A stretch of 64,000 bases of DNA from Ceratothoa steindachneri (lineage: Eukaryota; Arthropoda; Malacostraca; Isopoda; Cymothoidae). Below are positions 1-64,000 of this stretch, piece after piece. The position numbers and the translations under genes are program-made. Below the pieces are notes generated by a model, which was given only the letters and a program-made list of their open reading frames with translations, had not been told where the DNA came from and ran no database searches. The DNA lies in NCBI GenBank assembly GCA_963969495.1, contig OZ018321.1, forward strand, positions 106,592,557 to 106,656,556, in the 5' to 3' direction. How positions within the stretch are numbered: the stretch's first letter is position 1; each line of letters begins with the position of its first letter.

Positions 1-389
1 GTGCTGTTATGGTGAGTAGTGAATATTTGGATGTGCAAATTCTCACATTTTTTGCCCTCAGTCTATCTTTTAACTCTTCCATTCTTGCTGATCCTCAAGC
101 TGCCTGGCTGTACCAGGTTTTCCTCCCAGAGCATAAAAGGATGGTATAATGTGTTGTTGGAGTGTGTGATTGTGTCTACTGAGACATGTAAGTAAATAGA
201 TGCCCACAGTTTTATAATTAAATGTTTTTATTCCAACTAATATAATTGTTTCCCTATTTTCAGAGTTGAAAATTGTAATTATTAAACATTCTTAGAAACC
301 AAAATTCCAAGGAACTTTAGGTTTTCAAAGAATTGTTGGTCAATCTGAGGATGGACCAACCCAAAGACAAATGTCTTTGTAATTCTGGC
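1..389. other. No gene recognised
   Basis: AT-rich sequence without a long open frame. The Tc1-like relic that follows may begin somewhere in here, but I see no terminal inverted repeat that would fix its border. Confidence 0.4.
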
Positions 390-910
390 ACAGCATATTT
401 TTTTTGATGAACCAAAGTTTGCTCAATTTTTAGTCAGTGGATGGGAATGGGTTTGGAAATTACCCCTCTCAGGAATTCGACATTAACAAGTTATAACTAG
501 CATTGAAACATGGTGGCTTTTCTGTTATGGTGTGGGGAGGAATTTGGAATGATAGGTTAAGGTTGGTTGAGTGTGTTGGCAATATCAACTAAGAAAAATA
601 CATTTCCATTCTTAAAGAGGAACTTCAAGTATTTTCATATGTCAGCTTGCAAAATGGACAAAAGAATGGGAAGACCAAAGCAGCATCCAACGACTTACTT
701 GGCCGATTCAATTCCTGCCATAAACACAGTAGAACATGTGTGGGAAAATACTAGACAAGATTTTATGGATTAAGTAAAGACAAAGGGACAACACAGTCAG
801 AATTGGTGAATGACATGCACCAAACATGGTTGGAAATACCACAAGCTGTAACTTGAGGCGAGTAGCAGCTCAAAAAGCCGCTAAAGGGAAGTCCACAAAG
901 TATTAATAAT
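390..910 (+). pseudogene. Tc1-like transposase relic
   Basis: Reading across three frames gives the landmarks of a Tc1/mariner-superfamily cut-and-paste DDE transposase. There is a FFDEPKF-like block (around 405-430), then [11 protein letters not shown] (around 510-545), which matches the Tc1 SVMVWG box, and then a block ending in INTVEHVWEN (around 720-755), which matches the NPIEN-W box next to the third acidic residue. Stops and frameshifts lie between all blocks. The N-terminal paired-type DNA-binding part is not visible, so the copy is truncated and dead. The Tc1 assignment rests on these boxes alone; a related DD34E family is possible. Confidence 0.6.
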
Positions 911-1019
911 GTACTTTCCTTGTTCAAAATGTATTCCATTCTTAAAATTTATAAATAAAGGTATTTCACTAATTAACTGATGTCCATTTACTTCCTTATC
1001 ATGCAGCCTACCATTGTGT

Positions 1020-2870
1020 TTATGTGGTGTTACATTCTGGGCAGGCATCCGCGCTGGTCAAGAAGGGTTGGGTGGTGTTCACACTGAAGCCTGTCCTCAT
1101 GAGGGAGTAAGGATTCAGAAGGGAGGGTGTCAGGGGGCCGAGCATGTTGCAATCTTTGTCAAGTGTGAATGGTTTAAGGATTCTTTTTAACTTGCTCCCA
1201 GCAATGGCGACCAGAGGAGAAGCCGGACAACCACACAATTCACTGCATATGCCATATAACAAGCAAATGGCATCTCACCAGCATTGATAAGAAGGATCTG
1301 TATAAGGGACTTATGGAAGGCAATGGCCGCTAAGCAGAAACCAGTGTGGAATATCGAATCCACCTTTCGCATTCACTGTCACCTGCGGATGCGTAAAGGT
1401 CGAAGGAAAGCCCTAACAGGACCCAAGTAATGTTGGTCCTTTTTGTTGCATTGCTCCCCAGAGCAGATGACCTCTGCTCCCTCTGACTGTTCTGGAGATT
1501 AAGGGAGAAAACCTTTGATCCTACAGCATATGCTGTAGGCCCTGTCAATGTCACCACAATTAAGTGGGTCAGTGCCTTCTATGAGACTGTCTCGAGGGAC
1601 CAAGTTAGAGTGACGAACACTGCGTAATGAAGAATGTCCATGCATGATTACAAGAGACCCAAGACTGCCAATGTGCGTCTTCTAGGTGAGGCGGTGGCCA
1701 AAACAAGACCAAAGAAATGGAATGATTCTACGAGTACCAAATCCAGGTGGACTCCATTTAAGAACAGGTCCGGGTCGGTGTGAAACCGTGGATGGAGGCA
1801 AAAGTGGAGCACAAAAATGGCCAAAGCTCAGGAATGGTAGGAGCAGAAGTGGAGATAGTTACAGTACCGGAGAAGAACTCAACAGCCTCATCAACTGGAC
1901 CAGCGCAACTTATCCAAGCACCACTGAGGTGGTTTTCTCGGCAAAAGATATACTGATGGGAATGATAGATAACATGATCATCACCCACTTTCCACCACAA
2001 ATCAGGGTGTGTCCTGAGAGAACCAAACTAGATCAAGATAAGAAAATGAACTTGTTTTCGGAGAGTGATAGAAGACTTCATTTACATTTAAAACACCAAT
2101 CTCCATCTCTTCGATTAGGTCAGCCAGGACCTAGCCCCTTGGGATTAGTAGTGTATTCCAACCAGATAGGTGTCTATTGTTCTTGTTTCTGAGGGGGAGA
2201 AAGGTCCTCAGCAACCGTGCTACAATGCTACACATGACGGTGGAATATATACCGAAACAAGAGAGTACGTCTTATCGAGGTATAGTTCCACTACAATGAC
2301 TGAAAAAGTTAACAAGAGGAGGAGGAATAGTAGAGTTCTATCGCATAGACCACGCCTTTTACAAAGTTCATGGTAGAGTGCAGTCACCTGTACAGGTGAG
2401 CCATCAAGCAACTAAAGACTCGCAATGGCTGCCTGGGTAGGGTCAGTTGCATTCACAGGAAGGCTAACTAAGGCCTGGCGCTCATGGAACATGTGTCAAC
2501 ATGCTTTCATCAGTAGAGCGAATTACAATAAACCCTCTAAACCCGGCGGGCTCGAAGACAATATGCAGCTTATCGATTGAGGGCCCTGACATCACCGAGA
2601 CTACACTCATCTTAGTCTTCCTGACATGAGTTTGGGTCTTTCCCCTTTGCCCGAGGGCATCTCGAGGTCAGATGTGCAATCCATTGGCTGGGTCAGTGGC
2701 TGAATCGGCAGGGGACTTGCAAACTTCACTCAGAGGGTGAAGTTTGTACCATCGACTCTTTCCTAGGCGAGGGGTCCCCCGAGCCAGTCTGGGCTGGGCC
2801 TGTTCATTCACTGAAATGGTAAGGGCTCCACCAAAAAAAAAGAGCCTGACCACCTCTCCCTTTCAGACCC
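1020..2870 (-). pseudogene. LINE family C, copy C1 (internally deleted)
   Basis: Decayed fragment of the same RNase H-bearing LINE as the large copy at 9254-16110. Read on the minus strand from high to low coordinates, 2450-2870 matches the ORF1 C-terminal part (compare 14310-14600) and about 1860-2200 matches the endonuclease region (compare 12400-12730). Positions 1600-1810 and 1190-1400 match the sequence after the reverse transcriptase (compare 10900-11060 and 10620-10790). Most of the RT between endonuclease and thumb is missing, so this copy has a large internal deletion as well as many stops. No open frame exceeds 170 residues. Non-functional. Confidence 0.65.
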
Positions 2871-3129
2871 ATAGAAGGATCTCGCCCAGGAGCTGACATG
2901 GGCTTGGGGGTTTCCCACCAAGACAGGGCCCACATCCGGGGAAGACTCTGCTGTCTGGGGCGGGGCAATATGCCTTCTCCCATAAGGTGCCGGGGATCCC
3001 GGCCGGGTACTCGTTATGCCTATGGCCCGCTCTTATGATACATGCGAGTTGACCTCCATCGGGGACATTTGGGAAAAAAGGGAGCACGCCGCAAAGCAGC
3101 CCTTCTAATGAGGCTCGTCCTAAATCTCT
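2871..3129. other. Unassigned spacer between LINE copies
   Basis: GC-rich sequence between LINE copies C1 and C2. It may be 5' leader or ORF1 sequence of C1, but I could not align it confidently with the longer copy. Confidence 0.3.
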
Positions 3130-4775
3130 GTGGAGAAGAGATATATTTAAAAAAAAAAATAAGGCACTAATTTGGCGATCTTTAGCAAGTGCATAGTCGC
3201 CTAAATTACGAATTATTACGTCTTTTTTTAATCCAAGTAATAGACGAAACATTAAAACAAACAAAACACCGACAGAAACCACAGCCAGCAAAAAAATAAC
3301 AACAAAAAGACTATAAAACAAAACAAAAGCAAAGAGCAGGATCAGGTGCTGGAGGGAGGCCCGCTCTCGCCGAGGCTCCACCATGCATCTCAAACCACCC
3401 AAAGTTATAATATACAGTTGAGGCCAGCCTCCCAACCATGAAAAAAAAAATCCACAATCGTGTGCACAAACCCATCCCAAGTACAAGGGACAGGTAACGT
3501 AGGCGAAGATCTCCCAGACTGGGATAGTCGAGAAGAATGTGCCGGACAGTCTAAGGGAAATAGCAGTCGAGGCAGTCGGTGGCAGGGTAGCGCTCCATCA
3601 AATGACAATGCGTCCCGCGAGTGTGCTCAGTCGAGAGAAAGCGACCTGAAGACGTGGAGGGATTGCGGGATAAGTACAGGGAAACAGTCGCGGCGCAATG
3701 GCGCGCAACTTGAGTTCTCTTCGGCCGTCTCCCATCTTTGTGATTCATCCCTAAGGGCCGACTTGATTCCTGCCATGTAGTCAGTTTGTAGGAGCGAAAC
3801 GCTGGTCCAGTCACCCAGTCATTGCAGGCCGCTTAACGCCCTCATTTCCCGTATCCCTACATGTCCATGAACTCAGCAAAGATAATCTAGCCATCTTCCT
3901 GTCTATAAGAAACGTGGGCCCATGGATAGTGCGAACAAGTCGGTTCAGAGATTTCAAAGCTTCAAGGGCACTGCAAGTTGCTATATATCATAATCTGGTC
4001 TCCCAACCAGGCATGAAATGTAATCTCCCCTAACGAGCGACGGTGTATTACAACGAGTTGGAACGTGAAAATACGCACCCCTTGTAGAGCACTGTCAAGT
4101 ACATACAAAGAGGAGACGGCGTGGAAGCCGACCCCCTCTTCGGAGTTGGAGTCATCCGGTTGCATTGGCATGGATCCAGCATGACACGAAGTGTGCTCCA
4201 AAAGGGTCGAACTCAGAACTCCCAGCTCTGTTGAAGCTTTTGTAGCAAAAGCATGGCGACAAGTGTTCAGAGATGGTACCTTCCAAGGTGGCTTATTGAG
4301 CAGGACAAGAGACGCCAGCAGTCCGAGAGCAACATCAAACTCTCGAAGGAGTTACCTTGCCCTAAAGCCGAAAGCATCTCACGGCGGAATAAAGACTCGA
4401 GATCGGCCGAGGATGAAATGAGAGCCGTTGGCAACAGGAGGAAGACGATAGCCTCGCGCATGCAAGAGCATAATGTACTGCGTAGGGGAAAAGGAAGGAT
4501 AGAGTAGTAGAGCGATATCCCTATCAGCGCCCCGATTGCTGAAAGTCAAGGAACGAAAATGCCCATGATGAGAGAGCCTAAAGCTGCGATATATGGGCTT
4601 CCCAGGTGAGGTATCGATCAAAAACAAGACCAAGGAAATGGTGCGACTCTTAGCACATCCTAGAGGGGCCCCATTTAATAACAAGTCCAGGTAGGGGTGA
4701 AGCCAAGGATAGTAATAGAAGTGCACGATCTTAGTTTTAGCCAAAGAAAACCAAAACCTGTGTTTCGGCATAGCG
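3130..4775 (-). pseudogene. LINE family C, copy C2 (RT C-terminus, RNase H, 3' end)
   Basis: The minus strand matches the 3' third of the LINE at 9254-16110. It has the RT thumb block around SLAKTKIVHF (about 4740-4780, compare SLAKTKVVHF in C4), the RNase H region around 3960-4200 (HTSCHAGSMP and EEGVGFHAVSSL, compare HTSCHAGTVP and QEGVGFHAVSPL), and the C-terminal cysteine block HLMERYPATDCLDC near 3570-3620. The 3'UTR continues left; GCATAGTCGCC near 3200 matches GCATAAGTCGCC in C4. Frameshifts and stops are frequent. The right border is where Copia-like coding sequence begins, so one element interrupted the other or they were joined by deletion. Confidence 0.65.
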
Positions 4776-6255
4776 AGAGATGAATGGGACGAACAAAATG
4801 TTGAGAATAATAGTAAGGGTAACATGGAAGTAAGAAATGAAATAAATCCAGAAGGCAGGAATATTGTTCCGAAGGTGGGGAAGCGTTATGAAGTGTCACT
4901 GATAGATTCCAATGAGAGAGTGAATGTCAAAATATTGGGCAGAGCAGGCCAAGCTACAGGAAAACATAAGAACTACTTCAACTATCGCAATGAGAGTACC
5001 GGTGAAGAGACCTGGATGGATTTATTAGATGATAAAACTATGGAAGCCAAGATAAAGAAATAGATAGTTGGAGGACGAATGATGTGTTTGAGGAAATAGA
5101 TTGGGAAGGTCAAGACACCATATCTACAAGATAGATTGTGACAGAGGAAGAAACCAAACATGGGAAAATTATGAAAGCTAGACTAGTGTCCCGCAGATTT
5201 CAGGAAGAACTTAACGAAGATGTTAACATTGAATCTCCAACATGTTGTAAGGAAGCATTAAGGTTGGCACTAGCTATAATACAAATGAAAGGTTGATTAT
5301 GTCACACAATAGACATTAAATCAGCATTCCTACAAGGTAATGAATGGTATTAAAGGTGAAGTAACCTACATACAGTCACCACATGAATTCTTCTGTGGGA
5401 GAATTTGGAAATTTAAGAAGACCGTTTAAGGACTGAGTGATGCTGCTAGAATGTGGTATGATACTGTGAAGTAAGAACTAATCAAGCTTTGGATACGAAT
5501 GTTGAGATATGATCCAGCTATGTTTATGTATTCCAGAGACTGCAATTTGGAAGGCATTGTCTGTATTCATGTGGACGACTTTTGTTGGGATGGTAGTGAC
5601 CAGTTTGAAGACCAAGTAATTGAAAAAAAAAAGAAGTTTCCTGATGGGATCAACTGACTCTAAAGAATTCAAATACGGAGGTTTGAACATACAGCAAAAG
5701 GATGGTGGTATTAGTATGGACCAAGAAAGTTAGATCAAGTCACTAAAACAAGTAGGCATAAGTCACAAAAGAGCCCAGGGAAAAAATACAAGCCTTAATG
5801 ACAAGGAGATTTGCAAGTATAGGTCAATTGTGGGTCAGCTCAATTGGATAAGGACTCAGACCAGGCCAGATATTTCATTTGATGTCCGTTTTTTAAGTAC
5901 ATTGATTAAGAAGTGTACAATCGGTGAAATGGTGGATGCAAATAAAGTAAGAGAGTAAAACCTGACCAGGTGCGTATATTTATTCCAACTCTGAATGAAG
6001 GACATATTTTAGAGTGGTATAGTGATGCTTCATTTGCCAATTTAACCGATTGTGGTTTGCAAGTGGGTTTTTCTCGCCGATAAGATGCATAGGAGGTGTC
6101 CCATCATGTGGAAATCAAAGAAGATAAGGAGGGTTGTGAGGTCCATGCTGGCAGTAGAAACTAGGGCTCTGTTGGAAGCAGCTGAGAGTGCATATTACAT
6201 TGGGAAATGCTGGAGGATATTAGTGTTATGGAAGAGCTGCCTATAAGATGCTATG

Positions 6256-6845
6256 TAGATAACATAACATAATTTCACAGAAGACAAAAGCAACAAGGGC
6301 CTATTAAAGGTCACCTGCATCTGTCAAAACCCACCCACAAAATGCATCCATAGGATTGTGTCCGATCATTTATATAAACTAGGAATAATAAAGGGCCTAG
6401 AATTGATCCATGAGGTACATCACTGATAATGTCCCTACACTGTAACATCACTCTATTCAGCACAACTCTCTGTTTCCTGTCTTTCAGCCATTCAGCCATC
6501 CAATACAAAACTTTCCCACATATTCCATGTCTTTTTAATGTGTGAACTAGTCTCTTATATGGAATCTTATCAAAAGCTTTGCTAAAATCTAAGTAAATTA
6601 CATCAATATTCTCTCCCTTATCTAATTGTTTAGTTACATAATCCATAAAATCCAGTAAATTTGTTAAACACGATCTACCTTTTCTAAACCCATGTTGAGC
6701 ATCATTTATTAACCTATTACTCTCAAGATGGTCAAAAATTCCCTTCTTAACTACCTTCTCAAGAATTTTACAAACTATAGAAGTTAAGCTTATCGGTCTA
6801 AAGTTATTCAGGTCCACTTTACTTCCCTAAATAAGACTTAGATAA
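6256..6845. repeat. 7-bp target-site duplication TAGATAA around a CR1 insertion
   Basis: TAGATAA occurs at 6256-6262 and again at 6839-6845, directly flanking the inserted CR1 fragment. Removing the insert plus one copy rejoins the Copia RNase H frame (CYVDN to KSLID), which confirms the borders. Confidence 0.8.
6263..6838 (-). mobile_element. CR1-like LINE fragment inserted in Copia pol
   Basis: Read on the minus strand this is a 5'-truncated CR1-type retrotransposon. The open frame 6311-6817 carries RT blocks: FRPISLTSIVCKILEK, QHGFRKGRSCLTNLLDF, IYLDFSKAFDKIP (catalytic motif A) and SILGPLLFLVYIND. The frame then jumps straight to the 3' terminal sequence, so everything from the FADD catalytic motif to the C-terminal domain is deleted. 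The 3' end has the family hairpin and a short TTATG-repeat tail rather than poly(A). It is flanked by a 7-bp duplication of Copia coding sequence. A dead copy, but a clear insertion. Confidence 0.8.
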
Positions 6846-7070
6846 TAAGTCCCTAATAGATGCAGTTAGGACAGTGAAGAAGGTGGATGATAAGTACCTT
6901 AGAATAAATATTGCCTGTCTAAAGGATATGATGTAAAGAAAAGATATAGCCACTGTGGAATGGGTTGATATAAAAAATCAACTTGCAAATTGCCTTACCA
7001 AAAAGGGGACATCATCTCAAATGCTCATTGAAGCAGCGACTATGTAGATTGCTACTTAACTTTAAGTAGT

Positions 7071-7262
7071 GGGCATCGGTGTTTACAAAAAGAAAGAAAA
7101 GGGAATAGTTAGAACTTGGCAACTACTTGAAGGTAATTGATGAGCAGACTACCGGTCGTCCACTATTTAAAACCCCTCTTCCCCCCCTAGTTATCTCATG
7201 GTGGTAACTACTACTTGGTATGAGGTTGTTTATTAAGATATATTAATGTGTATTGAAAAAAA

Positions 7263-7308
<46 letters not shown>

Positions 7309-7786
7309 CTCAAAGGTGTATATATTGTATAATGACAAAAATTGCAAGTAATGCGTAGTGTAGTCTATCCTGTATATACAACACGGAGAATGTTGTGATG
7401 TCACGGATGATGACTCTAGTTTTGCGGGAAACTCACTTGTGGTGCACTACATGTAGGTTGCAGTGATAGTAGGTTTTGGAAGTTCACGGCAATAGGTTGT
7501 CTCGTCAGATATTTGGACTGGATAACAGGTGATGAGGATAGAGCTAATTGTAGTAGGCAGAATATATGTATTGTGGTAGGGTTATTTCTTTGTACTTTGT
7601 GTGTGGGTTGTGGGATATTGAGCATTAGTAAGTATTGGTCAGAGTCTCATTATCTTTCGCTGGGTGATCAATTCATTGTGAAAGGATCCTACAGCTTGTG
7701 CAGACTGACTACAGAAAAGTTAACTATAGTTTCCCCTATTTATTATTGTTCTAATTTGTGTATATAGCGTGGACAGGTAAAATAAT
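7071..7786. other. No gene recognised; contains an AT microsatellite
   Basis: Downstream of the Copia relic. It contains a purine tract near 7090-7110 that could be the relic of a polypurine tract, and an AT dinucleotide run at 7267-7308. Small open frames at 7416-7767 look like chance. Confidence 0.4.
7267..7308. repeat. (AT)n microsatellite
   Basis: Nearly uninterrupted AT dinucleotide run of about 42 bp. Confidence 0.9.
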
Positions 7787-9253
7787 ATTAGCATGGATGG
7801 CCTGCATGATACTATATCGCCATGGGGTATTTTAGGTCTTCTCCCAAAAAAGAAAGAAAGAAAAGAAACAGCAAAGTGCAGACAGAATTTCCCAGCCGGG
7901 AATCTGGAAGCCTACCCTACATCCAGATCATGCTAAACAAACCTAATAGAAAAGTTATACCTCGCTCACCTAGGTGTAGAACATAAAATGCAGAATATCA
8001 TCCGGACCCGAGCACAAGACCCTTGTATGGACGACGTTAGCCTTCCGGAGGCAGAACTTGGGGGCGGGGGGGTCTTTTGGCCTGCCGCGAATCCTTTTGC
8101 GGAGGGGGTGACCTGGGGGGTCATGGGTCCCTCTTCTTTTGGAGGGTCGCGAATCTCATAGCCGTCGCGTCCAGCCTTAACGGGCGAGGAAGTCGATGCT
8201 TCCTTGACGCTGTACTCCTCGCTGGAGATAAACATAATTTCCCGAGGAGGATCTCAAGCCCACCTTCGGGGAGTTTGCACCTTCTGAGTCTGACAACTGA
8301 GTGAAGGGGCACAGTCGCTTCGCTTTATAGGAGGTGCCCTGGTTTTAGGCGGAGCGGGGGATGAGACCGTAGAGCAGCCAGCTCTACCAGGGTGGTAGAA
8401 TCCGCATAAGTGTTCCGAATCTGTACGGGTACAATCGGATTCATATTCTTAGAAGCCAGGCACAGAGGGTGCCTTCTTCACTCGACAGGACCAATTCCTT
8501 GGCTCTCAAAATGAGATTCGGTCTTTAGCTTGCACAGCTAGGGACATTTTCTCTAAAAGCTGCGAGCAACATTGTTTCCAAGAAGCAGTATGCGACTCGC
8601 CGCAATTTACATATCTAAGTGTACACGACAGACTTGTCATATGTGGCTCTCGTGTTGACCTGACTTTGCACGTCTACAAAAACGATTCGTATGGCCGAAG
8701 CGTTGGCAGTAATACCACCTCCGCGACAGAGAGACGTATGCCTTGCCGCGGGAGCGATACTACACAACACGCACCGACTCAAGGAGGCTAGTCAAGGTCG
8801 AATAAAAGGAAGAGTATAGGGGTGGGCCTCGAAGCCCATTTTCTCATCACACATTCAATCTTGACATTTGGACATGTTTCCATCAGACGAATGGATAACA
8901 AGAAATGGCTTGTAGACGCTAAGTAACACCTCAATGAGGAGCCGTGGCGTCCCCGAGGCTATACTCACCTTATTCCCCATCTGAAGGAGCCGCTATGTCA
9001 GACGTGCTATTCCTTGGCTTGCTCTCACGTCGAATCAACGGAATACCGTCCGTCGTGAAGGAAAGGAGACCCCTTTTTTTTCTTCCTCTTGGAAGGAGGG
9101 AGGGGAGAAAGCCCTATCTCCTCGTCGGAAAGGGCCACGGGGTCAGACGAGTCGACCTCAGCCCTACCCTTCCTTGAAATGGAGCAGGATTCGGATGTGT
9201 TGGTGTCCCACCTCTCTTCATTAACTTTCGGGAAAGGCCCCTGGGACAGAGGG
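7787..9253 (-). pseudogene. LINE family C, copy C3 (ORF1 and small RT pieces)
   Basis: A third decayed copy of the LINE at 9254-16110, same strand. Positions 7787-7850 match RT sequence near 11420-11480, and 7900-8010 matches 11740-11880. The region 8500-8830 matches the zinc-knuckle part of ORF1 (compare 13840-14200) with the YYCQRFGH block near 8690-8715, and 8930-8975 matches ORF1 near 14545-14575. Most of ORF2 is missing. In the first knuckle the expected first cysteine reads Trp here. Its right end abuts the poly(A)-type 3' end of copy C4, so C4 may have inserted next to or into C3. Confidence 0.6.
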
Positions 9254-9264
9254 TTTTTTTTTTT
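9254..9264 (-). other. Poly(A)-type 3' tail of LINE copy C4
   Basis: An 11-bp T-run on the plus strand corresponds to an A-run at the 3' end of the minus-strand element, just beyond its 3'UTR. Confidence 0.6.
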
Positions 9265-9662
9265 AATTTTATAGAGCCCATCTGGCAACTGCCCACTTGG
9301 GCATAAGTCGCCGAAAAACACGACAGCCTAGAACTAGGCTACTTTAAAGTAAAAATATGAAAACATAACAATGATATAAATTGGAAAAACAATCAGGAAG
9401 CAATCTCCGGCAGCGGGGGGAGGTCCCCCTCACCCCGGTGCAGGATAGCAACCTACAAACAAAACAATAACAAACAAAAAAAGAACCTTAAATAAAGGGG
9501 AGAAGCCCGGCCTCCCCCCAAAAGTCAACAAGTCAATGTGCACGAATCCGTCCCGAGTACAAGGGACAGGCGGGAGCGACCCCACCCATCCTGGTACCGG
9601 GACAGGTATCATACGCGAAGATCACCCAGAATGGGACATTCGACAAGAATGTGCCGAACAGT

Positions 9663-11018
9663 CTAAGGGACGACACAGTCGTCGCAATAGGGCGCAGGCA
9701 AGCGCTCCATCAAATAGCGATGCGTCACACGAGTGTGTCCGATTCTGAGACGACAGAAAGCACCCTCAAGCCGCCGCGGCATTGGGGGATATGTACATGG
9801 GAACAGTCGCGGCGCAATGGCACGCAACTTTAAGTTCCCTTCGACCGTCTCCCATCTTCTTTGCCAAGCAGTCCGAAGAGCTGCCCGTATTCCTGCCATG
9901 TATTTCGTGTGAGGAAGAGCGAAACGCTGGTCCGGAAGCAGAGTCCTCGCGGACTCTTTGGTGCCCTCATCGGCGCGCTCATTCCCCGCAATTCCTACAT
10001 GCCCAGGAACCCAGCAGAAGATAATCTCGACATCTGCCCGGCTCGCCAAAACCGTGGCGTCACGGATATCGCGAACCAGGGGATGGGAGATTCCAATGCC
10101 CCGAGAGCACTCAGGGGCGGTTTGTGAGTCGCTATAGATCACAATCCGGTCTCCGAACCGGGCAAGTCGCGCAATCTCCCGTACCGAGTGGTGTATTGCC
10201 ACCACCTCAGCCGTGAAGACAGACGCAGCGCCTGGCAGAGCCCCGCTGACTTCAAACAGAGGGGATACGGCGTGGAAGCCGACCCCCTCTTGGGACTTGG
10301 AGCCATCTGTATACACTGGCACGGTACCAGCGTGACACGATGTGTGCTCCAAAAAGGTCGAGCGCAATACTCCCGGCACCGTACAAGCTTTGGGAGCAGA
10401 GGCGTGGCGACAAATAGCCAAATGTGGTACCGTCCAGGGTAGCGTCCTGGGCAGAACCAGGGGCGCCACCGGCCCGAGAGCTATATCCAGCTCTCGAAGG
10501 AGTTTCCTGGCCCTAAACCCAAAGGGTTTAGGGTATGACTGGCGTCTCTCGGCGGCATAGGCACCGTCGAGATCAGCTGCAGAGGTATTGAAAGCTGTTG
10601 GCAACTGAGGGAGGCGCCGTGCTCGCGCGTACAGGCGAGTGATGCACTGCACGCGGCGCAGAGCGAGTGGCATCTCCCCAGCATCGACCAACAGGCTCTC
10701 AATGGGGGAAGTGCGGAAAGCACCGGTCGCAAGGCGGAGGCCGGTGTGGTGGATCGAATCCACCTTCCGCAACAAACGCTCGGCTGCGGATGCATAAAAC
10801 TCGAATCCGTAGTCGAGCTTCGAACGAACAAAGGATCGATAAACAAGTAGGGCAGTAGCCCTATCAGCACCCCAAGCGCTGAACGTCACGGAACGGAGAA
10901 TGTCCATGGCGCGGGTACAAGAGACCCTAAGGCTGCGAATATGAGCCTCCCTGGTGAGGCGTCGGTCGAAGACAAGACCAAGGAAACGGTGCGACTCAAC
11001 CACATCCAGGCAACCCAT
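9663..11018 (-). CDS. LINE C4 ORF2, C-terminal part: RT thumb and RNase H
   Basis: Open frame of 451 codons forming the C-terminal part of the LINE polyprotein. The first 100 residues (HRFLGLVFDRRLTREAHI, then KLDYGFEFYASA) are the usual post-RT region. RNase H follows with VPVYTDGSKS (first Asp), FTAEVVAIHHS (Glu), VIYSDSQTA (second Asp) and WVPGHVGIAGNERADE (His/Asp), so all catalytic positions of the fold are present. The tail ends in CRLRIGHTRVTHRYLM and a Cys-x2-Cys block. It would degrade RNA in RNA:DNA hybrids during target-primed reverse transcription. It is separated from the RT frame by a frameshift near 11000. Confidence 0.8.
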   Translation of the reverse strand: MGCLDVVESHRFLGLVFDRRLTREAHIRSLRVSCTRAMDILRSVTFSAWGADRATALLVYRSFVRSKLDYGFEFYASAAERLLRKVDSIHHTGLRLATGAFRTSPIESLLVDAGEMPLALRRVQCITRLYARARRLPQLPTAFNTSAADLDGAYAAERRQSYPKPFGFRARKLLRELDIALGPVAPLVLPRTLPWTVPHLAICRHASAPKACTVPGVLRSTFLEHTSCHAGTVPVYTDGSKSQEGVGFHAVSPLFEVSGALPGAASVFTAEVVAIHHSVREIARLARFGDRIVIYSDSQTAPECSRGIGISHPLVRDIRDATVLASRADVEIIFCWVPGHVGIAGNERADEGTKESARTLLPDQRFALPHTKYMAGIRAALRTAWQRRWETVEGNLKLRAIAPRLFPCTYPPMPRRLEGAFCRLRIGHTRVTHRYLMERLPAPYCDDCVVP

Positions 11019-12054
11019 TAAGAAACAAATCTAGTTCGGGGTGGAGCGGTGGATGGCGGCAGAAGTGCACCACCTTAGTCTTGGCCAAAGAAAACCGAAA
11101 CCTGTGCGCTTCGGCATAGCGAGAGACGGGGTAAAATGCCTGTTGGAGTCGACGCTCCAGAGTTGGCATCTGGGCCGCGCCAAAAGAGATCGAAAGGTCG
11201 TCCACGTAGAGCGTAGCGAGAACATCTTCCGGCAGCACCGAGGTGATGCCGATGATGCTCAGGGCAAAGAGAGTGACACTGAGGACACTTCCCTGCAGGA
11301 CACCCTCTTCCTGCTCCTTTCGGCCGGAGAGCGCTCCCCCCACCCGTACGCGGAATCGACGATCTCGCAAAAATTCAGATATAAACATTGGGAGGCGTCC
11401 CCTCGCCCCCATCGTGTGGAGAGTCTCCATGATACCGTATGGCCATGCGGTATCATAGGCCTTCTCCAGATCGAAAAACACCGTGGCGTAGTGCTGTCTA
11501 CGAAGGAAAGCCTCGCAGACGGCATTTTCCAGTCGGAGCAGAGCATCCGACGTGGAGTGGAACTTGCGGAAGCCGCACTGTGCAGAAGACACATGGCCTC
11601 CGCAATCCAGGAAAAAAGGCTAGTCTAACATTTACCAATTTCTCCCTCAACTTGCACACGCAAGAGGTTAGAGATATGGGCGGAAACCGGTCGGAGTAGA
11701 GTGATCTCTCCCCGGTTTGCGAAAGGCAAGCACAGTAGTGATTCGTCAGGAATCTGGGTGAAGACCCTCCACCCAGATCCTGTTGAACAAATCTAACAGA
11801 AAGGCCATGCCTCGCTCACCCAGGTGTCGAAGCATGGCGTACGGGACATCGTCCGGACCATGGGCGGTGTCCGCGCACGAAGTGAGAGTGAAACGCAACT
11901 CGCTACTAGTAAACCTGTCGTTGAAGGGTTCTCCGCCTCTGGAGGTAAAGTCCAGCCGGCGGCCTTCCGCGAAATGACGACGTGCATTGAATGCTGGCGG
12001 GGCAGCATCCCGACTAGACAATGCGGAAAAAGCGGTCGCGAAGGATTCCGCCAC
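10996..12054 (-). pseudogene. LINE C4 ORF2, reverse transcriptase part
   Basis: Two minus-strand frames. The upstream one (11746-12054) carries the region before RT (SCADTAHGPDDVPYAML, then a frame break near WRITTVLAF). The downstream one (10996-11592) carries the fingers and palm: SSAQCGFRKFHSTSDAL, TVFFDLEKAYDTAW (catalytic Asp), EEGVLQGSVLSVTLFALSI and TLYVDDLSIS (catalytic Asp pair). The catalytic triad is intact. The stretch between the two frames (about 11600-11745) has stops and a damaged copy of the PGRDH-type motif, so the polymerase is not encoded in one piece. Confidence 0.75.
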
Positions 12055-12389
12055 GGACGCGGGGTCAGAGAATGCGGTCCCATTCTCTTGGAGAATGGGA
12101 GGGGGGGTCCTGCGAGAACTTGCCCCGAATCCTTTTGACTCGCTTGCACACCTCTGCTAAAGTGGTCTTCCCATTAAGTGAAGACACGTATGCCCGCCAA
12201 GAAGAGCGGCGGGCGTGCTTCAAAATATACCGGGACCTAGCCCTAGCTCGACGAAATTCAGTGACAGTGAAATCGTTCGGGAGCGCTTATAACGCATGTA
12301 GGCATAACGCTTCTGTTTCAGGGCCATCTCACACTCGGCCGACCACCATGGGAGTGGTCGGCGTGAAAAATGGCCAGACGTTCTAGGAA

Positions 12390-13190
12390 TAGTAGTCAGG
12401 CGATGAGGTTGCCGGAGAAGAACTCATCGGCCTTCTCTACGGACCTAAACTCCTCGACTGAGATAGAGAATTCAGTCATTTCCTGAAATGCCGGCCACCG
12501 CGCCCGCGCCAAGGACCACCGAGGTGGGCTCTCAGGCGGCAGTTGCCCTGAAAATAATATTTGAATGGCAAAGTGATCACTACCATGGAGGTCATCGACA
12601 ACCCCCCAATCAAAATCAGGCTGTGCATCCGAAGAGCACAAAGATAGATCAAGGCAAGAAAATGAAGCGGTTCTCGGACAGTGATGCATAAACCCATCCA
12701 CGTTTAGGACACCCATCTCAAGCTCTTCGATCAGATCAGAGAGGATGCCTGCCGTTCAGATCTCCAAGCAAGAGATAGGGCCTCGGCAACCGTGCCACGG
12801 AGCAGAGGAAGTTCCTGGCGTCGAAGTCAGCTGACGGTGGAATGTACGTAGAAATGATAGTATACCTCCTATCCAGTTGCAGCTGCACAGCCAATGCCTG
12901 AAAGGAGGTATCTAAAGAGAAAGGAAAAACGGAGACCTTAAGCCGGGTCTTAACCGCGCACCTCCCAGCTCAGCCATCCCGCGGTGGTGGGGTTGCGAGA
13001 CCCTTATACCCCGGGAGGGCGGGCAGGGGGCACGCGCCTAGCATGGTCTCCGGCAAAAAGATAGCTAACGAGGAACAGGACGAGACGAGCCTCCGCAGCT
13101 CCTCCCAGTTGGCCCGGAGTCCACGGCAATTCCATTGAAGGAATATGCCCTCCAGGCCTAGCTCGGAGGAGACGCGGGGGCCCTCCTCGA
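12390..13190 (-). pseudogene. LINE C4 ORF2, apurinic-type endonuclease part
   Basis: The minus-strand frame around 12970-13190 contains LQWNCRGLRANWEELRRL followed by FLPETML, the N-terminal landmarks of an AP-type LINE endonuclease (Asn and Glu of the active site). The frame at 12396-12716 contains DWGVVDDLHGSDHFAIQI, the C-terminal SDH landmark. These blocks sit in different frames and are interrupted between 12720 and 12970, so the nuclease that would nick the target is broken. Confidence 0.65.
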
Positions 13191-13754
13191 ACTGAAGACC
13201 CTCACGGAAATGGCCGTACGCTTCCGGGGAGGAGAACCCCGGGCGATGTTGGCCGGACAAAGCGCTGAAGGCACTGTCGCCTTCGAGGAGTTATTGGGGG
13301 AGGTTGGACTCGCCATGCGAGTCTTTTCCTCCCTCCGCCTCGAAACCTTAGGCGGGCGTTGCGGCTTCGGAGGCGGGGGGCCCTCTTTTCGAGGAACCAC
13401 CGTCTCCGAGCTACTCGGCCGGAGCCAAAGCTCAATTGTTGCTGGCCTTTTTTCGGGGGACAGCTTTAGGAACCCCGGAAGATGGCCTAGCAACACCCTT
13501 CAGGGGTGTTGCCTCCTGTGAATCTAACGACTCGGTCGAGGCGCGTGGCCGTTTCGCCTTATGCGAAACGGTCACGCTGGGGGAAGAGGGGGGAGCCCTG
13601 GTTTTAGCCGGGGCTGGGCGTGAACCCTTTTTGCCGCCAGCTTTACCAAGGGAGCGCCCGGGTTGAGTAGAGCCCGCAGAAGGGCTCTGAATGGGTGCGG
13701 AAACAACCGTGCTCGTTGGCCTGGATGTTCAAGGAGCAGAGAGTGCCTTTCTAA

Positions 13755-15571
13755 CTATTGAGGCATATGACGTCCCAGGCAGAGCCGGGAGCGCCAGGAC
13801 CAAGTCCTTGCCACGCGGAATGAGAGTCGATCCTGGGCCTGAACGGCCAGGATTTCTTTCTCAAGGAGATATGCACCACATTGCTTCGAAGAAGCTGGGT
13901 GCGGCTCTCCGCAATTGACACACTTGGCCACACACGATTTGGACTTATCGTGTGCGGCCTTGGAGCAATTTACACAAACTTGGGGTGACCCTGAATTTGC
14001 ACGTCTACAAGAACGATTCGTATGGCCGAAGCGGTGACAGTAATAGCCCCGCTGCGGCAGTGGCACGAATGCCTTAACGCGGGAGCGGTACCAACCGGCA
14101 CGCACCGACTCAGGGAGCTTGTCACAGTCGAATGTGACGAAGAGTGTAGGGTTGGGTCTCGAGGCCCCTTCCTGTTTTCTCATCACTCATTCGACCTTGA
14201 CCACCCCATGGTCGGCCAGCTCTAGGGTGATGTCTTCAATGGAGTAGTCAACGAGTTCCCTCGCATAAACTACTCCTTTCACAAAGTTCATGGTAGAGTG
14301 CGGCGTCACACTCACCGAGGGGCCATGAAGTGTCCGAACAGAGCACTTATCTTGGCCGCCTCGGCGGGATTCGCCAGAAGGCTCCCGTCCGAGAAACTGG
14401 TCACCTTCGGCTCTCTACCAATTGCACTAGCTAATCCTCTCCTCTGATGGATCATGTTGCCCTTGGCCAACATGCTGCCATCAGTAGAGTGAATAACGAG
14501 GAAGCGTTTGAAGCCAGCGGGCTTGAAAACGCCAGGTAACCTCTGAATGAGGGGCCTCGATGTCATCGAGGCTCCGCCCTGTGCACTTTTGTTCTTAGTC
14601 AGGGGCTCCGCAGCCGGGGGGGCAGAGGGGCCGGATGTGCCAATCTTGGCTTGGTCGCTTGCCGAAGTGGCAGCAGACCCATCCGTTCTCGTAGCCCCCG
14701 CGGATGGAGAGGAGCCCCGAGTCTTCTTAGTCTTTTTCTTTTTTCGAGAGGGCGGGGAATGAACCCGCTTCTAAACTCCGCCGATAGGAGCCCCTATGCT
14801 AGATGGACCGGCCTCAGCCAGGTCCTTCTCCGAAATGGAGAAGGTCCTAGTGGTCGCAGGGGCACCGGTTGGAGGAGATCCCTCCTCTCCTTGTACTGCC
14901 TCGGAGCCCTCAGCCGTTTGAGGAGGACCTTGCATAGGGCCTTCCATGGGGGGGAATCCGGGCTCGGTGCCAAGCATCGAACCCGGATTCCCCCCCCCAT
15001 GGAAGGCCCTACCGTCTGATGCTGGGTTTCCTCAAGGACCATGTCTATCACAGGAGGGGCCTCCAGTTGGCCACCCCCCCCTCCCCCCAGGACATCGCAG
15101 GTCCCCTTGGCAGCGTCACCAGTCTTTTGTGGGGAGGAACAGGCCTTGACCCCGTCAAGGTTTAATATTCTTGCCAGCAGGTCTTTTGAGGGAAGCACCT
15201 GAAGGGGCCTGGCTTCCCTCTCCCCTCTAAGGGGGTTTGCCCTACCGAGCCGCTTACACGAGGGGCGGTCGGCAATGGGCTGCCGTCTGGCTTTCTTGGC
15301 AGTACCCTTAGAAAGAAACGTAGGGACTGCCACTGGAAATAGGGAGGTGCCCGAAAGCACCTTCAGAGAAGGGGGTGAGGGGGAGTCCTCTTCACCCGTA
15401 GGCGTAAGAGAGGAGTAAGCCTCCTCTCCGGTTAAAGAAATATGGAGGGTCCCCTGCACAAGCACAGGGAAAAGGACCTCCATTTTTTCGGTGGAGTGCT
15501 CGAGGGCGGCTCCGTCGATGAGCAAGGAGGAATTAGGGGGAGATTTTGTTTTTTAACATCATTGGGCATGG
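13755..15571 (-). pseudogene. LINE C4 ORF1, gag-like protein with zinc knuckles
   Basis: The likely start is the ATG near 15571 (MPNDVKK). The protein continues through frames 14794-15525 (low complexity, Pro/Lys-rich) and 14312-14566, and ends in the nucleic-acid-binding part at 13755-14186. That part has cysteine clusters: YYCHRFGHTNRSC, CVNCSKAAHDKSKSC and CVNCGEPHPASSKQC. The second and third fit CX2CX3-4HX4-6C knuckles of LINE ORF1 proteins. The first has Gly where the first Cys is expected. ORF1 proteins of this type coat the element RNA. Frame breaks and an inverted repeat at 14937-15010 interrupt it. Confidence 0.7.
14937..15010. repeat. Long hairpin inside LINE C4 ORF1
   Basis: The left arm 14937-14962 and right arm 14982-15010 are near-perfect reverse complements: 26 versus 29 nt, differing by one base in CTTCC/CCTTCC and by the length of a G/C homopolymer. 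They flank a 19-nt loop. The predicted stem includes GGGGGAATCCGGG paired with its complement. Confidence 0.85.
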
Positions 15572-16110
15572 TGACCCTAAATTTTCTGCGGGACGCAATA
15601 GCTCACCACCTCTCACAGTTGCCCGCACTGCAAGAGGTGCTTACAGGCCTGGCAGAACCAGGCGCCGCCATTTGGGACCACCCCTCCCATCTGCTGGCCT
15701 GGCATTCCATCGGCATGGCAGCTCCACCTTAACCACGGCGTAAAAAGATAGATTGTTAAGAGGAGAGGAAAAGGGATGTGAAGAAGGTATGGGTGGGGAT
15801 GAAGCAGGTTGTTAAAAAAAAACATCCCAAACCGGAACTCAGGGGTTAGGGAACGTTGTCCCCCCCCCCCGCCCCGATTTGGGACGGTTGGCTTGAGAAG
15901 GTCAGCATCTACCCTGTAAAATTAGAGGCTGACCAGAGAAAGTTGTGGGAGAGGTATGAAAAGCGACGAAATACAAGTGTTTTAAAGGAAGGAGAAGAGG
16001 CTAAGCTGGGGCCAGATGGAGCACTAATCTAGCTTGAAGCTGCCGGAGCCGGAAGGCCACGCCGCTCCTCCAAGTATCAGGTCTACACGACCCACCCCCT
16101 ATCGGGAAAG

Positions 16111-19100
16111 AGACCTAGAAGGTGCTTAGATGTGAAAACAACATGACTCACAATGTCCTTAGACATTAGAAATCTAAGGTCTTATCCACTAGCTAACAAA
16201 AGCTCCTTTCTATCAGATAGGAGTGACAATGTTTCAAAACAATTATGTTGTGACTTAGGACATATCATGTACTTTGCAGTTGATGTGGTATCATGCACTA
16301 TCTGCAAACAGGTGATACAAAGTTGGAAATATCCCCTCATTAGTTCAGCCTCCAAGTTTTCAGCGTGGCAGAAGTACTGGCAGTTAAAAGCCTCTGGAGT
16401 AATGACACAAATGCCTTCATATTGAGCATGTCATGGGCATGTGATAAAGAGCATCAGGTTGGGTTTATGACCTGCCCCCTACCTCCATATAACCCATTTT
16501 TAATTGACTACCTAGTGGGCCACTCTTCAGGGAGTTCCATTTGGAACTAATAAAGAGTTTCAGAAAATACTACACCTTTAGTTGAGCGCAGAGTGTGGTG
16601 CCACCTGCACACGTATTAAATTAAGAACCTGGAAAGCTCTTCTTTTTGCACTCTGCAAAGCATTTACCACTTTGGCAAGAAAGCTGCTATATCAGACGCA
16701 TTGAGATCTTCAGCCCTGTCTGATTAAATTTAAAATTTCATTACGCCGATAGAAAATGGGTCAATTGGACAATTTAAATCCATAAGTGGATTTAATGGAA
16801 CTTTATTGATGCTGGCAGGCTAAAAAATGTCGAGCTTATGCTCAACTATAGGCACTGATGCCACAGAAACTCGAGTGTTTAGGCTCATTGTTTATAGAGG
16901 TTTCAAAGCCTCTTTTATGATAGAGCATGAGGAAGGTGGTTATGTCATCAAACTAAATAGAAGTAAAAATTTTCAAGAGTTAGAGATGCTAAAGGTGCAA
17001 ATGGAGACTCCAAAAAAGGGCATCTGACTCTCTAGATACAGTGTAATTGCGATTGTTACTGCCACCCCTTATGCCTTCCTGGTGGGTATTGCGGATGTGA
17101 AGCCACACAATCCTCCAGATGTCAGCTGCAGAAGTTGATGGAAAAATCCAAAGTATGATCAATTTTATTACTAAGTAATTCTTTGATCCAATGCATATCT
17201 CAGTTAAGACCTACAGTTTTTATGTACATTCTAAACTAAGAAGACAATGTTAACATCAATTAGAGCATATTGCTGAAGTGACCCATAAAAATAAGGTGCA
17301 GGCAGGGCATAGGTCAAACTCTCCAGAAATAAGCATAAACAAAGAGTACTATAATTTAACACAGGTGGTTCTTTACCACTAGTCTCTACATCACATGAAA
17401 AAATATGGCAAAGTCAACCTGAATTATGCTCCCATTTATATAGGGATTTTTTTTTGTTTATTTACACCACCAATTTGCACCTAACATCAGACACATATTT
17501 AAATGCGGACCTATAGTTTAATGCAGGTTTGAAACAACTGATATGATATTAGTACCATCACTAATATACAGGCACTACATGATGAAAAAAATAGTAAATG
17601 AAAGGAAAGAAAGTTGAAAAACAATATTGGGTATGTCAAAATTATTTTAACTCACCAATATTTAATCAACAATAATAAACATTTGTCATATGTGGAAAAT
17701 GATCTATCTATCTCAACTTGTCCCTTGATATACCGTCCCAAATTAAATGATTGAAAGAATTTAATCCCCTGATGCAAAATTCTCTAGAAATATATGTTAG
17801 GATTTAACTGTCAACATAATTTTGATACACACTGTAATATAGATAACCAAGGCAGACTTAAAAAAAAGATGCAGTATGGATTAGCAAATCATATAAATTC
17901 AAATCCTAACAAGATTAGGGTCCTAATTAATTAAGACCCTAAATTCTACCTATGATACAGATCATCAATGATTCCCTCCCAAAAGGAAAATAAAAGAATA
18001 TTTAAATAAGATTTATTACTTCACAAAAAAATTAAAATGTAAAGGTTTATTTTTGAGTGTCTTATACTAGTGGTCTAATGGTAAAATACTGTTTTGTAAA
18101 TTCCTGCATAGTTTCCAAGTGGATAAGTAAAACAAGAAATTGAGATTCCTTGGATGCAATGAAATATAATGGTGGGAATAAATTTTGTAACTTAAAAAAG
18201 AAATAGCAACCCCTTTCCCATTATGAACAATTTCTGGATTATTGAAAATATATTGCATCTTGGGGGTATAATCAAATTCTGAATGGATAACGTTTGAGAT
18301 AAAATTAAAACAATTTGAAGAATCTTTTTCATGGTTCCATGGAAATCATGGAAATTGCAAGAAAACATTAATGAAGGGTAAAAAATCTACCTTCAATATA
18401 GATTTGAATGAAGAGTGGTTGCAAGACTCATGGTTTGGAAGATGACTTATACAATAAACTACTCTTAAAAGAATAGAAACACAATTTAGTAATAAACTCT
18501 GACTAAAAAAAGGAAAACAAACAATTCAATGCTTCCAAAACAAATAAATATTTGCAAGGCATGGTAACAAATTGAAAAGGTTTTGAATAATAATAGAAGT
18601 AACATTATTAAGTAATAACAATGAAGCATCTAAAGTCGCTGAGAAGTAACTTTGCAATGACTAATATTCATAATATAGAAGATTAAACAAGCTCTCAAGC
18701 TTTCTCATCAACACCACTATCACTACCATGCAAAATGATAGTCTGATTAGTGGGGTGGGTAGGAGAGAGAGAGAATTGGAAAACCTCTCAGCTTCACCCA
18801 CATGCTACCCATGAACCTAGGGGTTCACTTATGATCACCACTCAAAGGTTTCACTGTGATGACCAAGACCAAGATCTCCTGCCACTCCAAGCCCTCATCC
18901 ACCAAGCTAGAGGATTCTAAGCACTCTTATGTACAACTTCTACCACTTGAAGTGACAATCCTTTTTTCTATACATTCTCTCATAGTTGTCACAGTCTTCT
19001 TGTCATCACAAACACAATGACTCATTTTGGATCCATAAAACAACTATAACTCCACACTCTTGTTTTGAAGTATCATTCAGACAACTTTCAAAAAGCAAAC

Positions 19101-20733
19101 AACTGATCCACTCAGCCTTTCCCAGATCCCATACATTGGCACTTCTCTCCAAACAACTATTCTATACACACTCAATATTCTACCATAAAATTCTCCAAGT
19201 TCACTCATTAAACAAGGATGTATAATGTATATATATACACACAGATTGGACAAAATAGTGCAAACATTTTCTACTATCACACTTCAGTCAGTGATTATAC
19301 AGAAATAAAAACTTTGTCAACAAATTTTATGTTTATGTGCCTTGCAGTTACCTCATACCTAATGATGCTAGACTCAGGTTATAATCATATTTGAGTTGTG
19401 CAGGAGTTTCTCCTTTACCTAAAAAAACAAATCTATGTTTGCTCATTACAAAAACATGATGGCTATTTTCTGCCTCACACTAAAATTGTATAATTTACCA
19501 TTACAAAACTACCCTTTCTCACAAATTAATTTGCTTTTATAATTAATAAAACAAACCCTGTCAATTGAAGCCATCTTCATTTATCATACAACTACAATAA
19601 TCAGAAAAACCTAAACATTATGACTAATTAAAAGCGCTTAAAGAGAAAACACATTAAGGATAAAAACAAAGGAAATATAAAAAAAAATAGTAAAGGTCAA
19701 AGAAATAAAGATTAAGGTACATGACTGACCACAAAGCCAAATCTATCGGGATTGATTAAGCGATGGTACCAAGTTTGCAAGCATTTTGGTTTTCAAATTT
19801 CTAAAAGTGGTTTGAAGCTCATAATTTTGAATGAGCTGGGGTTGGTTTAACTTTAAAATTGACTTCACTTAATAGTTTTAGTTGAGAATTTAATGAGCCG
19901 ACATTCCTGGAAGCTTCCCCATCTTATTTTAACTATTAATTACTTAAGACATTTTTTTTCTACCAAGCACTTTATGTATCTGTGATTCTATTCTCAGAAC
20001 TTATATACCAATCAGCTTCAATTTCATCAAGGATATTTGCACAAATAATTAGGTTCTTTCCAATATTTATGATCTTTGTTTACAAAATGTTGAGGAAATA
20101 TTCTTCAAACTTCAACACCCATGAATAAAATTCCTATTCAGTGATTTTTGATTCCATTCAATTGTATCACAGCCTAACACTAAGGAAAAAATATAGATAA
20201 GCCTGAAATTTATATACATCCCATGTCCTCATTACTTGTTCAAATCTTGGCAATAGCCGTAAAACTATATTCTCCCATTTACATTTATGTAATGTATTTC
20301 TTTTCTCCTAAACTTTGAATAAAATAAAAGTGTCCAATGAATATCCCTTTTGTTTTCCAATCCTTAAAATTTTTGTAATCATTTAGAGTATATAAAAGAA
20401 ACCTTTATAATTTTACCAAAAATGAGTTTGCTTTGGGGAGTAATTTGTGAGATGAAAATTTAAAATTTCCTACTTTATAATGACCCAAGTTTCATCACAA
20501 TTAAATGGTAGTTGTGGCTCCAATCAGATCTTATTGAATTTGCAAAAGAAAATTAATAAAATACTGACATATTTATGATCTAAATATTATAGAAAAGTTA
20601 CATATATCAACTTCCTCCAAACTTTTTAGAAAAATTTCTAAATGAAATAAAATACAAATGTACATAGACCCTCTGATAATAAATTAATATTGTCCTTACT
20701 TGAAATTCTCTATATGACCAAAATCCAGCAAAT
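16111..20733. other. AT-rich region without a recognised gene
   Basis: About 4.6 kb of AT-rich sequence with only short chance frames (for example 16153-16425 and 16827-17027) and no domain or repeat I recognise. It lies 3' of the Mpv17-like gene; its right end must contain that gene's 3'UTR. Confidence 0.5.
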
Positions 20734-23268
20734 CTAATCCTGTTTCTGTGGTGATTCCAACTTACTCTGCTGAAACCATAGTAGAGAACCTTTTGGAGAA
20801 TGATGCATGTAAGAAAGAAATATGGCCCAAACAAAGGAAGCCAATGAAACCACCATAACACGATTTCTTTCAGGGACATAGGTAAAATTTACAGTTTGTA
20901 CAACTGGCCAGAAAAAGACAGCAACCTGAAAATAAAATTAAAACAATGATAATAAAAACATTTGGGTAGATGACAATCACAAACATTATTAATAATAAGT
21001 TGACCATAACTAGAATATAACAAATGATTATGAAAGTTTCTAAATGACACCAATATAAAAATGAGATATTATTTGCTGAACAGTGATGGCAAAATTATGA
21101 AAATGAGGCCAAGAGTGACAGAGACAAGAACAGAGAGCAATTTAGAAACTTTCAAAGATATACCAAAAAAGTCATCTCAAAAATATCTGCAGTGAATTGA
21201 AGGGAAAATGGAAAAAGGGTGAGCCCATAAAGGAAAATTTTATGTCAAATCAAACACTCTCTTTCGCTTAAAAAAACAAGTCTTTGGTATCACCATGAAC
21301 ACAGGATTAAGGGTCTGAGAACATAACAAGTACCTTTTACAGAAACTCCAGAGTCCTTCACCCACACTTATAAGAAGTGCATCAAGCCCACACTTGCCTA
21401 TGTCAGTATGGACTCAGCCCCAAACACACACATAAACTACAAAATGCAGAAACACAGTGCTATGCCTTGCCACAAGATACATCCACAGAACCCAACTTAG
21501 CTACATACACTCCCAAATGAAAGCTGTACCCACATTAACACCTTGATCTCTGAACAGTGGTTTCTCAAAACCACACCAAAGCTAAGACACACCTGCCACT
21601 ACATGAAAGATCAAGGCCATCTAACAAGAAACAAACAAAACCAAAATATTTAGTATCCTGCTACCACAAAATCATCCATCTATGTCATGTAAACTAATTC
21701 CTAAGCACCTTGCTACTATGTTGCACTCCCAAGGGCCAGTTCTCATTTGTGTGCTTTTGACACCAACCAGGGAGATGGGAACACATTCGATGTCAGGGGT
21801 AAGTATATACAAATTCCTTGGAACAGAGAAGAAGAGCGTGTTTTCATTTCTTTTCGGTTTGCTAACCTTCATTTATTCAGGAGGATCCCCGACCGGATAA
21901 TAAAATAGACATAAAGGTCAGTATAACAATCACTGGTGAGCCCGAGGGCATGAGGGTCTGGTCCTCTTTGGGAAGAGGTGCCAGGAAAACATTGTGTTTT
22001 GACCCAAACAGCATTCAGGTGGAATCTATATCCAGCGTTCAGGTGGATATAGATACCAATCGACAGGATTCCTTGGAACAGAGAGTGTGTGTGTGTGTTA
22101 TTTTGCGATATGAGAGAGGAAAGAAAGCAGTGTTGTAATTGGCTATGTGTGTGATAAGTGTAAGATCTACCCACCCCAGTACAGGATGAGTACAGCGCAT
22201 CCACCAATTGGTAGCCAGATCTCTATGTGTGCTGACGTTTGTGGCCACTCTAGATTGTGTGTGTTGTGGTGCTGTGAAGATGGGAGAGGAAAGATATGTG
22301 TTGTGATTGGCTGTGTGTGTGATGACATGTTTAAAATCTACCTAACCCTGTAGGGGCTAAGCACACTGCATCCACCAAACAGTAAGCGGATCTATACATA
22401 CACTGATGTTTGTTTCCACTCACACTGGAATTGAAGACTCTTTATGATACACCAGAGGTTCTCAATGGAGTTCAAACCCAGGCTATTCTCCACTACCCTG
22501 TGTTCTTCCCATTGATTTCCTTGGCTGTAATACTAGAGCCAGCCTCTGGACAATGGTAAAAGTCCTCTTTGAGGACTCACATGACCTCTTGTGAATCAGT
22601 AGTTCGGTGGCATATGCCTTGAGTACTTTCAGCGTTCATTTCTGAATGCTACACAGGTTCACTCTGGTTAGGGCAGCTATTTTCTTGTTGGACTTGCTTG
22701 CAAAACTTGATTAGATTTCAAATCCTACCCCAAACCATAGCCAAAACAATACAAAACAGTATATCGGGTTTGGCAAAAAAACATTTCACAATATACCTCT
22801 CAAAATGCACAACCTCTAACTACAAACACCACAATCAAACTGAAGCTCATCCTGTTAACACATTTCTATCTTGTGTACCAAGTAATATAGCGTTTTGCTT
22901 GGGTACATTCAGGGGAGGGGCGGTATATCAAAGAATGCCATAATAGTTGGTGTCATGTTGTAGTATTTAGTTGTAGTCCGCCTCCCCTCCCCAAATGTCT
23001 AATACCTTTCTTCTCTTTCAGAATGCATGGGATGAAGAAGACAGAGCGAGAGTAATCCAGGTGGGGGACTCGATAGATTTCTATTGTGCCTCCCATTTAT
23101 CTTTAAATCTTCCTCAGGCAGATGATTTAATAATAAATTAGAATCGTGACTTTGGGCATTGTGTAAATCAAAGGTGAAGTGATATCAATTAAGTGAGGAA
23201 ATGGCCTGAATTGATAGTTAGAGAGAGAAGAATGAGTTGGACAGTCATCCAGGTAAAAGTCAGTGTGA

Positions 23269-23302
<34 letters not shown>

Positions 23303-24852
23303 TGGCATAATGATGTTTGAGTGTGGCAGTGAATCTGTGACTGAAGTTGCCTTCTCCTATCCAGCTCTGGGGCTTGTTTGTGTATATATATTTCTTTCTG
23401 TATAATTGGATTTTTTGTACTGGCCAATATTTCTCAAGTGTAAGGCCCTATATACATATACCTAGTTCTGATTGTATACTATATTGCAATTGTTTGTTTT
23501 TCCTTTTTTTTGTGTTGTGTAAATAAAGTTATAATTAGATTAACTCCACATTATCCTTCCCTCAAACACCTAAGCTGCTCTGTTGGAGTGGAAGGGATCG
23601 TGACCCTGCTGCCACAATGTTTTTTGTGCCAAGTATTAGAACACTGACAGTAAGGCATCCACTGTGATGTCAATCAGAATTACAACTCCATTCAGTGATT
23701 AACCATAGTGTGTCTTAAATTTGCTGTAATCAGAAGCAGTGTTTCCACTCAGCTAAGCCTTAGCCCATTAAAAAAATTATGACAAGTTAATCTTATACTA
23801 TAAAAACGCTCAGAAGTATGTATGTATGTCCTTTATGAAAATCAAATCTACTGGACCAATCTTGATCAAACTTTGATGAGGGAATAGGTTTCAACCTAGA
23901 TTAAGTTTTATGCTAACATATGGGGAAATGGGGCATAATGCACCCACTAGGTGCCCCAAAATGGGGTCTGTATGTAGTAAAAAATTTTCATATTGACTCC
24001 TTTTGGAAATTTGATTAATAAAATTTGTAGAGAATCAAATAGTATTTGAGGTAGGGGTAACAGGTGCCCCAAGGGAGAGAATAGATTCTGTAATAGTCAT
24101 CAACTTGTTAACAAGTTCAAATTTGCTTCTGACCTGACCTGTATATTGCACAATATTGTGCAATACTTTGACCATAATATATAAAAACATAAGCATACTT
24201 AATACTTTGTTGGTGACACATTTGCTATTAGTGGAAGTACTTTATTATTGACATATTTATTGCAGACCATATTATTAATACAATTAAGACAAGTGCAGTT
24301 TATTTCCAAGCTTTGGCTTTTAACCTTTTTGTTAAATAATTTAAAGGAAATGCATTTAATTACCTTCCATGTTGGAATGAGTTTTTTCTTCCATTCTGCT
24401 ACACATTCTTCCCAACATTTTCCCTCAAGAAGAGTAATTCCCAGGTAAAATTGAGTTTGGCCAACTGGAGCAAAGATGATAACATCAAGGGCAGCCTTTA
24501 ATAGAGAGACAAGACAAAAATGTCATTGAAATTGTGTTGAATGATACCTAAATAAAAAGATTTTAAACGTATTAAAAAAGGTATTACTTACCTTAACAAG
24601 AGAATGCTTTAACTTTGTACCTTTGACAAAAAATCCAGCTATTTTAATCCAAGCATAAACAGTTGGAGCGGTAGCAAATGTTCCTAAAATAAAATACCGA
24701 AACATCTCCATTGGGTCAATTGCCTTCCTGGATTTATCCATATACTGCTGAACAAAATTAGAACTTGGCCACAACATTGAATATGTTGCCATTCCTCGTA
24801 AAACTGGATACTTACTAATAATATGTTTAACTTTATATACTATTTGCCACAT
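20734..24852 (-). CDS. Mpv17l: Mpv17-like membrane protein, three coding exons
   Basis: The only recognisable host gene. Coding exons on the minus strand are 24592-24852 (87 codons, from ATG), 24364-24495 (44 codons) and 20734-20925 (63 codons plus TAG), in total 194 residues, close to vertebrate MPV17L. All junctions are phase 0: donors AAG|GTAAGT and AAG|GTAATT, acceptors AAAG|GCT and TTTTCAG|GTT. The protein shows Mpv17/PMP22 landmarks: KYPVLRGMATYSMLW and FVQQYMD at the N-terminus, FAPVGQTQFYLGITLLEG in exon 2, and FFWPVVQTVNFTYVPERNR plus ASFVWAIFLSYMHH in exon 3 (the WP-x2-Q-x2-NF-x2-VP signature). Four hydrophobic segments fit the family, which sits in mitochondrial or peroxisomal membranes. 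An in-frame upstream ATG at 24874-24876 is an alternative start. No damage seen. Confidence 0.9.
22114..22432. repeat. Imperfect tandem duplication, unit about 160-170 bp
   Basis: Two adjacent diverged copies start at GAGAGGAAAG near 22114 and 22284. They share, in the same order, TTGTRATTGGCT, TGTGTGTGTGAT, ATCTACC, GCATCCACCAA and GTGTGCTGA or ACACTGA blocks. Intronic, non-coding. Confidence 0.6.
22959..23616 (+). repeat. Solo LTR with 4-bp target duplication
   Basis: The 658-bp sequence begins TGTAGTATTTAG and ends GCTGCCACA. It is flanked on both sides by ATGT (22955-22958 and 23617-23620), the 4-bp duplication typical of Gypsy-like integration. It contains a GT microsatellite (about 23270-23298), a TATATA stretch near 23385 and an AATAAA signal near 23522. 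No internal region is attached, so it is a solo LTR. The first 140 bp also occur at 49839-49973 and later parts at 54515-54800. Orientation is inferred from the AATAAA position. Confidence 0.75.
23790..24165 (+). mobile_element. Possible Helitron-like 5' end
   Basis: The stretch TCTTATACTATAAAAACGC followed by repeated TATG units resembles 5' termini of some arthropod Helitrons as I remember them. No CTRR plus hairpin 3' end was identified. Low certainty. Confidence 0.25.
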
Positions 24853-25566
24853 TTTTATTCTACTGAATAAAAACAACTTAATTAAAAATAAATTAAAGTT
24901 TTTTAAATAATTTATATGTTCCCATTATGAAATAGATGTCTGTAAGACACCTTCAGTCAGGTTAGATAATTTGGGAAAATACAGAAAATATATCTGAATT
25001 TGATTAACAAATCTGGTCAAAAGAACAAAGATTCATTAATTATAAGTAAAATCTTAAGACAATTAAAGTACAATCAATTTCCCAGTGAATGACTCAAAAT
25101 TTTCCCCAATGATACTGTTTAGGGTGAAATAATATGCACAGCTACAACTTAGATAACCTAAAAATAAAGGATTAATAAAGCCACTAGTGCCTATTAAAAT
25201 CATACCAGTCAGACCATACAAAACTCCATCAAGCCACCATCATGGTAGAATCTGCAGCCATTGGATTGCGTTATCAGCCATCAACCTGTAGGCTTATATT
25301 GAGATAAGAAGACTCAAAGCATGCAAATAAAAAAAAAATATATATATACATATAAGCCTGCAAAATCAGGCTTTACATATATGCTCCTCCCTATATATTG
25401 CCAAGCTTGTTTTGAATTATGACAAATTAGAGCTATTTTCAACATCCACAGGCAATAAGGTCATGGATTCCAAGAATCCATGACTGTAGTATTATTTCCT
25501 CAAGTCCAGCCTGCATCTAAATTTACTTTTGAAACAGTGACACCTTGCCTTATCATAAGTCTCCAG
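24853..25566. other. Upstream flank of the Mpv17-like gene
   Basis: AT-rich sequence 5' of the gene. It should hold the promoter and 5'UTR, but I see no element that I can name with confidence. A short A/AT-rich simple repeat lies at about 25327-25350. Confidence 0.4.
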
Positions 25567-26032
25567 CAGGGGTGGATCCATGACAAAAATAGGGGCGGGG
25601 GTCTAACCTAAATTCCTCCCTCTGAATAGTCTGAAAAAAGGTCATTGAACATTAATAATGGTATCTTACACAACATTGATTTGATAATAAATAACAGTGA
25701 CTCAGAGGCGAGTAAGCGCTAACTCACTCAAATCCAAACATTTTTTTTCCACACATCCGAAAATTGGGAAATGTAGTTTTGGGAAGTCAGTTAAGGTATA
25801 ATATTGAATTTAATCATTATTTTTTAAACTTACCTGTATTTTAGACATGTATCATATTCATATAAAGTACATTTGATTGTAAGGCTTTAAAAAACTTTTA
25901 TATTATATATTCTATATTATTGCATAACTCTCTTTGAATGGAAAAATACAAGTATGGCTTAAAAAAGAAATAAAAATGAGTCTGAAATTTGGAGAGGCTT
26001 CAGTCCCCTAGTCCCTCCTGGATTCGTACCTG
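25567..26032. mobile_element. hAT-like non-autonomous element (MITE)
   Basis: The 466-bp segment starts CAGGGGTGGATCCATGAC and ends with the inverted counterpart: read backwards, CAGGTACGAATCCAGGAGGG. CAGGG-type termini of this form are typical of hAT elements. The flanking 8-mers are GTCTCCAG and GTCTCATT, identical in the first five bases, as expected from a decayed 8-bp duplication. It has no transposase. Confidence 0.55.
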
Positions 26033-26204
26033 GTCTCATTTGAAAAACTGCATTTCTAATTTATCAATCCTGTTAAACATTTTAAAAATCTGGATGACCC
26101 TTAATAATATGGCATAGTTATATAAAATAAGAAATCCGCCTCTCACTTTCATACTTAGAATACATACATATAAATATATCGAGCATTGGCTTAGCTGAGT
26201 AGAA

Positions 26205-26285
26205 ACCTCGCTTCTGATTTTAGCGAAGTTAAGCCTCATTGGATGTGGTTAGTCACTGGATGGAGTCACAATTTGGGATGACTTC
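26205..26285 (+). pseudogene. 5S rRNA-like relic
   Basis: The run TCTGATTTTAGCGAAGTTAAGC followed by GGTTAGTCACTGGATGG parallels the internal promoter half of 5S rRNA (GATC..CGAAGTTAAGC, then GGT(C/T)AGTACTTGGATGG), in the right order and spacing. The 5' half of 5S is not recognisable. It could be a degenerate 5S pseudogene or the head of a 5S-derived SINE. Confidence 0.5.
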
Positions 26286-26789
26286 CCGGTAGCTGCCATA
26301 ACTGACATTAATCAGTAGGCTTCCACTAAGAAATAGAGGCATGTTTATTGAGTGCAGATCTGTAGTAAAACCGCTATCATTAAAAGGTATATATATAGTT
26401 AAACAGATAGACAAATAGATATGAATTAAACCCTCAGCAGTTCACAGAAATGTACATTATAATTCAAAACTCAAATTTTTGCAAGATACGAGTTCTTTGT
26501 AACCAACTCTCTTACTTGCTGATCAAATTCTATAGGTACTTCATTTCTACAAACCCCTATGATACCACAGCAAAGAAGTGTCCTGTAAGCATCAATTTCA
26601 CAATACTGTTAACAAATTCTCTTTTCTTAAATATTTCTTTGAAAATGCTTCAAAATTTTCTAGATCAAAATCCTCTTATGTCATATGCTTTTGGTGCCAC
26701 CCAATTTTCAAGATAGGATAGAAAAAGTGTCCATCTGTCTACTGGCCATCAAAGTGTAAAATTAACTGGCAATATTGAGAGGTGATCTA

Positions 26790-27177
26790 TCATTATGAGG
26801 GTAGTATTCATAAACTCTTCAAAACCTGTAAAGTAGAGGACAGTAACTTCCTCTTGACTCTTGCAAATCTTTTATCTCTTCCTCTTGGCCATAGTATTCT
26901 TCCAGGAACTTGGGCCATAACCTCCACTGGGTTTGACGTTAATGCCTCCTTGTATGATTGGAATTCTGGAACACTACTTTTATGTTTCCTCCCCCATACA
27001 TGCACAGACGCTCCCCCATACCCTTCAAACTCACAATCTTCTAAAATTTCAAAAACATCTTCCCACAACAATCTTTCTCCCACCCATTGCATTTTTTCCT
27101 TCATGCTTGCATTCACATATTCACACATATCACTTAGGATGGTACTCAAGAACTTTCTCATTAACTCATTGTCATTT
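26790..27177 (-). pseudogene. Gypsy gag fragment (older copy) interrupted by LTR L1
   Basis: The minus-strand frame 26808-27209 encodes NELMRKFLSTILSDMCEYV, GERLLWEDVFEILEDCEFE and SYKEALTSNPVEVMAQVPG. These align with the gag of the young Gypsy (PLMRKFLDTIPRKVSEWL, GERLMWEDVLELLEDGRF, SYRDALKAAPAGVMSNF). The fragment stops exactly at the LTR terminus at 27178, with no primer binding site between. The best reading is that another Gypsy of the same family integrated into this older gag. It also contains the TA dinucleotide (26953-26954) that is the mariner target in the sister copy. Confidence 0.7.
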
Positions 27178-28110
27178 TGTAGCAGACGGTGCTGGAAACC
27201 ACCCACCACAAGGGTCTGCTCACTCGATCATGAGACACCCGTTAGATTGGAAAGAGGCTCAAGGAAACGTAAATACTCAATTTTATTTTATTTAGAAAAA
27301 AATATATATATATATATTTTCCCAACACCCAGTGCAATCACAAAAAAAATAATACATACAGAACAAGGAAAAACAAATAACTCCAACTAAAGCAATAATA
27401 TTAGGTGCATGCAACAAATTTGGTAAATATATATAATGGCCTACACACAACCTTGCGAGCGAGCTCTCCCACTCAAATGTAGTTTTGGCCCAACCATAAC
27501 TACAAGCCACCTTGACTTTGTGATCACTAATTTGCCCGGGGGCTGTCTCTTTAAAGTTCTTGTGTGTTTAGTGATTCCTCTCACTCTTCTTGAGTGTAGA
27601 GTGGGGGGAAAGGGTGCTGGTGTCTGGCTTGATCCATCTCATCCTCATTCTGACTCAGGCCTGATTTGTCTCATCCTCATTCCTACGAATGATGGACCAG
27701 AGGAGACGACGGCTGTGACCCCAAAATCGCGCCACACACGTCTCTCAGTCCCACACTCCTCAGCTCCTTCCTCACTCCAAAATGAGGTACCTTAGGAGCT
27801 GGAAAAAGGGGAAAAGAAATTACCACCTGCTCGCTCCTTAATGATGTTACATTATTACCCCTCCCTTATAAGCATATATACCATCCACACACACATAGCT
27901 ACTTATACACACCTGGCTTTCCCTCCAGCTCCGATTGCGTTAGTTCACTCGCTCAAAAGTTTAATATCAGTTGAGGGGAGGCCTCCGGCGAAAGACAGGG
28001 GCCCCAATACTGCTTCCAGGCAGCCTGTCCTCCCTCCTTCCCCGGAACCTGAAACAAAACGTTGTCACAGGTAAGTTGAGGTGAAAAAAACAACAACAAA
28101 AACTACCACA
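27178..28110 (-). repeat. LTR L1, 3' LTR of the decayed minus-strand Gypsy
   Basis: Read on the minus strand, the LTR starts TGTGGTAGTTTTTG right after a purine tract (complement of 28111-28123) and ends GTCTGCTACA. These ends mirror the young Gypsy LTR, which starts TGTGGTGG after GGAAGGAGGGG and ends CCCGCTACA. A short AT-dinucleotide run lies at about 27300-27319. It shares segments with LTR L2 at 44453-45540 but is strongly diverged from it. Confidence 0.7.
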
Positions 28111-28123
28111 TCCTTCCCTCTTA
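28111..28123 (-). promoter_or_regulatory. Polypurine tract of the minus-strand Gypsy
   Basis: The minus strand reads AAGAGGGAAGGA immediately before the LTR start TGTGG, the usual place for plus-strand priming in LTR retrotransposons. Confidence 0.6.
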
Positions 28124-28317
28124 AGTTCGCCTCCATCTCACTCTGCCCCCAATCTCCACCAATTATCTCCTCCCCAACTTCATTCTGTACTTACTCTCTC
28201 ACAACCATTCCAACACTTTCATCATCACCCAATCATACTCTTTGCACTGCCTCTTCTCCTAGTAACAGGGCCTATTGATGTTTCAGTCATTTGTCGCGAT
28301 GTCCTCTCTTTGTCATG

Positions 28318-31300
28318 TCAGTCTGTGTCCTCTTCTACATGCACTTTATCTACACACACATCTGATACTCCCTGATCAATCCCACTCAAATCTTCAACCA
28401 GCTTTTCTACTTTGTCCATCAATCCTTCCCATTCTTTCATAGTATTCATTGAATCTTGGTCTAAATGCACACTCATCTCATTTATACTCACTAACATTGA
28501 CTGAGACAATGAAAACTTACAAATACTATATGTTCCATCAAATCCTCTCTCCCGATCTGGTAAAAATCCAGAAAACTCATTCACCTCACATTTACCAAAC
28601 TGTTCAGTCCATCTATCCTTCCCCCTCCATGCTCAACTAACACTAACTGCTTCGCCTCTAAAGCACTAGCTATATCATTCAATGCTTCAAGGTATTCCAT
28701 GCTTTCAAAAAGATACTCATTCACCAGGTGTTGCAACAAATATTCAAGAGGTTCATGCCACTTCCCTAACTGACTTCCCTAACTGATGCTGATGCGCTCT
28801 ACATTCATCCAAACTTCCATCTTCTCTTTCACACATGATCACATTAGCCCATTCGACCAAAACTTTCTTACCACAAATGGACCTTCAAACTTCTCTTTCA
28901 ATTTATCCACATTCAGCATGCCTTTTGTTTCAATCTCTCTCAGCACTTTATCCCAAACACAAAAACTTTTAAACCTTGCATTCTCTCTTTTACCATAACT
29001 CAAAATCACTTTCACTAAGTCTCATACACGGCCTAATCATTCTCTCAAAATTCATTACATATTTACACAGTGACATTCCCGTCGCCTTATGTATAGTCAT
29101 ATTATACAACCAAAGTACTCTCCCTAAACATTCATCTCATTCTCTCCCATCTTTCACCACCAATTGTAACATCTTGCTCAAGGTTCTTATCATTCTTTTA
29201 GCCAAGCCATTCATGCTAGATACATACAGCGTCATTCGCAGATGATCAATCCCCCATTCATTCAACATCTCTTCAAAAGCACATCCTACAAACTCAGGTC
29301 CATTATCACAACATTCGCGCTGGCTTAGACACACACATTGGCAACAGTTTCTCACAACTCTAGCAACAGTCACAGGCATTTTATTCCTCAAAGGTGCAGC
29401 ATAAACAAACTTGCTCTTATGATCAACCATCACAACCATTCCAACTTGACCTTGCACAATCAAAGGCAAAGATACGCAATTGATTGCAACCATTTCAAAC
29501 AGTTCCTTCATGCACAATTTCAAAACAGGCAGACTCACATACACACTCTGGTATTTTCCCTTCTGACAAGCTTTGCAAGTAGTCGCAACATTCAAACAAA
29601 TTTTCATCAAAAATGGACTAAACACACACTCTTTCATGCACTCCCACAGCTTGTTCTTTCCCATATGTCCAAACCTCATGCATGATTTTCACCATCCTAA
29701 TTGCACCAGAAACTGAAAATACTGGAACATATACATCCTCCTCTTCTATCTTCATACAAAATAAATCACATCTCTACATAACGCAAACTTTTTAAACTCT
29801 TTCAATATACCACTCCATTCTTCAACAGAGACTCCTCAATACAATATCTTTCAGCTCACACACCATCAGACATGACTCTTGCATACTTTCAATATCATCT
29901 TCCATTAATAGATCTTCATTCATATTAACACTTGCTACTCCTGCAAATCTAGTCACACCTACAAGTTCTCTCTGCATATTTACCACAACCATACCATCTT
30001 TCATCAGGCACTCATTTCCTACATCCACCAAAATCACATTCCTTCGCAAGAAGTCAATCCCCAGCAAAAAGCAATAAAGTAGCTCAATCTTCCCTAACAC
30101 GACAAATTCATGCATCACATTTTCCAACTTTTCTATACTTACTTCCAAACTCCCCTCTTCCTATGCCTTCAAGTTTCCTTCTCCGAACCCAGAAATTGTG
30201 ATTGTAACATCTCGTCTAGGTATATTCCAACTCAGCTTCTCTACATCCCTCACCACTTTAGCATTCACCAAGGAAGTTTGCGCACGAATATCAATCATTC
30301 CACAATACCTTTTCCCATTTATTTGTAACACAATATGCATCCTCTTTTCAATCTCATGTTCACACACCACAATCGCAACTTTCATATCCTCAACCAAGAC
30401 CTCAGCAGCAACCCCATCATCATCATAAGCAAGTGCACACTCCTTGGGTACTTCATTCACATCTGTACATAATTCTTCTTGTCAATTAATCAATTATAAT
30501 GCACTTCACTCAGATTGTAAATGCAGCTCAGAGCCACTCTCTCTGCTCACCCCCTTACCACAATACACAGCAGGCTTTTCTCCTCCATAATGCGCATATA
30601 CACTCACACCAAACACCTTACTACCACTAAGACCTACTGGAACGGCATCACTCCCGGCAAACACATCACTTTCAATTCTTTCTTCAGCTTCTTCATATCA
30701 CCCATACCTAACTTATCAGGTCTTTTACACGCTTCTTCCAGAACAATTATTTGTAAGTCAATCACACTTTCAGGTACCTTAACTACTTATGCATTATTAG
30801 CCAAGTCTTGCAAGCCATAAAGCATGCTCTCAAACATAGAATTACCACCACCCTCACATCTCTTCCCAACAGTTAATACTTTTAGCAAATATTCAGGATT
30901 TATTCCAACAGTCACACTTTTATTTGCACTACCAGGTAATCTTGACATCAAATCTGCAATTTCATTCCTTTCACCGGGCAAATACTCTACCACAAAATCA
31001 AAATAACACAAATCTTCAATTGTCCTTGCAAGCCTGCTATCAACCAGGCTTTCAAGTATACTAAAGGTTGAAAATCCATTTGCACTACAAATTTCACTCC
31101 ATACAAAAAAGGTCTCAAGTGATTTCAAACAAAAACATAATGCAGCATTCTCTCTAAATTGCCATTCAAAACAAACATTCTCATCATACTCACATATTCT
31201 TATGTCTGGATTCCATCCAACCTTGATGCTAGACACTACATCCTTTTTCAATGGTACATTCTCAATAGCAAACATGTCTAATGCCTTCATCAAATTCAGT

Positions 31301-31715
31301 CTTACTTTTCTATCATGATTCACATACCATTGGCACCTCAAGCTTCTATTCCTCTTACATTCTATCATCCCCTGCTCCGAATCTACCACCATACCATTTT
31401 CTTTCAGAAACTTATACCTTAACAACATACATTTCTTATTTGCGCCATCTACCACACAAAACTCATCCTCACTCATTTGAACAGTGCTAACTAACACCTC
31501 CTTAAATCAGGCGATAATTGGCAGCTCTTTCTTTCCCAATCCAGCCAAACTACATCCACTTTCATAAGTTCCATTAACATTAATGCCTTCAAATGCTTGT
31601 TGAAATACCACATTCTCTCTCACCCCAATACACTACACATCTCGAGAACCCTTCTCTCACATTCATTACATTCAATATCTGCACACTAGAGGGTTCCACA
31701 GAAAGGAGCCTCTCA
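28318..31715 (-). pseudogene. Decayed Gypsy pol, RT deleted; PR1, RNase H remnant, OTU-like, PR2, integrase, tail
   Basis: A minus-strand relative of the young Gypsy pol in broken frames. From 5' to 3': the PR1 C-terminal part (SEDEFCVVDG, 31400-31490), then an in-frame jump over RT and most of RNase H to LARTIEDLCYFDFVVEYLPGE (about 30960-31060). An OTU-like stretch follows with GGGNSMFESM (Ser codon 30838-30840), PESVIDLQ and a late VHYN (about 30491-30505). A second protease region has GMIDIRAQTSLVN (30290-30330, active-site DTG decayed to DIR) and CFLLGIDFLR (about 30045-30080). The integrase (29137-29690) has KFVYAAP, CCDNGPEFVG and NGLAKRMIRTL. The tail at 28318-28584 has one NEFSGF motif. 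Confidence 0.8.
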
Positions 31716-32253
31716 TTACTCAGTTTTCCTGATTCACATTTTCCCCAATAGTCACAGGATTAGTTCTCTCATTTCTCCTACTTGCATTTTCTGGTCTCCT
31801 TACAGTTTGACACAACCTTGTTAAATGATCAACTACACCACACTTCTCACACACACTCCTCGGGCTAGTACACATTCTTGCATAATGTCCCATCTTCCCA
31901 CACTGGTACATTCAGGCATTCATTAATTAGGTGGCCTGATTGACCACATCCAAAACAGGACCCCGCTACCAGGCGACATTCTGCTCTCACATGGCCAACC
32001 TTGTTACACTCTCAACACCTCATTTGTTGATTCATACATCCATCCACTCTGCTTACATTCTGGTTGTCTTCATTCATACGATTTCTACCTGTAAAGTTCC
32101 TCCCATTACCAGTCATACCGCTTTTACCCCTGTTTCTCACTGCGCTACCACTTCGACTTTTTACCTGCTCCCAACCCATATAAACCCTTCTTGGCTCCTT
32201 AAGTCTTCCTCTTGGCCATAACTTCCACTGAGTTAGACATCAATGCCTCCTTG
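31716..32253 (-). pseudogene. Decayed Gypsy gag, zinc-knuckle part
   Basis: The minus strand encodes several CCHC knuckles in broken frames. The open part 31720-31911 has YQCGKMGHYARMC and CEKCGVVDHLTRLC, matching the last two knuckles of the young element (CGNCGKAGHYARMC, CSYCAMEGHSSEKC). Further knuckle relics extend to about 32140. The frame ends with AAC TGA as in the young gag. The rest of this gag lies beyond the mariner at 42394-42945. Confidence 0.75.
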
Positions 32254-32498
32254 TATTAGGTTGAGGAATAAGTTCTTGCATTTTTTTTAATGTCTTGATT
32301 TAAGTTTTGTTGACGTGATTTGTGCACATATTAAGAAAATAATAAATAATGAGAGCAAAATTTGCAAAGGTTAGGCTATGTCTCTTAACAGCATAGACTA
32401 TTAGGCTTTTGCTTAGGCTATGTCTTAAAGTTGAGTAATAAGTCATTGCGGTTTATTTAAAAGTTGTGTTAATTTAATTTTTGTTCTGTACACTCAAA

Positions 32499-32811
32499 AT
32501 GGAATGTCAAATTGAAAGAAAGGCGCATTTTCGACACTTGTTATTTATTTTTAATCGAGACAGGAACAATGCAAATGCAGCCAAAGCTCGTCGCGATATT
32601 TGTGCTGTGTAGGGAGAAAATGCTTTATCAGAAAGGACAGCTCAATGGTGATTTTCACGTTTCAAAAACGGTCATTTCAATCTTAATGACTAAGAACATT
32701 CTGGTCGCCCCATTAAGTTAGATGAAGATCGATTGAACGACCTTCTTCATGAAAATTCTCATCAATTAACTAGAGAATTGACTGTATAATTGGCGTGTGA
32801 TCAGAAAACTG
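32499..32811 (+). pseudogene. Mariner transposase, N-terminal part
   Basis: From the ATG at 32499 the frame reads the helix-turn-helix DNA-binding region of a mariner transposase: HFRHLLFIFNRDRNNANAA, KARRDICAV, ALSERTAQ, FKNGHFNLND and HSGRPIKLDEDRLNDLL. Four in-frame stops interrupt it, two of them at places where Tyr or Trp is expected. The frame is cut at AAA ACT G by the Gypsy LTR and continues at 41551. Confidence 0.85.
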
Positions 32812-33557
32812 TGTGGTGGAGCGAATGTGAGTGTGTGTAAAAGGGCCATTCTCCCACCCCTTTTCTAAGTACCCTCCCCCCTCCCTCTGTAAGAATGTGT
32901 GTGTGAATGGGAATGGGTTTGGTTTGGTTTTTGTTTGTTTGTTTTTTATTGATTAGCATGTTATTATAATTTTTTTTTTCTTATCTTTCCAGGCACCATA
33001 ATTTGGAAAGATAAATTACCCCTGTAATTGAAGCTATAACTGTTATTATTATTATACCAAAGGCCATTAGTATAGGACAAGGGTTCCAGGCCATGTTCTG
33101 TCCTATTTGATTGTGTATAAAATAGTTTAGCTTTAACGAAGGAGGGCTTATTAGAGCCACACAACTCTAACAAGGTTACCTATCTTAGTCCAAGCTCGGA
33201 GGTGCAATTTTGAATACAAAAATTTTGTAAGTAAAGGGACTGTATAACGTGAGCCCATCTTTTGTTGTTGATTGACTGTAGTAACCCAAATTTTATTTGG
33301 GTTGTTTGATTCTTATTGTTCCTAAAATCAATTAATAATAATTATAAGTGGGACTTATTTATTTTTTCTGATATATATATATATAGGCTCATTGGGTGCA
33401 CATTTACCCATATTTTTGTAAATATTGTATTTTTTTCGTGTTAGTAAAGGACTGTACATACAATCCGTTTCATTCTCCTTCGATTTCTCACGTCCGGATT
33501 AGTGTAGGAAGCGGGTTGGATCGATTGGGGTTAGTCTAAATTTTTCGGCCCGCTACA
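32812..33557 (+). repeat. 5' LTR of the young Gypsy
   Basis: 746 bp, TGTGGTGG...CCCGCTACA. It differs from the 3' LTR only by a few length changes in simple runs, one CpG C/T difference (CACGTCC versus CATGTCC) and perhaps one further base. It contains a TATAAAA box at 33116-33122. Confidence 0.95.
33116..33122 (+). promoter_or_regulatory. TATA box in the 5' LTR
   Basis: TATAAAA about 305 bp into the LTR, also present in the 3' LTR near 41107. It is the likely core promoter of the element transcript. Confidence 0.5.
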
Positions 33558-33559
33558 TT

Positions 33560-33577
33560 TGGCGCCCGAATAGGGAT
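33560..33577 (+). promoter_or_regulatory. Primer binding site, Lys-tRNA type
   Basis: TGGCGCCCGAATAGGGA starts two bases after the 5' LTR. It is complementary to the 3' end of a lysine tRNA of the Lys(UUU) type used by several retroelements (known site TGGCGCCCGAACAGGGA), with one difference. Confidence 0.8.
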
Positions 33578-33693
33578 GTGAGACTTCGAAACCGGGAGCG
33601 TGACGGGATTGGATTGCAGTCCATACCCAATTAGCGTGGCAGGTAGTTTGGTTGTTTTTCACCTTTGTCTATCGCGGTTACTAACCTGGGAGG

Positions 33694-35414
33694 ATGGCTT
33701 CTGTGGAACAGGGCCTCCATGATGAGATTGTGAGACTGAGGCTGGAATTGAGGCAGAAAGAGGAGGAATGTATGATGTTGAGGAACGTGATTGATGGATT
33801 GAAGAGTGATGTGATGAGTATGGATGAGAAGACAGACAAGATGAGGAAAGAAATGGACGAGAGACAGAAGCAGGTCGACCAACGGATGAAGGACTTGTAT
33901 GACATGATGAAGGGGTCAGGACCGGCCCTAGGACCCTCGACCTTGACCCCTGCTCCGACTGAAGGGGATAAGACTAATGGGATCAATGGGAGTGTGTGCG
34001 AGTCTAGAGAGGATAGGGTGATTATGAGTGATAGGAAGGACGGAGAATGGAAGAGAGTTGAATGCAAGAGAAGAAGGAAGAGTGGTGCAAAGGGGAAGGA
34101 TAGGAAGGTAAGAGGCAAGAGTGTGGACTCATTGTACTCGGATGAAGGAGAGAGTGATGGTATGATTGATATGAGTGAGAGTGAAGGCAGCTCAAGTGAG
34201 AGTGAAGTGAATGTGGGAAAGGGTATTTTGATAAGGGAAGTGCCAAAGATAGATAGATTTAGGTTACATGGTGGGAAAAGTGTGGAAGAATCCTTCGGGG
34301 AATTTGAGCGATATTGTAAGCTCAAGTACCCGGAAAATAAGGGATACTGGATGAATGTTTTGGGGGAATGTTTGGATGGAAAGGTATTAGATTTTTTTTC
34401 TGTGTGATCACAAGTGTGGGGGAACCAAGGTACGATGTGGTGAAGAAGCGGATGATTGGACAGGTGAAACGAATGAAAGAGAGTGTGAAGTATAAAAGGG
34501 TAAATGAATTTGAGAAGGCTTGAATGGGGAAAAGTGAAAGTGTGAACATGTATGCACATAGGCTTGAGAGTATGGCAAGAAAGAGGTATGGTGATGATGA
34601 TGTAAATGAATGTAAACCACTGATGAGGAAGTTTTTGGACACGATCCCGCGAAAGGTGAGTGAATGGCTGAGTGGAAAGAGAAAGGAGAGAATGAGACTG
34701 ACAGGTGAACGGTTGATGTGGGAGGATGTGTTGGAGCTGTTGGAAGATGGACGATTTAATGATGAAAGCGATCTAGAAGAGGATGGATGGTACAGTGTGA
34801 ACGTTGGGGATAAGAAGCCCAGGAGCTTTCATCCACCCCAGCAGTATGTCAGCTACAGGGATGCCCTGAAGGCTGCACCAGCTGGAGTGATGTCGAACTT
34901 CCTGGGCTGGCAGAATGGATGGGTAAATGGAGGGTGGTCAAATGGAAGGGGACAGATGAATTTCAAGCGTGGGAACGGATATATGAGAGAGAAACCGAGG
35001 TATGTCCCAGCAAACGAGAGATCAAATGGTGGGAGAAAGATTGTGGAATGTCATGGGTGTGGAAGGAAAGGTCATATGTTGGCAGAATGTAGGTGGACAT
35101 CTGGTGCATGTTTTGGTTGTGGTAAGAAAGGGCATATGATAAAGGATTGCCAGGAAAGTGTGAAAGAGTGCTTTGAGTGTAAAGAAATAGGCCATTTGAA
35201 GAAAGATTGTCCGAGGTTGAATGGTGGAGCAACTGCTGGGGGGAGTGTGAAGTATGCTTGTGGTAATTGTGGAAAGGCTGGTCATTATGCGAGGATGTGT
35301 CGTGACCAGAGGAATGTATGTAGCTATTGTGCGATGGAAGGACATTCAAGTGAAAAGTGTTGGATTAGACTGAGAGCGCAAGGTGTGAATGGAAAGTCTG
35401 AAGCGGGAAACTGA
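33694..35414 (+). pseudogene. Young Gypsy gag (capsid and five zinc knuckles), two lesions
   Basis: The frame opens at ATG 33694 with a charged coiled-coil-like N-terminus (EIVRLRLELRQKEEECMMLR onward), a basic and acidic linker, and a capsid-like region (SFGEFERYCKLKYPENKGYW). Frame 1 ends at a TGA at 34405 just after a T8 run, and frame 3 continues seamlessly. A second TGA at 34521 sits where related copies have Lys. From 34524 the frame runs to 35414 with five CX2CX4HX4C knuckles: CHGCGRKGHMLAEC, CFGCGKKGHMIKDC, CFECKEIGHLKKDC, CGNCGKAGHYARMC and CSYCAMEGHSSEKC. Gag would package element RNA. The gag stop overlaps a frameshift signal. Confidence 0.85.
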
Positions 35415-35446
35415 ATGGTAAGAGGGTACCTGCTGAAGTATCCTCT
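35405..35446 (+). promoter_or_regulatory. Predicted -1 ribosomal frameshift signal at the gag end
   Basis: The heptamer G GGA AAC (35405-35411) is in the correct gag register and is directly followed by the TGA stop. After a 9-nt spacer, AGAGGGTA (35421-35428) can pair with TATCCTCT (35439-35446), 8 bp including one G-U, around a 10-nt loop. A -1 slip moves ribosomes into frame 2, which is open to about 35533. Known -1 sites in retroviruses use this heptamer class and spacing; function here is inferred. Confidence 0.7.
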
Positions 35447-35517
35447 GGGTGCATGAGTGTGAGTAATGTGTTGGTAAGTCTGTCGAGTGTGAAAGTGCTG
35501 TCTGATAGGAAGTATGA

Positions 35518-38500
35518 GTGTCTGAGTGTCTGAGTGTGAAGGTGGAATTGAATGGAATTGAGTGTTTGGCTTTAATAGATTCTGGATGCAAGGCGAGCTT
35601 GGTGTATAAAGATGTGTATGACAAGGTTAGCGAGAAAGCCCTCCTGTCTGAGTGCAAGGGTAGTTTGGTAGGTATTGGTAATAGGAGAGTGCCTGTGATT
35701 GGAATGATAAGGTCAGCTGTTCGAATGCATGGTATGATGATGAATGAATGTGAATTTTCTGTGATTGATAAGGTGAGTAGTGAGTATGGTGTGATTTTGG
35801 GCTATGATTTTATGAAAATGAATCGTATGGTTGTGCATCCTGCGAGTGATCATATTGAGGGAAAGATTGGTAAAAATGGGGTGTATAAGTTATATGTAGG
35901 GAAAGATGGTAGTGTTTTGAGGAGTGTGTTTACTGGTATTGAGGTGACTGCTATGGAGAATGTAAGACTTGTGAAGGGTGAAAGGGTGTCTGTTAGAGTG
36001 AGTTGGAGTAAGGATGTTAGTTTGAATGTGAGTGAGAACACTGTGATATTGGATGGAAAGGATGCGTGTTATAAGGTAAGGCGTGTTGCTTGTGTGTTTG
36101 ATGGCTTGATGAGAATGAATGATCCTTTTGTATGTGTGCAGGCGGACCCCAGTGTGAAAGGGCAGGTGAGGGGAATCCAAGTCGGAGATGTACTGGGCCA
36201 CCTCTCCACTGTCAATGAGGTAGGTATGGATGATAGTACGGATATCAGGGTGAATGTTGCGAATGAAAAGACATGTGAATGGATGTATAATGAGGTGAAG
36301 GACATGGTGAAATTGGATGGATGTTCAACTGAGTATGAAAGGGAGGATGTGTATCGAATGATATTTGAGCGAAAGGGAGCCCTCAGTAAGGGTGATCTGG
36401 ATTTCGGGGTTGCAAAGCTCCCGGAATTCAAGATTGTCCTGAAGGAGGACTCCCCAATCTATCAGCGGCCGAGGCATTTCCCACGTCCGGTTGCTGATGA
36501 GATTGAGGAGCAGTGTTTGGAATTGGAGCAATTGGGGGTGATTGAAGAGAGCGAGAGTGCATGGAATAGTCCAATTGTACCTGTACGTAAGCCGGATGGA
36601 AGATTGCGTCTGTGTGTGGATTATCGAAAGGTGAATGAAAGGACTGTGAAAGAAAGGTTTCCGATGTGTGAGGTATCTGAGTGTGTGTATAGTATGCATG
36701 GGATGGAGTGGTTTACGAAGCTGGATCTGGTACGGGGGTATTACCAGATGCCCATTGCTGAGGAGAGCCGGCCAGTAACTGCCTTCTCTTCCTCAAAGAG
36801 GCATTACCAGTTCCGGAACCTCAGCTTTGGGTTGGCTAATGCTCCCGGAGCCTTCCAGCGGGCAATGAATGTTGTGTTGAGTAAGTTTGCGAGTAAGAAT
36901 GTGATTGCGTTTATAGATGATATTTTGATTATGACGGAGACTTTTGAGGAGCATATGAGATTGGTGAATGATGTGTTGAGAACGTTGGAGAGTGTTGGTG
37001 TGAAGGTGAAAGTGGCGAAGTGTGAATGGTTTGCGAAAGAAGTGGAATTCCTTGGGCATATGGTGAGTGAGAATGGGTTGCGAAAATCACCGAAGTATGT
37101 TGAGAAGGTGCGAATGTTTCCTAAACCGGTGACTGTGAAGCAACTGAAGTCGTTTTGGGGTTTGATTGAGTTCCAGCGAAAGTTTATACGTGATTGTTCT
37201 GGTGTGAGTAAGCCTCTGACTGAGTGGATGGGCAAGAAAGGTAGTACGGTTGTCAAGTGGAATGATAAGATGAATGAGGCGTATGAGAGACTGAAAGAGG
37301 CAGCGGCTGAAGATGTTGAATTGGCTTACCCAGATTATAGTGTAAATGCAAAAATGCTTGAACTGTATACAGATGCGAGTGGGTATTGTATGGGAGGTTT
37401 TCTGATGCAAGAGCAGCGTTTGAATGGAGAGAATGTCAGGCGAATAATTGGGTATGTATCCAAGGCTATGAATGTTGCAGAACGAAAGTATTCGACTGTG
37501 GAACGAGAGCTGGCTGCGATAAGATATTGTTTGAAAGTGTTGCGTCCATTTTTGTATGGTGTGAGGTTTGTGATAAAAACCGATCATCAACCTCTTGTGT
37601 ATCTGCAGCGTATGAAGTGGGCTGATAGTAGGATTGCAAGGACTTTGAAAGATTTGAGTGACTTTGACTATGTGATTGAGTATGTGCCTGGTGAACGGAA
37701 TGGAGTGGCTGATTTGATGTCAAGGTATCCTGGTACGAATGATGAAAATGTGTGTGGAGTGAGTGATCCTGAGTATTTGCCGAAAGGGATTATGAATGGA
37801 AAAGAGAGTAAGGGTGGTGGTGATTCCTTGTTTGAGAGTGTATGGAATGGTTTGCAAGATTTAAAGAGTGATGGAGTAGACGTGAGAGTGCCCGATAGTG
37901 TAGATGATTTAAGGAAGGAGGTAATGAATGAAGTGTGTAGGAAGCCTGAAAGCATTGGTATGGCAAAGGTGCGGAACTTCATGAAAGAATTGAGAGCGAT
38001 GTGTATGCAAGGGGTCCCGCCATTTCAGGAAGTGTTGATTGTAGTGAGTCGTTTGTATGGAGTGATTGTTTATGTGCACTTTGGTGGTGAGAGGCCGATT
38101 GTGTACAAGGATGAGAAGATGAAGGGTTTGAATCCAAATGTGGTACATCTGCAATGTTTGAGCGGTGTGCACTACAATTGGGTGATTGAAAAGTGTTCAT
38201 ATATAAGAGAGAAGAATGATTGTCTGGATGAAGATGAGTGTGTGGTGAGTGATGATATGGGAGTAAATGACAGTGTGGATATAAGTGCTGATGTTGGTGT
38301 GCTTGTTCCTTCAGTGTATTGCGAACATGGTGGACCTGATATGATGGAAGCGAGAGTGAAAGTTGGTGAAAGGTTGTTCTGTGGTTTGATTGATACTGGA
38401 GCGCAGGTGTCTTTAGTGAATGAGAGGATTCTAAGTAAGTATGATGAGTTTAAATGTTGCGAGCATAAACCTGTGAAGTTACAGATAAGTGGATTAGGGA

Positions 38501-40758
38501 ATGGCTTGATAGTGGCATGGGAACAGGTTAGTCTGAAAGTGAGTTTGGGTAATGGTGTGAATGTGAAGCATGACTTTGTGATTCTGAAAGGTGAGCAAAT
38601 GCCTTGTTGTTTCTTGCTTGGTGTAGACTTTATGAGATTGAATGATTTGTCTTTGGATGCTGATAAGGATTGTCTTATGAAAGGTGAATGTGAGGTGATG
38701 AGGTTGAATGAGTGTGCAAAGAACGTTGTCAAGTTTTGTGGTATGATTGAGTTGGTCATGGATGATGAGAATGAGATTTTAAGTGATGATGATATTCTAG
38801 AGATGCAAGAGATGTGTCCTTTTGTTAGTGAGTTGAAGAGGTGTGTAATGATGCGTGTTGATTTGAATGAATGGCCAGAGTGTTTAAGTGATTTTAAAAG
38901 GTATGCTAAGGATTTTGTTGTTTGTATGGATGTTGTATATTTTGTGAGGCATGTGAAGGGTGGTGATGATATGTATGTACCTGTGATGTCCTTAGTTGGT
39001 ATGATTGGTCTGGTGAAGGTTGTGCATGATAATTATGGGCATATGGGTAAGTTTAAGCTGTGGGAGTGTATGAAGGAGCGTGTGTTCCATCCGTTTCTGA
39101 GAACTGTTGTGAATGATGTTGCAACTACGTGTGAAAGGTGTCAGAAGCGAAAGGTGCAAGGTGTGCAAGTGAAACCACCGATGTTGAAAGTTGATGCGAA
39201 AGAACCGTTTGAATTGGTAGTGATTGATTGTGTCTCTTTGCCGCGTACGAGTGCTGGGAATGTTGGTATGGTTGTTATGGTTGATCATAAAAGTAAGTTT
39301 GTGTATGCAGCGCCTGTGAGAGATAAAAGGAGTGTGACTGTTGCGCGTGTGGTTGAGCAGTTGTTTTTTCCTATGTGTGTATGGAAGCCTAGAAGATGTC
39401 TGAGTGATAATGGGCCTGAATTTGTAGGGGAAGTGTTTGAGCAAATGTTGAGAGAGAATGGTGTGGAGCATGTGAGAACAACTCCGTATGTACCGTCTTC
39501 AAATGGATTAGCTGAACGGACTATAAGAACCTTGTGTGAGATGTTGAGAATGATGAGTACGACAGTGAATGACTGGGATGTGTGTCTGGGGAGAGTGTTG
39601 TGGGCGTATAATTCAACTGTGCATAGTGCAACTGGAATGTCCCCATGTCAGTTTGTGATGAATTTTGAAAGGCGAGTGAAAGATAGGTTTCGTTTGAGTG
39701 AAAGTGAGCAGAGTGTATGGCGTGAAGCGCATGAAAGGTTCCGTTCATTTGAATTAGGTACAAAAGTATTGAAGGTGAAAGAAGTGAAGGGTAGGTTGAA
39801 TGTATCAAAGATGAGTGAGAAGTTTGATGGACCTTATAGAGTTGTGAGAGTTTGGGAAAATGGGGTAACGTATGTTTTGGAGAGTTTGAATGACGGCATG
39901 ACTGAGAGAGTGCGGGCTCATCAGAGTCAGTTAAGGAGATGGAGGGAACCTCCTGACTACCTGGTGAGCCATCCAGTGTATGGACTGTGTAGAGAGAGAG
40001 GTAAAGTGCATGATGATGAGAATGAATGTGATAGTATGGATCTGTCTGGGAAAGAGCTAGTCTTAGTCTCGAGGAGTAGAAAGCGTACAAAGAAGGGTGA
40101 AAGGAAGAATGCAAGTACGAATGAAAGTAAGTCTGAGCAGAGTGTTTCTGGTATGGGGGATCTTGAAAGGGAGATTGAGTTTTTGCGTAAACAGGTGAGT
40201 GATTTGGCTGGTATAAGTAGACGAGTGAGTGAGCTGCCTGTGCCTGATTTTTCTGGTTTTGGTAACAGTATGAATGATAGTGTGTTTGGGCAGAATGAAC
40301 CTAGTGTGGCTGATTTTTCGGGTTTTATGAATGGTAATAGTAGGGGTGAGTTTGATGTAGTGAATGATGAAGTGGCTGATTTTTCAGGTTTCTGGTGGGA
40401 ACCAGTCGAAGGGGTTTCTGGTATGCCTGTTGAGAATACAGGGGATGTGAGTGACCTGTCTGTTTCGCAAGAATGTACCTTGAGTTGGATGAGAGCTGTG
40501 AGTGAGGAGCTGATGAATGGGGGTATGAAGAGTGAGGGTTCTGAACGGAAGAGTATGAAAGAATTCTGTCGTGAGATGGGAGAACTGGTAATGAGGGCTA
40601 AGAGTATGGTTGATGAGATGATAAATAGTGACGATGAGACTGACAGGACGACTGACGAACAACCCCGACTAATTGCTACGCATAGCCAGGGACCAGTAGA
40701 AGAGTGTGAATGGGTGCAGAAGGGTGCGATTGAGCACAAGTGGTACCGTGAAGAGTGA
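35518..40758 (+). CDS. pol: Young Gypsy pol: PR1, RT, RNase H, OTU-like, PR2, integrase, repeat tail
   Basis: Open frame of 1746 codons from a GTG after a stop at 35515; it would normally be reached by frameshifting from gag. Domains by residue: PR1 (LIDSGCKASLV, Asp21; ILGYDF 93-98). RT about 305-520 (LCVDYRK near 364, LDLVRGYYQM Asp403, FIDDIL Asp467-468). RNase H about 612-740 (YTDASG Asp619, ERELAAI Glu664, TDHQPL Asp689). OTU-like 762-892 (GGGDSLFESV with Ser770, VHYNWV with His885). PR2 about 940-1060 (LIDTGAQVSLV Asp959, LLGVDF 1033-1038). Integrase: His1170, His1175, Cys1205, Cys1208 finger and Asp1237, Asp1297, Glu1333 catalytic set. Tail with DFSGF repeats at 1577, 1599 and 1621. 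All catalytic residues of RT, RNase H, both proteases and integrase are present. Confidence 0.92.
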   Translation: MSECLSVKVELNGIECLALIDSGCKASLVYKDVYDKVSEKALLSECKGSLVGIGNRRVPVIGMIRSAVRMHGMMMNECEFSVIDKVSSEYGVILGYDFMKMNRMVVHPASDHIEGKIGKNGVYKLYVGKDGSVLRSVFTGIEVTAMENVRLVKGERVSVRVSWSKDVSLNVSENTVILDGKDACYKVRRVACVFDGLMRMNDPFVCVQADPSVKGQVRGIQVGDVLGHLSTVNEVGMDDSTDIRVNVANEKTCEWMYNEVKDMVKLDGCSTEYEREDVYRMIFERKGALSKGDLDFGVAKLPEFKIVLKEDSPIYQRPRHFPRPVADEIEEQCLELEQLGVIEESESAWNSPIVPVRKPDGRLRLCVDYRKVNERTVKERFPMCEVSECVYSMHGMEWFTKLDLVRGYYQMPIAEESRPVTAFSSSKRHYQFRNLSFGLANAPGAFQRAMNVVLSKFASKNVIAFIDDILIMTETFEEHMRLVNDVLRTLESVGVKVKVAKCEWFAKEVEFLGHMVSENGLRKSPKYVEKVRMFPKPVTVKQLKSFWGLIEFQRKFIRDCSGVSKPLTEWMGKKGSTVVKWNDKMNEAYERLKEAAAEDVELAYPDYSVNAKMLELYTDASGYCMGGFLMQEQRLNGENVRRIIGYVSKAMNVAERKYSTVERELAAIRYCLKVLRPFLYGVRFVIKTDHQPLVYLQRMKWADSRIARTLKDLSDFDYVIEYVPGERNGVADLMSRYPGTNDENVCGVSDPEYLPKGIMNGKESKGGGDSLFESVWNGLQDLKSDGVDVRVPDSVDDLRKEVMNEVCRKPESIGMAKVRNFMKELRAMCMQGVPPFQEVLIVVSRLYGVIVYVHFGGERPIVYKDEKMKGLNPNVVHLQCLSGVHYNWVIEKCSYIREKNDCLDEDECVVSDDMGVNDSVDISADVGVLVPSVYCEHGGPDMMEARVKVGERLFCGLIDTGAQVSLVNERILSKYDEFKCCEHKPVKLQISGLGNGLIVAWEQVSLKVSLGNGVNVKHDFVILKGEQMPCCFLLGVDFMRLNDLSLDADKDCLMKGECEVMRLNECAKNVVKFCGMIELVMDDENEILSDDDILEMQEMCPFVSELKRCVMMRVDLNEWPECLSDFKRYAKDFVVCMDVVYFVRHVKGGDDMYVPVMSLVGMIGLVKVVHDNYGHMGKFKLWECMKERVFHPFLRTVVNDVATTCERCQKRKVQGVQVKPPMLKVDAKEPFELVVIDCVSLPRTSAGNVGMVVMVDHKSKFVYAAPVRDKRSVTVARVVEQLFFPMCVWKPRRCLSDNGPEFVGEVFEQMLRENGVEHVRTTPYVPSSNGLAERTIRTLCEMLRMMSTTVNDWDVCLGRVLWAYNSTVHSATGMSPCQFVMNFERRVKDRFRLSESEQSVWREAHERFRSFELGTKVLKVKEVKGRLNVSKMSEKFDGPYRVVRVWENGVTYVLESLNDGMTERVRAHQSQLRRWREPPDYLVSHPVYGLCRERGKVHDDENECDSMDLSGKELVLVSRSRKRTKKGERKNASTNESKSEQSVSGMGDLEREIEFLRKQVSDLAGISRRVSELPVPDFSGFGNSMNDSVFGQNEPSVADFSGFMNGNSRGEFDVVNDEVADFSGFWWEPVEGVSGMPVENTGDVSDLSVSQECTLSWMRAVSEELMNGGMKSEGSERKSMKEFCREMGELVMRAKSMVDEMINSDDETDRTTDEQPRLIATHSQGPVEECEWVQKGAIEHKWYREE
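37801..38194 (+). other. OTU-like domain within pol (Ser in the Cys position)
   Basis: Residues about 762-892 of pol. The series GGDSLFESV, SVDDLRKEV, MKELRAMCMQGVPPFQEV, VVSRLYGVIVYVHF and VVHLQCLSGVHYNWV parallels OTU cysteine proteases (DGNCLFRAV, then the ELR helix, then a G-x-WGG-x2-EL-type block, a hydrophobic strand, and ihL..g-HYN at the end). Nucleophile and His are 115 residues apart, in the OTU range. The nucleophile position is TCC (Ser770), not Cys. Confidence 0.7.
38320..38700 (+). other. Second retropepsin-like domain within pol
   Basis: Residues about 940-1060 of pol, between the OTU-like part and the integrase zinc finger. It has FCGLIDTGAQVSLVNERIL (DTG triad at 959-961), a middle strand VKLQISGLGNGL and the LLGVDFMRLN flap-to-end motif. 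This set is equivalent to the first protease (LIDSG ... ILGYDF) but in the canonical DTG form. Confidence 0.8.
40246..40460 (+). repeat. 22-residue tandem repeats in the pol tail
   Basis: DFSGF begins at residues 1577, 1599 and 1621, exactly 22 residues (66 nt) apart, and a degenerate DVSDL begins at 1643. Only the first five positions of each unit are well kept. Confidence 0.8.
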
Positions 40759-40794
40759 TTGAAAAGGTTTAGTGAGTGGCTGGTCGAATGGCTT

Positions 40795-40807
40795 AAGGAA
40801 GGAGGGG
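40795..40807 (+). promoter_or_regulatory. Polypurine tract of the young Gypsy
   Basis: AAGGAAGGAGGGG lies immediately before the 3' LTR. Confidence 0.85.
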
Positions 40808-41550
40808 TGTGGTGGAGCGAATGTGAGTGTGTGTAAAAGGGCCATTCTCCCACCCCTTTTCTAAGTACCCTCTCCCTCCCTCTGTAAGAATGTGTGTGTG
40901 AATGGGAATGGGTTTGGTTTTTGTTTGTTTGTTTTTTATTGATTAGCATGTTATTATAAATTTTTTTTTTCTTATCTTTCCAGGCACCATAATTTGGAAA
41001 GATAAATTACCCCTGTAATTGAAGCTATAACTGTTATTATTATTATACCAAAGGCCATTAGTATAGGACAAGGGTTCCAGGCCATGTTCTGTCCTATTTG
41101 ATTGTGTATAAAATAGTTTAGCTTTAACGAAGGAGGGCTTATTAGAGCCACACAACTCTAACAAGGTTACCTATCTTAGTCCAAGCTCGGAGGTGCAATT
41201 TTGAATACAAAAATTTTGTAAGTAAAGGGACTGTATAACGTGAGCCCATCTTTTGTTGTTGATTGACTGTAGTAACCCAAATTTTATTTGGGTTGTTTGA
41301 TTCTTATTGTTCCTAAAATCAATTAATAATAATTATAAGTGGGACTTATTTATTTTTTCTGATATATATATATATATAGGCTCATTGGGTGCACATTTAC
41401 CCATATTTTTGTAAATATTGTATTTTTTTCGTGTTAGTAAAGGACTGTACATACAATCCGTTTCATTCTCCTTCGATTTCTCATGTCCGGATTAGTGTAG
41501 GAAGCGGGTTGGATCGATTGGGGTTAGTCTAAATTTTTCGGCCCGCTACA
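40808..41550 (+). repeat. 3' LTR of the young Gypsy
   Basis: 743 bp, same ends as the 5' LTR and almost identical to it. Confidence 0.95.
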
Positions 41551-42294
41551 ACTGTAGTGAATCACCTTCATTTGATGGGAAAAGTTAAAAAACTCGGTGC
41601 ATGGGTTCTGCACAATTTGAGCGAAAGAAACAAACTGCAACTTTCCACGATTGCCGCAGGTTTGTTGCTTGTCACAAGGATACTTGTGGATATAAGGACA
41701 GATTTATTCACCACATCATCACTGGTGACGAAAAGTAGTGTGTTTATGTCAATATGAACCATCAAAAACAATGGCTTAGCCCCAATAAAAACCCACTTCC
41801 GCAATTAAAGCAAGGACTTCATCCACGAAAGACAATGCTGTATATGTGTGCTGGGATTGTGAAGGCATCAATCTTTATGAGCTCCTTGCAAACAACGAGA
41901 TTTCCAATGCAGAACTCTACGTTCAACAAATGTATCGACTTGCCGAAGCTATTTGTGAAAAGCGACCTCATCAATGTTATGGAGTCCTTCTGCAACATGA
42001 CAATGCTCGTCCTCACATCGCCAATATGTCAAAAGACACCATCCAAATGCTTAAATGGGAAATCCTGCAGCAGCATCCATATTCGCTAGACTTGGCTCCA
42101 TTGGATTTCCATCTGTTCTGATCGCTCTACAACATTTGCGTGGTGTTTCGTTCAATACTGATTTGGAATTAAGAACCTGGTTAGACGAATTCTTTAAGTC
42201 AAAATCCGGAGATTTTTATTGCAGACGCATCGGAAAACTAGTTGAACGTTGGGAAGAAGTCGTAAATAACAACGGGGAATACATTATTGATTAA
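41551..42294 (+). pseudogene. Mariner transposase, catalytic part
   Basis: The frame continues after the Gypsy insert. VNHLHLMGKVKKLGAWVLHNL is followed by HHIITGDEK with a stop where Trp belongs (first catalytic Asp), then LLQHDNARPH (second Asp) and YSLDLAPLDFHLF (third Asp of the DD34D triad; Pro and Ser of the usual YSPDLAPSD box are altered). The C-terminus GDFYCRRIGKLVERWEEVV and NNGEYIID ends at TAA 42292-42294. Frameshifts near 41660 and 42120 and one or more stops inactivate it. Confidence 0.85.
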
Positions 42295-42393
42295 ATTGCA
42301 TATTGTTATCAATTAAAAATAATTTTTTTCTAAATTGTTAATTGTGATGAATAAATTTGATAAAACCACAAGAACTTATTCCTCAACCCAATA

Positions 42394-42945
42394 TGATCGA
42401 AATTCAGGTACACCACTTTTATATTTCCTTCTTCCTACATACACAGGCGCTCCCCCTTAACCATACCCTTCAAACTCGCAATCTTCTACAATTTCCAAAA
42501 CATCTTCCGCCCCCCCCCTATCCATCGCATTTTCTCCTTTCCTCTCGCATTTACACACATCACTTGGGACTGTACTCAAGAACTTTCGCATTAACTCCTT
42601 GTTAGGGTTTACCCCATCATCACCAAACTTCTTCCTCGCTAATGTTTCAAGCCTATGAGCATACAAATCAATTCTTTCCTTCTTACCCATTTTTGCTTCC
42701 TCAAACTCATTTGTCTTTCAATATTTCACACCAGCTTTCACCGGATTTGTAATACGCTCCACCATCTCATACATCGACTCACCTATGCTCGCAATAGTCT
42801 TATCAAAATCATGTAATCTACCTTCCAAATATTCACCTAATTCTTTCACCCAGAAATGATTATTCTCCCCAAACTTCCACCTCATTTCCACTCTCACTCT
42901 CTCAATTTTCTCTTTCACACTCAAATCTGCAACTGCTATTAATAC
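42394..42945 (-). pseudogene. Decayed Gypsy gag, capsid part
   Basis: Minus-strand frames 42718-42924 (ENNHFWVKELGEYLEGRLHD) and 42457-42690 (MGKKERIDLYAHRLETLARK, then NKELMRKFLSTVPSDVC) match the capsid of the young Gypsy (NKGYWMNVLGECLDGKVLD; MGKSESVNMYAHRLESMARK). It is the upstream continuation of the gag piece at 31716-32253, from which the mariner separates it. Frameshift at a C-run near 42510. Confidence 0.8.
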
Positions 42946-43955
42946 TAGAGTACAGAGAATCTATACTTGCGAGGGAATTCCACGTGGAATTTCTTTTCCA
43001 ATACGAAAGTGAAGTCCATGCGCTGGAGAAGATTCTAGAATTTGGTTAGGCTTAAATTGGTAAGCCCCCCTCCCCATCCACAAGCGGTAGCCTCGAATCG
43101 CGTCCACCATGGACCACCTTTACGTGGGTTAGAATCGCTTCAGCATGAAGATTCGAGGCTATTCAAGAGTAGCGCTGTTTCCCCCACCCCCACGGGGAGA
43201 GCCTCGGATATATATAGGGCTCGTCTTCTATGTGGGAGAGACCCAAGAAGATTCCCCTAGTTCCAAGTCAGGTGCTAACAACAAAGCAAAGTGACGGCTG
43301 AACTTTTAGCCCCAGCCAGTGAGGTAATTCCATTTGACGATTGATACCGAGCGATATTTCCGACTCCACTCTTCAACTCCTGTCAAAGCCCTCCTCGTTC
43401 GCCCCTCATTTTCGGGTGGCTAAAATACTCTCCCCTGGACCAGACATTACCACCCCACACCCCTTTTGGAGAATCGTCATCACATTAACTCCCCGCTCAG
43501 AAGCTCCGAGCGCCCTCGCCATCATGTTTATTGCCTGCAGAAGACATCTGTGAAGCCTTACCCTGATGTCTCACTTGGAATCCTCCATAAGCCAACCCCT
43601 CTCCCCCTTCAACAACCTAAATGAGTTAATTCTCCCCATTTGAATAGTCTCCTTCTGTAATACATTAATTTTTAACTTCTGAGTCTGACGCATAATTCTG
43701 CAATTTCCCCCTCATTTACCAATTTAATTTTGCCTATTTATTCTCTTATTTTATGTATATAAAATTATATTTTTGTACATGCCTCTTTAAATAACCTTGA
43801 GCTTTGCCATTGCCCAAATTTTGCCTGACCTCGTTGCACTCTTTCTCGCTGTCCCGCGCGTCAAAACTTGTGGCGTTCCATCCCTTGTTGGTTCGCCTTT
43901 AAGTTATTGGTCCCTCCCCCATAGATATAATATGGTATTGATATAATGTAATGTC
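42946..43955. other. Unassigned block separating two gag pieces
   Basis: About 1 kb with no homology I recognise, lying between Gypsy gag fragments, so probably another insertion. It contains a perfect 16-bp palindrome AATTCCACGTGGAATT (42976-42991) and a 12-bp inverted pair TAGCCTCGAATC (43088-43099) and GATTCGAGGCTA (43150-43161). No coding potential. Confidence 0.5.
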
Positions 43956-43959
43956 ATAC

Positions 43960-44380
43960 CACGACAATACTCTTCAACTTAGTCTGTCTCTCTGTCGCTT
44001 CTTAGAAGTCTTCTTTCCCCTTTTACTGACACTCAGCTCATTTATAGCTGATGTTACTACTTCCTTTTCTGATCTTTCCTTCTTCCTGACCCCTCTGGCC
44101 CCTTTCACACCAATTACACTCTGTTCACCAATTCTCCTTCCTGAACCTAGCCCAGTTCTCCATTTTCATTCCCAGTTGAGCTGGCATCCTCTCTATAATC
44201 CAACTTTCACTTTCCTTAATTCTCTTTTCCATTTCCCTCATTTTCCTTTTCAAACATTCGATTCTCTCAGTTGCGCATTTTCACTGTCTTTCTGACACAA
44301 CACATCCTGCAAATGCTTCAACTCCAATTCCATACTTTCATACCTTTCACTCTCCATTTTATTTTATTTTTTCCCAAAGG
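43960..44380 (-). pseudogene. Gypsy gag N-terminus adjoining LTR L2
   Basis: The minus strand from the ATG near 44357 reads MESERYESMELELKHLQDVL and a charged, coiled-coil-like stretch analogous to the N-terminus of the young gag (EIVRLRLELRQKEEECMMLR). Several stops follow within 150 codons. It is separated from capsid sequence by the unassigned block at 42946-43955. Confidence 0.55.
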
Positions 44381-44429
44381 TTAAGAAATGGACAACAATT
44401 GTCCCCAGTCTCCTCCAAATCTAACAGGT

Positions 44430-44447
44430 GTCCCTGTTCAGGTGCCA
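44430..44447 (-). promoter_or_regulatory. Decayed Lys-tRNA primer binding site
   Basis: The minus strand reads TGGCACCTGAACAGGGAC a few bases after LTR L2. It equals the Lys(UUU)-type site except for CG to CA and CG to TG at its two CpGs. Confidence 0.75.
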
Positions 44448-44452
44448 AGCTA

Positions 44453-45540
<1,088 letters not shown>

Positions 45541-45714
45541 GGTGACATTCTATTGGTAAACCCCCTTTGAGATGAGCACCAGTTCCTCACATGTCTTATA
45601 TAAAAATCTTGTAAATTTTAGATCAGGGGTCAATCTGAACAAATCCTGTAGTGTAAATAAAATAAAGCCATACAGCCCATTTCCATCTCTTGCACTTCAT
45701 CATGAGATAACACA
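45541..45714. other. Short spacer, nothing recognised
   Basis: Sequence between LTR L2 and the next CR1 copy. It may contain the truncated start of the CR1 endonuclease region. Confidence 0.3.
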
Positions 45715-48551
45715 GAGTCATTATGGCTAAATGTAAAGGAAGGTAAAAACAAGCTTGTCATAGGATTATTATACTGACCACCAAATCTTAGTAAGGAAGC
45801 TTCAAATCTTCTGTGGCAGGAGATTGAACGGGCATGTAGAAGTAAGCATGTGTGTATAATGGGCGATTTTAATTACAGAAATATAGACTGGGAAGCTCTT
45901 GTGGGTGATCAGGAGGCTGAGGAATTTTTGAATGTTGTCCAAGATAATTTTCTGAGGCAGATTATTAACGAACCCACTAGAGGTAATAATATACTGGATT
46001 TAGTTCTGACAAATAGGGAAGAAGTTATTAAGGATACTGAGATTGGAGGAAATTTGGGTAATAGTGACCATTGTGAAATTAGATTCAAGATGAAATGGAA
46101 TGGTATTGATAGTAGCATGAACAATGTTGAAATTCCTGACTTTAGAAGAGCAAATTATAATGGGCTAAGGACTTACCTGGAGGCAGTTGTACAGAAACCA
46201 GGCAATGAAATCAATTCAGGAATAGATTCAATGATATCAGTTAGTGGAGACAATAATCACCAGGAGGAAGAGATTACAATTGAAGAGGAGTATGAAAGAA
46301 TAATTGAGCAATTAATTACAGGTCAGATGATTAACATTCCTTATAAGGAGATTAGGACTAAAAATAATGACCCAAAATGGATGACAGATAAAATTAAGCA
46401 TTATATTGGCATTAAAAAGGGCATTTATAGGAAAATAAAAAATGGAGAGGATCACTTAAGGCAGAGATATAATGAACTAGCAAGAGATGTTAAAAAGTTA
46501 GTTAGAGTAGCAAGGAGAAATTATGAAATTAAAGTGGCAAATAGGGCAAAGGAAGATCCTAAAAGTTTTTATCAATTATACAAAACTAAGGTTAGAGATA
46601 AAATAGGCCCACTTATAGATTCCAATGGAGAATTAGTGAGTGATAGGGACTCAATGGCTGGAATGCTAAATGACTTTTTTCTCTCAGTATTTACACAGGA
46701 GGATACTCTAAATATACCTGAGGTGTCAATGATCTTTCGGGGTAATGATGAAGAGAAATTAAAGGATATCTTGATCACAAAGGAGATAGTGACAAAGGAA
46801 ATTGATAAAATCAAAAGTAGTAAAGCACCCGGTCCTGATGAGGTCTTTCCTAGAATTTTGAAAGAATGTAAGGATGTGTTAAGTGAGCCCCCTAGCATGC
46901 ATCTTTAGAAAATCATTGGAGAGTGGCATTGTGCCAGTGGCATGGAAGAAAGCCAATGTGATACCTATATTTAAGAAAGGGGATAAAACAAATATGTCTA
47001 ATTACAGACCAGTAAGTTTGACATCAGTGGTAGGGAAAATGATGGAATCTATTATAGCAAGGAATATTAGGGATCACTTGGATAAGCATAAGTTGATAAA
47101 AGAATCACAGCATGGCTTTAGTAAGGGTAAATCCTGCCTGACTAATTTGCTGTCTTTTTATAGTAAGGTGTATGAAGCAGCAGATAAGGATGAAAACTAT
47201 GATATTTTATACTTGGACTTTAGTAAGGCTTTTGATCGAGTGCCACACTTACGGCTTCTGAGCAAAGTTAAAGCACACGGGATCGATGGCAGTATATTTA
47301 GGTGGATTCAGTCATGGCTTGGTGACAGACAGCAAAGAGTTAGTATAGATGGAGTTAAATCTGAGTGGGGGTGTGTTAGCAGTGGAGTTCCGCAAGGATC
47401 TGTTTTGGGTCCCTTGCTATTCTTAATTTATATTAATGATCTTGACATAGGTATAAGTAGTGACCTGAGTAAATTTGCTGATGATACTAAGCTAGGTAGG
47501 GCCATTAGGGCTGATTCTGATGCTGTTGTAATGCAGGAGGAATTGACCATTCTGTCCAATTGGGCTGAGAAATGGCAAATGAAGTTTAACATAGACAAAT
47601 GTAGTGTACTTAGTATAGGTAGAAATAATCCACTGAATAGTTATAAATTAAATGGGAGAAATTTAGGGAGGACCGATTGTGAGAGGGACTTGGGTATTTT
47701 GGTAAGTTCAGACCTTCGTCCTAGAAAGCAATGCCTAAATGCTAAGAATAAAGCTAATAGGATATTGGGATTCATTAGGAGGAGTGTAAGCAATAAGAGT
47801 GCTGAAGTCATTCTAAAACTGTATCTGGCGCTAGTTAGGCCTCATCTAGACTATGCAGTACAATTTTGGTCACCATATTATAGGAAGGATATTGATTTGC
47901 TTGAGTCTGTGCAGAGAAGGATGACAAAGATGATTGGTGGGCTAAGGAACTTACCTTATGGTGAAAGGCTCAGAAAACTAAATCTACATACATTGGAAAG
48001 GAGAAGAGTCAGAGGGGAATTGATTGAAGTCTTCAAATGGGTAAAAGGATATAATAAAGGGGATCTGGGTAAGGTTCTTATACTTAGTGAACATGACAGG
48101 ACACGTAGCAATGGGTTTAAGCTTCATAAGTATAGGTTTAGGAAGGAGATTGGGAGGAATTGGTTTACAAATCGTGTGGTAGATGAATGGAATAGGCTCA
48201 CTAGACATGTGATAGAAGCCTCCTCTCTGGGTAGTTTTAAGAATAGATTAGATAAATATATGGATGAAGCTGCTAGATGGGACTGACTTTTTTATGTACA
48301 TATGTATATATTTTTCTAAGGAGTGGGGAGATTATTTTGCGGTTGCATGAATGGACATAATCCTCTGGATGCATTTTATGTATATTGTAGATTAGATCTG
48401 ACGAACTCCTTTAAAGGGTGACAATGTTGATGACTTTTCTCTGGTAAGAAATCTTTTGTGTGTTGACTGGAACAGGAGCTGCCAAGTGTAGGCCATGAAT
48501 GGTCTTTTGCAGTCTCCTTCTTTTCTTATGTTCTTATGTTCTTATGTTATC
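45715..48551 (+). mobile_element. CR1-like LINE, plus strand, 5'-truncated
   Basis: Carries the endonuclease C-terminal half, reverse transcriptase, C-terminal domain and 3'UTR. It ends in a TTCTTATG repeat tail (about 48522-48550), the short-repeat type of 3' end expected for CR1 rather than poly(A). It belongs to a different subfamily from the minus-strand copies, whose tails are TTATG repeats. Confidence 0.85.
45727..48286 (+). pseudogene. CR1 ORF2 (endonuclease, RT), one frameshift
   Basis: Endonuclease blocks are CIMGDFNYRNIDWEAL, TNREEVI and NLGNSDHCEIRF. After a spacer (SKAPGPDEVFPRILKE) the RT carries PIFKKGDKTNMSNYRPVSL, QHGFSKGKSCLTNLLSF, LYLDFSKAFDRVPH, VPQGSVLGPLLFLIYINDL and KFADDTKLG, all catalytic Asp present. 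The thumb and C-terminal region run to TNRVVDEWNRL and the stop at 48284. The single coding lesion I see is one extra C in a run near 46888, shifting frame 1 to frame 2. Otherwise the last 800 codons look sound, so the copy is fairly young. Confidence 0.85.
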
Positions 48552-48960
48552 AGATAAGGGCAAGCAGTAGATTGAGTCACTGCAGCCACACTTTCAAATG
48601 AAAACATGTTAAGTGCCCTCAACTTATGCTTACAATCTAGGTTGCTCAAGGAAGGTATCATTTTAGTAACTCTTCTCTGTATTAAATCTGTGATGTGTGG
48701 GGACCATGCCTGAATAGTATATTACAGGTGTGGCCTAACATACAGAAGTTATGTAGATTGAGAAGAACTTCCTTACTTTTATAACTAACATTTCCATTGA
48801 TAAAGCTTAATACCCTATTTACCTTTTTTCTAACCTCTCAAAAGTGCTTAGAGAACCTCAATGACTAATCTATTACTACTCTAAGTTCCTATTATCTTCA
48901 GAGTGTTTCCAATTAGGACTTTCCATTTCATAACTCAATTAGGTCTCAATTAGCTTAGCC
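48552..48960 (-). pseudogene. CR1 C-terminal fragment
   Basis: The minus strand resembles the C-terminal part of the other CR1 copies. The plus-strand segments GACTAATCTATTACTACTCT and GGGGACCATGCCTG match 63525-63545 and 63360-63375. Heavily decayed, no open frame. It abuts the tail of the plus-strand CR1 copy. Confidence 0.6.
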
Positions 48961-49838
48961 AAAAACTTTAACTCTGGAAGTTCAGATAAATTTGTTCAAA
49001 ATGCTGTTATTCTGTTCATAGAACCACACATGGCTTATATCAGTAAGACATCACTCACTATTAGGCAGATATTAAGTTCACTCAGTCGCATTCAAGTTAT
49101 GTCAGTGCTAGTCAGAAAGCTAGATGGCAGAATTAGTTATGTATGTGGGAGAGTGAAGTTAATGGAGAAGTCAAATGTTAGCATTTTTTTTTCAATATTA
49201 TAATTTAATTAAAAAGTCCCTAACATGTGATCCCTGCAGTGAAGAATGTAAATTCATTCATGAAAAAAAAAAGTTTGCATGTTCTAAACACCAAAAAAGT
49301 GAAAAACGTTATTCATTCCATAAGTGTAAATGCAGGCTGATGGTTCATGGAAACTAGACTCTTACTTACTCTCTCACTTGGCTTCCTGGCCTTCTCTAAG
49401 AAGCTTGCATTGAAGAAGCTCTCTGACTGATTTTATATTTGTAGTTATAGGGAAGCATAGCAAATAATGTTGTGGTTTGGCAATGCTGGAATGAGCTGTC
49501 TGGCCTAGCTGAGAAGGAAGAAACCATGCTGGTTCACCGGCAGTTAGCGAAAAGCGCATTATCTGTATGGTTGTGGCAGATCCTGAGGTTGGCTAGGAGG
49601 TCCTGATTTGCTCCAAGATTGATTAAGGTGTTGGGAAGCAGTGAATATTGAGGTTTACAGTGCCAGTCAGTAGAGTTATTGTTTTGGTAAAGGTTTTTTT
49701 ACATTGATACCTGGCAGAGTTTAATGGGGATAACTTTGAGCACATCTTAAGGCTGATATTTGTAAATGGGTTTCCTTACCACATAGGTATGGAAATTAAG
49801 TAGGCAGAAAACATTGCAAAAATTTCAGCGAGTGATAT
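48961..49838. other. No gene or repeat recognised
   Basis: AT-rich sequence with chance frames only (49175-49357, 49374-49559). Confidence 0.4.
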
Positions 49839-49973
49839 TGTAGTATTTAGTTGTCCGCCTCCCCTGCCCAAAATGTCTAATTCCTTTCTTCTCTTCCAGG
49901 GTGCATGGAATGAAGAGGATGAGGAGAAGGAGGATGGTCAGGGTGGGGGACTCGATAGACTTCTATCATGCCA
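49839..49973 (+). repeat. LTR fragment, left part (related to 22959-23616)
   Basis: Begins TGTAGTATTTAGTTGTCCGCC and keeps the CTTTCTTCTCTTCCAGGGTG and GGGGGACTCGATAGA blocks of the solo LTR at 22959. It is cut at CATGCCA by the CR1 copy that follows; the LTR resumes near 54515. Confidence 0.65.
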
Positions 49974-50299
49974 CATAACATAACATAATTTCACGGATAA
50001 CAAAAGCCACAAGGGCCTATCAAAGGTCATCCGTATCCATCAAATCCCACCCACATAATGCATCCATAGGATTTTGTCAGATCATGCATCTACAATATAC
50101 AATTTAACAATCCATAGGAATGTCCAACCATGCATCTACAATATATAATTTAAAGCGTCCATACGAGTCTGTCACAAACAAAATCAAAGTCCCCCAAAAT
50201 ATACGATAAAAAGAAACTGCATCCACAGGAATAAGTCAAGAAACATATCCACATACCAAAAAGTAAGAAATTAACCCTCTATCCCCATATAATCATCCA

Positions 50300-53168
50300 A
50301 TCTGCGCTTGAAAACATTCAAGTTTGGGCTGTCTACAGTCTCAGGTGGCAAACTATTTCAATAATCCACCACTCTGTTAGTGAAAAAATATTTTCTAACA
50401 TCCAGTCTGCACCTCTGTTTTTTAATCTTTAAGTGGTGGCCTCTAGTTCTATTACTACCTTCTAACTCAAATAACTTGCTGAAATCCAATTTATCTATCC
50501 CAGGAAATTTTTTAAAAAGCTCAATCATATCTCCCCTCACACACCTTCTTTCAAATGAAAACATATTTAATACACTCAGTCTATCTTCGTATTCAAGGTG
50601 CTTCAGGGATGGTATTATTTTTTTTGACCTCCTTTGTACTGACTCTAATAAGTTTATATCATGTCTAAAATGTGGTGACCATGCCTGTATACAGTACTCT
50701 AAGTGTGGCCTGACATAAGAGTTGTATAGTTTAAGAATGACCTCCTTACTCTTGTAGCTAACATTTCTTTTAATGTAACCTAGCACCCTATTTGCTCTAT
50801 TTTTTGCCTTGATATACTGCTTTGAAAATTTCAGTGACCTATCTACTACTACTCTTAAGTCCTTCTCATCTTCAACTGAATTAAGCCAATACCCATCCAT
50901 CTCATAGCTAAATTCCCTATTATCTCTCCCCATGTTAATAACTTTGCATTCATTAAGGTTAAAAGTCATCTGCCACTTCTGAGCCCAAGCTAACAACTTA
51001 TTTAAGTCACCTTGCACTTTAAAGCTACCCTCAACCTCTTTGACTACAGATGCCAATTTAGTGTCATCAGCAAAAATTGACACTTTGCTATTTACACCTT
51101 GCCCAAGATCATTTACATAGATTATAAATAATAAAGGGCCTAAAACTGATCCCTGAGGTACGCCACTAATAACATTCCTCCACTCTGACCTCACTCCATT
51201 CAGTATAGCTCTCTGTTTCCTATTTTTCAGCCATTCACTTATTCAATTTAAAACGTTCCCACATATCCCATGCAGCTTTAATTTCTCACCCCTTTTCAAT
51301 TCTTTAGTTACATAATCCATAAAATCCAGTAAATTAGTTAAACACGATCTACCTTTTCTAAAACCATGCTGAGCATCATTAATTAACCTGCTACTCTCTA
51401 GATGATCAGAAATTCCCTTCTTAACCATCTTCTCAAGAATTTTACAGACTATAGAAGTTAAGCTTACCGGTCTAAAGTTATTTGGGTCCTCTTTGCTTAC
51501 CTTTTTAAAAATTGGCACTACATTTGCCAATTTCCAATCATTTGGTATTTCTCCAGACTCTAGTGATCTAATAAATATCTTCTCAAGAGCTACTGCAATA
51601 CTTTCTACACCTTCTTTGAGTATCCTAGAATGAAAGTTGTCAGGGCCAGATACCTTACTAGTATTTAACTGCATTATAAGCCCTTTAATTTCTTCTCTGT
51701 CTATATTAATAGAATTTATCACTACTTCCCTTGACCTAGAATTATCATCAATTAATCTAACTGGTTTCTCTTCTGTGAAAACTGAAGCAAAATGATCATT
51801 AAGGACCTCTACTATTTACTCATCAGATTCTTTCAAAACCCCTTCATATTTAATAGGCCCTATTTTATCACTGTTAGATTTATTATTGATTCTATAATAG
51901 CTAAAGAATTTTTTAGGATCTTTATTATTATTTTTAGCTAAATTAATTTCTGCTGTCCTTTTGGTCTTCTTAATAATCTTATTTAGTTCATTTCTGGTTG
52001 ACCTATAATGGTTTAAATTATCTAAACTACTCTCAATTTGTAATCTCTGGTATGCCCTTTTTTTCTCTGAAACTTTATTAGCTATTTCTTGATTCCACCA
52101 TAATGGTTTTCTACATTTCTTCCTAATAGACTTCATTGGAATACACTGTTCCTGAACCCTGTTTAATAGAGTCTTAAAAATATCCCACATCTCATAAGTA
52201 TTCTTTCCATAGAATTCTATATCCCACCTAATCTGATTTAGCATGCTGCGTAATTTATCGTAATCTCCCCTATAAAAATTTGGAATTTTTGTGGAGTTTG
52301 TCGTTGTTCTACCCTTAACTATTTTCAAATTAAACCGAACCATCTGATGATCACTGTTTCCCAATGATTGCCCTACACTCAATCCTTGAACTAAGTGATC
52401 ATCATTTGAAAGAATTAGATCTAATATATTGGCACCCCTTGTTGGCTTATTAACAAATTGGGTCAAAAAGTTATCCTCAAAACACTCCATAAACTTACAA
52501 CTTGCTCTATCTCTTCCTATCATATTTTCCCAGTCTACAGAAGTTAAATTAAAGTCACCCAGAATAACTGTATCTTCTTTGCATCCTTTACTTATTTCCC
52601 TAATCATTAACTCATCGATGCAATTAGTCTGTCCTGGTGGTCTAAAAAAAGCTCCCAAGTGTATTTTCCTATTTTTACCAACCTTAATATCTATCCATAA
52701 TGATTCACCTTCTCCTTGCTTTATAGAGTTATTTAGATTTGAAGAAATGCTATTTCTGATATAAATAATCAACCCACCACCAGTCCTATCTCTCCTTTGA
52801 CTAATGTAGATAGTATAATCTTCTAGTTCAAATTCACTGACATTATCATTAAATATATTTTCATTAACCCATGATTCAACTATACATATTATATCTATAT
52901 CTTCATGAATGATATAACTAAATAATTCATCCCTCTTACTTCTAAGACTACGAGCATTTGTGTAAAGACAACTCAGCCCACCTATCCCTGAAGCACCTGA
53001 GGACCTATCTCCTCTGCATCTCCTTTCTCTCCTTCCCCGACCCTGTACTCTTGTATTTTCCTGACCACTATCACTACTGAAGTAATTTAACCCTAAAGCA
53101 CTTTCATTAGCCTGCCTACCTTCTACAAATCTGTGTTTGCTTCCTTTCCCTGCCTCACTTTGAGCCAT
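50300..53168 (-). pseudogene. CR1 ORF2 (endonuclease and RT) with stops and an in-frame deletion
   Basis: The start ATG at 53168 lies 26 nt after the ORF1 stop. The endonuclease has CLYTNARSLRSKRDEL, CIVESWVNEN, RTGGGLIIYIRNSI, ILGDFNLTSVDWEN and GNSDHQMVRF. A TAA near 51812 ends the first frame. RT resumes with NNFRPVSLTSIVCKILEK and QHGFRKGRSCLTNLLDF but lacks about 24 residues holding catalytic motif A (the YLDFSKAFD block present in the copy at 6263). It continues after another stop with SGVPQGSVLGPLLFIIYVND, IFADDTKLA and the C-terminal domain to about 50300. No active polymerase. Confidence 0.85.
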
Positions 53169-53194
53169 TAAATTTCCCTGACCACTATCAAAAC

Positions 53195-54214
53195 CTAGTT
53201 TTCCACCTCTAAAGACCTAATAACACTATCTAATTCCTGCCACAAAACCTCAACCCCATCTCGGCTCAGATGGAGTCCATCCATCGCATACAAACCCTTA
53301 TTCCCATAAAACCCACTCCAAACATCTACAAACACCAATCCTGACTCCTGGCACAAACCTTTCACATATTCATTCAACCCCATTGCACGAGACAACCATT
53401 CCATCCCTACATCCATTCTTGGAAGCACACCTGAAACAACTCCTTTTACTCTACTTTCACACATCCTTTCAATCAGCCTTTTATACTGCTGTCGTAACTC
53501 ACAAGTACCCATCTTCTTTACATCGTTTACTCCGATATGTGTAATCACAACTGCTTCCCTCTCACACCCAGACACCAATGTATCATACCTCTCACACACA
53601 TCATTTACACCAGCACCTGGCAGACAAACTCTCACTCCCTTCCATTTACTTTCACTCAACTTCCTATCTAAATACCTAATCTGAGAGTCACCCATCACAA
53701 TCACCTCGGTCATTCTCCTATTCTCTCTAGGCCTAGTATTACCCTTCCTCCTGCTCTCACTCACTCGACCTCCTATTCTACTTTCAGGCACGGTCACACC
53801 AGACAAATCTCTTTCAAATTCTTCCTCTCTCAGGGCATCAAATCTGTTAGTTAGCCTAACAGATTCCATGTCCCTCTCATTCACACACCTAACCTGTCCT
53901 AACTTACCTATTCTGTTCACTTTCACCCACCACTCATTATCACTTACTTCACTTACTGCTTTCTCTCCAGTCCCTGTTCTAGGCCTAACTTCCTCCCTCC
54001 TGGTCCCAATCTGACTCTTCAAACGTCCACTTGCATCTCTTCTCACTTCAGACACTAAATCGTTCAGTCTCAAGCATTCTGCACGTAATTGACTCACCTC
54101 CTCAGTCAAAGCACATACATGGCACTCAGACACATTCACTCTCCTCTCTACACCACAGACATCGCACACTACAACATACACACTACTTTCAAAAGGCATA
54201 CTCTCTACATCCAA
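53195..54214 (-). CDS. CR1 ORF1: zinc-finger-like, coiled coil and SGNH esterase
   Basis: Uninterrupted 339-residue frame from ATG 54214. The N-terminus has a cysteine cluster (CDVCGVERRVNVSECHVC, about residues 17-34), then a leucine-rich coiled-coil-like segment (LTEEVSQLRAECLRLNDLV). The C-terminal half is an SGNH/GDSL hydrolase with VIVMGDSQIRYLD (Ser nucleophile), PGAGVNDVC (Gly block), THIGVNDVKK (Asn block) and DGLHLSRDG (Asp/His). CR1/L2-type elements are known to carry PHD-like plus esterase ORF1 proteins, so this fits the family. It stays intact although ORF2 of the same copy is dead. Confidence 0.88.
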   Translation of the reverse strand: MDVESMPFESSVYVVVCDVCGVERRVNVSECHVCALTEEVSQLRAECLRLNDLVSEVRRDASGRLKSQIGTRREEVRPRTGTGEKAVSEVSDNEWWVKVNRIGKLGQVRCVNERDMESVRLTNRFDALREEEFERDLSGVTVPESRIGGRVSESRRKGNTRPRENRRMTEVIVMGDSQIRYLDRKLSESKWKGVRVCLPGAGVNDVCERYDTLVSGCEREAVVITHIGVNDVKKMGTCELRQQYKRLIERMCESRVKGVVSGVLPRMDVGMEWLSRAMGLNEYVKGLCQESGLVFVDVWSGFYGNKGLYAMDGLHLSRDGVEVLWQELDSVIRSLEVEN

Positions 54215-54514
54215 AAAGGTCAGCCATACTTAAACAAGAACAATAATAGAAACAAAAACTTATGAACAACAAGAATTTGACCCAAATTTGTGCGAGCAAG
54301 TTTAAAACCTGCTAATCAAGATGGCCACCAAAGTAAACAAAAGTCACTTTCTCACCAAAACAAAATAACCACAATTTATACAAAATAACCACAATTTAAC
54401 TTCGTTATATTAACCAAATATACAATCTAGTAACTTAATATTGATGTTTACTATGTCACACACCAAAGTATAGCAAATAATCAAAATATTCTGAGAGCTC
54501 TACGAAACACGTGC

Positions 54515-54860
54515 TACCTGTTTGAATCACCCATTCATCTTTGTCTCCCTGCACAGGCGAAATTGAAACATAAGCTAAATGTTTTTTAAGCTGAAAGACA
54601 GTTGCGATTGTGGATGAATTAATTAAGTTGGGAATTATTTTGTGCAATAATAAACTTGTCTGTATTGGAAGTGAAAAGAAGAGCAAGATGGAGAGCCATC
54701 CAGGTGAATGGGTGTGTGTGTAGGTTGGTATTAATGATGTTTGAGTGTGAGGGTGAATCTGTGATTGAAGATGCCTTCTCCTTTCCAGCTCCATGGTGAC
54801 TGTAAAATCAGTTGATTGACATATAGCTTTAAAGAGGTGGCAGCAGCCAGTTTTGACCCT
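54515..54860 (+). repeat. LTR fragment, right part
   Basis: Resumes the LTR interrupted at 49973. CCCATTCATCTTTGTCTCCC parallels CCCATTTATCTTTAAATC in the solo LTR, and CATCCAGGTGAATGGGTGTG, ATGATGTTTGAGTGTG and GCCTTCTCCTTTCCAGCTC match 23245-23365. The far end is not resolved. Confidence 0.55.
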
Positions 54861-55339
54861 CACTCATTCTTGTGACTGAAAGGGACGGTCCTGAAGTGTG
54901 GGTCCTGGAGAGCATCTCCCAGTCTCCAATGCAGTAATTGGAGTTAGAGCTTACAAGATTCCAACACAGCAGTTGGAACTTGCAAGTGTCCCAGTTCCTT
55001 GAAATCGGAATGCTTCACCGAGTCGTATACCATGCGGAATCCCCCAACAAAAGCGGGGCTGCCTCCCTCACCACCTGATACCGGTTTTTATTCCTTATTG
55101 CGCATAATTGGATTTCTCTGTGAAAGGCCTTCCATTTATATAGATAGTATTAGACTGGATCCTATCTTTATTATCATTTAAATAGGTTGTGACATTCATA
55201 TCACTGCATTGACCAATATTTATATCTCGTAAGGAGATATATATATATATATATATGAGAAACTCACAAAGTAGCACATACTCACTTCATCCAAAGCAAC
55301 AGCCATACTGAGAAACTTTTCAAAACGTTTTAATTAAGC
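54861..55339. other. No gene recognised
   Basis: Flanking sequence between the LTR fragment and the next CR1 piece. A short AT run lies at about 55232-55255. Confidence 0.35.
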
Positions 55340-55860
55340 AATCAAGATAATAGGGAATTTAGCTATGAAATGGATGAGAAGGACTTAGGCATAGTAGTAG
55401 ATAGGTCACTGAAGTTTTCAAAGCACTGTATTAAGATAAAAAATAGAGCAAATAGGGTGCTAGGATACATTAAGAGAAATGTTAGCTACAAGAGTAAAAA
55501 GGTTATCCTTAAACTCTACAACTCGTATGTTAGGCCATATTTAGAGTACTGTACACAAGCATGGTCACCACATTTTAGACATGACATCAACCTACTAGAG
55601 TCAGTACAAAGGAGGGCAACAAAAATAATACCTTCCCTGAAGCACCTTGAATATGAAGATAGACTGAGGGTATTAAATATGTTCTCATTTGAAAGAAGAT
55701 GTGTGAGGGAAGATATGATTAAGCTTTTTAAAATCTGTTCTGGGATTGTTAAGTTGGATTTTAGTGTTATTTGAGTTTGAAGGTAGTAATAGGACTAGGG
55801 GTCACCACTTAAAAATTAAAAAACAGAGGTGCAGGTTGGATGTTAGAAAATATTTTGGTA
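55340..55860 (+). pseudogene. CR1 C-terminal fragment
   Basis: Open frame 55370-55774 with KDLGIVVDRSLKFSKHCIKI, ANRVLGYIKRNVSYKSK, YVRPYLEYCTQAWSPHFRHD and SLKHLEYEDRLRVLNMFSFE, nearly the same as the minus-strand near-full-length copy. Truncated on both sides; the frame shifts near 55772. Confidence 0.8.
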
Positions 55861-55945
55861 AACATGAAGACCAGCGGCGTGCACGAACAAGTGTATTTTT
55901 TTGCATGTAAGTTTCATTCACCCGCGCATGCATATTCCTGCGTGT

Positions 55946-56221
55946 TTGGTTACATAAAAACATTAGAACATTATTCTATAAATAATTATGATTATATACG
56001 GCGGCACGATCGATGGGACGCAAAATATTTCATCCCCGCTCCAATGTTTTACCTTTTTAGAATAAATTCAAGGGGACTGCTCGTGGGGAGATATCAATGC
56101 AGGGGGACCCCCCTATGATGATCCTGAGTTTCAATCAATTGGGGGGTCTGGGTGGCATAGCCCCCACAGTATATAATCATAGTTGTTTATAGAATAATGT
56201 TCTAATGTTTTATTTAACCAA
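55946..56221. mobile_element. Inverted-repeat element (MITE-like)
   Basis: A left arm 55946-55998 and right arm 56170-56221 are inverted copies of about 52 bp with about five differences. They begin TTGGTTA and run through CATTAGAACATTATTCTATA. The arms enclose about 170 bp including a G-rich and C-rich stretch. No transposase. Superfamily not determined. Confidence 0.65.
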
Positions 56222-56639
56222 ATCATCTGTGACTATAATCATTTCTGCGAATTATAATGGAGGTGTCTGATATCAGAAATGAATGAATAGTGAATTTTTA
56301 TTTTGTTTTTCACTTAATGTCTTTTTATTATCCTCATTTTTTCCCATTTTACTATTTTTATTACCCTTTTTATACCTTTAAATATACTTAGCTAATTCTT
56401 TTAGAGGAACTAGTTTTTGTGGAGCCTTTTGGGTGCAGCAGAGACAACTTTTATGCGGCAATTTCAGTTTCCATATAGATCGTTGATGCAATTTGCCCTT
56501 GGTCTATTATCAAACTTTCTGCTTTATTTTCGGATCAAGAAAAGTTATTAACATTTTTGGATGATCATAATTTGATTAAAGTTACAATCGATTGTGAAGT
56601 TTGTGGTCAGGCCTTAAAGATTAATGATTCCCTGACAGT
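56222..56639. other. No gene recognised
   Basis: AT-rich sequence with no domain or repeat I can name. Confidence 0.35.
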
Positions 56640-56868
56640 CAATTCCTGAACCAAGTGATCATCATTTGAAAGAACCAGATCTAATATATTGGCACCCCTT
56701 GTTGGCTTACTAACAAATTAAGTCAAAATGTCATCCTCAAAGCATTCTATAAACTTACAACTTGTTCTATCCCTTACTATCATATTTTCCAAGTCCACAG
56801 AATTTAAATTAGTCACCAAGAATAACTGTATCACTTCAAATCCTTTACTTATTTCCCTGATATAGTGG
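56640..56868 (-). pseudogene. CR1 endonuclease fragment
   Basis: Plus-strand text such as AAGTGATCATCATTTGAAAG and CTAATATATTGGCACCCCTT is shared with 52395-52440 of the near-full-length CR1, and homology continues to the match of 52610. It is the part encoding the endonuclease C-terminal half, decayed. Confidence 0.75.
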
Positions 56869-57148
56869 TCAAGGTGCTTAAACTATTAATCAAGTGTAGA
56901 TGTGATAACAAGGTTAGAGTCAGAAGATATAGTTCCTAGTCTTTGTTAGAAATAAATATTTGGGAATCAATGAGACAAAGTTAGGGCCCAAATGTAGAAA
57001 AAGACCAGATTCCACTCATCCCTTAATACATACATAAAGACTCCAGACGGAAAATAATTTTAAATTAAACAGCATAGAGATGGGATGGAATGCTAAAGTG
57101 GAAAAGGAAAATTGCAGAAGTGAATACAAAAATAGCAAAAACTCAATT
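56869..57148. other. No gene recognised
   Basis: Spacer between a CR1 fragment and the next LINE. Confidence 0.35.
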
Positions 57149-57241
57149 CTTCTTCTTCTTGGTGTTTTGTTGGGGCCGTTCAAGCTGTGATATCACAGCC
57201 TCTGGTGCCCCAAAGGTGCGGTAGGCGGGTTAAGTTTTAAT

Positions 57242-58735
57242 CTAGATGCGGTGGAGTTGATTAGATTTTTTTAGGAAGGTCCTGGTAAGGTTAAGCTTCT
57301 TGAAAGCCAAGCTAGGATTGGTGGAGCCACCTAGTAGATCAGCCAGTGTGGGTCTGTGGGGTTGTAGGGCATGCAGTGGGTGAAGGAGTGCCACATGGTG
57401 GGAGTAGTGATATGGACAGTGCAGTAGCAGGTGTTCAGGGGTGTCAAGCTGTGTGAGGCACGAGGGGCAGTGGGGGATGTCGATTATGCCCAGCGCATAT
57501 AGGTGAGCATTGAGGCGGGTGTAGCCAATCCTTAGTCTGGTCACAGCCGTGTCCAGGGCCCGGTCGGAGGAATAGGTCCACCAGTGGTGTCGTGTCCTGT
57601 CGGACATGTCTCAGTGAAGTGTTCTGTAGAGCATTGGTCAGTGTTGTGTCCCAATGTCGCTGGCAAGCTGTCCTGAGGTCAATGAGGAAGTCTGTCTGGT
57701 CAGTTACTAAGTTAATGAGGGAGGGGTGGGAGTGTGCCTTTGCCACCGCCCCATGTTCCCTATGACACCAACATGGGAAGGCACCCACTGGAGGTGGATG
57801 TTGTGTCCCTGGGAGATGAGGCGGAGGAGGAGGTGGTGGATGGTGAGAGTGAGGCTGTGATGGAAGTGTGGGCAGTGGAATTGAATGAGTTGGAGGGCAG
57901 TGAGAGAATCTGTGAAGAGGGCAATTGGGCAAGGGGCAGCAAGGGAGGTGGCAAAGTGGAGTCCTTCTTTGATGGCAAACAGTTCAGTTGTGAGAATGGA
58001 TGTAGCGGCCGGCAACCTCCAGGCAGTGGTAAGGGACTTGGAGGGGAGGTACATTGCTGCACCAATGGACAGAGGGTCAGGAAGGCGGGAGCCATTGGTG
58101 TAAATGTGGAGGTGGTCTCTGTAGTATGTGTGGAGTAAAGCATTGAAGAGAGATTTGCCCTGCACTGAGCAGCCAGACTTAGACCAGTGTGTGGATATAT
58201 GAAGAGTCAGGGAGATGAGTGAGGAGATAGAGAACCAAGGGGCCAAAGGAGAAGTCTTGTTAAATGTGAGGAAAAGTGGAGGTGTCACCTGAAGGGTTAA
58301 AAAGCAGGAGAGAGCTCTGTCTATAAATGGTGTGTGGGCCTGATATGGCAAGGGGTCATGAGGTGACACTCTGCCGTGTTGGAGAAGGAGGAAATGGAAA
58401 GCATGACCAATAGGGAAGGATGCAAGTTTAGTGTAGGTGCAGACTAGGAGGGTGAGGCGTCTGTGTGATAATGAGGGTAGTGAGGATTCTGCCTGAAGGG
58501 CTATGACTGGGAAGAACTTAACGGCTCCTAAAGCAATGCGCATTGCTGAGTTTTGAATGACCTCCAGTTTGTGCAGAAGAGAGGGTGAGGCCGCCCCATA
58601 AACCTCACATCCGTAGTCCAAATGACTCCAGATATAGGTAAGGTAGAAGCGAAGGAGAGTATGCCTGTCTGCACCCCACTTGACACCTGTTAGGGATTTC
58701 ATTATATTTAGCCTCTTGAGGCATGAGGTCACCAA
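57242..58735 (-). pseudogene. LINE E ORF2, post-RT region, RNase H and C-terminal block
   Basis: Frame 57707-58735 carries the thumb region (KSLTGVKWGADRHTLLRFY and SHLDYGCEVYGAA), then RNase H with IYTNGSRLPD (first catalytic Asp replaced by Asn), TTELFAIKEG, IALFTDSLTALQL and WVPSHVGVIGN. A frameshift near 57720 leads into 57242-57607 with RLRIGYTRLNAHLYALGI and CPSCLTQLDTPEHLLLHCP, the C-terminal CX2C...HX4C-type block shared by I-like LINEs. The Asn at the first RNase H position predicts loss of activity. Confidence 0.8.
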
Positions 58736-58762
58736 GTACTGTATGTGATGACTCCATGTTAA

Positions 58763-59901
58763 TCAGGGGCCATCCAACAGTAGACCGAGGAATTTGTGTT
58801 TTAGACTAAAGGGGATAGGGGAACCATCAATGGTGACCATAGGGATGTTGGGTATGCGCCTTCTAGTGAAGCACAATAGGCTGGACTTCTGGGCACTCAT
58901 TGTCAGGCCCCAATAGGAAGTCCAAGAATGGATGACATCAAGCCCCCGTTGGAGTGTAAGTTGGGCCTCTTGAATGGTGGAAGCAGAGCAAATGAGGGAG
59001 ATGTCATAAGCATAGAGTAGTGCTTTTGTGCCAGGAGGGAAAGGGAAGTCAGAAAGTAGGACATTGAATAGCAAAGGACTGAGTGGAGAACCCTGAGGGA
59101 CACCTCTGGTGACTAGGTAGAACCTAGAGTAGGTGCCACCAATCGCCAAGGAGAAGGATTTTTCCATTAAGAAAGACTGTGAACCCATTCTAGTGGTGGA
59201 CCTATGAGTCCTAGGTGGGCTAGTTTAGAAATAATTCCATTGTGTGAGGTGGAATCAAAAGCTCCCTCTAAATCTAGAAAAGCTACCAGTGTGAAGTGTC
59301 TTTCTTTGAACCCTTTCTGGATGCAATGTTCCAGTAAGAGCAGGGCATCCAGGGTGCCCCGGTGAGGGTGAAACCTGAACATGTTGGGTGGAAGGAGGTG
59401 TTTGCATTCCAGCCACCAGGTTAACCTATTTAGTATAATGTGTTCTAGAACTTTACTGATGTTGGAGAGGAGACTAATTGGTCTATAGGAGGAGGCCTCC
59501 GTCGGGTCTTTGCCAGGTTTAGGGATAGGGTTGGTGATGGCATAACGCCACACCGAGGGGAAAATCCTCGACAGCCAACTGGTTTTGAGGATTTCTAGAA
59601 GGAGCTGTTTCAGAGCATCTGGGAGGCACCGGAGAAACTCATTCGGTATGGTGTCAAATCCTGTTGCCCTTCCTTGAGACAGTGATCTCAAAACTGAGGA
59701 AAGTTCCTGGGGAGTAATAGCATTGCTAATTTCATGGCTGGAGTGTGAGGAAGAGTGTAACACAGGTGGGAGCACCTGGTCTTGAGAGCCGAGTGTGGTG
59801 TCAATGTGGGCCGCAAAGCACTCAAATTTTTGGGCATCGATGGAGAGAAGGGCACCGTTACTAATTAATGGGAAAGTGAATGAGGGTTGTGGGTGGACCA
59901 T
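58763..59901 (-). pseudogene. LINE E ORF2, reverse transcriptase
   Basis: Frame 59167-59901 has the fingers (NPIPKPGKDPTEASSYRPIS, LLSNISKVLEHIILNRL) and motif A (AFLDLEGAFDSTSH). After a frame break near 59180, frame 58763-59188 has RGVPQGSPLSPLLFNVLLSD and ALLYAYDISLIC, in which the catalytic YADD is YAYD. LTMSAQKSSLLCFTRRR follows. Loss of the first Asp of this pair would abolish polymerisation. Confidence 0.82.
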
Positions 59902-60212
59902 CTTCCTGAAGAAAGACCATGTATGGGAGAGAGGTGGAAAATGACAAGGAGGCAGTTAAAACGCTTGCACCTGGCCTCCAAATAGTGAAAACGTTGGCGG
60001 AGAGAAGGAGTGGGGTTCTTTTGCCATGCCGCAAAGGCATGACGTTTGACCTGAAGGGCCACCACACACTTCCATGACCACCAAGGGACTCAAAATGAAT
60101 GGCTAGGAGAGGAAGTGACAAGGTGAAACTGGTGAGCCCCCAGTCACCAAGGCTTCAGAAAGGTAAGTAATTTTTTCGTTTGAAGGGAGGGTCATGTGAG
60201 GGATGAGTGAAT

Positions 60213-61026
60213 TTAATTCAAGCTGAAAAGAAACCAGGCCTCCCGTTTTGAAGGACCAACGAGGTCTGCGTGACTGGGAATGGGGGGTGGCATTAAGGAA
60301 AATGAAATGACAACAGGAAGGTGGTCGCTCGCCATGTAAGGGCTAGTTGTTACAGTGGTGAGGAGGAGAGGGCGATTCCCCAGGCAAAGGTCTATGGTCG
60401 AAGGGTTCCCTGAAGCTGGATCAATCCTGGTAGGGAGGCCAGGTGGGGTAAGGAGGGAAGAGGGAATCACAGTCAGTCAGGAAACCTAACAGTGAGACAC
60501 CCGAATGGTCTCTCCGGCTTCTGGGGAGAGCCGGTTCCCAGAAGTAGTGATGGGCATTAAAATCACCCATAATTAAGGCTGGGAAGGGAAGTTGTGAGAA
60601 CAGATACTGGAATTCCTGAAAGGAAATATCCAAGCATGGATTATATATCAGAAGGATGTTTAAGGGCCCAGAATCAAAGGTAACAGTCACTCCCAGGTGC
60701 TCTAATCCACCACCTGGGAAGGAAGTGATAAGAGAGCTAGAAGGAAGGGACTGGTGGACTAGCAAAAGCAGGCCACCTCCTGTTCCACCAGTTCCCCTGT
60801 CCCTCCTGTAAAAGGAATAGTTAGGGAAAGAAGGAGAGAAGGCATCTGTGAACCATGTCTCACAGACACCGACTACAAGAAAAGAATAAGAGGAAAGGGT
60901 GGTTTTGAAGATTGGAAGTTTCCTGTACAAAGATCGGGCATTCCAGAAGATGAAGTGGGAGACAGGTGAGTCGTTCATATTGTGAGTGATGTCAGGAAGG
61001 AAAGGAGTCCTGGTAGGCCCTGACAT
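60213..61026 (-). pseudogene. LINE E ORF2, apurinic-type endonuclease
   Basis: Frame 60421-61026 starts near the ORF2 beginning with HFIFWNARSLYRKLP, then VVGVCETWFTDA, GTGGTGGGLLLLVHQSL and LIMGDFNAHHYFW. Frame 60213-60470 continues with GNPSTIDLCLG and YMASDHLPVVISF. The Asn, Glu, Asp-x-Asn and Ser-Asp-His landmarks are all present, but a frame break near 60430 splits them. Confidence 0.8.
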
Positions 61027-61170
61027 AGACTTTCACTGAAGCTGTGCCCTGAAAGCAAAAGGTTGGTGAAATTAAGTGCGATGGGTGATACCCCTTTGAT
61101 AAAAGCAGACCATGGAAAGGGCAAAGCATGCTGTGCTAAAAGTGATGAAGGGAAGGCTGGAGGGCCTGTT

Positions 61171-62530
61171 CTATGAAGCGAGGGCAAACAATGCTGTGCT
61201 CCTGGCTCCAGGGCTGTGGGTTGGGGGTGGGGGGAGTGTGTAGAAGTCTTTGATAGGGGAAAGCTGGGTAAGGGGGTACAAATTTCCCCATTTCAGATCG
61301 GCCCCCCCTGGGGGAGCCCTCAGGTAGGCAGGAGGACCTGGTGGAGCGGCATGGTGAAGCCATGGAGTGAGGTTGGAAGAGTGGCGAGGTCGTGTTTTGG
61401 GTGTTTTGTGGCCCTGTTCAGTTAAGGGAAAAATATTTATTATAGGGCTAAGGGGTTTAGTGGGAACATGGGTGGGGGTAGAGATAGGTGCAAGAGTGGG
61501 GCCGGAGACATGGGCAAGGTTAGGGGCTGAGGTGGGGGCCAGTGTTTTAGGAGGTTTTGGAGGGTGAAAAGCCCCTGGGAGGATGCCTCTCATCCTTCTT
61601 TTAATGTCCAGAATTGAGCCGTTAGGTTGGTGCTGCGTCTCCTGCAGTTGCACTGCCCGATGAAAAGCGGGGCACTGTTTAGAGGTGGGATGGTGACCGG
61701 AACCACAAAAGAGGCAATGTTCCTCCCTGGCACACCCATCAGTGTCGTGGAAGCCACTACATCTTATGCAGCGGATACGCCTGTTGCAAGAGATATTGCC
61801 GTGACCAAACAGGAGGCAACGGGTACAGCATAAGACGGGTAGCCATGTTAGCCATCATCTGTCCTTCCCTTAGGAAAGCTGGAAGGCGGAAGGCCCCTAC
61901 TAGTCTTGTGGGGCAGTCGTCCAGGATGGTCAATTCCTTGAGTATGTGCGTGTCTGTTAGTTCAGGGGAAACAGGGTAGATCCTACCAAAGTCGTAGGTT
62001 GGGTCATCATCAGTGGCCACCCAGCACCTGAAGACCACTCCCCCAGCTGTATCATAGACTCAGGGGGCTGCTCCAGGTTGTCCAGATTTGCCACCTCAAA
62101 TTTGACCCTTACCACCAGTGATGGTAAGGGTCTGCTCAATGAAATTTTTTCCAAAGGTGGACTCACACACAGCCTGGGAGACTTTGGCGGGGTGAATGAA
62201 GCACCTGGTGCCATTGAGGGAGCGGATTAGCACCAGTTGTTTGTGGGAGGGAAATGAAGAAGGCTGAGGACCCAGTGGTCCTAGATGGAGGAGGGATTGA
62301 AGAGACCACACTTGCAAATGAGCATGCACATGCTGAGGAGGCTTTGCTGGTTTTGCTTGTATGCGTTTTCCTAGGAGAAGGAGATCTGGTGCACTTGGTG
62401 GTGGAGGTAGCAGTGTCTATAGCCGTTTGGGTGGTGGGTAAGGAGCCGGTCAGTGGGGGGCACCGGCCAACAGCATTATTTCGTTCTTTTCCACCTCGAT
62501 GTATTGTTTTTGTGAATTCAGGTAATTGAC
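61171..62530 (-). pseudogene. LINE E ORF1, gag-like protein with zinc knuckles
   Basis: Minus-strand frames 61757-62038 (ATDDDPTYDFGRIYPVSPEL, LVGAFRLPAFLREG) and 61171-61653 (Pro/Thr-rich tail), with the knuckles between: CLLFGHGNISC (first Cys lost), CIRCSGFHDTDGC and CLFCGSGHHPTSKQC. The upstream part near 62100-62530 is in broken frames. Role: RNA binding by analogy with I and Jockey ORF1 proteins. Confidence 0.65.
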
Positions 62531-62606
62531 GAGATAAGGAGTTATCCCAAGTTAAATTTCTTACATATGTAACAATCGACTAATACCAACAATTCATTAT
62601 TAGTAT

Positions 62607-62748
62607 AGTATAACATAACATAATATAATTTCATGGATGACAAAAGCCACAAGGGCCTATCAAAGGTCATCCGCCTCCGTCAAAACCCACCCACAAAAAG
62701 CACCATCATCAGGGGAAGACAAAATCAAAGTCCCCCCCACAATATAAT
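62607..62748 (-). mobile_element. CR1 3'-end fragment
   Basis: Only the terminal hairpin, the conserved 3'UTR end and the TTATG-type tail of the minus-strand CR1 family are present. It is a very short 5'-truncated insertion or a partial duplication. Confidence 0.7.
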
Positions 62749-62749
62749 A

Positions 62750-63772
62750 TAACGGATGACAAAAGCCACAAGGCTCATCATAGGTCATCCGAGTCAAACG
62801 GCCTCTTTTTTAAGGCACCCAAACTCCCAGGAAAACTACATCCAGAGGATTGCGTCCAGAAACAAGGGCATCACCAATCAAGGCTTGTCAAGAACTAAAT
62901 CATGCAGCTATAGATATATACAAACAATATTAATATATACAAAACTTAGGAACCATAACAACCCTCCCTCCCCATAAACTCATCCAAACTACTCTTAAAT
63001 ACATTTAGATTTGGACTACCTACTACCCTTGGTGGCAATTTATTCCAGAAGTCTACCACTCTATTGGTGAAAAAATATTTTCTTAAATCCAACCTACACC
63101 CTTGCTTTTTAATTTTCAAGTGGTGACCTCTAGTCCGATTTCCATCATCTAACTCAAAAAACTTGCTAACATCCAATTTATCTATCCCAGAAAAATTTTT
63201 AAAGAGCTCAATCATATCCCCTCTCACACACCTCCTTTCGAACGAGAACATATTTAATACCCTCAGTCTATCTATATATTCAAGGTGCCTCAGGGAAGGA
63301 ATAATCTTTGTTGCCCTCCATTGCACTGGCTCGAGAAGGTTAATATCGTGTCTAAAATGTGGGGACCATGCCTGTATACAGTACTCTAGATGTGGCCTAA
63401 CATAAGAGTTATAGAGTTTAAGAATAACCTCCTTACTTTTCTAACTGACATTTCTCTTAATGAAACCCAGCACTCTATTTGCCCTATTTCTTGCTTCAAT
63501 ACACTGCTTAGAAAACCTTAATGACTTATCTATTACTACTCCTAGATCTTTCTCATCCTCTACTGAGCTCAGCCATTTCATAGTTAAATTCTCTATTATC
63601 TTTTCCTATGTTAATAACTTTGCACTTATCAAGGTTGAAAGTCATTTGCCACTTATGTGCCCAGGATAACAATTTATTTAAATCCCCCTGCACTTTAAAA
63701 TTATCATCAATATCTTTAACTACAGCTGCTAATTTGGTATCATCCGCAAAAATTGACACTTTATTATTAACT
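62750..63772 (-). pseudogene. CR1 fragment: RT end, C-terminal domain and 3'UTR
   Basis: The minus strand starts within RT (VSIFADDTKLAAVVKD, WAHKWQMTFNLDKCKVINIG) and continues through broken frames to open frame 62946-63326 (IIPSLRHLEYIDRLRVLNMF, DLRKYFFTNRVVDFWNKLP). It ends with a second copy of the terminal hairpin near 62755-62795. About as diverged from the 49974-54514 copy as expected for an older insertion. Confidence 0.8.
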
Positions 63773-64000
63773 GCCTCCCAGGCAATCAATTAAGGAGTCC
63801 ATCAACATCCTTTTTTGCGGGGTTCAGACGAAAAAATCAACTGGCAAAAAAGAAATCAGTATGAAATCAAAACTAAAAGTTGAGTCCACTATCGTTAAGA
63901 AGCCTATTGTTTTGTTTTTTGTGGAGGGGTTCACTCCTCTTGGATGGAGTATGTCTTCCCACCAGACCAGTATTTTTTATTTGTTCTTCATTAATTCGTG
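63773..64000. other. No gene recognised
   Basis: Sequence to the window end without recognisable content. Confidence 0.35.

Follow-up and report, generated by a model that had tools for sequence, protein, structure and literature searches.

A predicted OTU-fold domain with serine at the nucleophile position, followed by a second retropepsin, in the Pol of a Ty3/Gypsy clade

What does an OTU-like domain with serine in place of the catalytic cysteine do inside a Gypsy pol? The first-pass annotation of the 64,000-nucleotide stretch of Ceratothoa steindachneri DNA analysed here (the window) had noticed such a domain between RNase H and integrase. It had read the serine as an inherited state, belonging either to a serine hydrolase or to a ubiquitin-fold-binding pseudoenzyme. 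The observation was confirmed, and the interpretation as a whole is supported. Pol residues 762-892 lie at 37801-38193, the OTU-like motifs read in the pol translation as they had been quoted, and the codons of Ser770 (TCC) and His885 (CAC, 38170-38172) were located, as was that of Asn887 (AAT, 38176-38178). The decayed relative on the minus strand also encodes Ser, by TCT at 30838-30840.

The window element (32812-41550) is a Ty3/Gypsy LTR retrotransposon (Table 1). It possesses LTRs, a short target-site duplication and the order PR-RT-RH-IN. Aligned without the first base, the LTRs differ at 2 mismatched positions and in 9 gap columns out of 748, so that the insertion is recent. As the pol ORF stops 49 bp short of the 3' LTR, there is no room for env. 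Pol was searched against Pfam in pieces, and the RT and integrase matches are clipped by the piece boundaries. The complete domain order is PR1-RT-RH-OTU(Ser)-PR2-IN, which bears out the placement between RNase H and integrase. The element shares the LTRs, the zinc-knuckle Gag and the order PR, RT, RH, IN with usual Ty3/Gypsy elements; in contrast to these, two additional domains, the Ser-OTU and the second retropepsin, separate its RH from its IN. The retropepsin PR2 directly downstream of the OTU domain, the conserved Asn, the aromatic gatekeeper and the prior Drosophila Ser-OTUs go beyond the first-pass annotation.

Table 1. Features of the window element and its decayed relative
Feature	Position	Strand	Evidence
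Target-site duplication ACTG, 4-bp	32808-32811 (5' side) and 41551-41554 (3' side)		
5' LTR, 746 bp	32812..33557	+	LTR pair, ends TG..CA
3' LTR, 743 bp	40808..41550	+	LTR pair
Putative primer binding site directly after 5' LTR	33560..33577, end approximate	+	position from sequence
Gag nucleocapsid ORF, CCHC zinc knuckles	34524..35414	+	zf-CCHC E 7.6e-13
pol ORF, 1746 aa, open throughout	35518..40758	+	
PR1, first retropepsin, DSG	35530..35835	+	Asp_protease E 2.8e-7
RT match, C-terminal part; domain start lies upstream of search piece	36718..37062	+	RVT_1 E 1.8e-25
RNase H	37351..37665	+	RT_RNaseH E 1.3e-27
Predicted OTU-fold domain, Ser at nucleophile position	37765..38199	+	predicted fold and alignment
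Ser770 codon TCC, equivalent of OTU catalytic Cys	37825..37827	+	
His885-Tyr886-Asn887: catalytic His, aromatic gatekeeper, presumed third active-site residue	38170..38178	+	
PR2, second retropepsin, D-T-G at 38392-38400	38320..38721	+	
Integrase H2C2 finger and first part of core; core extends past search piece	39013..39429	+	Integrase_H2C2 E 2.2e-9, rve E 1.3e-7
Decayed relative of same pol, stops and frameshifts, Ser at 30838-30840	28387..31684	-	

The decayed relative is an older member of the same Gypsy clade, lying inverted and adjoining the young element. LINE sequences were found elsewhere in the window. Pieces with RT and endonuclease lie at 50361-54214 (-), where an upstream ORF matches a GDSL-like lipase (E 1.8e-9); esterase ORF1s occur in CR1/L2 LINEs. 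More LINE-like fragments (endonuclease, RT, RNase H) are present at 45850-48283 (+) and 57710-61026 (-).

Sequence searches gave little indication of an OTU domain. In Pfam, the 155-aa stretch between RNase H and PR2 was without any match, and the OTU family (PF02338) matched 0 of 14 members, four families being listed there at E 0.11-0.21. The same model does detect other, Cys-type OTU copies in the same genome. These belong to a separate repeat family (L031-L038) with 42 PF02338 places, in which Cys occupied the nucleophile position in all eight loci read (GNCLF, followed by HYD where the read reaches). A PDB search with the single sequence yielded no significant match (E 0.22-0.56 only, none of them an OTU), and the de novo proteins among these matches were attributed to chance. 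A 14-row profile reached OTUD5 (E 0.25) and OTUD3 (E 0.29) among unrelated proteins; an AMP kinase, which ranked above both OTUs at E 0.2, and the other non-OTU profile matches were likewise dismissed as chance. The same applies to four NCBIfam matches, three of them to magnesium chelatase (best E 1.5e-5 over a 36-residue stretch, with a score of 22.8 bits where the cut-off is 1166). No relative was detected in the viral contigs searched and none in the phage records searched. With no Pfam match and weak PDB and profile matches, the OTU claim would not stand from sequence alone.

Structure prediction, set beforehand as the test against a non-OTU fold, supplied what these searches lacked. An OTU fold was predicted with confidence, the match covered model residues 1-144 of 155, and the predicted model thus showed the three-dimensional fold of the OTU superfamily over the whole domain. 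Like the cellular OTU DUBs OTUD3, OTUD1, OTUD5/DUBA and yeast Otu2, the predicted domain has its nucleophile where the first long helix begins, and a His-aromatic-Asn/Asp sequence opens the last strand. It differs from them by Ser or Thr for Cys, by Gly for the Asp at -3, by an identity of 14-17% over aligned residues and by its embedding in Pol. It might be argued from the failure of the Pfam model and of the single-sequence PDB search that the Ser is left over from decay and that the likeness to OTUs is fortuitous; we regard this as scarcely credible, and it was ruled out by the predicted fold with its whole-domain match together with the column conservation and the dN/dS values described below.

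Three protein searches provided 30 relatives (P0003-P0032), which are pols or pol fragments. No search match was left out of the alignment, which comprises 31 domains including that of the window with pairwise identities of 22-73%. According to the first-pass annotation Ser770 and His885 should be conserved columns, and over these 31 domains they are. The nucleophile column contained Ser in 28 of 30 and Thr in two (P0016 and P0019), the truncated P0026 leaving a gap. Cys, with which the first long helix of OTU cysteine peptidases begins, occurred in 0/30. The catalytic His was present in 30 of 31 domains, with Asn in P0017, and was followed by an aromatic gatekeeper (Phe 20, Tyr 11) and, two positions after it, by Asn in all 31; the order of catalytic His, aromatic residue and Asn/Asp seen in OTU peptidases is hence retained. 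The residue preceding Ser was Asp in 26 and Asn in four cases. The usual OTU motif DGNC has Asp at -3, a residue found in 0/30 of the element domains, where Gly (29/30) or Ser (1/30) takes its place. Seven positions were strictly invariant over the 31 domains, including the Asn and excluding Ser and His. The 14-row set displayed 12 invariant positions, including Ser, His and Asn; the chance of all three named positions of 145 being invariant in that set is 4.4e-4, a post hoc value that ignores clustering. The RT, RH and IN motifs of the Thr-bearing P0016 were in place, and the short 890-aa ORF of P0017 retained RT and RH motifs, so that decay cannot be assigned with certainty to the Thr and Asn exceptions.

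Over 20 pols, divergence of the OTU domain paralleled that of RT-RH (r 0.893, 0/999 permutations), and values of 0.856 and 0.889 were obtained for PR2 and integrase over the same pols. One acquisition followed by descent with the element would explain this relationship. PR1 was present in 22 of the 30 pols.

Copies of the domain were sought in the window's own genome (3.93 Gb). Of 7371 candidates in a first search 150 were scored, and every one of these, including the window copy, showed the 155 aa of the query unchanged. With a distant relative as query there were 4812 candidates, of which again 150 were scored. Since the first 30 copies match the query protein exactly, their DNA differences are uninformative on selection. 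Among the copies scored with the distant relative we read 28, 8 of them loci given and 20 hand-picked from 150 rows, a sample with a mild bias as the query bears Ser itself. The window's subfamily accounted for 22 copies and a second subfamily, 54% identical, for the remaining 6. Ser, His, Tyr and Asn were kept in 28/28. Together with the Ser of the relatives, this agrees with the earlier suggestion of an inherited state. Three copies with stops were excluded from the dN/dS calculations. Six comparisons of the window copy with the second subfamily gave values of 0.24-0.28 for the OTU domain at a dS of 1.2-1.4, which is near saturation; the four copies of the same subfamily with dS above 0.2 gave 0.10-0.23, and very close copies scattered from 0 to 0.49. 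The OTU domain is under purifying selection, and the element family is young and abundant. Five copies with identical OTU protein lie at a spacing of about 20 kb at C9:271975-352625, which suggests a tandem array containing the element.

The neighbouring PR2 exhibits a D[TS]G motif as well as a retropepsin fold. Cys219, Cys239 and Cys315 (P0002 numbering) were invariant and His221 was found in 19/21 sequences; these Cys and His residues around the DTG possibly form a zinc or disulfide site. The closest solved folds or sequences are Ddi1 and a match named retroviral-like aspartic protease 1, which we take to be ASPRV1. PR2 is distinguished from both by its three invariant Cys and its near-invariant His. 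We considered whether PR2 might be especially close to Ddi1, a ubiquitin-directed protease, and dropped this idea because PR1 matches Ddi1 better (best E 9.2e-12 versus 3.4e-9).

Models and alignments show a predicted OTU fold and its register, Ser/Thr-His-Asn conservation, purifying selection and a constant neighbourhood. As distant relatives have the same layout, the Ser-OTU seems to be a functional part that has been conserved, and not a product of decay. The reading that we favour, at slightly less than an even chance, is that this Ty3/Gypsy clade carries in Pol, between RNase H and PR2, an OTU-fold domain whose Ser(Thr)-His-Asn site, which replaces Cys-His-Asn/Asp, would hydrolyse a ubiquitin or UBL tail. 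A single captured OTU domain would have descended with the element. Through its aromatic gatekeeper it would engage ubiquitin or a UBL at the Gly-Gly tail, which Ser770 would attack after activation by His885 and Asn887. According to the available text of PMC7391069, most DUB classes and the Gly-Gly-cleaving UBL proteases are recognisable by an aromatic residue that follows the catalytic His. In this way Gag-Pol, or host proteins inside the particle, might be freed of ubiquitin or UBL, which may protect the replication complex, and PR1 and PR2 would process the polyprotein as two homodimers or one heterodimer. The full picture of a Ser/Thr ubiquitin/UBL hydrolase of OTU fold, representing a DUB catalytic class not yet known, in particles and beside a Cys-rich, possibly zinc-bound PR2 with which PR1 may form a heterodimer, is rather unlikely as a whole.

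The closest precedents for the serine state are Drosophila Otu and CG3251, Ser-type homologues of OTUD4 with Ser at the OTU nucleophile position (PMC4654579, as far as its text was available). Unlike the Pol domain, they are cellular Tudor proteins retaining the Asp at -3 (D37), and in their family repeated changes to Ser have occurred amid relatives with Cys, whereas Cys is absent at this position from all 30 element domains. In the available text of the same study, neither protein cleaved in vitro any ubiquitin chain tested and exchange of Ser for Cys did not restore activity, yet both are functional. These inactive precedents speak against the hydrolase, as do the lack of the -3 Asp, the Thr in two pols, the Asn for His in P0017 and the weak profile matches to OTUs. 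Later activity of Drosophila Otu has reportedly been described; no such report was among the open-access papers listed for Ser-OTUs. In view of the inactive precedents, a pseudo-OTU is almost as likely as a hydrolase; it would bind ubiquitin, a UBL or some other partner but not hydrolyse it. Such a domain would link ubiquitylated Gag or host factors to Pol or to the particle, and Ser and His would be kept for binding geometry. Apart from the Drosophila precedents, the missing -3 Asp (30/30) and the exceptions with Thr (2/30) and Asn (1/31) fit such a binding role. However, retention of Ser/Thr in 30/30, His in 30/31 and Asn in 31/31 domains at identities down to 22% is tighter than binding alone should need, and CG3251 was without detectable ubiquitin chain binding in the available text of PMC4654579.

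The position of the domain at the RH-IN junction, adjoining PR2, would also suit a polyprotein-processing or structural role unrelated to ubiquitin, in which it cuts Pol near RNase H or shapes the RT-IN assembly. OTU-like folds inside RNA virus polyproteins were among the predicted viral structures matched. However, Pol already has two retropepsins with D[TS]G, and the aromatic residue that marks DUBs and UBL proteases (PMC7391069, available text) follows the His in all 31 domains, which makes this role improbable.

Fusions of OTU-type domains to transposition or replication enzymes have been described for Ginger1 transposases (PMC2836005), animal and certain fungal Helentrons (PMC6431247) and adintovirus PolB (PMC11071296). 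In contrast to the element studied here, these are DNA elements with the OTU outside any LTR pol, and their accessible text mentions no second retropepsin; in that of the Ginger1 and Helentron papers the OTU domains are called cysteine protease domains. Among the open-access papers listed, as far as their text was available, we found no Gypsy pol with an OTU domain or with two retropepsins, Repbase and GyDB lying outside this scope. The accessible parts of PMC2642776 contained nothing on tandem peptidases and those of PMC9210306 and PMC10561763 nothing on a Ser-OTU domain in Pol; PMC2577118 was set aside, because "OTU" there denotes a taxonomic unit. Both the serine state of an OTU domain (Drosophila Otu, CG3251) and the presence of OTU domains in mobile elements of other types have thus been published before. 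The parts are of known kinds; what appears to be new is the way in which they are combined, together with serine as the state of an entire clade.

Serine-type DUBs had not been described according to the available text of PMC4654579 (2015). Whether an OTU hydrolase of the serine type exists can be tested directly in a lineage with Ser in 28/30, Cys in 0/30 and purifying selection, and an abundant young family is available for this purpose. A ubiquitin-linked fold together with a second protease in a Gypsy Pol bears on how retroelements handle host ubiquitin control.
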